Below are positions 1-64,000 of a stretch of DNA of 64,000 nt, piece after piece. The notes beneath the pieces were generated by a model. The model ran no database searches, was not told the DNA's origin, and saw only the letters and a program-made list of their open reading frames with translations. How positions within the stretch are numbered: the first letter of the stretch is position 1; each line of letters opens with the position of its first letter. This DNA is from Lonicera japonica. Its lineage: Eukaryota > Streptophyta > Magnoliopsida > Dipsacales > Caprifoliaceae. The position numbers and the translations under genes are program-made. The stretch covers positions 25,383,601 to 25,447,600 of the forward strand of contig CM038470.1 of the NCBI GenBank assembly GCA_021464415.1. The letters run 5' to 3'.

Positions 1-265
1 TTATCACCATCAAGGGTATTAAAAGAGAATTGCTCAAGCATTTAACCAGAAAGTAAAGACTTGGGGTATCAATAAGAACGATATCATGTTGAAAGAAATA
101 CGAGAACCAGCCAGGGATTCAAGGGAAAAGTTCGGGCAGAAGTGGACTGGACCGTATATCATCAAAGAGATTGATACAGGGGATGCCGCCATACTCACAG
201 AATTGGATGGACAATTACTGCATTCACCAGTCAACATGGATCGTTTGAAGAAATATTACCAATAA
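1..265 (+). pseudogene. 3' end of Ty3/gypsy pol (integrase C-terminal tail)
   Basis: This is the last part of a Ty3/gypsy polyprotein; the rest lies left of the window. From about position 38 the frame reads through a typical integrase tail, with KFGQKWTGPYIIKE followed by LDG, then DRLKKYYQ and a TAA stop at 263-265. Gypsy integrases end in this kind of GPY/F-like module, which helps the enzyme handle DNA ends. No chromodomain follows, which fits the Tat/Athila side of the family rather than chromoviruses. The frame carries a TAA at 20-22, so this copy is probably already damaged. Antisense genes and tandem repeats between this stop and the LTR at 7996 fit a Tat-lineage element. Confidence 0.8.
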
Positions 266-510
266 ATATGTCATGTATAAACAAGAACTACATAAACCTG
301 AGCCCCAACTCAACCTTTATTTTTTTTAAAATCAAACAGGGAATGTAGGCAACCTGATAAGTGACTTCAGGCCCGGTTTTAAACATTATAAGAAAATTAT
401 TCTCCACAAGCAGTCCCTCGTATATTATTAAGGTGGTTCAGAACACCAAAGGTTACAAAGAAAACTATTGAAGACAAACATACAGAAAAGCCCTAAACCC
501 TAGGGATAGG
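266..510. other. gypsy 3' untranslated spacer
   Basis: Spacer between the pol stop and the end of the first antisense gene. No ORF or repeat is visible. A CCCTAAACCCTAGGG string near 490-505 looks telomere-like but is a single imperfect occurrence. Confidence 0.5.
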
Positions 511-1750
511 CTAAGAAGGGTCCTTAGTGGCCAAATCGATTCGAGCCTCATCCAAGATCTGGTACGCTAAGACAATGTTATCCTCAGTAGCCCCAGTATC
601 CATAAATTGAAACCACTCCATTTGAAAATGGTCATCAATTAGCTCCCCTTTTAGAGGCTGCCAGTAAGAGCGAATAATGTCAGCCCGGAGGGGCCGGGTA
701 ATACCAAAACAAGCATAGTTAAACTGTCGAGTCATCCGAACATGCCACATTCTCTCCACTGATAGAAAAACATGCAGAGTTACAAATTTAGACTCAGAAG
801 AGAAGTTGTTCAACCAAGGGGGATGTTCTGAGGTATGTTGAATTGCCGAAGAAGACGTCTTGGGAGATAAAAAGAGGTAAACTAGAGTCCTCAGAGCCGA
901 ACGTAATTCTGAGCCCCTGTACCAAGCACGATTGCCCTTAGTTTCCACCAAGGAATGTTCCACCGAATAACATGAAAGTTCTCCAAAAATCACACCGTCC
1001 AATCAGAAAAAGACATGGTTAAAGCACTGCAAAGGGGACGACAAAAGAAATGTGTCGGATTGTCTAGCCGAATCCCGTTGAAACCCACCATTCGGAAGCA
1101 CTCCAGCAACCACATATACAACAAGCGCGGACTCCCCCTGAAGAAGGGTGAGGCCCCCCCTTTGGAGATCATCCAGATCATTCAGAGTTTTTGCAAGAAC
1201 AATAGGCATTATGGACTCTCCATTTCGGGCCTGATATATCAGACTCAGAATAGTCGGATCAACACGGAAAGAGTCCGTCACCAGTAGCATATTAAAAACA
1301 AGGCAGATTAGGGCCACCGCAGTACGCCCCACGCTATAAGAGGCTTTATCTTCATAGCAATGAAAGAACCTCACCATCTTATGAAGATCAAGAAGTCCGT
1401 CGACAATAAAACCATTGTACGCTGCTGAGGGGATAAACAACAAGGCAATCAGCAGATCTTTGGGACCAAGTTCCTCTATAGGAACAGCCATCGGGAGACG
1501 AGTGTCAGAGCGCAGCAATCAGAAAAAACTCTTTATAAGTAGGTCAAAGCTCGTCTAATCCAAAACAAAAAAGATGATCCGCGGAACTCCAAAAATACGA
1601 AGCGCCTAATAGGAAAGAAAATTCTACAGGATGATGACGCCATGCTGCTAAAGGGCTGAATGCGCCGAAATTCAAACCATTCTCAGAAGATACCAAAGCA
1701 TCTCGGGCTTCGATATAAGAAAAATTAGATTTTGTGCGGTAAGAAGACAT
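511..1750 (-). pseudogene. antisense extra gene A of the gypsy element (DUF7745/plant-mobile-like, decayed)
   Basis: A decayed gene read opposite to pol. It begins at an ATG at 1748-1750 (MSSYRTKSNFSYIEARDAL) and ends at a stop at 511. Three long pieces lie in different frames (about 1750-1544, 1518-1200 and 1002-511), with a short bridging frame around 1181-990 that reads GSPRLLYMWLLECF. Pieces such as VGRTAVALICLVFN, NGESIMPIVLAKTLNDLDDL and RLLYMWLLE resemble the retrotransposon-associated plant proteins grouped as DUF7745/plant-mobile-like. That family call is from memory of the pattern and is tentative. The frame changes look like indels, since no plausible introns separate the pieces. 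Function is unknown. Extra ORFs between pol and the 3' LTR, including antisense ones, are established for Tat-type elements. Confidence 0.6.
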
Positions 1751-1788
1751 TTGGAAAATGTGTGGGGATGAAGGAAGGAAGATGGGTG

Positions 1789-1870
1789 TATTTATATTAA
1801 AAAAGTGAATCATATGCCTGTTTGTCGCGCGACAAACCTATATCCAGGAAGGATTGTCGCGCGACAAACC
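1789..1870 (-). promoter_or_regulatory. promoter of antisense gene A: TATA box plus two palindromes
   Basis: On the minus strand a TATAAATA lies at 1789-1796, about 40 bases before the ATG of antisense gene A. Upstream are two copies of TGTCGCGCGACA, at about 1824-1835 and 1856-1867. Their CGCGCG cores start at 1826 and 1858, 32 bases apart, close to three helical turns. The same palindrome is in the element's LTR promoter. The short 5' leader implied here is unusual, so a later start codon is possible. Confidence 0.6.
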
Positions 1871-2190
1871 AGTTTCTATCCCTTTTGAGACAAGTAAAAA
1901 CATTTCTTGCTAAAAGAACCATTTTTGTATGCATTGTACTTATTTTGTTCTTTTGCAGGAGGCCTAAAAACTGCCGTATCACGCGGTATGATTCCTAAAA
2001 AATCCCCTTATTTTATGTATGATTATAAATATGTTAAAATATATATTGCCACAAACACATAAGAGAAACATATATATATCATCACCAATAAGAGTTTTAT
2101 AAAACCAAAATAGTTTTAAAAACTATTAACATTTTTTGTCTAAAAAAACTACATATTTGTCCAAAACTAAGCAATGCAGGAAAGGAAAAA
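1871..2190. other. AT-rich spacer between the two antisense genes
   Basis: No ORF or repeat recognised. It separates the upstream region of antisense gene A from the 3' end of antisense gene B. Confidence 0.5.
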
Positions 2191-5100
2191 CTAATCTACT
2201 CGAGCGCGCTTTGACACACTCCCACTGTCACCCGAGCCCTCCTCGGGAGTAAGATCAATTATTGGGACGTCCTGAGGGGGAGGAACTACAGCCTGAGAAG
2301 GCCCCGTCGATTGAACGGGAGCCGTGAGACGAATCACCGAGGACCGTGAGCGCCTGGAAGTCCAACTACTGCTCCTTCGAGACTCCGTTCGGGCGCGAGA
2401 GAAAGTCAAGGGGTCGTCCGCCCGTAGAGAAACATTGATCGCCCTTTGATAGTCACGCATATACACCGTAGGGTCTCGACCAACAAACTAGAGAAGGTTC
2501 CAGTTGTAGAGGTACTGGGCATAGAGGGCTCTTAGGTCCGCCACACGAACATTTACCCGCTGTAAAAGACATAAAAAAATAAAATTAGCACATTTAAGAT
2601 AAACAGATATAAAAGATCATAAAAAGAAAAAAACTATGTACCTCATCACCAATGCGACCGCTCAAGTAATCAAAAGTATCATCAGGAAGGGCATACTTGG
2701 GCACCGTGTAGCGACGAAGACTAGCGCCGACGTAGGTGATGTCCTAGGGAAGCGGCGGTATATCAACTAGAGAAGCAGACAAACCAGCCGAAACAACCGT
2801 GAAAATAGACCCACCCTTCTCGCGGATCGAGAATAAGGGAGGCCGAGAAGAAGAGCCACCGAGACCTGGAGATCGGGTCGGAGGGCCCATGATCCTCGAC
2901 GAAAGATGGGTCAAAGTAGCATACGTACGAACACCTGGAGGATCGCAATAGCTGTCGCCCTCAAAGGCGGGACCCAACTAGAAGGAGAAGCCACCGCAGT
3001 AAGAGGGGTCCGCCCAAACTGCTCGTAGTCAGTCCAAAAATCCTTGGGCGCCCATGACCTCTCTGAAAAGCTTGCTCATCCTCTCTCAGCAGCCTCAGCA
3101 TCGTCAAAAATGAACCTCGGAGATACCGATGGACCAGTAAGAAACTCAAAACCCTCAGCATCAGCACGTTGCTCCTCCATAGGCGTTATATGAGGTGGCT
3201 ACTCAGGAATCGCCGTCCTCCCACCTCCCTCACCCTTCTCGGGTCTATCCACACCACCACCCTTGGAAGCAGCAGGAACACCCCTCTCTCTCTCGGGGTC
3301 CTCATCATCAGAATCATGAATATTGTCCCTTTGATTAGGGACAAATCGCAGATGTCCCAGGACCGTCCTAGCCAGGTGGGTCTGCCTTCGTATATAGTTG
3401 GGGTTGCCGCCCAACACCCAATACCGCTCGTAAAAAATCTGATCCCGAGTCTCCTTCAGGTCCCTCATCAAGTAGCGAGCAGCGAAAGCAACATAGTCCC
3501 CCTCCTTAACGAACACCTGAAAATCGAGGCCGTCCACCAAAGCCTGCACCATCACCGGGTCGATCTCGCCCGTCTGCCTCATCAGAACTGGTGGAAATAA
3601 CGGAACCTGAGGCCACTGAGCCGGTGTGTGCTGGCGGATAACCCTTTTGCCCAAGTAGAAATGAAGACCGTACTCGTCCCTAATCAGCCGCCTGGTCCTC
3701 GAGGCGGTCAAAGCACGGCCATATCCATAATGGAGACCCAGATCACCCCAGGGGGCCCACTCAATCTAAAAAGAGAATAAATTTTATTCAGTTATTTTTA
3801 TTTTATTATTATTATTATTATTTTAAAAAAACTAGAAAGTACTTACATGCTCCTCCAACAAGTCATGAATCGCAGCAACTCCGGTATACGTAAAGAGCCC
3901 TGTAGTTCCCCGCTGTGAACTGGCGGAGAAGGGAAAACTAATCCTTGTTCTCAACGAGGAGATCTACCTAGGCACGACCTAGGCGGGTGTAGGCCACGAA
4001 CTAACTCTGAAAGAAGAAGAAGACATAAAGAATATTAGCAACAATTAGCGGATAAAATGTAAAGACTCAAGATAAGATAAGGGGCAAAAATATATACCTC
4101 CCACAGCAAAGAAAAACCCTTGAGGTTCAGGGCCAAATGAATAGAGACCTGGTCTATAGCATCATAAAGGATAGTTAGAATGAAGCTGCCTTAGTTATAA
4201 TCAAACATGATGCTAAAGTCTCGGATATAGGGCAGCCATCAGAGATGGGCCGCGTCCCCCCCACGAGCCTCGAACAAATCGTGAAACATAAGCAAGAAAA
4301 AAAATCGGGCACACTGGCGCGCCTCCTGTCTGGTCATCGGCACTCCTAAAGCAGCCAATTGAGCTCTCTCTGTCGCCAATCGTATAATCAAGACAGCCTG
4401 GGGTAACGTATCACCGGAACTCCGTCACTCCGAGAACCATCTTAATGCGCCAACAATACCCTCTGTTGTGAGACGCAAGGGAACGTCAATCTGGATAGGG
4501 ACCCCCCGAAGGAATCCCAGTTAGAGCAAATAAGTCTAGGGGGTCATCCTCATCTTTCTTCAGCTCCAGTGAAAGGTATGGGTGGTGTCCCACCAATGGG
4601 TAGCCAGCGCCAACACCAGGACTGCTGCTCTAGATACCCGCTCCGGTAGGGCATCAAAAAGGGAACCAAAAAGAATCGCAAGGAGCAACTCCTGGACAGA
4701 GGCCGGCGCCTGTCGCCACTCTAAAGAATTGGTGTTGGGAGAACCCCAACCTCGGCCAACCCACTGCAGGCAACAAAAAAGATACGTATATATAAGTATA
4801 GGGTTATCGGGGTAAGTTATGTAATTTTGTAAACCTGAGGGCATTTTGGTGTAATTATGAGAGATATAGGGTTATGGAGGTAAATTATGTAATTTTTTAA
4901 ACTTGAGGGTATTTTAGTGTAACTATGAGAGATATAAGGTTATCGGAGTAAATTATGTAATTTTGTAAACCTGATGGTATTTTGGTGTAATTATGAGAGA
5001 TATAGGGTTATGAGGGTAAGTTATGTAATTTTGTAAACCTGAGAGTATTTTGGTGTAATTATGAGAGATATAGGGTTATGGGGGTAAGTTATGTAATTTT

Positions 5101-6200
5101 GTAAACTTCAGGGTATTTTGGTGTAATTATGAGAGCTATAGGATTAACGGGGTAAATTATATAATTTTGTAAACCTGAGGGTATTTTGGTGTAATTATGA
5201 GAGATATAGGGTTATGGGGGTAAGTTATGTAATTTTCTAAACTTGAGGGTAGTTTAGTGTAACTATGAGAGATATAGGGTTAGGAGGATAAATTATGTAA
5301 TTTTGTAAACCTGAGGGTATTTTGGTGTAATTATGAGAGATATAGGGTTATGAGGGTAAATTATGTAATTTTTTAAACCTGAGGGTATTTTGGTGTAACT
5401 ATGAGATATATAGGGTTATATAGGTAAATTATGTAATTTTCTAAACCTGAAGGTATTTTAGTGTAACTATGAGAGATATAGGGTTATAGGGGTAAATTAT
5501 GTAATTTTTTAAACCTAATGGTATTTTGGTGTAATTGTGAGAGATATAGGGTTATGAGGGTAAATTATGTAATTTTTTAAACTTGAGGGTATTTTGGTGT
5601 AATTATGAGAGTTATAGGGTTATAAGGGTAAATTATGTAATTTTCTAAATCTGAGGGTATTTTGGTGTAATTATGAGAGATATAGGGTTATGAGGGTAAA
5701 TTATATAATTTTTTAAACCTAATGGTATTTTGGTGTAATTATGAGAGAAATAGGGTTATGAGGGTAAATTATGTAATTTTTTAAACCTGAGGGTATTTTG
5801 GTGTAATTTTCTAAAAACTAAGGGTACCTTGGTGTAAAAATTATAAGAGTTTTAGGGTAATAGGGGGAAATTGTGTAAAATTTCTAGGGGCATTATTGTA
5901 AAGTATGTGTTCTCTAAAAAATCGGATAATATTGTCAAAGTAAACATGTGTACTAAACATGAGAATTATTTGAAACATGCAGGAAACGACAGAGATAATG
6001 AATAAATAAACAAATATAAATACAAAAAATGAAGGATTTCCAAGAAAACATACTAGAGACCGTCGACGGATCTCATGTGAAATAGGCTCCATCAAGAGCC
6101 AAAGAACGTCCGAGACTGGAGCAGCCGGGGTATCATCTCAGTAGACCACCGCGGTCCACCCCATCCTCGCCGTACCAGTCAAGGTCCGCCCAGTCATCAT
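2191..6200 (-). pseudogene. antisense extra gene B of the gypsy element: intron-containing plant mobile domain (PMD)-like gene, decayed
   Basis: Five exons can be placed on the minus strand: 6200-6054, 4763-4098, 4006-3847, 3765-2642 and 2559-2191. All junctions are GT-AG and phase-compatible where checked; three introns are only 81-91 bases and the first is 1290. Exon 2 has ALATHWWDTTHTFH followed, one base out of frame, by DPLDLFALTGI. This is the hallmark of PF10536 plant mobile domain proteins (a W-x-THTFH stretch then a PLD-x-x-x-LTG stretch). Exon 4 has APWGDLGLHYGYGRAL and YERYWVLGG. The last exon is basic and Ser/Arg-rich, ending SKRARVD. The copy is dead: TGA in exon 1, a frameshift near 4573, three TAGs and a frameshift in exon 3, and more stops in exon 4. 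PMD proteins occur both as host nuclear silencing factors (MAIN/MAIL1) and in transposons. Which type gave rise to this one cannot be told here. Confidence 0.7.
4801..5860. repeat. tandem array, 68-bp monomer, about 15 copies
   Basis: A monomer starting GGGTTATNGGGGTAAATTAT and ending GAGAGATATA repeats with an exact 68-base period; starts at 4801, 4869 and 4937 were checked by counting. Copies differ by point changes, and the right edge is degenerate after about 5815. The array lies entirely inside intron 1 (4764-6053) of antisense gene B. Hypervariable, tandemly repeated 3' regions are known for Tat-type gypsy elements and can seed satellite DNA. Confidence 0.9.
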
Positions 6201-6428
6201 GGTGAGGGCTGCAGCGGAGAACTCCTTGAGCGTCAGTAAATGTAACCTCCTCCTGGTCAACCTCAAGACGGTCTGGCTGTGCGGGATCCATCAGTATGTG
6301 AGTAAAGGTACTAAAAAGTCAAAAAAATCGGGAAAGCGACAGAGTTTTCGCGCTAGAAAAAAGAGAGAAAGAAGGCTAGAGAGAGAAAGAGAAAGGAGAT
6401 AATGAGGTGGAATGAGCTCAGCGGGGGG

Positions 6429-6488
6429 TTATATACTGGTCATGCTTGTCGCTCGACAAACCCCTCCCCACTGAGGTGTCGAGCGACA
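6429..6488 (-). promoter_or_regulatory. promoter of antisense gene B: TATA box plus two palindromes
   Basis: On the minus strand TATATAA lies at 6429-6435. Just upstream are a TGTCGCTCGACA-type element at about 6448-6459 and its inverted form TGTCGAGCGACA at 6477-6488. Their cores start 30 bases apart (6450 and 6480). The likely ATGs of gene B are at 6195-6200. This is the same layout as gene A and the LTR, with one substitution in the palindrome core. Confidence 0.6.
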
Positions 6489-7388
6489 GTTTGTCCTTTC
6501 CCCTGATTTTTTGACCGTTGTCTTATTTTTTCTCCTGCAGAAATACTTCAAAGAAACAATTTTTGAAGCCTTTCTATATACCGCACACTCATGGTGAATA
6601 TCCCAAGGAAAAGACTTCAAAGTCATCTCTCCGAAAATCGCGAGAACAAAATACGTCGGTTGAAGGAATCTCTGATCTCCCAAGGAACTGAAACCATTAA
6701 TGAGAAAGGAAAATATCAGAATAAGACGGGAATAGAAAAAATTGAAAGAATGGAAAAGAGAAAAATCCCGCATAAGTGCCCAGAGTGAGCGAAAGAAACA
6801 GAAATGTAGAGTGACAGGGAGAGCCACACTAAAAGTGACAGATAGGCTAAAACCGGCTCAGGGCTTCGTTTTGGGTGAGTAAGGCTCCTGATCACGACAA
6901 AGGGATAAAAAGACTCTTGGTCAAAAACAGAGGAGGTCAGGAAGTCTTTCCCAAAAGAAGGAGAAATAAGGACATCAAAAGGCAGAAAATGATGTGGGCC
7001 CACAAAGTGAAAAGATGAGAACTAAAGAGATCAAAGATCAGGGATCAGAGATTTCCCTTTCAAGCAAATTTTCTTTTCAGCACGATACAGAAGAGATAAC
7101 TTGGAAATAAACCTTCGAATCATCACTCTGCGAAGAATAGAAGAAATCTGAAAACTGGTTTCTAAGAGAAGTGTTCTCACTCGAGAAAACAAATAAGAGA
7201 AAAAATTCAGAAAGATACGAAAAAATAAAGGACATCCGGATAAAAATTAAACTCCTGATGAGCTTCTTTCACTCACACAAAATCTCCCTCTCTCACTCTA
7301 GCAGTTGAAAAGAGACAACCGTTTTCGCCAGAGGCAAAAACACTTACAAAAGCCTTCCCAGAGGCAATTTTCTTTCTTTCTACATATC
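6489..7388. other. gypsy 3' region without recognisable genes
   Basis: Purine-rich on the plus strand, with only short ORFs lacking recognisable motifs. It lies between the promoter of antisense gene B and the 62-bp array and is best read as part of the element's long 3' untranslated region. Confidence 0.5.
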
Positions 7389-7840
7389 AAAAGCCCTCTC
7401 AGAGAGGCAAAATGGAGCAATGGTAGTCCTCCCACATGAGGCGAGAAGAACAAAGCCCTCCCAGAGAGGCAAAGTGGAGCAATGGTAGTCCTCCTACATG
7501 AGGCGAGAAGAACAAAGCCCTCCCAGAGAGGCAAAGTGGAGCAATGGTAGTCCTCCCACATGAGGCGAGAAGAACAAAGCCCTCCCAAAGCGGCAAAGTG
7601 GAGCAATTGTAGTCCTCCCACATGAGGGGAGAAGAACAAAGCCCTCCCAGAAAGGCAAAGTGGAGCAATGGTAGTCCTCCCACATGAGGCGAGAAGAACA
7701 AAGCCCTTCCAGAGAGGCAAAGTGGAGCAATGGTAGTCCTTCTACATGAGGCAAAAAGAACAAAGCCCTCCCAGAGAGGCAAAGTGGAGCAATGGTAGCC
7801 CTCCCATCTGAGGCAAATGGAGCAAGTGAAAAGCCCTCGA
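7389..7840. repeat. tandem array, 62-bp monomer, about 7 copies
   Basis: A monomer beginning CAAAGCCCTCCCAGAGAGGC and ending CGAGAAGAA repeats every 62 bases; starts at 7451, 7513, 7575 and 7637 were checked, with further copies to about 7830. Because 62 is not a multiple of three, the open minus-strand frames across it rotate through the same peptides and are artefacts of the repeat. It sits about 150 bases before the 3' LTR. Confidence 0.9.
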
Positions 7841-7995
7841 AAGAGGTAACGAGGTAATGTAAGCCCTTTCTGGAGGCATTCACAAACACTTTTTGCATAC
7901 GCACACTTCCTTAGAGTTCTTGCGGGAGCCATGGACTACGGTCTCTTCCAGTGGCCTCAATTCCTTGTAAGCAATGAGCTTGAGTCGAGAGGGTC

Positions 7996-8827
7996 TGTAG
8001 ACACCCCAATCTGTGACCCCCGCAAGAACTCTAATGACTATCGAGAAGTACAGTTCTTGGAGCCTGGGACCCACTCGAGCACCAGAAACTGCCCCAAAAG
8101 GGTTTGTTGGCCAAACAAATATGTTTTTAAGTGGGATTATCGCGCGACAAACTAGTATGTCGCGCGACAATCTCTCTTGTGTCGCACGACAAACCTCTCT
8201 GACTCAGACCATCCACTCTCTGACATATCAGTCTATCAGAGACATCACTTCAGCCGTTTGTCGCGCGACATTGCTCAGCATGTTGCGCGACACTTGCCTT
8301 TTCTGGGGAAATGTCTTGTGACAATCTCCCCCAAGCACTATAAATAGGCCAACACCCCCAAGGGTTCTGAACAGCAACTTAGGATCTAAGAATTCTGGGT
8401 TTATATTTGATTTTTTGGTCTGCTATCAAGCATTTTCTATGATTGTCTTATTCTTGAAGAATTATCGAATCTATTCTCGACACTGGACGTGTCCCGCTTC
8501 TGGAATCGAGTTCTTGAAAATATCTGAAGAAAGAAAAGATTATTATCGCTGGAGATCTCTCTGCCGTATTATATTTTCTTTCTTATTATTATTCTTGTCG
8601 GGAAGGTAAAGAAAGTCTTTTCTAGTATTTAACATTAAATATATGTGTACTTGATTTACTTCTGTTGTTCTGTCCATGTTTTATTTGAAATAACTTATTG
8701 CCAAGTTATAAAATAGTCTACTGTTTTCAAAACAAAACTCCCTGATAAAACTATTTGTAAAACCAAAAAAGTAAGTACATTATCATCTTGATAAAATTAT
8801 ATTTTTAAAACCCGGACTGATAAAACT
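7996..8827 (+). repeat. gypsy 3' LTR, left part (interrupted by the copia insertion)
   Basis: The LTR starts TGTAGACACCCCAATCTGTGACC at 7996, a start common among Tat-type LTRs, right after the purine-rich GAGTCGAGAGGGTC. It runs to the copia insertion at 8827 and resumes at 17971. Together the two parts give about 1.37 kb. The left part holds the promoter (palindromes, then TATAAATAGG). Confidence 0.65.
8137..8346 (+). promoter_or_regulatory. gypsy LTR promoter: palindrome cluster plus TATA box
   Basis: Perfect or near-perfect copies of TGTCGCGCGACA occur at about 8137-8150, 8158-8169, 8180-8191, 8259-8270 and 8281-8292, with a degenerate one (TGTCTTGTGACA) at 8312-8323. Core starts 8141, 8161, 8183, then 8262, 8284 and 8315 are spaced 20, 22, then 22 and 31. 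That is close to two or three helical turns. TATAAATA follows at 8339-8346, so U3/R should end near 8370. Confidence 0.7.
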
Positions 8828-10233
8828 TGTTGACTTGAAAGTCATTAATCTTGTTTTAATAATAACAATAAACTTAATCTTGTGTAATTTAACCTAGTTG
8901 ATGTTTTAAGTTATAGCCACACAATATTGATCACACGTGGATTTAACCGAAAAGCCGGAATCAAGATCATTCTTCTACAAAGTATTGCAATCAAAGTTTT
9001 ACATCTCACACATCTCTTGTCAACACATCCTCAATGAGATTTCTAAAGTACAATGAGCCAAGGAAGAAAAGAAACGAAGAATCAAACAAAGCCCTCGAAG
9101 ACTCGTTATTGCATATGTGAGTGAGTGCTTTAGTTTCCATGTAAAGATTCTCATTTGATCATCATAGCTCATACAATATTTCAATATTATAAGATTGATC
9201 AAATCAAAAGTTGAATCAAGTTTCCTTGAGAAAATCTTATTTTTGGGAAAAATCGTTTTGGAACAAATATTTTTTAAATATTAAACAAACTCATTTCGGA
9301 GCTCTTTTCATTATAGAAGTCTTAGATACTCATATTTAAGTATCCCCTTGCTTCAAAATTGATTTTTGAGCTAATTTGCAAAAGTATGAAAAATGGGATT
9401 TTTGGTCAAACTGGCAGCAGACCAGAGGAGACCATCAGTCGACTGATGAGCTTTGCTCAGTCGACTGATGGCCACTCAGTCGACTGATGAGCATTGCTCA
9501 GTCGACTGATGGCCCAGAAACTAGCCGTTGGAGTTATGATTTTTTACCATTTTTGGTACCAAACTTTTACCAACTCCCTCCAAACGGCTATATGTTGTCT
9601 TAGACTATATATACACCCTCTAAGACTTATTTAAACACTCTTGAATCATTCTTACACTATTCTATTCATCTACACTCAATATTCAAAGATTCAAGAACAT
9701 GTTCCTTTGATCAATCATCTTTATTTTGAGCTATACTTTATTGATCAAATTAGATATCTCTTAGTGTGAGCCTAAGTTGTAATCTTCATACACTATAGAG
9801 CTATTGTACATTGGTGTTAGTCACCAAATCATTTCTTTCAAACATTAAGAGAGGTTTATCTCTTAAGATAGCAAGAGAGTATTCTTGTGTGAGTATTGAG
9901 AGAATTCCAATACTTGTAAGAGTGTGTGAGAAAGATACACTTGTAGAGGTCGGAAGGAGATCGGTTATAGTGGAATTTCTCGGGGTACTAACCGAGCGCG
10001 GAGTAGGGGCTAACAAGCCAAATCGTGTGGACAAAAAGTCTTTGACTTTGATCGGTTTAATCTTTCTATCTCTTGAACTTTTATTGTGTTATTTGCACCT
10101 TGTGATTGGATTTATCTTTGCTTATTGTTTGGTTGATTGATATAGACATCAAATATTTTTAAATTGATTTTAAAAATCCCATTAAGTTTTAAAAACCCTA
10201 TTCACCCCCCTCTAGGGTATTTTTCGACCTACA
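8828..10233 (+). repeat. copia 5' LTR (1406 bp)
   Basis: Starts TGTTGACTTGAAAG and ends CCGACCTACA. It carries two units of a 41-base palindrome repeat against three in the 3' LTR, and lacks a 14-base string present in the 3' LTR near 17670. Confidence 0.9.
9435..9613 (+). promoter_or_regulatory. copia 5' LTR promoter: four palindromes plus TATA box
   Basis: The perfect palindrome TCAGTCGACTGA starts at 9435, 9457, 9476 and 9498, spacings 22, 19 and 22. TATATATA follows at 9606-9613. In the 3' LTR the copies start at 17113, 17135, 17154, 17176, 17195 and 17217 (the last mutated), so one 41-base unit has been gained or lost. Repeated palindromes upstream of the TATA box are a reported Sirevirus LTR feature. 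Confidence 0.75.
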
Positions 10234-10311
10234 AAACTTACTTAGGAACTAAAATCTGGCATATCCCATCTTTTTCATAGACCACGATGTGTCTGATAAA
10301 ACTCCCCTCAA
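10234..10311 (+). other. 78-bp copy of the downstream gypsy-LTR flank inside the copia 5' end
   Basis: These 78 bases (AAACTTACTTAGG to CTCCCCTCAA) are repeated at 17966-18043, where they are the target duplication plus the gypsy LTR right of the insertion. Here they sit between the 5' LTR and gag, where a primer-binding site is expected. Confidence 0.85.
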
Positions 10312-10960
10312 GGGGACTTGGAGTGATTCCGAAGAAGGTGAGTCCGATGCCGACTCTAGCGACGAGAAGACGGCAAATCTTTGCCTTATGGCAAGAGACG
10401 ATGAGGTAGACTATATTTATGATTTATTTAGTGATGATAATGTTTCTATAAATCATGATGCTCATGATGAAAATGACTATGATGAGTTATATGAAATGTT
10501 TGAGGAATTGCATAGCAAATTTGAAAATCTTTCTAAGAAGTTTGTAAGCCTCAAAAAGGAGAATTTGATAATTTCTAACAAGTGTGAAATTTTTGAAAAA
10601 GAAAACATGGTTTTGAAAAATGAAATCAACACTTTGAAGAAAGAAAAGGAAAAGGAAATTCCAAATTCACTTGTAGTAGAAAATGTCAAATTAAAAGATC
10701 AAGTGGATGATCTAACCAATAGCTTAGCCAAATTCACCAATAGTAGAGATAATTTGGATAAACTATTAGGAATGCGAAGGTGTGTATTTGACAAAGCCGG
10801 ACTGGGTTACAATCAAATTGACAACCAAAAGGATTACAAATTTTTTTAAAACATATATACCTCATTATCCCATTCATCTTTGCTCATATTGTGGTAGAAA
10901 TACTTATTATGTGGATCATTGTTTCTATAAAAATGAAGGTTTCCCTAAGAGGAAGCTTGC
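10312..10960 (+). pseudogene. copia gag, C-terminal part only
   Basis: The frame opens inside gag at GTWSDSEEGESDADSSDEK and TANLCLMARDDEV, typical of the acidic C-terminal half of Sirevirus gag. A Lys/Glu-rich coiled-coil stretch follows (about 10490-10750). A frameshift in a T/A run at about 10840-10850 moves the reading into the pol frame, where the zinc knuckle is CSYC then four residues, Tyr, four residues, Cys. The expected His is replaced by Tyr, a CAT to TAT change, so zinc binding is lost. The N-terminal capsid part is absent. The ATG at 10289 lies in the intruding 78-base segment and is not a native start. Confidence 0.8.
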
Positions 10961-13900
10961 TTGGGTTCCAAAAGGAACCATTATGTTTGCTAACCTAAAG
11001 GGACCCAACACATTTTGGGTACCAAAGGAGAAGTTACTTAAAGTCATGGTGTAGGTGTGCTTGAAAGCCAAGGGTAGCAAAACCAAGTGGTTCTTGGATA
11101 GTGGTTGCTCAAAACACATGACGGGAGACAAGAACAACTTCTTAAGTCTAATTCCCAAGCGTGGAGGGAATGTGACTTTCGGGGACAACGGCAAGGGCAA
11201 AATCATCGGTATAGGTAAGGTTGGTAAGCATTCTACTTGCATTGATAATGTTCTATTAGTTGATGGTTTGAAGCATAATTTACTTAGCATTAGTCAATTA
11301 TGTGATAAGGGCTATGAAGTTATTTTTAAATCCGATCGTTGCATTGTTAAGAATGTTAGTGATGATTCCATTCTACTTGTTGCATATAGAACTAACAATG
11401 TGTATACTCTTAAGCTTGATGATTTATCTCAACAAGATGTTAAATGCTTATCCGCTATAAATGATGTATCTTGGTTGTGGCATAGGAGACTAGGACATGC
11501 TAATATGGATTTAATTCATGCTTTGTCTAAGAAAGAGCTTATTAAAGGATTACCTAAAACCAAATTTGTTAAATATAAAATTTGTGATGCATGTCAACTC
11601 GGTAAACAACACAAATCCTTTTTCAAGGCAAAAAGAGATATTACTACATCTAGACCACTTGATATGTTGTATCTTGATTTGTTTGGTCCTATTTCGGTTG
11701 CTAGTCTAGGTGGCAAATTGTATACTCTTGTTATTGTTGATGATTACACTAGACTCACTTGGGTGTTCTTTCTCACTCACAAAAGTGAAACTCCACATGT
11801 CTTTGCTAAATTTTGTAGAAAAGTTCAAAATGAAAAAGGTGTCTCTATTGTGCATGTTCGTAGTGATAGAGGTAGAGAATTTGACAATGTTGATATTGAG
11901 AACTTTTGTGATGAGCATGGTGTTGATCATAATTTTTCGGCACCTAGAACTCCTCAACAAAATGGTGTTGTTGAGAGGAAAAATAGATCTCTTCAAGAGA
12001 TGTCTAGGATTATGCTTAATGAACATTCTTTACCAGAGTATTTGTGGGCGGAAGCCGTTAACACCGCATGCTATGTGATTAATCGTACTATTATTCATAA
12101 AAAGTTAGATAAGACATCTTATGAGTTATGGAATGACAAGAAACCAAATATTGCATATTTTAAGGTTTTTGGTTGCAAATGTTTTATTTTGAATGATCGT
12201 GATCACTTGGGTAAATTTGATGCTAAATCCGATGAAGGAATTTTTCTTGGGTATGCCACCAATAGTAAATCATATAGAGTTTATAACAAGAAAAGTTTGG
12301 TAGTCCAAGAATCTATGCATGTTGTATTTGATGAGTCAAATCCTTTCTCACCCAAAGTATATTCCGATGATGATGTTGAAATTATCCAAAAGATTTTGGA
12401 TATTCAAATTAATGATACATCTAAGGAAGAACCATCGAGTGCTCAAGCTCCTCCTAAGGAGTTAGAAAACAAAACCGAGCAAGACTCAAATGATTTGCCT
12501 AGGAGTTGGAAATTTGTGTCCAACCACCCTATTGATCAAATTCTTGGAGAGCCATCGAGTAAAGTTATGACTAGATCTTCCTTAAGAAATGTATGCAATA
12601 ATGTGGCATTTGTTTCTCAATATGAGCCTAAAAATATTATTAAAGCCGAACAAGATGAATCTTGGATGATGGCTATGCAAGAAGAGCTCAATCAATTTGA
12701 GAGAAACAAAGTGTGGACACTTGTTCCCAAACCTAGTGATTATACTATTATAGGTACTAAATGGGTATTTCGTAACAAAAAGGATGAAAGTGGTGTAATT
12801 GTTAGAAATAAAGCTAGACTTGTTGCCCAATGATACAATCAAAAGGGTGGCATTGATTATGAAGAAACATATGCACCCGTAGCTCGTTTAGAAGCCATTC
12901 ACATGTTACTTGCTTATTCGTGTTTTAAGAATTTCAAATTATATCAAATGGATGTGAAAAGTGCTTTTTTGAATGGTTTTATTGATGAGGAAGTTTATGT
13001 AAAACAACCTCCCGGTTTTGAAAATCATGTTTATCCGGATTATGTGTTTTAAATTATCAAAAGCATTATATGGTTTAAAACAAGCACCTGGAGCATGGTA
13101 TGATAGACTTAACTCATTTTTGATTAACAATGGTTTTGTTAGAGGTAAAATTGATACTACCTTATTTATCAAAAATCATGACAATGACATGCTACTTGTA
13201 CAAATCTATGTTGATGATATTATATTTGGTTCTACTAACGAAAATCTTTGCAAGGACTTTTCCTCATGTATGCAAAAGGAATTCGAAATAAGCATGATGG
13301 GATAAATGAATTACTTCCTTGGATTACAAGTGAAGCAATGCAAAAAAGGCATCTTCATCAATCAAGAGAAGTATATGAAGGAGTTATTGAAGAAATTCGA
13401 CATGGAAGGTGCCAAATCCATGAGCACTCCTATAAGTTCAACACTGAAGCTTGACAAAGACGAAATAGGTAAAAGTGTCGACATCAAGAAATATCGAGGT
13501 ATGATCGGTAGTTTATTATATTTGACGGCCTCTAGGCCGGATATTATGTTTAGTGTATGTCTTTGTGCACGATTCCAAGCGGATCCTAAAGAGTCACATT
13601 TAGTTGCCGTTAAAACGAATTTTTCGTTATCTTTCCGGTACTAGTTCCTTGGGTTTGTGGTACCCAAGAGAGAACTTATTTGACTTGATTAGTTATTCCG
13701 ATGCAGATTTTGCCGGTTGCAAAATCGATAGGAAAAACACTAGTGGCACTTGTCATTTCCTAGGACACGCACTAGTATCTTGGTCAAGCAAGAAACAAAA
13801 CTCGGTGGCCCTTTCAACGGCCGAAGCCGAATATGTGGCGGCCGGAAGTTGTTGTGCTCAAACTTTATACATTAAACAACAACTAGAAAACTTCGGATTA

Positions 13901-14158
13901 AATCTTAGCCACATTCCCATTAAATGTGACAACACAAGTGCTATTAGCTTGACCAAGAACCCCATACAACACTCACGTACTAAGCATATTGAGATAAGAT
14001 ATCATTTTATTCGTGATCATGTGCAAAAAGGTGACGTTGATATTGAATTCATTGGCACCGAATCGCAACTTGCGGATATTTTCACTAAACCACTTCTCGA
14101 TGATCGCTTTAGCATTATTCGACGTGAAATTGGTATGACTAGAGCATGTGATATCTAG
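10961..14158 (+). pseudogene. copia pol (protease, integrase, reverse transcriptase, RNase H), inactivated
   Basis: Domains in order: aspartic protease with WFLDSGCSKHMTG (about 11085), integrase zinc finger HRRLGHANMD (about 11485), integrase core with DLFGPI, SDRGREFDN and PQQNGVVERKNR (about 11670-12000), then RT with VDDIIFGST (about 13213), then RNase H with SDADFAGC and ALSTAEAEYVAA (13695-13850), ending ADIFTKPL and a stop at 14158. Inactivating changes: TAG at 11052-11054, TGA at 12831-12833, a one-base insertion near 13048, TAA at 13303-13305 and a one-base insertion near 13616. No correction is offered. It is similar to intact Sirevirus pol along its full length, so decay is recent. 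Confidence 0.9.
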
Positions 14159-14389
14159 CTGACCAAAATTTTCATGTATATTGATCCTTAATGCTTGTCT
14201 CTAAAGCATACAATATTGTGCAAATCATTTGGCTTAATATGAATTAAGCATTTTTATACTTGGTACTTCCATTACATGTTATTTGATGTACTAATATCAT
14301 TTTTGTAGCTCAAATGCTGTAAAGTTACTATTTCTAGGTGTTTAGGGCTTACAATGCTCAAAACAAAAAAGTCAGGGCAGATTGGGTGA

Positions 14390-14522
14390 TCAGTCGACTG
14401 ATCAAGGACCATCAGTCGACTGAGGCCTCATCAGTCGATTGAAGGATGTCCATCAGTCGACTGAGCAGTGCAGGACAGCAGTTACTCTATTTCTTCTATT
14501 TCCCCTGTTTTTCTATTTATAT
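14390..14522 (+). promoter_or_regulatory. candidate promoter of the copia extra ORF: four palindromes plus TATA-like box
   Basis: TCAGTCGACTGA or a one-mismatch form starts at 14390, 14412, 14431 and 14453, spacings 22, 19, 22, exactly as in the 5' LTR. A TATTTATAT string lies at about 14514-14522, and a pyrimidine-rich leader runs from there towards the ATG at 14885. Transcription has not been shown. The inference is that LTR promoter sequence was copied upstream of the extra ORF, or the reverse. Confidence 0.6.
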
Positions 14523-14884
14523 CTCTCTTCTCCATTTCGAGATATATCACACCTCAACCCTTCCATACCTCAAGAACAATCATCCATTCTCTATTTTCCT
14601 CATCAAAACTCTATTTTTCTTCCACTTCCAACATCAAATCAACCCCAAATCTCATATATTTCATCTCAAATCTCTCAAACCTTAACCCTAGCCACTATTA
14701 TACATTCCTCAACCAAAAATCTCTACCAAACACCAAATCTTTTTACCAAAACTCATCCCACTATTCCATTTAACCAATTTCCTAAATATTCCCTTTAATC
14801 ACACATATTTTCACCCCAAAATCTTCAAATTCCCGAAGAACCCTAATTTTTCAAAATATATTTCTTTCACCAATCTTCATCGAA

Positions 14885-16135
14885 ATGTCTCAACCATCTC
14901 GCTCACGTCGCCCACGAAAGAGCGTACCACAAGTGGGTTCATCATCGGCACAACCACCTCAAGCACCACTACCACCTTTGTTCATCTCAAACCAAGCCGA
15001 AGCAAATTTCAACAACGACTATTCGACACGGGCTATCATCGAAGGTAAACAATTCAACTTTCAATTATTCGCTTCCAATGGTTTGAATGTTGCTGGATTG
15101 TTTCAAAATCAAGAGATTATAAACTTTTTGAATATTCGTGAAAATGTGTACCCTCTGCTCATACGGCTATTCTATGCTAACCTACATCATCCGGTTCATG
15201 ACAATGGACGTCCCAACAAGGCCCGTCTTGTTACACTTTTGAATGGGCAACGAATCAGTTTTAACAAAGCCGAATTAGCCGAAATATTCGGATTTCCCGT
15301 TGATAATGTAACGGAAGTTTCATCCAATTTTGGGGATCTTCTAGGCTTTAATAGGGAAGCTGCCAAAGGAATTTTACTTAAATGTAGATTTCGTAATATG
15401 CAAGGAGAAATCAAAGCCGTAATGCTCAAACTCGATGCTCGTCTCATACATTCAATCCTAGGGTATTCGATTATCCCAAGGCGTGGTAGCCGTGCTTCAC
15501 TCAATGCCTTGGAACTATTTTTGGTATGGGCAATTGTCATGGGACATAGGTTGGACTATGCTAGTCTAATGTTCCATTATCTCCTTGAGATCACCAATCG
15601 AAAAAGGTAAGGGTTGGTCTATGGAATGGCCCTCACTCAACTGTTTAAATTCTACAATATCCGACTCGAGGACGAGGTCGATGTTATCATTCCCACTAGT
15701 GAGGAGACATATAGCGCCAAGGTGATTCGGTTGATGAAATACAACTTGGTTTATGGAAAATGGACTCCTAATGATCCTAGAGATAGAGATGCAAGTGGTG
15801 ATGAAAGTGATGGCTCATCCGAAGACGTGGGTGAAGAAGAAGAAGAAGAAGTAGGAGGAGACAGTTCCGAACTCCCTGAACCCACTACCTCTCAAGGCCA
15901 TAGCCAATCCTCAAATGCCGCCTTGCTTCAAGCAATTCAAGGCTTATTGGGTCAAGTTCAAGCTCTCTCAACTAACATGACGAACCGTTTTAATCGCATT
16001 GAAGATCGTCAAAGAGCTCATAAAGAAGCCTTTCTTTGCTACCATCCGGAGCATGTCTTTCCGGTTTGGAACCCGTATCAAGTTGATCAAGGTTGGGGTC
16101 AATGGCCACAAGACCCTCAAGAGCCACAAGAATAG
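14885..16135 (+). pseudogene. copia extra ORF, putative plant transposon protein (Transposase_32-like), one in-frame stop
   Basis: The frame starts MSQPSRSRRPRKSVPQV and stays open to 16135 except for TAA at 15608-15610 (codon 242 of 417). Residues about 38-150 (IIEGKQFNF, LLIRLFYANL, ISFNKAELAEIFGFP) resemble the putative plant transposon protein domain PF20167. The part after the stop has an acidic run of Glu (about 15825-15855), a short coiled-coil candidate (LLQAIQGLLGQVQAL) and a W/P/Q-rich tail. Function is unknown. Some Sireviruses carry a post-pol ORF called env-like, but I see no signal peptide or membrane segment here. It is less damaged than pol beside it, with one nonsense change and no frameshift. 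Confidence 0.65.
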
Positions 16136-16162
16136 TCATGGGGTTCTCTCCTTTTTGTCGAT

Positions 16163-16505
16163 AACAAAGGGGGAGAAATAAGTGTGTTAGAGTGCTTGGT
16201 ACACACTCTCTTTGAGTTTTATTAGTTTAACTATGAACTTCTTTTATGTTTCAAGTTGTTTTATGTTTGGACTTCTAAGGTTTTCCATTCCTTGTTTTAA
16301 CTTATGCCTAACTCTAAGTATTTGGTTTGAACTTAATTTGAAGTTTCTTTATTATGATCTGTACATTTACTTATGCATGCTTGCTTTATTCCATATTCTC
16401 TTTACTTCATAGTTTGAGGGGGAGTTTTCCCATTGAGAAAACTCAACTAATGATCTTAATCACAAACACACATTAATTTATTGTCATCATAAAAAAGGGG
16501 GAGAT
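16163..16505 (+). promoter_or_regulatory. polypurine tracts of the copia element
   Basis: AAAAAAGGGGGAGAT at 16491-16505 abuts the 3' LTR and is the plus-strand primer site. Two related tracts lie upstream, ACAAAGGGGGAGAAA near 16165-16179 and GAGGGGGAG near 16415-16425. Several such tracts before the 3' LTR are characteristic of Sireviruses. Confidence 0.75.
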
Positions 16506-17965
16506 TGTTGACTTGAAAGTCATTAATCTTGTTTTGATAATAACAATAAACTTAATCTTGTGTAATTTAACCTAGTTGATGTTTTAAGTTATAGCCACAC
16601 AATATTGATCACACGTGGATTTAACCGAAAAGCCGGAATCAAGATCATTCTTCTACAAAGTATTGCAATCAAAGTTTTACATCTCACACATCTCTTGTCA
16701 ACACATCCTCAATGAGATTTCTAAAGTACAATGAGCCAAGGAAGAAAAGAAACGAAGAATCAAACAAAGCCCTCGAAGACTCGTTATTGCATATGTGAGT
16801 GAGTGCTTTAGTTTCCTTGTAAAGATTCTCATTTGATCATCATAGCTCATACAATATTTCAATATTATAAGATTGATCAAATCAAAAGTTGAATCAAGTT
16901 TCCTTGATAAAATCTTATTTTTGGGAAAAATCATTTTGGAACAAATACTTTTTAAATATTAAACAAACTCATTTCGGAGCTCTTTTCGTTATAGAAGTCT
17001 TAGATACTCATATTTAAGTATCCCTTTGCTTCAAAATTGATTTTTGAGCTAATTTGCAAAAGTATGAAAAATGAGATTTTTGGTCAAACTGGCAGCAGAC
17101 CAGAGGAGACCATCAGTCGACTGATGAGCTTTGCTCAGTCGACTGATGGCCACTCAGTCGACTGATGAGCTTTGCTCAGTCGACTGATGGCCACTCAGTC
17201 GACTGATGAGCATTGCTCAGCCGATTGATGGCCCAAAAACTAGCCGTTGGAGTTCTGATTTTTTACCATTTTTGGTACCAAACTTTTATCAACTCCCTCC
17301 AAACGGCCATATGTTGTCTTAGACTATATATACACCCTCTAAGACTTATTTAAATACTCTTGAATCATTCTTACACTATTCTATTCATCTACACTCAATA
17401 TTCAAAGATTCAAGAACATTTTCCTTTGATCAATCATCTTTATTTTGAGCTATACTTTATTGATCAAATTAGATATCTCTTAGTGTGAGCCTAAGTTGTA
17501 ATCTTCATACACTATAGAGCTATTGTACATTGGTGTTAGTCACCAAATCATTTCTTTCAAACATTAAGAGAGGTTTATCTTTTAAGATAGCAAGAGAGTA
17601 TTCTTGTGTGAGTATTGAGAGAATTTCAATACTTGTAAGAGTGTGTGAGAAAGATACACTTGTAGAGGTTTGATCTTCACCCGGAAGGAGATCGGTTATA
17701 GTGGAATTTCTCGGGGTACTAACCGAGCGCGGAGTAGGGGCTAACAAGCCGAACCGTGTGGACAAAAAGTCTTTGACTTTGATCGGTTTAATCTTTCTAT
17801 CTCTTGAACTCTTATTGTGTTATTTGCACCTTGTGATTGGATTTATCTTTGCTTATTGTTTGGTTGATTGATATAGACATCAAATATTTTTAAATTGATT
17901 TTAAAAATCCCATTAAGTTTTAAAAACCCTATTCACCCCCCCTCTAGGGTATTTTCCGACCTACA
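16506..17965 (+). repeat. copia 3' LTR (1460 bp)
   Basis: Starts TGTTGACTTGAAAG and ends CCGACCTACA, followed by AAACT (17966-17970). It is longer than the 5' LTR by one 41-base palindrome unit and 14 bases near 17670. Confidence 0.9.
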
Positions 17966-17970
17966 AAACT

Positions 17971-18514
17971 TACTTAGGAACTAAAATCTGGCATATCCCA
18001 TCTTTTTCATAGACCACGATGTGTCTGATAAAACTCCCCTCAAAGAGTTCTAATTCCATATTAAATTAGTCCTGATACAAGATCCGAACTTTTCCAAAGT
18101 AATTAAAACACGAGAAACCCGTCATTATCTGAGGAAATGATACGGGAAACTCTCTCTTAAATAAAAGGCTTTTGTCACTTGTATTTACATCTTTCAAAAC
18201 AAAAGGTCGGATCACAGAACACAAATGTTTTCATCCCTTTCCACGTTTTTCCCAAAATTATGGTTTTTCATTTAGGAAGTAGTAGACTGTCAGTAAAAGT
18301 ATCTAAGTTCTTCAACATAAAATGAACATATAAAAGACCACTAGAGACCGAAAGGGTGGAACAGGTGCTTAACACCTTCCCAATCCATAACATAGTTTTC
18401 GAACCCTATAGAATCCTGATTTCCTAGACAAATGTGTAAAGAAAGTCTTATCTGTAGCTTTTCTCTTACACAACTATTTTGTCTGTTTTCTCGTAAAACG
18501 TACTGGCGACTCTG
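17971..18514 (+). repeat. gypsy 3' LTR, right part, followed by a primer-binding-site-like motif
   Basis: Continuation of the LTR interrupted at 8827. It includes R/U5-like sequence (GGAACAGGTGCTTAACACCT near 18358, resembling Tat LTRs). At 18504-18514 it runs into TGGCGACTCTG, which looks like the Tat/Ogre primer-binding site normally found after a 5' LTR. The exact right end of the LTR is not certain. Confidence 0.5.
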
Positions 18515-19729
18515 AATGAACCCTTTTGCATCTAGAAATAGGATAGAGGGACACCCGATATGAATTATCAACGCATAGAAGCAAATGGAACAACGGAATC
18601 TTTTCCGATGTTTCAGACTCCCAAACCAGAGGATGAGACCCGGGGGTCGCATTTGCGGATTGTCATACATACATTAACTATTAGGTGTTGTTTTATGAAT
18701 TTTTATATGACTCAATTTGTTATCGATGATCGAGACGCAACCCATTGTTCCCGTTTAGTAGAAAATTTTTATAATTCAAAAACATTCATAAATTCTAATA
18801 TAGATACAAACTTTAACTCGATTCATGTTGTATTATCATGTAACGTATGATTCTAATAAATCTAATTGGTTATGTCACGAAACGAAAATTATAACCTTAA
18901 ATTGAGAAATTGTTAAGAAAATTTGTTTTGTGGATTTTAAATTTCTTAGATAACATTATAAGAATTAATGTTGATGTATAATTATTTTAGAAACATTTAT
19001 AGCTTCCCTCTTTTTTGGCAACGTCTTGCAAACTAATGCTTTCAACATTATATTTATTGGTACTATGCTGATATTTTTCATCAATTTCTTATTTTCTAAT
19101 TGAAATTATCTATGATAATTTTTGATGTACTATTTATGACGGCAATTGTAATAATTTATGATAGATTTTGATGTACTATTAATTAACATCAATACGTAGA
19201 ATATGGTGTAAAAATAAAACTCAAACAAACCAAGTAAATATCGTATTTGTCATTTTCCTTCAAATAAATTAAATACAACTTTAATGTACAAAAAATATTT
19301 ATTTTTTTCGTTCCATCGACACAAATATATCTAGTATATATACATGGTAGTTATTTTAATTAGTTATAGGCCACACACTATATAGCTCCCAAATGGGTCG
19401 GGCAACCACCTAAAAATAACCTAATTTATTCAGACCAATGGGGAAAAAAATAGGCCAAAAATATTAATACAAATACCATTTCTTGCGTCTTTGGTATGTT
19501 TCTCTCTCCTCCTCTGCTGCGAAACATATTTCTTTGTTTTTCTTTTCTTTTTTGTACGCACAAAATTTTGTTAGATACAAATTAAGTTTTTTTTCTCAGG
19601 ACAATGAAAATGTTGATGCCAATAAAGGAGGTGATTATGGTGGATCATAAGTGAGAATACAACAAGAAGATCTTGTTTGACAAGCGTGAAAGAAATAAAT
19701 TTTCTTGGAAAAAATAAGGTGGTAGAAAA
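18515..19729. other. intergenic region upstream of the CHX gene
   Basis: AT-rich after about 18700, with no ORF of interest. The first 150 bases may still be retroelement-derived (CCCGGGGGTCGCATTTGCGG near 18638). The CHX promoter must lie in the right part, but no clear TATA box can be assigned. Confidence 0.4.
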
Positions 19730-22700
19730 ATGTCGAATCAAATGCATTCCCCCGGGAATAAATCCGAGGAAACAATAGTTTGTTATGCACCGACGATGAT
19801 AACAACCAACGGAATTTGGCAGGGCGATAATCCTTTGGATTATTCTTTGCCTCTCTTCATATTACAATTAACGATGGTCGTCGTTATCACTCGTATTCTT
19901 GTTTTCATCCTGAAACCATTCCGTCAACCTCGCGTTATATCTGAAATTCTTGTAAGTATTTTATTTTCCGTCCAAACACAAAAAATGTTGTAAAATTGAA
20001 CATTTTATTTTGTTTCAAATGCCAAATAAAAAACTTTGTTTTGTTTTGCTTGTTATATATAATTATATTTAAATATCATAAAAGTAGCTTAAATTAAACA
20101 AAAATAATTTGAATTTAATCCTTTCACGTCCCATTGAAACGTGAAAGTTAAAATTCTCATAACTTTTTCACATGCTACATCTATCGCCTAAGAAGTTATA
20201 ATTTTACAAGAGCAATATTTTTATAGATGTAAGTGCATTGCTCTACGAATAGCCATAGTTTCTTTGAGAATATATTTACCCCATACGATTTTCTAATTAT
20301 TATTCCTTTTCTTAGCTAGTAATAAACTAAAAAGTCTGCTCAAATTATCACAGGGTGGAGTGATTTTGGGTCCATCAGTGTTAGGCCAAAACATGAAATT
20401 TGCAAACACAATTTTCCCCCTACGAAGTGTAATGGTGCTTGAAACAATGGCAAATTTAGGTCTCCTCTACTTCCTCTTTCTTGTTGGCGTCGAAATGGAC
20501 CTCGCTGTAATCCGCCGAACCGGGAAAAAGGCCTTTATAATAGCAGTCGCGGGCATGATCCTCCCGTTCCTCATAGGCGTCTCATTTTCCTTTACACTAC
20601 ACAACAAATCCCAATACGTAAAACTCGGCACCTTCATCCTGTTCCTCGGAGTTGCTCTATCAGTCACCGCATTCCCGGTCCTCGCCCGAATCCTTGCCGA
20701 GCTAAAGCTCCTCAATACTGAAATTGGCCGAATCGCCATGTCATCGGCCTTGATCAATGATATGTGCGCGTGGATTTTATTAGCCTTCGCTATTGCACTG
20801 GCTGAGAACGAGACAATGTCATTAGCCTCTCTATGGGTCATACTGTCGAGTGCAGCATTTGTAGTGTTCTGTATATTCGCGGTCCGTCCAGTGATCATAT
20901 GGATGATAAGAAAGACCCCAGAGGGGGAAAACGTCAGCGAGTTCTACATCTGTCTAATCCTCGCAGGTGTTATGATCTCTGGCTTCATCACTGATGCGAT
21001 CGGTACCCACTCGGTTTTCGGGGCATTTGTGTTTGGTCTAGTGATACCAAATGGACCATTGGGCGTCACACTAATTGAGAGGCTAGAGGATTTTGTTTCA
21101 GGGTTATTGTTGCCTTTGTTTTTTGCAATTAGTGGGCTTAAAACAAAGATTGGGGCTATAAAAGGGGCAGCAACTTGGGGGATATTGGCTTTGGTTATTG
21201 TACTTGCATTGGCTGGGAAAGTTGCTGGGACTCTACTTGTTGCAGTGTACTATCAAATGCCACTTTATGAAGGGGTTACACTTGGTTTGCTTATGAACAC
21301 AAAAGGGCTTGTGGAGATGATTGTTCTCAATGTTGGTAAGGACCAAAAGGTACTTACTCTCTTAACGAATATGCAAATTTTAATATCCCTTTCCTTTTCT
21401 AAAAAGTTCTATAGCAGTTAAAACTACTCCCTCGGATATTTAATTGTTGCAATGTCATATTTTTTAAAAGTTCAATAATTGTTGTAAATTATAAACAAAT
21501 ATTTCTGTAATGTAATGATGGTTAAATGTTAAATTCGTTTTAACCTGTACGTGAGCCAAAACTAAACTTTCCTTGTAATAAATGTGACCGCTGTGAAATT
21601 AAGAAATTATTTTTCGTGCTTGAAAACTGAAAATAATAGTTATACTTTTACTACCCCCAGTTGACCAAATATCATTTATAGTTGTTCATTCCAATGCAAT
21701 TTGATGAAGCAATTCTCACAAAAAAGCCTAATTCATAAACTTCAGTAAAACAAATTTGTGTGCAGGGATGCAGCATTTAACTCAGCTCATAAGGTTGTTC
21801 CAATACATAAATGGTGTCTTTATACGTATTACGTGTATTGAATATGTTCTCTTGTGTGTAGGTATTAGATGACAAGTCATTTGCAATAATGGTAATAGTC
21901 GCGGTAGTAATGACTTCCGTCATAACCCCAATCGTCACCTCCATTTACAAACCAACCCGCAAGTTCGCCCCATACAAACGCCGCACAGTCCAACGGACCA
22001 AACCTGACTCTGAATTCCGTATCCTTGTATGCATCCACACTCCTCGAAACGTGCCCACAATCATCAATCTCCTCGAAGCAACCTACCCGACCCGAAAATC
22101 CCCAATCTGCATTTACGTCCTTCACCTTGTTGAACTAACTGGCCGGGCCTCCGCAATGCTAATAGTCCACAATACGCGGAGCTCCGGTCGACAGGCAGTA
22201 AATCGGACCCAAGCCCAATCCGACCATATAATAAATGCCTTCGAGAACTTCGAAGCACACGCAGGTGCTGTGTCCGTACAACCATTAACGGCCATATCCC
22301 CATACGGCACAATGCACGAGGATATTTGTGGGGTGGCAGAGGATAAGAGGGTGGCTTTGATAATTGTGCCGTTTCATAAGCAACAGACAGTGGACGGTGG
22401 GATGGAAGCAATGAATCCGGCTTACCGTACGATTAACCAGAACGTGTTAGCACATGCACCTTGCTCGATTGGGATTTTGGTGGATCGGGGGTTGAGTGGG
22501 TCCACACGGCTGGCGGCTAATCAGGTTTCGCATCATATTGCGGTGCTTTTTTTTGGCGGGCCTGACGACAGGGAGGCATTGGCTTATGCTTGGAGGATGT
22601 CAGACCATCCGGCTAATAATCTCACTGTCATGAGATTTATTTCAGGTACTTACATTATATTCATGTCGTGTTAAATTTTTTACAATTCAAAACTTTTACA

Positions 22701-23762
22701 AAAACTTCACTTTAGTACATGTGATGTGTCAAAATTTTCTTTTTGCACTTGCACATTGCTTAAATTTCTTAACGAACTGAAACTTATGAGTTGAATTAAA
22801 TAGCTTAAAGTCATCTCATACGGCTCCTCCTTCAATTCTTTCGAAGGATGATGGGAATGTGTAACTTGAACTATTGATTGGTCTGTGCAGATTTATGCCT
22901 TTCTCTATCTGCCACATTGGAATTCACAACCAAATATGTCTTTGTTCCAACCACCGCAAGGAATTCGTTCAACGTTATAAGAAATAGAGAGGGTTAAGAT
23001 AACGAGACTTGTGGGAAAATGAAGAGGAATAAAGAACCTTATTAGGCTTAGGCTTACATGAGGAACTCAAATGACGAATTCAAGATAATCTAAGTCAATT
23101 TAGTACGAGTATCCTTTGTCCTCGTAATAAAGAGGTGCTGGTGTCGGGTTCTTTTCATTCATGAATGGGATGATTAACCCATACATTATAGTTAAAATAT
23201 CTACTTGTAATTGATTTGTATATGAGTTATCATGTCGCGTCCACTTTTGTCTTCCATTCCAGGCATGGAGCTATCGTCAGAAAATAGCCAGCACATGCAT
23301 GACCCCACCGTACTAACTGTGGTGACAGATGGTGATCGAGAGAAGCAACAAGACGAGGACTACATAAACGAATTCAGAGCAAGAACGGCAAATAACGAAT
23401 GGATCATTTACACGGAAAAAATTGTGAACAATGGGGAAGAAACAGTGGCAGCAATTAGGTCAATTGATAACATACATGACCTTTTTATAGTGGGGAGAGG
23501 GCAAGGGATGATATCCCCGTTGACGGCTGGCCTTACCGATTGGAGTGAGTGCCCGGAGCTCGGTGCTATCGGGGATTTATTAGCATCATCCGATTTCGCA
23601 TCAATGGTATCAGTGCTGGTGATCCAGCAACATGTGGAGTCCGAAGTGGTCCATGGGGAAGCAGTAGGGTCACCAAATGGTAACGTTCAAAACGGGGAAC
23701 AAAGTAATAGTTATTTAATGAACCGCCGGCCGATGGCAAGGGCTGCCGGTAGCTTACCCTAA
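19730..23762 (+). CDS. cation/H+ antiporter of the CHX family, CHX15-like
   Basis: Four exons: 19730-19951, 20354-21349, 21862-22645 and 23263-23762. Introns are GT-AG (phases 0, 0, 1), and the total is 833 aa against about 800-850 for plant CHX proteins. The N-terminal half is a multi-pass Na/H exchanger domain: NPLDYSLPLFILQL and FRQPRVISEIL at the exon 1/2 junction, then GGVILGPSVLG, the conserved ND pair in ALINDMCAW, GTHSVFGAFVFG and MNTKGLVEMIVLN. Exons 3 and 4 encode the hydrophilic C-terminal domain (IRILVCIHTPRN-like start, APCSIGILVDRG, FGGPDDREALAYAWRM, DLFIVGRGQGM). Plant CHX proteins exchange K+ for H+ in endomembranes or plasma membrane for pH and K+ homeostasis. The N-terminal WQGDNPLDYSLPLF favours the CHX15 subgroup. 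No lesions seen. Confidence 0.92.
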
Positions 23763-24350
23763 GTAGAAAATATTATCTTACTTGCTAATTTTCTTTCTGT
23801 AGTGTATGGGTAATGTTAATGGGAAAAACTCCACAAACACATACTTAAAAGTTAATACAGTTGAAAAGTCGGAATTCACTTGTAAATTTTTGTATTAGTT
23901 TTATATGTTTTGTCAAATATTGTGGAATAACTTCTTAGAATCTCTGTCTTCCTAGTATTATTAATTTTGTATTATCATTCTTTTTTAAGTATCATTCTTT
24001 TTCAAGTCACGAAACCCTTACATTTACGAATTATGTAACTTTTCCACTTCAATCTAATGAGAGCACTCCAAAATTCAACACAAATGTCCAAAAATATACA
24101 TCAAAAGTGTCACCAAAGATTGAAATGCAAGAGACTCAATTGAAGTTCTAGTAGCCATACCTTTTTACAAATCGAGAATTATTCAAATTATTAAATGTGG
24201 TAAAGAACTGCACACTTAGTGATAAAATACTCAACATCACACTAGTACTTTCAACTCCCAGCTCTTATCATGCGATAGTTTCTCTCTCATCAGACAATAA
24301 GAGAGTTAAATTAAAGACACAGTTACAAATACAACTGTCGTATTGATTAT
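23763..24350. other. convergent 3' regions of the CHX and HyPRP genes
   Basis: The CHX stop (+) and HyPRP stop (-) face each other. The interval is AT-rich and shows no gene or repeat. Confidence 0.5.
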
Positions 24351-24731
24351 TTATGCGCACTGAAAGCCAGAGGGGACTTTCTTGTCGCAATAATTCAACA
24401 ACAAGCTCAAAGAAACAGGAACATTAAGGTTAATGCCCAACACCTTAGCCTTAATGGCAGTGCACAGGCACAAGGCGGCTTCAAGGTCCGCAAGACCCTC
24501 AATGAGGCTGCAGCATGGAGTCTTTGCCGGAGTTCCGACCACTAGGTGCACCAAGTCGCCTAACAGGTTAGCACATGCGCCCAATTTTAGGGTGTCTTTA
24601 GGACATGTGGCCTTCTTGTGGTGGTGGTGAGGGGTTTTAGGTGGTGGACATGTTGTAGAGGTGACCAAAGTGAAGAAGAGGAAGTTGAGGGACAGGAGAA
24701 GGGCAATTGATGAAAAAGCCTTTGAAGCCAT
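24351..24731 (-). CDS. hybrid proline-rich / 8-cysteine-motif protein (DC2.15/pEARLI1-like)
   Basis: An intronless ORF of 126 aa. Residues 1-25 form a signal peptide ([20 protein letters not shown] then VTS), so the product is secreted to the cell wall. A short Pro/His linker ([13 protein letters not shown]) takes the place of the long Pro-rich region found in larger family members. The C-terminal 8-cysteine domain has Cys at 43, 53, 73, 74, 88, 90, 115 and 125 (C-x9-C-x19-CC-x13-C-x-C-x24-C-x9-C), with [10 protein letters not shown] and [12 protein letters not shown] typical of the pEARLI1/DC2.15 branch of the lipid-transfer superfamily. One extra Cys lies at 28. The fold is expected to bind hydrophobic ligands. 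A TATA box lies about 100 bases upstream. Confidence 0.95.
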
Positions 24732-24831
24732 TTTTGCGAGAGTAATAATACCTGATGGGCTTTGAGAGGTTTTTATGATAGATGAGAGGGAGAAGAGTGT
24801 TTTGTGATGGAAATATTCAAGTGAGTCAGGA

Positions 24832-24839
24832 TTTTTATA
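24832..24839 (-). promoter_or_regulatory. TATA box of the HyPRP gene
   Basis: CTATAAAA on the minus strand about 100 bases before the ATG at 24731, at the usual distance for a plant promoter with a short 5' leader. Confidence 0.6.
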
Positions 24840-27800
24840 GATGGCGAAATTATTTCATTGTGTGTGTGCTCGTTAGTTGTATGAATTGTTTCATTTATTT
24901 GTTTCTAAACAACAAAATTATATACGGAGAAATGCTTAATACACAAAAAGATCCATAAAGAACTCCATAAACACACTTGCAGTGACTTAATTAAAATGAT
25001 GTCATTAGTGATGGGTCTCAGATGAGTCTATTTCTAGTGCGTGTATTTGTGAAGTTACTTTTTGCGGATCTTTTTCAAGTGTGTTTAGCATTTCTCTTAT
25101 TTTTGTCAATTTTTTTTACAAGTGTGCTCAGAGTTTTTAGCAGGTTTTTTTCGTTAGGGATTAATGGTTTAGGCCCCCTCCCATCTTGTGAAGTGTTAAG
25201 CAAGTTTGGGGCCTCTAATTTCAGACCCATTTATTTTTAATATAATAACTTGCTAGGGATCTTGGTTTTATAATTCCAAATACTTTATTCTAACTGGGTA
25301 AACTAGTCATCTCTTTGTACTTCTTTTAATTATTCACATCAAACTCTAGTAAAAGGTAATTTATAAATCAAACACATTTACATGGTTCATTTTGTAAATT
25401 GAACGAAAAACAAACAAGATTCTTTAGATTTTATTGCTCTTTTCTTGTTTTACTTTTATTAAAGAAAAAGTTATAGAGACCCATGTGCGTACTTTAAGTT
25501 AGACGTGGAATATTTAGAGAAGTTGTTGAAAGATAAGCATAAAGGATTTGCAAGTGTTTTGGAATTTTATGATTGTGATTAGTTGCCATTTTTCTCTCAC
25601 ATTCACATGGACTGAAGAAGGTATTGTCCCATTGATCTTGATTTATCACAGTTATTTTTGTTGTTAAAATTGTAGAAATTTTGTTATAACCAAGTTAATA
25701 TAGACCTTAAGTGCACGTCAATTAGTAATTTATGGTTCAAATCTGGGCCAAAAAAAAAGTATCGTTATAAATTGTAATCTTTTCTTTTGGTCCATTTTTC
25801 TTTTAATGACATAATTGATGTACCATATTTATATTGAATATCGATTAGATTTTATTTATTTTTACTCTATCACAAAGGTATCCCCACATAATGGTGCAGT
25901 TGCCATAGCTACTGATACTGCCTGTGAGACTAATCCTCTGCTGCTATGACTGGCCACCGCATACTACAGTGACGAAAATCCCACCGAAACGGGCAAGATT
26001 TTTTACATAGTTTGTGCATTGGCTAGTAGTAAACATTGTATGTATTTTATCCATAATAAATCCGTTTTAGTTACCAATATATTGAGAATACGTCAAATCC
26101 TCTTGGGTGTGTCTACATAAGAATAAGAATTATGGAAGCTCCACTTTCCAAGATATCTTCAGGGTTTTGGCCTGAGGTTGTTTGGATTTTTGTGATGAAG
26201 AATAAAGTGGCCAGCGTATGTACTAACACAAGCCTAGTGAGGTCAGAAATAGCTTCAAGGAAGCTTCAAAGAGTACCTCCTTTCAATGGAAATGAAAACC
26301 ACTAATCCCGTGGTGGGGCTCTACATGGTTGTACCAATTGGGCTCTAATGGATCCAATATTGTCCACAACGTTGCTTCTTACTCTAGTACTATTAATAAA
26401 CATGCACAGGGTTCGATTATTCTCATTCCAATTAATTAGTACTTCGAAACCCGTCATCCCTAAAGATACACAAGAAAGATCTAGTCATCGTATTGGAATG
26501 TTAGAGTACTCAATTAGAGTAGAGTTCCAATTTCTTTTCTGGGACATTTCAACAAAGAGCCTTGTTTTTTTTTTTTTTTAACATAATCAATTTGGACTTT
26601 TAATGTAAGTCAGATGGAGTACTGTTTTATCATACACACGCTATACTCATGACTCACATATAAGACTCAAGATATAATTTTTTTCTTTTTTTATACAAAT
26701 AGTACATGGATAGAAATAGGTTTGATAAAGACGAGGAAGGGGTGCCGTGGTTTGAATGTGATACCTTAAGGGCATACTTTATCACCTTACTAGTCCACCA
26801 GATCTAAATTATTTAAAATGAAAAAGTGATTTGATGGGAAGAAACCATTCTAACATTGCTTAGGCAAGGATTCGGTTCAAGCTCCTATATTTATGGTGTA
26901 TATTCAAGTGAAAAATTAATAGAGGTGAAATATATGGCTTACAACTGAAATTGTAGAGGCAAGTTCGAAGTGTTTATCCGGAAAGACATGAGATGTACGC
27001 CTCAACTTTTGAAAAAGTACCACACCATTGTTCTGTTGCAACATAGTGCGACAATTTATAATGATCTCATTCACAATTTGCCGTACTACTAAGTTTTTTG
27101 TTCCTCTCAAGGAACAAAACGTGTTTTAAACGTGCAAGGCAAGTTCGAAGCATTTAACCAAAGTGAGGTGAGTTGTAAGCCTCAACTTTCCTATGAGTAC
27201 CATACCATTGTTTCGTTGCAACGTAGTATGATAATGTACCATTTCTCTCATTCTCTCAATCCAACAGTTGAATAGATGCAGGTACGAATTGCATCTTTGC
27301 TTCATTTCTTTTCGTTCTTTTTATGACAAAAAAAAAAAGAAAAGAAAAAGAAAAATCACACATTACTAAGCTATTCTAAGAGGACCAACTTTTGAAACTC
27401 AAAGAAGTAAGTCAAATTATGCGTCATAAGTTCATTAGTTGATAGGTGGGACGCACACTCTTATCATGTGCTGGTGTTTCACAATCGTGAATCACAATCC
27501 AAGTCCCTTTAAAATTATTGAAACATGCTTGGCATTGATGTTTTAATATGAACCCACTAATTACACCAATCTACTCAAGTGAGTGCAAATGTGTTTTAGA
27601 TTATTGTTTTGTTGAGTATTTTGAATATTTTAGCATTTCTCTTTAGAACAGTAGGAATAAATAATGTAAAGAAAGGATACTCCATCCTTACCAAATGAGA
27701 AGTCAATGTCTTCAAACGTTTTTAAGGATATACTAATTTCAACGTGATCGGTGGTTAAGAACAGAACATAAAATAAATTGAATTTAGGGTTTAGTTCATT

Positions 27801-29018
27801 TGTAGCAAACAAGATGAAATTGAACAATAAACTGTAAGGTCATCTGCACCAGCAAAGTGAATAGTGTAGATTTAACATTTTTCTTGCTCCGCTGCAACTT
27901 AAACAAAAGTTAATAGCGTAAATGTTAAAGCTAAGTTAAAATTAATTCCCGACAATTATTTATTCTAGGTCCTGTGTCATTCAAGTAAAAAAAATTCGTT
28001 TGGGCAACCCAAGGCATGCCTTTTAAATTAAAGCAAGGCTTTTGCTAGGGGACATCATTTGGGGCGACACAATATGTATGGTCCAAATGGACTTATATAT
28101 TTTTGCGGTGTCTTAAAATTGATAGACTAAATACTCATTTTTACACTACTTTTTAGGCTTTACCGGTGGAGATGGCCCAGATATATACTCTCATATATAA
28201 CTTTAGATTTAAAGGTTTGAGGAAACAGAACGGTGGCTTACAGGTTTGTCTGGGACGATGTGTTTGCCGACGGAGAGGCCCGTGCCGTTTTCGGCCATGT
28301 TCTGATAGGCAACATTGGGCAACATTGCTCAGTCTTCTCCCAATTTTTGCCTATCCGATTCTCCTAAGGACATCTAACGACGCCGTGTCCTAATTGGAAA
28401 TGAAATTATATTCAGAATCAACAAAAGTCAATAGTTTCTAAGTGGCATTAATGCGGATGTCAATATCCGGTTTAAAGTTTGTGCATGTTTCTTCTAAAAT
28501 ATATTAATAATTTTATTTTGTTAGTTGACAAAAATTTAATTGGTGCATTTTCAATTACATGATTTTTCCATTTCATGTACAGGTTCAAATCATCGGAAAC
28601 TTGTTTCTCGCCCCTTGTAATTGACCATCATGTATACTGTTTGAAAAAAAAAATTGAAAATTCTTCCCAAATCTCTTACAGACTCAAATGTTAGATCTCT
28701 TAAGTCCAAATGAACAGCTCTCCCAATTAGACTAGTTCAATAACTTCAATTTACTCAATTTCGAACTACATGTGTGCTCCTTAATTTTATATTATATCTT
28801 AACCTATTTTTTAAGTTAAAATTACACACATCTCAATTCAAATTTTTACAAAATTTTATTAATATAAGATAATCCATATTACCGTATGTTTTTAAATTTG
28901 TATATTATTATTATTATTATTATTATTATAACAATACTTACTTTAACAAATAGACGATGTTAATATAACTCCGCTAACGTAATTTGTGAAGTGCCTCCTT
29001 TTCAAAAGTTATCGTACA
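24840..29018. other. intergenic region
   Basis: AT-rich DNA with only short ORFs lacking recognisable domains. Homopolymer tracts occur near 26565 and 27330. The one structured part is the duplication at 26952-27256. Confidence 0.4.
26952..27256. repeat. diverged tandem duplication, about 180-bp period
   Basis: A segment starting AGGCAAGTTCGAAG at about 26956 recurs at about 27136, followed in both by GCCTCAACTTT, GTACCA and CCATTGTT plus GTTGCAAC. The copies differ at many sites. Origin unknown. Confidence 0.6.
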
Positions 29019-29027
29019 TATGCAATA

Positions 29028-30217
29028 AAGTTATTTACAAAAATCACCCTTAAAGTTTACCTCTTATCTCACTTTGGCCCACGAAGTTCAAAAATACATA
29101 AGTTCATATATGAAGTTTCACATATGTCTCACTTTCCCTCATTTGTGGACGGACCGTCTAAAAATCTGACGGAATTAGTCATGTACAAGGCACAAAAGCG
29201 GGAAAAAACTCTTCTTCTTCTTCCTTTCCTTTTTCCCCTCCATCTTCTTTCCTTTTCTTCTTCTTCTTCTTTTAATTTTCTCTCCATCCATTAACACACA
29301 ACTCCATCTTCTTTCCTTTCTTCTTCTTCTCCCCCCTTTACTTCTACAAAAGAGTGTTTAGGGGGAATTGAAGAGAGAGGGAGAAAAAATGGGAAAGTGA
29401 AAACTTTTAAGAGAGAAAAGAAAGTAGCCTATATAACCCACTTTCTCTCTCTATAAATGGGTTCATAGGCATTGCAACAATCGGAGAATCAAAAACACAA
29501 AGCTGATGTAAATTTGTCTCTATCTCTTTGTACTTTTTGGTCATTACAAATAAAAAAAGTTAAAAAAAATTTCTAGGATTTTTTTTTATACATATACCCA
29601 TATCTAAATCAAAATTGATAGTTGCTTTGATCTATAAATGAAAACCCAAATTCAAAACCAATCTCAAGAGGTAAATCAAAATGTTGAAAACCAATCTAAA
29701 CATGAAATAAAAATCGAATTTGATCTAATTCGAACATATCCGTGGGTTTAACCTCCTTTGAACAAATTGATGGGCTTAGTGCCCTTTTTAGGGATAGATT
29801 CGTGAGTCTCTATTTAGAACAAATACCTTGGTTATGGCCAACAAGATTTGAAGCTCGAAGGAGCTTTGAAGAAGGAGTAAGCGGAAGGGGGAGTCTAGTA
29901 GGTTTAGGGTTTGGTAATTTGTAGAAGTAAAGGGGGAAGAAGAAGAAGAAGGGAAAGAAAATGGAGTTGTGTGTTAATGGAGGGGGAGAAAATTGAGGAG
30001 GAAGAAGAAGAAGAAGAAGAAGAATAGTGTTTTTCCGCTTTTACCCCTCATGTGCCTTGTACATGACTAATTTCGTCAGCTTTTAAGACGATCCGTCCAA
30101 AAATGGGAGAAAGTGAGATGCGGGTGAAACTTCATGTATGAACTTATCCATTTTTGAACTTCGTAGATCAAAGTGAGACAAGAGGTAAATTTTAGGGGTG
30201 ATTTTTGTAAATAGCTC
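29028..30217. mobile_element. non-autonomous Mutator-like element with long inverted repeats
   Basis: Arms at about 29028-29350 and 29920-30217 are inverted copies of each other (outer parts TTATTTACAAAAATCACC and GGTGATTTTTGTAAATA). The 1190-base element is flanked by a perfect 9-base direct repeat TATGCAATA at 29019-29027 and 30218-30226. A 9-bp duplication with roughly 300-bp TIRs is the Mutator signature. The interior (29351-29919) has no transposase. It has an ORF at 29742-29924 that I do not recognise. Long CTT/GAA tracts lie in both arms. Confidence 0.85.
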
Positions 30218-30226
30218 TATGCAATA

Positions 30227-32059
30227 CATATTTGTCATATTATTACTGCAATCGATGCTTTACTCGGTTTTGACCGTCTCTGCAAAAGCAATTTTACTGG
30301 TAATTCTACTTCTACTCTAACTCTTCCTTTCTAGTCCTTCAACCAAATTCATATATACATATTCCATATATATACACATAGGCACCACACCCATACACCC
30401 AATTTCCTCTTTTCCATTTTTCAATTGATTATATGGATGTTTGATTAAAATTTGAATTATATATATATATATATATGCATTTTTCTAGTTCGGTATATGC
30501 TTGCAATTTGAAATGTAGTTTTGGACTTTGGCACAAATGGTTTTAAACTAGGCGCTGTGTTTTATTACGTGTAAATGTTATGTTATGGATAAGAATAACC
30601 TAAGACTGTTTGTTTAAGTGACTACTTAAAGGAAAAGACCATGAGTTATTTTTATATTATTTTTTCATATTTTTAATGCAGACAAAACTACACACCAAAA
30701 AGTAGTGCAATTGATTAACATTACTTCTTACCAAACAATGTGCGATGCATGTGCTACTATGAGTGTAGATTGCTTAGTATCAAGGATTGGATTCCTGTGG
30801 TTAGCAAAAATTTTATGCAAAAAAAAAAAAAAAAAAGGTATGGGTAAAATAGACATTTCAAAAATATAGTGAAACTTCATTTAAGGTTGAAATGTCTCTT
30901 CTTTTTATAAGACATCAAACAAACAAACACGAACGATTTCATTTACGTTAGAAACTATTTAAATTGAAATCAGTTTCTATTGCATTGAGTTTTCAACAAA
31001 CCATACGTGTTCAATTAATACATTATATAAGGTAAGCATTAATTTGTTAAATTTGCGCTGTGATTCTGGAAATAGTAAGCTTTGATAACTACAGCCAGTG
31101 ACACATAGATAAATCAGTGGACCTGGAATCACTGCATTTCTAGGAAAATAGGTATCCTAGCTCTTATATAAGTGACGAAGTAGTTGTCACGAATCAGGTG
31201 ATATTTGGCTAATGGAAAATTCGTCACCCAATACTTTATGTGAAGGGGTATATGTTACGACTTTTACGATGACCAAAATTCCTCAACCATAGTTAAATGT
31301 GACCAATTTGTGCATTTTTTGGTGACTTTTGGTTATCACTTAAGCCCATTTTTCTTGTATTCAAATGATTTTCCTCTTGTTATCGAGACAAGTTATAAAA
31401 TTTAACATCCTTGATTGGCATTCCTTATCTAGTTTTATATATTTATCTTGTGTTGTCTTAAAATATGCTAATTTTATTGCCTAAGTAGCATAAAATTTTA
31501 TCAAATAATTAACAGCCAAAAAAAAAAAAAAAACAACAACAATATATAACTGCTGATAACATTACTTGAAAAGTCATTATTTGCTTAGGTGCATCTTCTA
31601 ACAGTGAACGAAAAACTAGTTGGTAGTACCAATAACATCCCAAATTGAACAGAACATGTTCTATGTTCATTAAAAATCCCAATTTGTAATCACGAAACAT
31701 TAATTTGATTTACTTGGGTTGAGAATGCCTCAAGTTTTAGAATTATTGTACTCTTGAATCCCTTATTTTCTTTTATTTGTAGTTGTACCATGTTTAAATT
31801 TCGGCCCCTTGTTGGTCCGCTCGTGGCTGGGAAATGGCATACAGCGGCCATTTGTTTGTTCTCTAGCTGTAAATCTATTGCCTGTCCAAACATTAATGTA
31901 TCATGTATGCTGAATTTAAGTAACAAATTTAAATTTTATCTGAAAATTATTGACTTTTCGCACTTATTTTTTTGTTTTTCTCTTTCCCAATACGACTTTC
32001 AGGTCTAGAACTAGAAAAGGAATTCAAGTAAATACCACATGCACTGCTGCACATTTGCC
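30227..32059. other. intergenic region
   Basis: AT-rich. Poly-A tracts near 30820 and 31515 could mark old retroposon ends, but no coding body is recognisable next to them. Confidence 0.4.
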
Positions 32060-32950
32060 CGTATTTTTCAGACAGTACCACCCTTAATGCTTTGCTCTGT
32101 TTGATCTAGCTTGTACAAATAGGACCCCAGAGGTTTAATTGCCTGGGCCAGTCTCCTATCCCTCTCTTGCTTAAATTCACTGCTGTTTATACAATAGACA
32201 TAAACAAAGGGAGAAAGTACGAGACTAATAGTCTTAATAATTGATATGTTTAGCATTGTGTATCAGTATTCCTGTTCATAATGGAGTGTCCCTCGAGCTA
32301 TTTCATCAGCTGCAATTTGCAAATGCCTCCTTGAACTGTTAAGTTTGTCAAGAACTCCTTCGACGAGTTCTTCTCCAATTTGTTCTTCCGTATGCATTTT
32401 CCCCCTGCTTGTAGCTGAAAAGGGACAGATACACAAACTTGGGTTGCAACTTCTTTCGTTTTTGTATAGAGTTACATGGTTGCAACTTTATGAAACCAAT
32501 GCAATAGTTCAGCAGTTTCTTGCAATCTATACACAGATTTTATCTAAAGAGTCAATGGACACAGCTAAAGACTATACGTAGAAGTATAGCTGTCATATCG
32601 CGGTCCAACCCAGTAAAATATTGTCCACTTTGAAGTCAAGACGCATGCAGCTACTGCAAGCACATTGGGGCATATATAGCAATCTGTCCACAATGGATCG
32701 TTACAATACATAATGTTTTCAGTATAATTGATGCATTGTTGTGTTTAACATTGTACTAGAGCATCATTAACAGGTTAATGTCTGCATCATTAATAGGTGA
32801 TTTTCCATGAAGCAATCAAAAATCGTAATTCCACCTTCATCAGTTGGAAGGGGGAGAGAATGACTATATACTGCACGGGACTCATCGGCCTCACATAGCA
32901 CGAGCTTCTGCTCAGGTGTGATTTCCAGCTTTGGGATGTTATTCATCCAT
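32060..32950 (-). other. unidentified exon-like fragments
   Basis: On the minus strand three stretches read like protein but not as one ORF. They are about 32940-32810 (IPKLEITPEQKLVLCEADES, then AVYSHSLPLPTDEGGI), 32391-32270 (IGEELVEGVLDKLNSSRR, ADEIARGTLHYE) and 32170-32085 (ERDRRLAQAIKPLGSYLYKL). The second is preceded by a good acceptor (CCCTTTTCAG). I do not recognise the protein, and no start, stop or full splice chain can be assigned. It could be a decayed gene or a real gene with many small exons. Confidence 0.3.
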
Positions 32951-33984
32951 GTCGCACGAGTGTTTATTTTCTTATCAAATTTTCATAATTCAGGAAAAAA
33001 TGCAAGGAATTTTGTTTAATAACCTTGTTAATTAACAAGGTACTATAAAATCATTGTTAATTTTATGGTACCTTGTTAATTTTATGTTATTCACCATTCA
33101 AGATGTTTAGGCATGAGTGCCGTGAATTCTTTTGTCTTTGGAATGAAGACTTTGAGGGTGGAGGTGATTTTGAATTACACAACAAATGAGAGAATTGAGC
33201 TAAATCAAGTTGTACTATGCATTTGATTCCATGAAAAAATGGTGCATCTGATAACTTCCATCTAAGAGAATTAAGTCTCGTGGGCTTGTTTTAAACTTTT
33301 ACATATAATGATTTTCCATGGAGAAAAACAAGTTAAGGTGGAGGCGAGTCTTGAGTTACATGGAAAATGGGATAATTAGGCTAGTTGTACCATGGAAATT
33401 AATTTCATGAAAAATTATACAATCAAGCACCACTAAAAATGGAAAATAAAAAAAATTGAGCATTTTTCAAAGAATAAAAAAGAGTGATATCAACCGCACC
33501 TTTAGTCATTCATTTTTTATTAGTGGGATAAAGAAATACTTGAACCAATTTCTCATAGAAAAACAAGACAGTTGGGACAAGCAACTAGAATTCCAGAAAC
33601 TACCACATTACTGTTTCTCTCATTACTTTAAGAAAGGAACCAACCAACTCATTTACAAACATTGGCCATACATAAGACCACACATTCATGTCTTAATAGC
33701 TAGTGTTCTTTATTCACAAGCACATTTAATACACAAAAAACAAAACTCACAACCCAAAAGGACCCATCACCCACCAATCCACATTAAAGTCAAAAACTAC
33801 AACAAACAAAGCTGAAATTTGATACTTGTGTTGTATACATCCAAAATTACAAAATGTTCTTTAATCTTTAGATACCTTAGTATATTTTCTTACTAAATAA
33901 AACATCAAAGATATTGTAACAAAAGGAGTATGAAAATATATGATGAAGAAAACAAAGTGAGTGTATCGATTGATGATATATGAT

Positions 33985-35829
33985 CTAGGGTTTTATATTG
34001 TGAATGGGCGGTTTGCGATGGGGTTGAGCGTAGTCCATGGCTACTATGTCTTCTACAATATCATCTTCCTTAGATTTTACAGTTTCCTCGACATCATGTG
34101 GCACAGATCCCATTGTTGACCGTTCTTGCCTCTTCCATCCCTACATGAACATTGCACAATAAGAAACTCAACATGATCAATACCATTTGTAAATATACGT
34201 TTGCACACGTGTGTTCATATATATATCTCACCTCTTACAATCCTTGATCGCAAACGGTATCTTGCCACCCTATGCCCCCCCTAAAAAAAAAAAGAAAAGA
34301 AGCACCTCTCTCTTTAAATTTTTTTTTTATTTAGTGATAGTTTCTCTCTGAAAAATTAAAAATCAGCTCAGATTAGCTATTTTGTTTGGCTTTAATTTTG
34401 ATAAAATAATACTGCTAGTACTACTTCACAACCCCTCACCCCCCCCCCCCCCCCCAACCCTGCGCGCACTCACTTAGTTAGTGCTAATGTTGTCCCCCCT
34501 AGTAAAGTTTCTAGCTCCACTCCTACCGTTGATGGTGGTTCAAGATTGATCCAAGAAATAAACTAATTGTTTAAGTCCACTTATATTTTAGTTTTTCTCC
34601 TCCCTTGATTCAATAACTGAGTGTACGTAGGCATGGGTTACCGCTTATTATTATAGTAATGCCAAATGGGGTGTAAAAAGCGGTTTATATATATTAGCAA
34701 ACCTACCCTAGTTCATTAGAGGGGAATATGGGGTAGTTGTTGCACCTGCAGCTAGTGTGACTTGAACCTAGGACTTCAATGTTTAGGTAGGGGTCCATTA
34801 ACACCGGGACAAACCCACTTGCTCATATCAGATTGCATGTATGTATGGAAGTGAACGCCATCTATCTTTGTCATCATCATAGATTACATGTTAATGGAGA
34901 TGGGACCATGATTCTTGTCGTCTCTAGCTCCCTACATATCTATTTCCTTAAGAACATAATACTTTAATTCTGAATACATATATGATATATACAAAAAAAA
35001 AATTACCTCTGTTTTTGGTGCCTCTTGCAAAACCTCTCCAAAAGATGGTGCTTTAGTCTCATATCCTGCAAGTTACAACAGTATCAATAACACAATCCTG
35101 AAAGTGTATATAGATATATACATATAGATAAAGGGAATTATTGCAAATACAATAATACTTCAGAGGATAATATAGATACCGATCAAGTATTGATGGATAT
35201 TAATTGTAGTGATAATAATTTCAATTGATGCCAACCACCTTGCATATGATTATATTTGAGGATATGTTGTTTAAAGAGTTTATAAATGTTACATTTTTTA
35301 ACATAAGATGGTTAAAAATGATAGTTCAGTTGTTAAAGGTTTCTTTTAATAGCAGGTCTACGCCTAGGGGTATTGTTTCTCTAATTCTCTTGTTGGTTTT
35401 GATTGTTCCTTTGTAAGTCGTTGATTTTCTTGTTCCCGTCGTGTGAGCTTTTGAATGGCAAAAAAAAAAAAAAAAAACAGCACAATAGCTTGAGTTGAAA
35501 CCTTTGTTATTCTCGTCATTTGATTCCATCCCCTTCATATTATTTGCACTAGAAGAACCCTCTAGGGTTTTTCCTTTGGCTTTTTCGATCTTGTGAACTT
35601 CGGCGTTCCCTATATCCTGCATAAGCAAAATAGTTTAACTTCTAATCTACCTATGCTAGCTTGAAAAAGTGACTTACGAACCATAATTTTGGACACTGAC
35701 CTTGTTTAGTGCAGTGACGCGGTCAATAGAGGGAACTTGTATGCTAGTTCTCTCGCCAATAACACCTAGTTGTCTAGCATTGCATGCATGCAAAGAAAGG
35801 CATATGAGTACATAAATAAGACAAGACAT
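33985..35829 (-). CDS. RGF/GOLVEN/CLEL-type secreted peptide hormone precursor
   Basis: Four exons on the minus strand: 35829-35701, 35616-35502, 35065-35007 and 34140-33985. Introns are GT-AG with consistent phases (0, 1, 0), giving 152 aa. Residues 1 to about 18 are a signal peptide (MSCLIYVLICLSLHACNA) followed by RQLGVIGER, as usual for this family. The middle is hydrophilic and variable. The C-terminus carries DYAQPHRKPPIHN, the mature-peptide motif of root meristem growth factors/GOLVEN/CLEL: an Asp-Tyr pair for tyrosine sulphation by TPST, an internal Pro that can be hydroxylated, and the PPIHN ending. Three residues (IKP) follow. Such peptides act through RGI/RGFR receptor kinases in root meristem maintenance and gravitropism. 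The motif suggests the GLV1/RGF6/CLEL6 branch, which I hold as likely only. Intron 3 is the longest (866 bases). Confidence 0.9.
34439..34455. repeat. poly-C tract (17 C) in RGF-like intron 3
   Basis: A run of 17 C on the plus strand (G on the transcribed strand) inside intron 3 of the peptide gene. Length is likely to vary between individuals or assemblies. Confidence 0.8.
34660..34830 (-). repeat. possible tRNA-related SINE fragment in RGF-like intron 3
   Basis: On the minus strand GAGCAAGTGGGTTTGTCCC is followed by GGTTCAAGTC, a good match to a pol III box B, with a weak box A region before it. No A- or T-rich tail or target duplication was identified, so this is a suggestion only. Confidence 0.3.
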
Positions 35830-35903
35830 ATTGAGAGATAGATTTTTGAGAGCTTGTGTGTAAGGTTGAAATGTGTTTTGAGTTTTTGTGTTAGGTTTTG
35901 CAA

Positions 35904-35912
35904 GTATATATG
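35904..35912 (-). promoter_or_regulatory. TATA box of the RGF-like gene
   Basis: ACATATATAC on the minus strand, about 80 bases before the ATG at 35829. It is the only TATA-like site at a suitable distance. Confidence 0.5.
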
Positions 35913-36516
35913 TAGAGAGAATAGAGGGGCATTAAATGGAGGTACTTAATGTAGGTGTGTGAAGAGGTTTTAAGAGAACATGCAGGTGTTTTTGGGCGAT
36001 GAACCTTGATGAAGAACTTGAAGATATTGAGGGGCCGCCCTTGTCCCCCAGCACCTCTATCTCTTTTTTACTTTTTCTTCAATTGGGGGACCAATTGGTG
36101 AAGTGAAAACGATAAGTGAGAGATAGATGCCTAGATTTTTGCACTGAAATGAATAGACATATACAAAATTGAGACTTGACAGATCAGGCTCTAGTTTGTT
36201 CATACCAAGAAAAAGTCCGGTATTAGTTATCGGTGTATGTATATATAGAAAAACATAGCATAATACTCCAGTCCACCCCAACCCAACCCAAACTTTACCT
36301 GTCTGTCGAATCTTGGGTTGGCCTTTAACGGGTGATTTTGTTGAACTGATTGCTTAAATATAAAAGTTGTAGTTTGTTGTGTAAACGCGGTTATTTAAAA
36401 CGATATAATGCAATAGTTTGTCTTGGTGCGTGTAGGGGAGAGAGAGGGAGTTTGAATATATATATATATAATTTTTAAGTTAATTAAAATGGTGGTTTAC
36501 AGATAAAACTTGCAGT
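35913..36516. other. upstream region of the RGF-like gene
   Basis: No other gene seen. Contains an AT dinucleotide tract near 36458. Candidate promoter sequence of the divergently placed peptide gene. Confidence 0.4.
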
Positions 36517-36905
36517 AGTTATTGGAAAGTGCTACGTCCTAACTTTGTTAAAGTCAATTTTAATGTGGGTATCTTCGAGGATCAAAATTGTATGGGTGTT
36601 GGGGTTGTAATTAGATATGAGATTTTTTGGCCGGGTTTTCTTTGCATGCACCTCATATGCTTGACATTCAAAGTGCGAAGGCTTTTGCTGCTACCCCGGC
36701 AGTTTAGTTAGCTTTCGAAGCAGGGTTCACATAACTCGATCAGGTAGGAAGGAGATTGCTTATCCGTTGTTCAAGCTTTGGGTCTTGATTATACAATTTG
36801 ATGGCTCATTCTTTAGCCAAATTTGCAAAGAATGTAGATGATTTTATGTCGTGGATGGAAGAGAACCCCGATTTCCTGTCACCTCTCCTCTACTCAAATG
36901 TATCC
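36517..36905 (+). pseudogene. decayed RNase H-like (RVT_3) domain, LINE or non-LTR remnant
   Basis: The plus strand reads YWKVLRPNFVKVNFNVGIF and GVGVVIR, then after frame changes AVxLAFEAGF, EGDCLSVVQAL and AHSLAKFAKNVDDFMSWMEE. This is the order of motifs in the plant RVT_3 (RNase H-like) domain that ends many LINE polyproteins. Stops and frameshifts are frequent. An A-run at about 36943-36951 shortly downstream fits a LINE 3' end. No reverse transcriptase upstream is recognisable, so it is either a severely 5'-truncated LINE or a fragment of a host RVT_3 gene. Confidence 0.6.
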
Positions 36906-36951
36906 TGTTCCAGTTTGTAGTGTTATCGCTTATCTATCAAGGAAAAAAAAA

Positions 36952-38953
36952 AGTGAGTCACAAAAAATAAAATGAAATGTGGTAGCATTTGATAAGAGAG
37001 GTAGGAATATAGAAAGAGGAAAAAAGAGAGCAATTAATAGAGCACCTGCCCATGTGGTTCTGCAGATGTACTCCACTCCTTGTCTTTGATACTGCATGGC
37101 TTGTGAATCCTGGCTACTGTTTTCCACTCTCTTCAAACACAAAAACATAAAATATATATATAGAGTTCATTTTTGGTACGGATTCGCCCATATGGACTGT
37201 TCTTTTTTACGACGATTTTTCGTCATAAAAATATTGGGGTATTTTTCATGACGCAAATCCGTCGTAAAAAGAAACAGTCCTATGGTTTGATCCACACCTA
37301 AAAATTTCCGTATATATAATTACATACATATTTGTGTATTTATATATTTATGTTTGATGATGATCATCCAAGATGAAATAATTAATATATATATATATAT
37401 ATCCTAGTGACCTTAATTGATTATAGTCAGTTTAAACTCCAATTGTATTGTTGAATATATTCTCTATCTGGTATTATTATTCTTGTTGTTATTACTATTA
37501 AATTGAGAAGCAAATTTGTAATGTAAATGGAAAAGATCGATTAAAATTTATGTTTTTTTGAAAATTCAAAACTTGGAGGTGGAACACACGTTTTTAGGGT
37601 AGTGTGGAACTAGATATAACTCGTGCTTATAATACCGCGCGTTTTAGAGTTCAAATGTGTATTTAGAACTAGAGGCGGGCTACGTACCTTAGCTTATCGG
37701 TTCAAGTGACCCCACTAAATGTTAAAAAATAGTACTTGGGCATAATAAATTTGTGAAAATTTTGGATTTGTATGTATATTTGACACCACTAGGTTTGGAG
37801 AAAAATATTACTATGGGTTCAAAATTATAAACTTTATCTTGTTCAAAATCAAGAGTTGCTTTGATTTGGTACATTTTAAGAAAATGAATATTTTAATTTA
37901 ATCAACAATCAAGAATACAATACAACTGGATTACCAATATTCTTTGGTTAAATATTTCCATTGTACAAAAAACCTTGTGAAGAGGAAGGCTTTATCTGAA
38001 GAGAAAATTTTGACTTAAATTCATTTACAATACAAATGAATTGGGCTTGCAGTCAAAAGTAAATTTAATTTTTATAATTAAATAAACAGAAAATCATTCT
38101 ACTAGAATGATTTCAAGTTTCAATTCAAGGTGGAATTCGAGGGCCAATTCTTTTAAAGAGAGGGTGACATTAGCTTTTATTTTCATTAAGTTTTCCTGTT
38201 TAGGATTTACTTTATTTCTAAGCTTTTCTTTTCGGTTTGGATTTACTTATTTCTAGACTTATGAGTGTGTGCCAATTTGAGATTTTTTTCTGAAGTGTGA
38301 TTTAATTGATGAGACTAGTGGCTACAAACTACGTACATTACATGATTTGTACGAATTTGATAAACTTGCCCAATGGAGTTTGGAACTCACATTTCAGCTA
38401 CAAAATTCTCCATTACAAGACATGTACACTTGACATTGAAATAAGAATTCGTGTAAATTATATTTTTAACTATTAATTATATTTAATTTAGTGTTTCTAA
38501 AAGGTACCATCCATTATCAATTTTAAAAGGGAAAAATACGTTGAAACCATGTAAGAATGTTTACCTTCCAATTTTACGAATATGAGCACTTTTGTTAAAA
38601 TCACTTAGCATATAAAACTAGTTATTTTACAAATTTAGCATTTATACATCCATAAGGATAGGCCGAGTGTAGCAACTTGAAACAGGTGGGACCTATATAC
38701 ACATGGGGTAGCCGTAGTAATAATATGTATATATTAATTACGTTGAAACTAGATATTTTTAAAATTCAAAAGCATTACCACTTATTATATAAATATATTA
38801 GAATTACGAGACACATTACCTATGTTGAATATTCTACTTAACAATTCATGAGTTTACACAAGATTTTAAAATATTTTAAATAATGCAATAGTACCGGGTC
38901 AAATGGTAAAAGGTATATTTTTTTGTACTCTAAAGTTCAAATATCAAATATAA
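36952..38953. other. intergenic region
   Basis: AT-rich. A small hairpin-prone segment lies at about 37196-37286 (CTGTTCTTTTTTACGACGAT and its complement with AAAGAAACAG), possibly a short MITE. No genes seen. Confidence 0.4.
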
Positions 38954-38955
38954 TA

Positions 38956-39210
38956 CTCCCTCCGTCCCAAATTACTGGTCCATCTTTTTTTTTTTGGATG
39001 TTCCAAAATAAATGTCCACTTTCCATAAAAAATAAATACATACCTATTTTGCCCTTTTGTACGTACTTTTACTTTTCAAGTAAAAATTTTAAATAAAGTA
39101 AAGGGTAAAAAGGAAAAATCAATGTAAATTAATCAAAAAGTGTAATGATAATGTTGGATCTTTAATAAATTGAATTTTTCAAAAGGGACAGCAATTTGGG
39201 ACGGAAGGAG
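38956..39210. mobile_element. Stowaway-type MITE (255 bp)
   Basis: Ends are CTCCCTCCGTCCCAAATT and its inverted partner AATTTGGGACGGAAGGAG, flanked by TA at 38954-38955 and 39211-39212. This is the Tc1/mariner-derived Stowaway signature. No coding capacity. Confidence 0.92.
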
Positions 39211-39212
39211 TA

Positions 39213-42200
39213 ATATTTATATTCTTTTCTATGATATTTTAGTTTTTTAATGGGCTGGTCAAAATTTCTCCTATGTTTAACAATATGATTAGAGTTTGAA
39301 GTATTATTGTTAAAATAATTATACTTATTATTAAAATAATGTATAATATTAAAAATATATAATCTAATTTCTTAAAATAATATCATATTAAGTTAAAAGT
39401 ATAATTATTTTTGTAATATAAATAGGCCAAAAGATTTTTGGAGAGATTTCTGGGGAGACAAAGTTGAATGGCCAAACCGGCAATTGCAACACCAAGGGGG
39501 AGGACACAAGGGGCCCACCTCATCGGTACCAACGTGGCAAAGAATCCATGTGCCATTGCCATGTGAGAAAAATATGGGTATTTGCCACGAAAGCAATGTT
39601 TTCTGTTCATCCAAATACACCGTGTCTGTCTCTTGTCTTTCATCTCTATAGTTTTTCTTTTCTTTTCTTTTTTTGAAAAATTTCTATTGTTCAATTTACT
39701 ACTTCACCTTTGACATTTCTAACTTTGTTCTAATTGTGTCTTACATTTGATGTTGTATGTGTTTTTTTCCCCAAATAGTAATTATTAAGTTGGTGCAGGG
39801 GCAAATACCAAAGAATTTACAAAAATTGAAATTAGAGCCCATTTTATATTTAGGACATTTAATATAATATACTCTATGTTCTAGATTAAAAGTTTTGTAT
39901 CCTTTTGGGTTTGAATTTCCATTTTGAAATATAATTAATAGGACTTGACTCTCCTTCATTACACCTTCTATTTAATTTTGTTTAATGAGATTTAATTGGA
40001 GATTTAAACAGATGTATTTTTTCATGAAACTTGGTGGAGATAATCTCTACAATTAGTAGATTATAACCAAAAGTGAGTGAGATAATCTTTTAAAATTTTA
40101 ACGGTTGAAAATGAACATATGTATTAAAATCTTAGTACACCTACTTTCGGTTTGAATTTCTTAAAGAAATTTTGTGGGGGTGATTTACTCATTAGAGAGA
40201 TCGCGTCCACCAAAGTTCATGAAAAAATTCATCTATTTAAGCCTCCAACTAAATTCCATTGAATGAAATTTGAATGGAAGGTGTAAGTAATGGAGGGGAG
40301 CCAAGTCCTAATTAATATATGAAAGTTCATGGTAATAAACACCTTTTGTTTTTAAATCTTGATTGTCTTGAAATTTATTTATTTTTAGAAATGTGTGAAA
40401 ATCAAATTGAATTTTTAATTTGAAATAGAGGGAGTAAATATCGGACTAATTATTCTCATATGGTACTTGAAATATTTGTCCCCTTGTATAAAAGCAACTC
40501 CAATCCTTTCCCTGCATTTTCTTTAAATTTAAGAATAAATTTAATGAAAAAGTTATATCTGTGGTGGGGCTCTTCAATCATCTCTCCCTATCTTTCCCAT
40601 AATTGAATGTTTAGAGTTGTATACTAATTATTTTGCAAATTTGTACTTTTACTTTATGACTTTTATTGTTTGAAGGATCTCTATTTTTCTTCTCATATTT
40701 AAGGATAAGTTTAGGGATTCTTCAACTATAAGAAGAAGATATGGGTAGGCCGGAGCAAAATTTAAAGTAATTACTCTCTAAATTTAAATTTAGAAAGAAG
40801 TTTGAAGGAGGACCGGTGTTGCTCTAAGCTATATAAACCAATAGCGTGGTTAAAGCCATGTATAGTTGTGCACTTTCACACTCTTAAGCTACGTGCGTGA
40901 ACAATTAATTTAATTTTTTTTTTAAATATAAGTCATAGGAATACTATATTAATTAATTTTATTTATCAAATATTTATATTAAATATATTAACGAGTTGTA
41001 AATTTTCAAAATGTGATTCAATAAGCTCTAGTTTTATGTTTGCACATTTTATTTCATTACCCTCTCAAAAGCTCAACAAATGTGAGACGCAAAGTTAATA
41101 GCATTACCAAGTTATCAGAAGGCACAGACAGAACCACTTGCAAGCAAAGAAAGTTACTTTGGTCGGCTGGATAATAAAAAGGTCCATTTTTTGTCCCTTC
41201 TATTTCAAAAGGTTTTATGAAAGAGGCTCATAAGTTGGCGGTTGAACTCCTACCAATGACAGTGCCACTAGGGCCAGGGATAGCAAAATGGTCCGATCGA
41301 GTGAATTTTTTACCCAACTCAAATGAGACTAATTTTTTTGTACCGGAATCGGATTCCGACATTCCAGAATACAACCCACCCCAGCTCGAGTTCAGGTTTA
41401 CATAAAATAAATTTATTTGACCCAAGTTGTCCCAAATATAATGTTTTTTTCTTTTTTTGTTTAGATGTCGTTGTAACACCATCTAATTACACCAATTTCG
41501 GATAGGCAATCGCAGGTTCAAGGCCAAGTGTACAACTAAATGGGTCAATTTGGGTTTTTTATTTCAAAAACCATTCCAGGGTGGGGTGGGTAAATTTTTG
41601 GGCAAGTAGGGTTCAAGTTGGGTCACAAGAAAACAAATAACATAATTTTTAGTACTTTACTTTTGTGAGAGTCCAGTTTTTTTGTTTTTTTTTTTTTTCG
41701 AATTCAAATTCTACCTTTTCGTGAAAATAAAAAGTGAGAAAAGTGAAATTTAGACTTGAAACTTTACTGTATATATTCCACCAAAAAAGAAAAAACTGTA
41801 AATATTCACGTCCCCGTGGTTCGCTAGACCCCGCGCCCTAGCCTTCCCGTCTTCAAACCACATGAATATTTCCCAGTCTTCCCTTCTTCAAACCACATGA
41901 ATCTGTTTGCCGCTTATCAAAACAGAAAATTGAACTTTCAATTTGAGACGAGGGACTCATTAGCAATAACCCTACAACAATACTTCCCTTTGCATTAATA
42001 GTGCTGGAAAATGAAGACAGAATCAAAGTCAATAATATGCTGATTGCTTTTATTGAATACTTTGTATGCACAAACACTTCAAAAGAAGACCTTTATGATT
42101 ATAAACATTAACCAAGAGATCCCAACAATGGTAGGGTTTTCTTTTTTTAGGAAACTATATACACCCATATCGTAGCTATTCATTAACATCACCATATAAT

Positions 42201-42327
42201 TGTACCTATAACCGCGCAAGGAAATGGACAAAACAACTTGATCATCAAGATTTATAGATTATATAAGTCTATATGACGATGGTGAAACTGGTAAAATAAA
42301 CAATTGTAACGGCCAAACCATCGAATG
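39213..42327. other. intergenic region
   Basis: AT-rich with no recognisable gene. A short direct duplication (CTTCAAACCACATGAAT) lies near 41850-41900. The right end holds the ATG8 3' UTR. Confidence 0.4.
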
Positions 42328-45762
<3,435 letters not shown>

Positions 45763-46322
45763 TGAGAAACCTGAACTTACTGCAAAATTCAGAATTTATT
45801 ATTATCATATATGTACAAAAGTAAACTCTTAGCTTCAAATTCACACATAGAAAATAGCAAGCAAAGGAATTCTCCTGTTATAATTTAAAGGTTGCTTGAA
45901 CTAAATATAAACACAAAGATAAAGTGTGCTATCTGGGTGTAAATATAAAGTTGTAAAACATAGTGTGATCGATCAAAAAAAACAACCCAAATTTTGACTT
46001 CTATTTCCACAGAACAAGAACATACAAAAACGAAAAGGGAAAAAGGACTAAAGAATGAATATCTTGAATCATTTTGTTAATTAATCAGAAGAGCATGATT
46101 GAGGTACTAACCTTTTTTCGAAGACTAGATTGATAGCTTGAGGATGCCGTGTTGATTAACTGGACGGCTGCTTTCTTTTTCAAGCATATATAGAAGAGAG
46201 AGAGCAGCCTAATCTGTAATTAATATCTATTCCGAAAAGGTTGGCGTGTGGTGACTCGTACGTCTATGTGAGATGTGAGATGTGAGATGTGAGCCGCACG
46301 GAGTTTGAATTAGGGATGTTTT

Positions 46323-46697
46323 GGCCTGTTTGGTGGTTTTTTAAAAAAAAAAAAAAAAATTTAATTTAAAATAAAATAAATTTTATTTTTATACTTTTCA
46401 ACATTTATTTCACTTTATTTTTTCTTTCTAATTTTTTTTTAAAATATCATAACTTTAAATCTAAAAATTAAAATTAGATAAAAATATATATATTTAAAAC
46501 CTACTCGTCTAGATTTATAAGATAAGATCCATTATGACTATTTTTTGAAATCTTTTTATAAGATTTTTTAGTTGGTTGAAAAAAACTCAAACAAAAACCA
46601 AATTCACATTTCAACATACTTCCAAATTCTACCAAACACCAAATTTTAAAACTCAACTTAAAAACTCAACTCAAAATATCAACCAAACACCACCTTT
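46323..46697. repeat. dispersed MITE-like repeat, copy 2, upstream of ATG8
   Basis: Related to 44911-45248 along most of its length, with ends CCTGTTTGGTGGTTTTT and CCAAACACCACC. It lies just upstream of the likely ATG8 first exon, so this family has entered both the promoter side and an intron of the same gene. Confidence 0.6.
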
Positions 46698-47628
46698 CGG
46701 TTTTGGTCAGGTAGAAATTGTCATACCTCAAACTCAAATTTTATAGTTTGGTTTTCACTTGATTCAGTTTCGGTTTAATTCGGTCTTATTAGATTTTTTT
46801 TATATTGTTAAAACTTTAGTTAAAAATTACTCTAAAAATAAAAAATAGCACTAAAAGGCAGTACAAAACTTGTATTCCCTATTGTATATTAATCCTCCTA
46901 ATTTGAAAGCTAATTAAATTGACTTTCGTTTTGATAAGACTTCTATGATAATAATATAGATTCACTCAAAAGGTGCTACAAAAAAAATATATAATATCAC
47001 ATGTATTTATTTTAATTATTACCTTATATAGATTCACTCAAAAGGCATTACAAAAGAAATATATAATGTTATGTGTATTTATTTTAATAATTATCTTAAG
47101 TAATTATGTGTAAATATAAATAATTCATAGGCTTGGATCATTTGTAACATAAATGTTGTAAGAAAACCTCCTTTTTTTCCCCAATGTGTTGTAAGACAAC
47201 TTAAGTAATTACTTTAAATTAGCAAAATCTTTTTTTAAAAAAGATTCAATTTTTTCTATCCAATTCGGGTACCCCCAACCCATACCGACCCGAATCAATC
47301 AGTTTCAGTTTTTTTTGTGTTCAAAAAATTTCCGATCACAATGGATCGGTTCGGTTCGTTCGTTCGGTTTTCAGATTTCTGACAACACCCCTAGTTTGAA
47401 TTTAGTGCTTAAGGTTGGTTTTGTGAGTCGAGTACAAATTTATATATTCAATTTTTTAATGATTGAGTGAAGTATTGTTAAATTTATATTTCATGTTTAA
47501 TTTGGTATTTAAAAATTGAGTAATATACACTTTATTTGATGATTAAAAATTAAATAAAAAATAGTATTATTAAATATTGTGTAAGATATATATATATATA
47601 TCACCACCCTTTTCAAATATATAGAAAA
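46698..47628. other. intergenic region
   Basis: AT-rich; no gene seen. Contains a local duplication around TATAGATTCACTCAAAAGG (about 46955 and 47028). Confidence 0.4.
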
Positions 47629-47886
47629 GTAAACAGCTCATTTGCCTCCTTAACTTTCGATTTAGTATCACTTTACCTACTTAATTTTAAAATAAATTAT
47701 TTTAACCATCAAACTTTTTGGCGAGTACCATATTTTCCATTCCGTCCAACTTAGGTGTTAAAAGTGATGAAATTAAGCCATGTGACTAACATATGACTTA
47801 ATTTAAGGGCAATATGGTCATTTGCCCTTTTTGTCCTGTTTTATTTCACAAACACACAAATTGAAAGAAGAAATAAAGATAAGGTG

Positions 47887-48086
47887 ATGAGGAAGAAGCA
47901 GAGCAGATACGGTTACATAAAAGTACTTCCATTTATAGCCATGGTAGTAGTGGAGTGCTCCAACGTAGGATTAAGCACTCTCTTCAAAGCAGCTTCCACT
48001 AAAGGCATGAGTTATCAAGTCTTCATTGTCTACTCCTTTGATATTTCTGCTATTTGTCTTGCCCCTTTAGCTTTCCTCTTCCACAG
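47887..48086 (+). pseudogene. first exon of a WAT1-related (MtN21/EamA-like) transporter gene
   Basis: From ATG at 47887 the frame reads MRKKQSRYGYIKVLPFIAMV, VVECSNVGLSTLFKAASTKG and SYQVFIVYSFDISAICLAPL, then AFLFHR, ending at a good donor (CACAG/GTATTT). This is the first exon of plant WAT1-related/UMAMIT proteins: the first EamA membrane helices. No second exon is found before the right arm of the element. The piece is open and could be transcribed from flanking sequence, but it cannot encode a complete ten-helix transporter. Confidence 0.8.
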
Positions 48087-48285
48087 GTATTTCTCCTTCT
48101 CTTTCGCTCTCTCCTTCCCTGTTTTCATTAATGGATTTTCCCCTGTTTTCCCCCAATCTTATAAATCTCTTTGTAATAGATCAGATTCAATATCAACCAA
48201 CCCATTAATTATAATATAGAATCGAACCCACTTCTTATATGTTTGATTTAATCGAACCAACTTCATTAATGGAGTATTTATTTCT

Positions 48286-48308
48286 CCCCCCCCCCCCCCC
48301 CCCCCCCC
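48286..48308. repeat. poly-C tract (23 C) within a locally duplicated segment
   Basis: A run of about 23 C separates two diverged copies of a roughly 95-base segment (TTTTCATTAATGGA to CCATTAATTA, about 48120-48215 and 48310-48400). A third partial copy lies right of the solo LTR at 49970-50030. Confidence 0.75.
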
Positions 48309-48409
48309 GTTTTCATTAATGGAGATTTCCCCTATTTTTCCCCAATTTATATAAATCTTTGTAATCTATTAGATTTAATATCAATCAATCCATTAATTAC
48401 AATGAATCA

Positions 48410-49964
48410 TGTTGACCTAAGGTCTTAATCTTATTTTGATAATAACAATAAATTAATCATGTGTAATTTAACATGTTTCTTGATATAAGTATACAGTTCA
48501 TTTACCTGGAAAATTCAAGAAAAACATGACAAGGATCACTCTTTCACTATTCGATCATTGGATAAGACAAGGAAGATCAAATCTCTCAATACAAATCATG
48601 AAGCACAAAGAATCAAAAGACTATATGAAAAGCTTCAAGGACAAAGCTTCAAATGAAGATCAATCTGAAGAAACAAATCAAAGCATTCGAAAACTCGCTA
48701 ATTCAGTAATTGAGTGAGTGCTTAAGATTTATGTAAAATTACTTTATTGATCAAATCCCTATAGCTCAAATGTATTCATGCATATTTTAAAGATTGATTC
48801 AAACAAGCTTGAAATTGAATTTATTTGAAAGACGTTATTTTACAAAGACCGAGTTTCAAAATAAATTCATATTAATTTTAAATGATCATATTTTAAGCGC
48901 TAATAAAAATAGGTATCTTAGAAACATATCTTTGAGGTTCAAAAATCATTAAAATTTTATTTTGAACTAAATTGTTAAATTACAAAAATATTTTTATTTT
49001 ACATTTAAAATTCGCTCAATTTTTGCCCAGTTTTGATCTAACGGTAAGATGGAGGCCTTCACGAACTCCGATCATTTTAAAATTTTTATAGTAGTTAGAC
49101 AACATCTTTTGGCACTTTTGACTAAAATTTGAGCATGATCCAACGGTCTAATTGGGAGAAATTATCAAAACAAATTTGAATTTTTTTATCAAAACTAGCT
49201 GTTGGAAAGTTTGAAAATGTATACCTTGAAGCCAAAACCTTTCTTAATCATCCCCAACGGCCATATGGTTTTGCAAGCTATATATATGAGGTCTTAGACA
49301 TGTTTTAACACACTTGAATTATTCTACAAACTCATTTTACATATATACAAAATTATTCAAGTATTCAATTCATTTCATTGATCATATTCTTCATTTTTGA
49401 GCTATATGCTTTGATCAATCTTGACAACTTTAGTGTGAGCTTTATTTGTAATCTTCAAATACACTTGAGAGTTATTGTATTGGTGTGTATCACCACAAAT
49501 AATTCATTATTCATTTCAAAAGAGAATTTGTCTCTTTGTAGAACAAGAGAGCATATCTTGTGAGAAGTGTAGTGTGTATAAGTACATTGTGAGTGTTGCG
49601 TGCATAACAACATTTGTATTGAGGTTTGATCTTCACCCGAAGAAGATTGAATAGTGAAAATTCTCGGGGAACTAACCGAGCGGGGACGTATGGTTGAAGA
49701 ACCCGAACCGCGAGGACAAAAAGTCTTAAGCTTCAAATTGGTTCAATCTCTCTAACTCAAGCTCTCTTTTTATTGCTAAATTATTTATTGTATTTTGAAA
49801 TTGCTTATTTGCTTATCTTGGGATTAATTACTTGAAATTGATTATTTTCTTGATATTGTTGCTTAGCTAAGTTGCTTTACTTAAATATTTTAAAAATATT
49901 TTAATTCCGCATTAAGTTTTTAAAACCATATTCACCCCCCTCTAGGGTTATTTTCCGACCAACA
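48410..49964 (+). mobile_element. Sirevirus-type solo LTR (1555 bp)
   Basis: Begins TGTTGACCTAAGGTC and ends TCCGACCAACA, flanked by AATCA at 48405-48409 and 49965-49969. The right third matches the LTRs at 8828-10233 and 16506-17965 in order (CTCGGGGAACTAACCGAGC, GGACAAAAAGTCTT, CACCCCCCTCTAGGGT). It lacks the TCAGTCGACTGA palindromes, so it is a related but distinct family. It left no internal region, as expected from LTR-LTR recombination. Confidence 0.9.
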
Positions 49965-50202
49965 AATCATTAAACCAATTCTTATATTGCTTAATTTAAT
50001 CAAACCCAGTTCTTTATTTGCTCATATTTTTGCAATAAAACACAACTTCCTTAAATGACCATATTGCCCTTAAATTGAGGCATGTGTTAGGCACATGGCT
50101 TGTGGTACTCGCTAAAAAGTTTGATAGTTAAATGTTCGTTTTAAAGTTAAGTGGGCAAAGTGGTACTAAACCAAAAGTTAAGTGACCAAATGGGCTGTTT
50201 AC

Positions 50203-52053
50203 TCTATATATAAATATATGTCATTCAACAAAAAATATATATATGTCATAACTCGTATAAAAATAAAAATAAATTACCTAGAGAAGTTATCAGTGCTATT
50301 TTTTTTTGTTAATACATAAATTAGGGAAATGTAAAATTTTAAGAATTTAGAATTGTGGAATTTATCAATTCTTTACTCTTTTTATCTAGATATTTTACAA
50401 AAAAAAATTATAAATGTATCACTAGTTACCTTCAAAATATTTCCATGAACTTGAAATTTATAAATATATTATTTCGTTTATCTCAAATCAAAAGTGTAGT
50501 ATTTCTACTTATGTTCCAAATTAAAATTTCGGTTTCAAATAAATCAATGGGCTTTAGTAGAAGAAATAGTCAACTGATTGGAACAACTAGAAAAGAGGAT
50601 GATAAAAATCATAAACTTACTCAAACTTGAAACTTTATTCTTATAGAATCAAGAGCGAAATGCTCAAGCGCCAATATTTTTCATGTTAACTAACTGGATT
50701 ACTGCAGAGATTTGATAGAGAACATTTGTCTCTTTTTATATAGGAAGAAATGGGTAATGCATATATTAAATCTCCTGTGATTTTTACGAATAATAGATTT
50801 TCAAAATCTCAAGCTTCGGCACATATTCTAAAATCACGCAATTTAGGTGATTTGTTATTGTTATTTCGACAAAAGTCCTGATATTCTATAATATTGTCAA
50901 GCTTTAAGTCTCTCTATTTAATTTCAAATAATAAAAATCGTCTTGACCCTATTGGTAAGAGTGCCGCACCAACAAGATTGGCTCACTTGATTGAAAAGAG
51001 CATAATCTTAAAGACGTTTTTTCACAATATTTTGTGATGTTTGAAAATAGTTATATATACGTAATACCCTTGAAATTTGACTCAATAACACTTTTGTATA
51101 TAATATTGCAAAATGAGCTTATAAAAACTATGAAGTTTTGAGCGTGTCTCACTTTTATCCAAAATTGGATGCATCAAAATCAAACGATAAAGCCCATGTG
51201 TGTGTCATAGGCAGCATTTGGAGGGGCAAAGAGGAAACACATGTTATTTCGTCCATTTTTCTCCTATATTAACTCTAATCATCCATTAGTTGATCATAAT
51301 CAAAATGGACAAGTGAAAGAGAGGGAAATTGGTTTCACTAGTGTTGGCACTAGACCCCAAAGAATTAACATGATCAGCCAAGAACCAAAGAAACAAATGC
51401 AAAAAACAACCATGAATAAAGGCACCTATTTTGTCATTTGCCATTAAAACATAGCCCAATCTATCTATAATTCTGAAAAACTCACTAAACCCAACTAATA
51501 CGAGGGAGTTGAAGAGCTAGGCTTCTTTCTGTTTTATTATCACTACCATATTTTTTTTACTATGAAACCTACATTTATCCTATTTCTAGTACTCCTCTAT
51601 TTTCAGGCAATTCTTTTTGTACAGAGTCTTGACCCCTTTTTTTATTCAATGTTTGTAAATGTTGGGATTGTTGGTGAAGGGTTGCTTTTAAAGGAGGTAT
51701 TTTGTTTTCAAAATAAACATGAAATTGGAATTAATTGAAAATTTCCAGTGAGTTAGCTCAATAGCACATTTAATATAGAAAGAGTGGTGAAAATATGGAT
51801 TAAGAATGATTTTTTCGAAATTAAGAATGGATGTTTGGATGTTCATCAATGTGGCAATCCTCGTAGCTTGTCGGATTAAGACAACAAATTGAAGGCTTGG
51901 GGAGCAGAATCATCGAGCAACTCTACATGAGTTCGTGGATTCTTTCGATGTACAAGAGCTTTGTTGAAAGTAATCAGTAATCAGATGGTGTCATAACGAC
52001 TAAGTCTTCAATTTCGAAAGACAACAATCACAAAGGCAGACACTTGATTCACT

Positions 52054-52085
<32 letters not shown>

Positions 52086-52265
52086 AGTGAAGATGAGCTA
52101 GATTTGTATGGAGGCTTCTTCGATGATGAATAAACAAAATTTTCGAATCAAATATGAACTCGAAGATCCACACCAAGCCCTCACTTATTTTTTACTAGTT
52201 TTTACCATTTTTATATCATTTCGAGGCTTTTATTTGTAATACTATATTTCTCTCTGTGTGAATAA
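50203..52265. other. intergenic region with one acidic C-terminus-like piece
   Basis: Mostly AT-rich. A (GAT)n microsatellite at about 52053-52085 encodes an Asp run followed by SEDELDLYGGFFDDE and a stop near 52131, which reads like the tail of a decayed gene I do not recognise. Confidence 0.35.
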
Positions 52266-52274
52266 ACATATATC

Positions 52275-53796
52275 GGGCAATCAACAATTTTAACCCCAAA
52301 GTTTGGGGTCATTTTAACTTAAACCGTTATTTCAATTTTTACAATGTCAACACTAAAGTTTTATAATTATTGCAATCCAACCCAACCTTTCTCTTCTGTT
52401 AATATATAACTAACAGCGCTAATGTGGTGCTGATGTAGTTGTCCGAGCTGGCGCTGACGTGGATGTTGCTACTATAGGCATCAGCAATTTTAACTCCAAA
52501 GTTTGGGGTAAGTGGTAATTTAAACCCTATTGTTTCAATTTTTTAATGTCAACACCAACGTTTCATAATTGTTCCAATCCAACCCAACCGTTCTCTTTTG
52601 CTAATATACAACTAACGGCAGCTAATATACAACACACCTTTTCGTTGGCGAGTGAGGAACACACGCTTACGTCAAATCATTTAAGCCATATTTTTTAGTC
52701 ACAATCCTAAGTCCCTCTATAATTATTGTTTGTTGGCGATCAATAATTGTTGCATTAAAATTGGTGATCATAATTTTTTAAGTCACAATCCTAAATATAC
52801 AACACACCTTTTCGTTAGCGATCATAATTATTACATCAAAATTGGGTTAAGGTTGATGGTGATCACCTTACTTTTCGTGGTTGTGGGACTCAGTTTAAGA
52901 ATGGTGACCTTCATTACATTGATTTTATCAAGAAGGTTAATCTTTTTCATTTTTAGTTCTGTTATGTTTCTTTCTTGATCGTATGTCTTTTTATTTTATT
53001 TTATTTTTCTGGTTCCCATTTTATCTATAAATTTTTTTTAATCCTATAATTTTTAATTCTTTCATTTTAGTATTTTGCATCATCTTTTCTCCTCAAGGAT
53101 TATCTTTCTATATGTGCTCATGAATATATTATGTCTATTTCCTGGTTTCTGGGATTAAAGAAAGGTTGTTTTTTTTTGTGTAATGTAGACACTTCCTGAT
53201 ATTGCATAGGAGAAAAAAAGTAGGGTAATATTGAATGTTGGGTACCAAGAGATTGCCTTACTCCAGTAAGGTCTTTGATATAGTCCATTGTGCTTGCTGC
53301 AGAGTCCCTTGGCACATTGAATGTGACATTTTCTATCTTATTTCACGAACAATAATTATAGAGGGACTTAGAATTGTGACTCAAAAATGTGGCTTAGATG
53401 ATTTGACGAAAACGTGTATTCCCCACTCGCCAACGAAAAGGTGTGTTGTATATTAACCGCCGTTAGTTGTATATTAGCATAAGAGAACGGTTGGGTTGAT
53501 TGTAACAATTATGAAACATTGGTGTTGACATTGAAAAAAAATTGAAACAACGGGGTTTAAATTACATCTGACCCCAAACTTTGAAGTTAAAATTGTTGAT
53601 GCTCATAATAACAACATTCAAGTCAGCGCCAGCTCGGACAACCACGTCAGCGCCGTTAGTTGTATATTAACAAAAGAGAACGGTTGGGTTGAATTGCAAC
53701 AATTATAAAATTTTGGTGTTGACATTGTAAAAATTGAAATAATGGGGTTTAAGTTAAAATGACCCCAAACTTTGGGGTTAAAATTGTCGATTGCCC
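52275..53796. mobile_element. Pack-MULE carrying PMT methyltransferase pieces
   Basis: TIRs of about 450 bases (52275-52731 and 53349-53796) start GGGCAATCAACAATTTTAAC and end GTCGATTGCCC. They are flanked by a perfect 9-base duplication ACATATATC at 52266-52274 and 53797-53805. Each arm itself contains a duplicated block (TTTGGGGT, CAACCCAACC, TAACGGC occur twice per arm). The 617-base interior holds host coding sequence and no transposase. Confidence 0.88.
52849..53330 (+). pseudogene. captured fragments of a plant PMT-type (DUF248) putative methyltransferase
   Basis: Two pieces in the plus direction. At 52849-52935 the frame reads KVDGDHLTFRGCGTQFKNGD then LHYIDFIKK. At 53235-53330 it reads LGTKRLPYSSKVFDIVHCAC then CRVPWHIE. 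Both match the SAM-dependent methyltransferase domain of plant PMT proteins (GGTQFxxGxxHYIDFI and GTxRLPFPSxxFDxxHCARC), Golgi enzymes thought to methylate pectin. The glycine-rich SAM-binding loop that should lie between them is absent. HCARC has become HCACC, and the frame runs into the right TIR. Catalysis is not possible from this piece. Confidence 0.82.
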
Positions 53797-54051
53797 ACAT
53801 ATATCTTGCCCTCTTTTTCCCACCAAAGTGAGAGGGAAAATGGCCAAATAAGGTGTATTTCCTCTTTTACCCTTCTGAAAATGTACATGATAGGCACCTC
53901 AATAAATTCTATATTGGCACATCCAAGTTTAAACTAAAGTGAGACGCAGCTAAAAAATTGTAGGTTTACAAGCATATTTTATAACATTGTGTACAAAAGT
54001 ATAATTTGAGGCAAACTTCAAAGGCTGTTACATGTAATTAACCTAGAAATG

Positions 54052-54656
54052 AATAAGCTAAATACGCCCCTTAAATTATGGTCACAGTTTCAAAATACCC
54101 CCTGAGCTAAAATGACGTTAATTTACCCCCAAATTATCTCCCGCATTCCATTTTGTCCCTTTTGTCCAAATGGACATTAAAGTTAATTGAAAATAGTCAC
54201 ATGCACTGCACATTACCATTTTTATGGTATTTTGGTCCAATTATTGGAATTTAACTCCTTCCATTAGAGAGCTAGAAAAGGGGGAAAATGCATAAGAGAA
54301 GCAAAATCTTATTATTTTACTGGCATTTTGGTTTAAAGAAGAGTTTTTTTTGCCTTACCTTTTTTTTTTTTTTGTTGCTCTTTCTTGTATTTTTCCTTCT
54401 TTAACTTTCCCATGAAATGAATGTTCTTTGAGTAGTTAGACCAAATTACCGCTAAAAATGGCTGTGCGTGTGCACATTACCATTTTTTCTTTTTACAAAC
54501 AATTTTTCATTAATTTTAACGTTCAAAAATATATGAAAGGGATAAAATGAAATGCAAAAGATAGTTTTGGGAGTAAAGTGACGCAACGTTTAGTTTTAGG
54601 GGGTATTTTAGAACTGCGGCCATAGGTTAGGATGCATGTGTGTATTTTTGTCATTC
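54052..54656. mobile_element. inverted-repeat element, probably a non-autonomous DNA transposon
   Basis: The left arm (about 54052-54200: TTAAATTATGGTCACAGTTT, AAAATACCCCCT, CATTCCATTTTGTCCC) and right arm (about 54490-54656) are diverged inverted copies. No target duplication was found and no coding sequence is seen between them. Confidence 0.5.
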
Positions 54657-54866
54657 TTCTTCCATCTTATTGAGCGAATAATTTTGCTTACAACATTCTA
54701 GTCGTGCTTGTCACAAGTACCCCCGCATAGTTGTAGATTCCGAAGCTTGGGGAAGGGGTTAAAGCTTAATCTAGGGCACAAAATCCAACACCAACTAATT
54801 CATCCATCCTTCACAATCCCTTTAAAACCCTAAAATTCAACTCCGATTTCACATACAGATCACTCA

Positions 54867-55040
54867 ATGGGGTTCATAAAAAGCAGTTTCTCATTCATGG
54901 TGGGCACATTTTTCGGAGTCTACATTGCTCAGAACTACAACGTTCCCAATATAAACAAGCTCTACAAATCTGGTCTACTGATCGCTAAGCAAATGGAGCA
55001 GAATTACCGGAAGCCGAAGAAGAGAGATGACGACGAGTAG
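54867..55040 (+). CDS. short transmembrane mitochondrial protein (STMP1/DUF4535 family)
   Basis: An intronless 57-aa ORF, shorter than most gene finders accept. It starts MGFIKSSFSFMVGTFFGVYI, continues AQNYNVPNINKLYKSG and ends in a basic then acidic tail (RKPKKRDDDE). The GVYIAQNY and NVPN motifs match PF15054/DUF4535, the family of human STMP1, a mitochondrial inner-membrane micropeptide linked to respiratory complexes. Residues about 5-22 form the single membrane-anchoring helix. The ATG at 54867 is the first in a clean leader and matches the family start. A diverged partial copy follows at 55603. Confidence 0.85.
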   Translation: MGFIKSSFSFMVGTFFGVYIAQNYNVPNINKLYKSGLLIAKQMEQNYRKPKKRDDDE

Positions 55041-55139
55041 TTTGCTGATTATACATCTTTTTAGGTTCAGGTTTTCATATTGTCGTTGTTTTTGTTTCTA
55101 GATCACTGTGTTGATCAATTATACGAAATTAGGGTTTAG

Positions 55140-56470
55140 TTGTTCGTTGATACTTTGTGTGGTTAACCTTTCATAATTATAAATGAAATGAAATTTATAG
55201 AATTTGAATGATATGTTGTCGTATTTCTATTGTGATTTAAGTTGACTTTGTTCTTTTAGTATCGGATTGTGCAATTACTGATCATGTCCATCGTATTTCA
55301 TTCTTGCATTTGCATTAGTAAATTTATGTGGAATTATGTTCTTTTAGTAAATTTATGTGGTATGTGACAAAAAATGGCAAATTCATGATGAGAAAGAAGT
55401 TCGGATGTAGTTTTGAAATTTTTTCGGCTTGTTATCTGTTTGAATTGATTAATGTAAGGTTAGACAGGGAAATTGTAGAACTCATTTAAAAATGCGCAAA
55501 GATCAGAATTAAGGAAACAGCAATCTTATATAAGATCGGAGTTCGGTCTTAGTTAATGAAAGATGAGTGAAAAACTGAAAATTATAATTAGTTTGGTCAT
55601 TCATGGCAGGTACGTTGCTTGGAGTCTACGTAGCTCAGAACTACAACGTTCTGAATATTCATAAGCTTTACAATTCAGGTCTATTGATCGTGAAGCACAT
55701 GGAAGAGAATTATCAGAAGCTGAAGAAGAGAGATGATAACGAGTAGTTTGTAAATTCTACACGTCGTTTTGGATCCAGATTTTCTACATAGTTGTGGTTG
55801 GTGTTGGGTTTTATCACTGTGATAGGAGAGTGGGATTAGTTGATGATCTGATAATTGTTGGTTTCGATTATGTGGTGTTGACCTTTCAGATTTATAAATG
55901 AAATTTATAGAATTTGAACAATCTATTCTTGTCTTTCTATTGTGATTTAAATTGACTTTGTGCTTTTAATACTGGTTGTTTATATAGTTGATTTAAATTG
56001 ACTTTGTTCTTTTAATAATGGTTCTTTTAATACTGGTTTTTGTTTCAAGATCACTTGTATTAGGAGAGTAGTTTATGATTAATTATTGTTTTCGATTTTG
56101 TGCGGTTAACCTTTCAGATTTATAAATGAAATTTATAGAATTTGGACGTTCTTCTTTTTCTGTTGTTATTTAAACTTTGTTCTTTTGCTACTGGTTGAGG
56201 CAAGAAAATACTGAAATGAGTAAATTTATGTGGAATTATGTTGGAGACAAGGATTGGTTTGCAAATTATAGCAAATTCATGATGAGAAAAAGTTCAGATG
56301 GACTTTTTAAAACAATTTTGCTTAGTGATCTGTTTGAATTGATTTATGTAGCACTAGACAGGGAAATTGTTCAACTCATTTAAGAATGTGAAAAGATCAG
56401 AGTTAAACCCGAAAGAGCAATCTTATATAAGATTGGAGTTCAGTCTTAGTAATGAAAGATGAATGAAAAA
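55140..56470. repeat. tandem duplication downstream of the STMP1-like gene
   Basis: Segments around GTGGTTAACCTTTCA, AAATGAAATTTATAGAATTTG and TTGACTTTGTTCTTTTA appear at about 55158, 55878 and 56102. A longer block (GCAAATTCATGATGAGAAA to AGTCTTAGTTAATGAAAGATGA) is repeated at about 55377-55570 and 56271-56460. The order shows at least two rounds of local duplication. Confidence 0.7.
55603..55746 (+). pseudogene. truncated tandem copy of the STMP1-like gene
   Basis: Starting at an internal ATG the frame reads MAGTLLGVYVAQNYNVLNIH, then KLYNSGLLIVKHMEENYQKL and KKRDDNE, 47 aa. It lacks the first ten residues of the parent: the base sequence just upstream (AGTTTGGTCATTCATGG) aligns with the parent with one extra base, so the original start is out of frame. 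Flanking sequence downstream is duplicated too. A shortened product is possible, but lower constraint (VPN to VLN) suggests decay. Confidence 0.7.
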
Positions 56471-59400
56471 ATATAATAGTCATTTTCGCCAAGCTGTAGT
56501 GGCTGTGTAAAAAGGGGCCAAATTCCACGCTGAGCAGTCTTGGAATTGACACCCGTTTTAATGGACTCAGCTGAAGACATCTTTTAAACATATCTCTTCT
56601 ATTATTGTACACAATACATGTTAGGCCGTGCTTGTTAAAGATTGATAAGGTGTGATTTATTTGATATTTATTTTAATTTATTTTAAAACTTTTGTTCAAT
56701 AATCTTTTTTCATTCTCTGTAACTATTAAAGTAAATGAGCCTTTTGTAGCCCTTTTTGGGCACCATTTACATTATACATTGTGGGTCCTTATTTTAATAA
56801 GATATTTAAAACATTGGGCTCCTTAGCCCTGTGTGGTTGCACACCTTGCCCAACCTCAAGGCTTCTCTAATTCATTTCCATCTGTTTTTTGGGATTCAAT
56901 TTATAGCACAGACCTTTTCGTCTCTCCTTATTCTTTGATTTTGGCACTGCTTGTTCTTATTTGTCTTACTGGCATGTTGAAGTGGGTCATGCTCTGACCG
57001 GTTAACACTAGTTTTTCTCCCTGTTCTATACCCTGTAGGCTTAATGATTATGATGAATTGATACTAAAAACCAACTCAATTCGGGAAAAAATAAAGTAAA
57101 ATAAGGAGCTTAAGTAATTACATCATTGGTTGAAGATTAGGAATTTGTCTTATAGAACTTGAAGGGATTGGTCCTGAATTTTTTATGGCAAATTGGGCAA
57201 TCTCACTTTTGACCTCACTTGGGCACACAGATACATAGGGTAACATGCGTCAAGCAGTTACAGGCGTACAGCATGTTGCCATTTTGATGAGGGAGATGTT
57301 CGTTATTTATGCTTAAGATATCTGAATGTTGAGAAACATTTCAGTTAAAAATTATTTCAATTTATAGCAGTATTCCAGTATTATATGGAAGGCAAGTCCC
57401 TCTTAAGGTAAAGGCCTCACTTGTCCTTTTCTCTCAATGCTGTACTAATGATCTGTTCCAGGTGAGCATTCCGCATTGTTGAATTGCTACTATTTTGCAA
57501 CTTTTTATTCATTGTTTCACTAGACTGTCAGAGTTGGCGGCTAAAACATATGATGGATGAACTTGGTCGAGTCACACTACTAGCTTTATCTCTTGTGAGA
57601 ACCCATAATTGGCATGCTTGACGTAAAGACGGTGTAACATTTTCGAAGATTCTTTAGAAATGAGGGCCGACTTCTTGATTATCTCCAAGTTCTGGTGCAA
57701 AAAATTATTTGCACCTTGACCTTTTGCTTTATTGTTCCAGGGATTGGCATGATGTCTCAAGTTGTAATGTTCCCATAGTAGAAGAGTAATAGATTGAACA
57801 AATTTCTGGAAAGGTGCTAAAGGGACAAAAAAAGACAAATAGTTCTGAAGCTTGATCTGACCTTGGTCACTAAAGGGAAAAAAAAAACAACGTTGTTATT
57901 TCTCAAGCTTGATCAGGCCTTCCTTTTGTCAGTCACCACTGGGTAATGCTGCAATGGCTTTATTCTCATTCTAATTGTTTTTGTTACTTGCCTTATGGTT
58001 TTACGTATTCTGTAATCATTATTGCTTATAAGATCAAATTTTGTTTATTTTTCCTTTTGTTTTTTGTATGTTGTTCATGAAGCACCGATTATTTCCAGGG
58101 GTCACCACGTCCGAATCGTGCCCGAGTTGAATTCCTATTCTCACCACCAGCATATCCAAATTTTTAATTAAATTTAATTACGGATTCTTGTCAAATTCTC
58201 AAGGAACGCTATAGGATAATCAATGAATCCTAAAATTAAGGTATCAAAGGTTATTTTCGAATCATAGACCAATGTCTGTAGTCAACAGGAAACTACCAGT
58301 AACAATATTGGTGATTTATTTGAAAGTTTGAGACGAAAATGGTGATGCAGAGTTCTCAATCAGCAATAGAACTTATATAGCTAAAGTTTAGTGTAAGAAG
58401 CTCCTTACCTAATTTATCTTGGTTTGTATCCCCAAAGATTTTGTATATTAATACATGCAACTTCAGACGTTATTCTGTATTACTAACATTTCATGTATGA
58501 AAAATTTAGGAATAATGCAATAGATTATATATATATTATAATCCCCCACATCCTATTATTCTGAGATTTTCTAAATTGCCGCACGTGCATCTTGGCTTCA
58601 TAGAGTAACAAACACATGTCAAAACTTTCTGCTTGGGCGTTAGGACTACAAAAAAACATGTAACTGCACCGGTAGTAACTGGTACCATAGACAGGAAAAG
58701 AGATAACAGGGATAACTTCTTTTCGCTTCTCACATGTCAAGAGGAAAACCAAAGATAAATCCTTGGTAGAAAAACAAAGACAAATTCCTTTTCTTCGAAT
58801 GAAACTTTAAACCAGCTGCAGTTTCTCCCAAAAATAATTGGCTCAAGTACTTTGTAGATCTCTCATGAGGATCTTTCATTGAGAGTAAGTAAATAGGAAT
58901 TCTATGTAATACACGATTAATGAAGTATTTGCTTAGCTCCATTAACTAAGAGTCACTCTCCACCCTGTGGACTAGGTAAGCAAAAAGAGTGCTATCCTGC
59001 CAAATATGAAGGATACAAGACATTGATAGATACTACTACCAAAGTAATAACCTTCTTTTATTTCTGACTAAAGGCTTTTAGTTTCTACTCAACGTTTAGG
59101 TACAAGTCAGATGAACTAAAGGAAGACTTCTCACTGTACTGTAGACGCCAGTTATCAATGTACTGTAGTTGTTCCAAATCAGAGCTTGGAAGTGGTCGCT
59201 GTTCAAGAATTTTCATTACTTTCTTTGTTTTACCGGGCAAAGAATCACATTGTGCACATTCGCTTATCTCTAATCAACCGTGCTGCAAAAGCATTTCATG
59301 GTCACAACATGCACCAAGTTTGTAGATGGGCGCCCAATATATCGGATATAACCACTGTCAATTTTTCAAACATTTCCTCGCTGCTTAAACTGTCTCTCAT

Positions 59401-59619
59401 TTTGTAATTGAGCAGAATAGTTTGGCATATTCTATACAAGGAATTAGCAGCCAACGCCTTGATAGGCCATCTTGAAGGTATTTCCGTTAAGCATCCATTT
59501 GTTGCTCTGCTTTTAATTTGGTGAATTTATTCTTCGCAATATCAGTAAATTCCTTGATTATTTCTCTCGGGTTTTTCCTTGGACCGACATTTTATGGAGA
59601 TCCACATCAAGCCATTTGT
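56471..59619. other. region without an assignable gene
   Basis: Short ORFs only. A minus-strand frame at 57838-57572 (FQKFVQSITLLLWEHYNLRH) looks protein-like but could not be assigned. Other parts are AT-rich. Confidence 0.4.
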
Positions 59620-59627
59620 GATTGAGA

Positions 59628-61610
59628 TCAACTCCTAGACACAGTTTCTGCTGCCTTTTTGATAGCCATTAACTCTTTTTGAGCATCGAATTTGCTTTCT
59701 ACCTCTCTTACGTACATGAGCCCTTCTTGTACAGTTCTTCTCAACTGTTTGGTAGAATTATGATCAATGCCAGGTGGTGAAACTGCAATGCTTGTTAATG
59801 TCACCAATGGTAGTGCCCAAGAATTGGGCGTTTCTTCAGAATCCAAAGAAGAACCCAAATCACTGTCGAACTCGATAACTCCCTTGAAGTCTTCTGATGA
59901 GCTACATTTTTTAATTGTATGAGGTATTTAGCCTGCTGCTTCTCCCCGCAGGCTATCCAGCCTGACACAGTTATTCTCAATCACTAGATCAACTAATTGT
60001 TCCTCTTCTTCAAGATGCGTAACAAAATGTCTTAGGTTGAGATGCAAACCGGGCTGTGATTCTGACTCATTGCTTGTATAGCTGACTCTTCATTTGAACA
60101 ACCATCACAATTTCCTGCAGTAGTAGGCTGGTAGCAGCATATCAAGGACCGGCTCACGATGGAATCAGAAATGAGCCTGACCAATTTGCACACCTACACT
60201 ACCCCTATCTGGATCCCGATACACAAATCGAGAACTTTATTTTTTGCAATCTGGACCTATTTTCTTCCGTGCCAACCACCGATCATCGAAGATATTGGCC
60301 TTTCTTTCCACTCAACCAGCTTCAAAGCCCAGTATTTCTAACTTGAATTGAAATTTGCAGGCCCTGTTTGGTTTCTCTGAGTTCCAGAAAATGATGGTGG
60401 TCAACAACCTTGAAACTGGTGCAACAGTGCCCAACCCCACTGCTACAGCTTGTACTATAAGAATCAAAGTACTCAACCACTTATAATCTGACCCCATCAC
60501 AGAACTTGAAAGACTGAGGCATGAAGTATAACCGAACCACGGCTTCTGTCAAAGTGATGGTACTCAACAGGCAAAAAGCAGACGAGGCAGTAGATGTTGT
60601 GGACCAACCTATCACAAACTGCAGACCACAGGTATGTGCCACTACCCAAAACTTCATCAAACTTTCTGGCTTCTTAGCGACAGATTCTTACATGTCATCA
60701 CAACATTCTTGTGCAACTATTTTAAATTTTTTCTTATACTCTAGCTCTAAGTAATTCTTAGTTGTTGCACCAGCAAGTGCTAAAGAACGCAAGATTGCTA
60801 GCAAAACAAACGCGAGAAACATAGTAAAATTATGTTCTTGCCAGAAATGAAAAGATAACACCAGTGCCAAGTTGAATACAAATATTAACCATAGTAGTAA
60901 TAACAATAATAACACAAGCCACTGTATTCATGAGCATATCTTTGTTCTCTGTGGCTCCTATAGAAGGCATAGAATTCCCCATTACCGTATAAAGGAACAC
61001 ACTGCTGCTCAGTTTCCTGAGCTGATCTTGTGGCCGAAGCAATGAGGTGTTGAGGTCAAATGATAGTTTGACCGCCACGGCCACAGGTGTCAGTGTTCGG
61101 CATTCAGTGAGAAGAATTTGCATGGGAACTGTTAGGAACCATCCCTCCCAAAAGTTTAAGCTCATAGGTAGTGGGCCAATAAAGTATATCATGCTCTTCA
61201 ACACTTCCCCTCATGTGCGACCCCCACTTCTCCCCCTCTCATGCGACCCTCACTTGCAAGTGGAGAGAAAAACCAAACCAAAGGTGCACTTTGTGCACAA
61301 ACACAAAGGGGGAAACAAATGCAAGTGGGAAAATTTGAACCCGAGACCTTGCAGAACCTGAGTTCTAATACTATGTTAAGAACCATCTCTCCCAAAAGTT
61401 TAAACTCTTAGGTAGTCGGCTAATAATGTATATCATGCTTTTCAACACCAAAATTTCTGGGACCTAAAACAATGGAAAACATCAGTGGCCATGGCCAAGG
61501 TGCAGACAGTCGATGCTGCAGTCAATTATAGCCCTATCCACAGCATCGGGTGGTTGAATCTCAACTCATTCAGGTGGCCGTTGACGGTGCAACTGAGCTA
61601 CCCATCTTAT
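59628..61610 (-). pseudogene. decayed gene for a plant multi-pass membrane protein, interrupted by a small retrotransposon
   Basis: In minus order: TLAMATDVFHCFRSQKFW (about 61520-61450), the 318-base insertion, then CRTLTPVAVAVKLSFDLNTS, LSSSVFLYTVMGNSMPSIG and NTVACVIIVITTMVNICIQL (61130-60860). After a frameshift it continues WQEHNFTMFLAFVLLAILRS (60860-60690), further pieces near 60500-60312 (YKWLSTLILIVQAVAVGLGT), and an ending EKELMAIKKAAE-like at 59628. Alternating hydrophobic segments and the motif order match a large uncharacterised family of intronless plant membrane proteins without an agreed name. At least two frameshifts and several stops make it non-functional, independent of the insertion. 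Confidence 0.65.
61130..61447 (-). mobile_element. SMART/TRIM-like miniature LTR retrotransposon (318 bp)
   Basis: Two 74-base direct repeats, 61130-61203 (TGTTAGGAACC to CTTCAACA) and 61374-61447 (TGTTAAGAACC to TTTCAACA), have TG...CA ends. On the minus strand the sequence right after the 5' LTR is TAGTATTAGAAC, close to the initiator-tRNA-Met primer-binding site TGGTATCAGAGC. The 170-base interior has no ORF of interest. A clear 5-base target duplication is not visible. Confidence 0.75.
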
Positions 61611-64000
61611 ATTATTTTAACCCTCTCTTTCTTTTCAAATTCCTAGATGTTGCTTTTTGTTCTGGTAGTGAGTTTGGCGAATTTTTGTGCGGAGTTTAAT
61701 AAACATCCCACGCATTTATATGCACACACTATGGATGGTGGTTGAATGTCTTTGGAGAGTATTTTCTCATTAAATCCATTAAAGATATTGTTTGGGGTCT
61801 TATTTAATGAAGTCAAAAATATTAGGCTAATATATGCAACCAGGTTTTACGCAAATGACAAAGGGTCAGGTACGGGAGAGATTAGACCTTCCCCAATCCT
61901 GTCTCATCTGTTAAAAAATGCCTTTCCCCATAAATATAAACGAAATTAGTTAATAATGTGGAAAAAATATCAAGCACATATGCTTTCATAACGAGGACAG
62001 TGAGATCATTCTAGTAATTGAGTACTTCTATTGGAAGGATGGGGGGCTTAACTAGGTGTTTTCTGTTTCTGCATTTGGAATTTGAATATGAACCCGTTCA
62101 GACTTAAGAAGTGAAAATGTGTGTATTTTTCATAAATTTTAAGAGGCTTATGAGTGAAGCTTAAGAATAATATTCAATACCTACTTGGCCTTTTATTTGA
62201 GCCAAAACAAACTTTTAGGGTGTTTGATAACACTTCTTTTCCATAGAAAATACTCAAAATTTCATGTTATTCTCTTTAGTAGTGTTTGATTGCATTGTTT
62301 TTCATGGAATTAGTATCTATGGTACAACTTGGTTTGGCCTAATTTTCTCCTTCCATATGTGATTCGAAAATCACCTCAATCCTTTTTTTGTTCTCGATTG
62401 AAAATAATTCCATAAAATAAAATTATTTTCTCTGTAAATTATCACATGCATCCTTGAGATTGAAATAACCCACCATGTAAACGACTCTGCTCAATCCTCT
62501 TATTCAATGGGTAGATGCTGTAGCACATCTTTTGTTTGCTTTGAAGTACTGATGTGGAATCCCATTAGTTTATTCGGAGTATTAGACTTATTAAACCTAA
62601 TATCATATTTTAATAATCATTTGAAAGTCTTCTATTATTATTATTTTGACACTGCTTGGAAGTTCACTTTTGTCTACAGAGTTATTTGCAGATCCTTTTT
62701 TCTATTTTTATTATTATTAAGACACCAAATTGTATAGATCAACATTCACTTCCCTTACATATTTTAGTGTATGGACACTAGCTAGTATAAAGGTACAATT
62801 ATGTTGTGGGTCATTTCGGGTGGGCCCACATGATATATCTTTTTTGGCAAATTTTATTTAAACTTATATATCGACTAAGTTAGCCCACCTTCAAAATGAA
62901 CCTAAATCAATATTAATTTATTTTAAGTAAACCCATGTTATTACACCCACATACCCTTCTTTTTAATTAAAGAAAACTTTGAAAAAAAAATCCACCAAAA
63001 CAAAATACATTGGAATATATACTAAAAATACATTGGAATATACTAAAAATATTCCAATAGATATACTAAAAATACATTGGAATATATATATAGCTTTTCA
63101 GCACGTGTGTTGCATGTAGTTATTAATAAGTATTTTATTTTAGAATTACAAATCAAATAATCAAAAAAAAATTACCTTCATGTCTCATCTTTGCAACTTA
63201 TGCATCAAAAAATGAACTATAATAAAAGATCAAACGACTATAAACAAAAAAAAATGTTTGACAAATAATGATCTTAATAAAGAAAAAGAACAGTGATATG
63301 CTTTGAACTCTTCTTTGCAACTTATTTATCAAAGAATTAACTATAATAATAAATCGAACGACAATAAACAAAAAAAATATTTGACAAATAGCGATCTTAA
63401 ATAAAGAAAATGAATACTAATAACCTCATATAACTTGAACACAATAATTGAGGAGAGATTGAAAGCTCTCGATAATACAATTATGGAAAAGCTTGTTAAA
63501 TAAATAATGCAATATTATAGTACTGTAGAATTTGATTATAATGTAAACTTTTATTAGTTAAAGAATAAAAATTCTCTATCAATGTGAACTTTGATACATA
63601 ATTATAAAATCAAGTGGCATATTTGAGTATACAAAAAAGGAAAAACACTTATATTTATTCGTACTTTTATATATAAGCTTGTTAAACAAATAATGCAATA
63701 TTATACTGTAAACTTTGATTCTAATGTAGACTCTTATTAGTTAAATAATAAGAAATCTCTATCAATGTAAACTTTGATACATAATTATAAAATCAAGAGG
63801 TATATTTAACTATATAAAAAAAGGAGAAAAAAAGGAAAAAACACTTACATTTATTCATAATTATATATATATATATATATAGTATAGATGGAAAGTGATA
63901 AAACGGGCATGGAAGTGCAATCCTATTCTTTGAACTTTTTGGCTTGACATTAGAATCAACAAAGATTTGCTCTTTTGATTTATTGTATTTTCGGTCTCAT
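61611..64000. other. AT-rich intergenic DNA with local duplications
   Basis: No gene recognised. Short tandem copies of ATACATTGGAATATACTAAAA lie at about 63005-63085. Confidence 0.4.
63180..63870. repeat. two neighbouring tandem duplications
   Basis: A roughly 120-base unit (TTTGCAACTTAT, GAACTATAATAA, TTTGACAAATA, GATCTTAA) occurs at about 63190-63300 and 63310-63415. A roughly 195-base unit (AGCTTGTTAAAxAAATAATGC to CACTTAxATTTATTC) occurs at about 63490-63660 and 63676-63858. Confidence 0.7.

Follow-up and report, generated by a model that had tools for sequence, protein, structure and literature searches.

An array of palindromic boxes before the extra open reading frame of a Sirevirus-type copia retrotransposon may belong to an internal promoter

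Introduction

How the extra gene behind pol is expressed in Sireviruses, and whether it is an envelope gene, is an old question; the internal-promoter hypothesis of 2002 is cited in PMC2829016. The locus studied here raises this question again: palindromic boxes that lie in the LTRs of a copia element are also found between pol and its extra open reading frame (ORF). Do these internal boxes mark a promoter?

Bousios et al. 2010 (PMC2829016) described palindromic repeated motifs (RMs) for 13 Sireviruses, whose LTRs carry them ahead of a conserved TATA box. All nine ENV-carrying elements with RMs had linker boxes as well (79 copies, of which 77 lay before ENV), and none of the four RM-bearing Sireviruses without ENV did. 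That paper takes the boxes as support for the internal promoter that Peterson-Burch and Voytas had hypothesised, and states that the promoter was not conclusively identified. Stop-codon suppression and an internal promoter are both named as expression modes in the MASiVEdb paper (PMC3414828). The preliminary description of the present DNA regarded an internal array before a post-pol ORF as unreported, which was mistaken in view of the nine ENV-carrying Sireviruses of PMC2829016. An array before the extra gene is already described for Sireviruses, and the present element is a further case. The box string itself, TCAGTCGACTGA, was not found in the literature searched, and the available text of PMC2829016 mentions neither a G-poor, ATG-free leader nor an opposite orientation of the boxes, which are described below.

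The element and its present state

The window, which is the whole 64-kb stretch of DNA analysed, contains a copia LTR retrotransposon that spans from the LTR at 8828-10233 to the LTR at 16506-17965. Its main parts are as follows.

8828..10233, + strand: 5' LTR, TG...CA, 1406 bp, with AAACT on both sides (repeat families, LTR ends)
11055..12833, + strand: pol piece with GAG-pre-integrase, integrase core and the start of RVT_2 (Pfam)
13306-13644, + strand: second RVT_2 piece (Pfam)
13604-14158, + strand: putative end of pol, assigned by position only and without a Pfam match
14885..16135, + strand: extra ORF, PF20167 Transposase_32-like, with an in-frame TAA at 15608-15610 (Pfam, protein searches)
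16506..17965, + strand: 3' LTR, followed by AAACT (repeat families, LTR ends)

The integrase precedes the reverse transcriptase in the 592-aa pol piece (rve at 200-300, RVT_2 from 551 in Pfam), which is the order of Ty1/copia elements (Pseudoviridae). A protein search with this piece gave 2201 relatives at E <=1e-100 among 7988 scored candidates; those named by organism among the matches listed, the best 120 of 2201, were from plants (Vitis, Citrus, Carya and others). The two LTRs differ at 22 of 1406 aligned sites. All 69 bases after the 5' LTR (10234-10302) are identical to the DNA after the 3' LTR, which indicates that the PBS region is missing from the present copy. The open frame beyond 10302, which gave no Pfam match for gag, is putatively the 3' part of gag, as judged by its resemblance to gag sequences. 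Both pol and the extra ORF are broken in this copy and its 5' end is rearranged. Because pol and the extra ORF are broken, the site shows the behaviour of the family rather than the products of the present copy. Relatives of the element were also sought in virus and prokaryote collections, which are uninformative on plants: the box pattern had 0 matches in viral contigs, the extra ORF gave 2 viral and 54 genome contig stretches, none of which was confirmed, and pol gave one viral-contig stretch that was likewise not confirmed.

Palindromic boxes in the LTRs and before the extra ORF

Three arrays of the box TCAGTCGACTGA were found in the element.

9435..9509, + strand: 5'-LTR array, four exact TCAGTCGACTGA boxes at 9435, 9457, 9476 and 9498 (exact string count)
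14390..14464, + strand: internal array, boxes at 14390, 14412, 14431 (one mismatch) and 14453 (exact and mismatch search)
17113..17228, + strand: 3'-LTR array, exact boxes at 17113, 17135, 17154, 17176 and 17195, and a box at 17217 with two mismatches (exact and mismatch search)

The window holds 12 exact boxes, whereas 100 dinucleotide shuffles of it gave a mean of 0.00, which rules out a chance origin of the arrays. Counting mismatched boxes, the 5' LTR, the internal region and the 3' LTR hold 4, 4 and 6 boxes, with spacings of 22/19/22, 22/19/22 and 22/19/22/19/22, respectively. The preliminary description had reported the same array, with 22/19/22 spacing, in the 5' LTR and before the extra ORF. 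Its coordinates and spacings are correct for both sets; the identity of the internal boxes is not complete, as the box at 14431 reads TCAGTCGATTGA, one mismatch away from TCAGTCGACTGA. The array of six boxes in the 3' LTR was missing from that description.

The four box positions are close to one face of the helix. For positions 0/22/41/63 the mean resultant was 0.913 at 10.5 bp per turn, in agreement with the earlier remark that the spacings approach two helical turns, and phasing that good was seen in 0.8% of random spacings of 15-30 bp. The internal and 5'-LTR sets have one common spacing and hence are not independent tests of this phasing.

The internal array had also been called a copy of the LTR array, and comparison of the boxes with the DNA between them does not support this. 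Box bases are identical at 47 of 48 positions between the internal and LTR arrays. The three spacers, compared in direct orientation, are identical at 6 of 27 positions (permutation P 0.67), which rules out a plain forward duplication. Compared as the reverse complement they agree at 13 of 27 (P 0.013, two orientations tried, uncorrected). Boxes differ from spacers in either case (Fisher P 4e-7 against 13/27 and 3e-12 against 6/27). Furthermore, TG follows 10 of 10 LTR boxes and CA precedes three of the four internal boxes, so the internal boxes run in the opposite direction. The internal array might be a functionless relic of the LTR array that was long ago duplicated in inverted orientation, and both the better reverse-complement match and the flanking CA and TG point that way. 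However, without the two bases that follow each box, the reverse-complement identity of the spacers falls to 7 of 21 (P 0.30), which is at chance, and an inverted duplication is then weakly suggested. Since the boxes are 47/48 identical while the spacers are at chance, and neutral decay would not spare the boxes alone, we consider a functionless inverted duplication very unlikely. The internal array may be either an ancient inversion or of separate origin, in which the boxes and their spacing were kept and the intervening DNA was not. Such a pattern is expected if the boxes and their spacing matter and the DNA between them does not.

Sirevirus hallmarks of the element

The copy shows most of the Sirevirus hallmarks tested, including two signals at the LTR ends.

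10203..10216, + strand: poly-C signal CACCCCCCTCTAGG near the 3' end of the 5' LTR, a feature described in PMC2829016
16496..16503, + strand: terminal polypurine tract (PPT) AGGGGGAG, then AT/TG, starting 10 bp before the 3' LTR (TG at 16506)

There are three AGGGGGAG tracts in the linker, at 16168, 16417 and 16496. An inverted repeat surrounds the junction of the PPT and the 3' LTR (score 44; the best of 2000 letter shuffles reached 40). Its left arm, beside the PPT, pairs with LTR sequence that begins about 27 bp within the LTR. The poly-C integrase signal contains CACCCCCC at 10203 and 17934; this 8-mer also occurs at 34437 and 49933. The boxes agree with the Sirevirus RMs in being palindromic, in their number (at least eight copies; here 4 internal and 6 in the 3' LTR, mismatched boxes counted), in the position of the LTR copies upstream of the TATA box, and in the additional copies just upstream of the extra gene (14390-14464, with the ORF from 14885). 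Two hallmarks were absent. The Sirevirus junction of 5' LTR and PBS, CA-ATTGG-TATCAGAGC, was not found: TATCAGAGC is absent from both strands of the window, and 10201-10700 holds no match to it with one mismatch. The CGG-CCG core of RM boxes is also absent from the present box, TCAGTCGACTGA. From the hallmarks present, together with the absence of the PBS and the identical DNA behind the two LTRs, we call the element Sirevirus-type and rearranged, a class assigned by hallmarks.

The published boxes help to place the present ones. As in the Sireviruses of PMC2829016, palindromes precede the TATA box of the LTR and recur before the extra gene, and the element uses its own box variant at both places. 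According to the same paper the CGG-CCG core is found in 12 of 13 published RMs, the exception being Tnd-1 (ACAATCGATTGT), and the present TCAGTCGACTGA lacks it too; the published Vitis box, CGGTCGACCG, has the GTCGAC centre in common with the present box.

TATA-like sites and a G-poor leader

Downstream of the arrays the following features were found.

9605..9613, + strand: LTR TATA box CTATATATA (sequence scan)
14482..14881, + strand: G-poor stretch, 7 G in 400 nt (composition scan); the proposed leader is the part after about 14540
14514..14523, + strand: TATA-like TATTTATATC, behind the internal array at a distance of 50 bp
17324..17332, + strand: 3'-LTR TATA box CTATATATA (sequence scan)

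A TATA-like box after both kinds of array, as noticed before, was confirmed: TATATATA starts 97 bp past the last box in both LTRs, and TATTTATATC lies 50 bp past it in the internal region. The distance from the array thus differs between the two. TATAWAW or TATTTATA occurs in 8.1% of 60-nt stretches of this AT-rich window (TATTTATA itself in 0.5%), and since the motif is common and the internal site was picked after looking, it is weak-to-moderate evidence for a promoter.

The G-poor stretch is the more informative feature; it begins 17 nt past the last internal box and ends 3 nt short of the ATG of the extra ORF. It is the top G-poor segment of the + strand, with a log-odds score of 53.7 against a maximum of 13.7 in 100 first-order Markov shuffles; two other segments also exceed this simple null, 46337-46698 on the + strand (35.2) and a satellite at 4786-5911 on the other strand (90.5). 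The sole place in the window, on either strand, with no more than 6 G in 345 nt is within 14482-14881. Moreover, 14465-14884 contains no ATG. The ATG-free run here is 439 nt long, and an equal or longer run was seen in 22 of 100 shuffles. The longest ATG-free runs of the + strand begin at 17311 (708 nt, ending slightly beyond the LTR) and at 9699 (588 nt), and neither length was reached in any of 100 shuffles. Past the TATA box of the 3' LTR, 694 nt follow before the next ATG, which itself is beyond the LTR end; in the 5' LTR an ATG stands at 9699, at a distance of 93 nt from the TATA box. Downstream of their TATA boxes the LTRs are thus poor in ATG, like the internal leader. A promoter between 14390 and about 14545 would give an ATG-free leader without splicing.

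These features might also be read without a promoter. The boxes could have been kept mainly as symmetric CpG/CHG DNA or as hairpin RNA, with no promoter role at the internal site. They would then be either targets of host methylation and small RNAs or a by-product of repeat amplification. The arrays do fold strongly, at raw energies of -46.7 (internal), -56.6 (5' LTR) and -82.5 kcal/mol (3' LTR), and LTR palindromes of maize Sireviruses are reported as small-RNA hotspots (PMC5311732, PMC10760457). However, this would not explain why the boxes stand before the extra ORF, why their spacing persists although the spacers have diverged, or why the leader is ATG-free, and the same maize literature ties the palindromes to the cis-regulatory region. 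Thus, we regard a role in silencing or hairpin formation alone as improbable.

Expression of the extra ORF

We favour an internal promoter before the extra ORF that is under the regulator of the LTR, and we give this reading a probability of roughly 0.57 from the arrangement of the sequence. The boxes would be RM palindromes of a Sirevirus-type copia retrotransposon, and those in the LTR would serve as upstream binding sites in the promoter from which the genomic RNA is made. The internal boxes would play an equivalent role for a second promoter, placed behind pol and before the extra ORF, and binding of one host factor, probably dimeric, may govern both transcripts. Transcription is predicted to start about 25-35 nt after 14514, and the internal array probably marks this second start. 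The mRNA would then have a long, nearly G-free and ATG-free leader, through which scanning ribosomes would arrive at the ATG at 14885 and begin translation. The preliminary description had likewise proposed that the extra ORF has its own promoter built from the control array of the LTR. This proposal stands as the best reading, with the TATA-like box, the ATG-free leader and the exclusion of readthrough in its favour, apart from the notion of a plain copy. Against an internal promoter count the 2020 review (PMC7264820), which assigns the transcription of env-like genes to the promoter of the 5' LTR, and the six further ENV-containing Sireviruses without RM boxes in PMC2829016, which have CpG islands there instead.

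One route from an LTR transcript is readthrough. SIRE1 is a Sirevirus with an extra ORF after pol that is expressed by stop-codon suppression (Havecker and Voytas 2003, via PMC2829016). As in SIRE1, the end of pol and the extra ORF are in one frame in the present element, but eight in-frame stops lie between them, which excludes SIRE1-type readthrough in the present copy.

Splicing is the other route and the main rival of the promoter reading. An RNA started in the LTR could be spliced to an acceptor in the linker behind pol, before the extra ORF, and the boxes would then be something other than a promoter, or enhancers of the LTR. One candidate acceptor is the following.

14300..14308, + strand: possible 3' splice site TTTTTGTAG, preceded by a branch-like CTAAT (AG-site scan)

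The scan of 14159-14884 gave 25 AG sites (14 when CAG and TAG sites alone are counted), eight of which follow a 20-nt stretch with 12 or more pyrimidines. Use of TTTTTGTAG, ending at 14308, would however leave three ATGs before 14885 and the hairpin-forming array in the message. A good tract without a later ATG is found at four candidates, GAG 14541, AAG 14574, TAG 14691 and AAG 14838, none of which has a branch-like match. GAG and AAG acceptors are rarely used in splicing. The GAG ending at 14541, with 17 of 20 pyrimidines and no ATG up to 14885, would give a leader that is equally ATG-free. There is also precedent, as splicing is reported for barley Bagy2 (PMC7264820), and both Bagy2 and Athila have predicted acceptor sites (PMC2829016). 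On the other side, splicing leaves the boxes before the extra ORF unexplained. Taken together, we judge it unlikely that the extra ORF is expressed from a spliced LTR transcript, and we retain the internal promoter as the preferred reading.

Promoters inside retroelements are known elsewhere. The maize element Grande belongs to Ty3/gypsy. Its gene23 (Gomez-Orte et al. 2013, cited in PMC7264820 and PMC11963269) is, like the ORF proposed here, an accessory gene after pol with its own internal promoter, but unlike it is an antisense gene. Foamy virus (PMC7828637) also has a second, internal promoter besides that of the LTR, as proposed here; it differs in being an animal retrovirus with unrelated sites. 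The present element might go further and consist of two sense transcription units under one palindrome code, the second having a leader that is purpose-built to be G-poor and ATG-free, and this more specific idea is tentative.

The extra protein

The first piece of the extra ORF (14885-15607, 241 aa) has three relatives at E <=0.001 among 229 scored candidates. P0001, of 417 aa, is 63% identical over 87% of the piece, P0002 from Lonicera macranthoides is 68% identical over 74%, and P0003 is 56% identical over 68%; P0002 is the sole match with a named organism, and its gene model additionally bears a ribosomal L32e domain. P0001 also matches the second piece, 15611-16132, which shows 50% identity to its C-terminal part. 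Since the ORF has relatives, one of which is uninterrupted, it looks like a real gene that is broken here by the TAA. Its PF20167 score, 38.1 bits, is under the cut-off of 45 bits, and that of P0001, 45.7 bits, is just over it. A search with P0001 (3 hits among 3541 candidates) added the distant P0124, which is 24% identical and also carries PF20167. The same domain is reported in an additional ORF of a sunflower Athila element (PMC11728184).

Is the product an envelope protein? The membrane test used here was a 19-residue hydropathy window alone, and with it no transmembrane segment was found: the maxima were 1.25 and 0.98 in the two pieces and 1.13 in P0001, and no window in either piece or in P0001-P0003 exceeded 1.25. 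The usual transmembrane limit is 1.6. Values below this limit leave the "envelope" label unsupported for the family of this element.

Significance

The lack of a clear transmembrane segment in the extra protein, together with its PF20167 match, argues against the envelope label for this family. For the question of expression, the element offers a compact case, with the palindromic boxes, a TATA-like sequence and a leader apparently suited to scanning all lying before the extra ORF. Should the boxes of extra-ORF Sireviruses in general be followed by a leader of this kind, the leader would serve as a new sequence hallmark and decide by which route the extra gene is expressed.

Structure of the LTRs and rearrangement of the element

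The short palindromic boxes number four in the array of the 5' LTR (9435-9516) and six in that of the 3' LTR (17113-17235). Because the two arrays differ by one 41-bp unit, box pairs are gained or lost as a unit. Downstream of the TATA box, the LTR is nearly free of ATG (17311-18019 and 9699-10287): none was observed in 17314-17967, where 11.8 were expected, and one was observed in 9606-10233 against 11.6 expected.

AAACT is found before the 5' LTR, after the 5' LTR and after the 3' LTR (8823-10302; 17966-18034), and the 3' flank of the element (17966-18034) recurs directly after the 5' LTR with 69 of 69 bases identical. This copy lacks the primer-binding site and probably most of gag as well. 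A tandem duplication that took in the 3' part of the element and its flank, with LTR-LTR recombination afterwards, would be consistent with the repeated AAACT and flank.

Other repeats in the window are as follows.

4729-5912: satellite with 14 register copies of a 68-bp unit; C very scarce on the + strand
7328-7887: tandem array in which a 62-bp unit has seven register copies
52324-53791: four long inverted repeats clustered together, with arms of 105-154 nt that are 81-92% complementary

A lone CACCCCCCTCTAGG, a Sirevirus-type LTR end signal, lies outside the element at 49933-49946 and is possibly a remnant of a different element.

Origin of the extra ORF

The extra ORF (14885-16135), which lies in a Ty1/copia element, is PF20167-like. 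According to PMC11728184, the PF20167 domain occurs in an additional ORF of an Athila element in sunflower. Athila belongs to Ty3/gypsy. It is possible that an accessory gene was exchanged between the Ty3/gypsy and Ty1/copia superfamilies.
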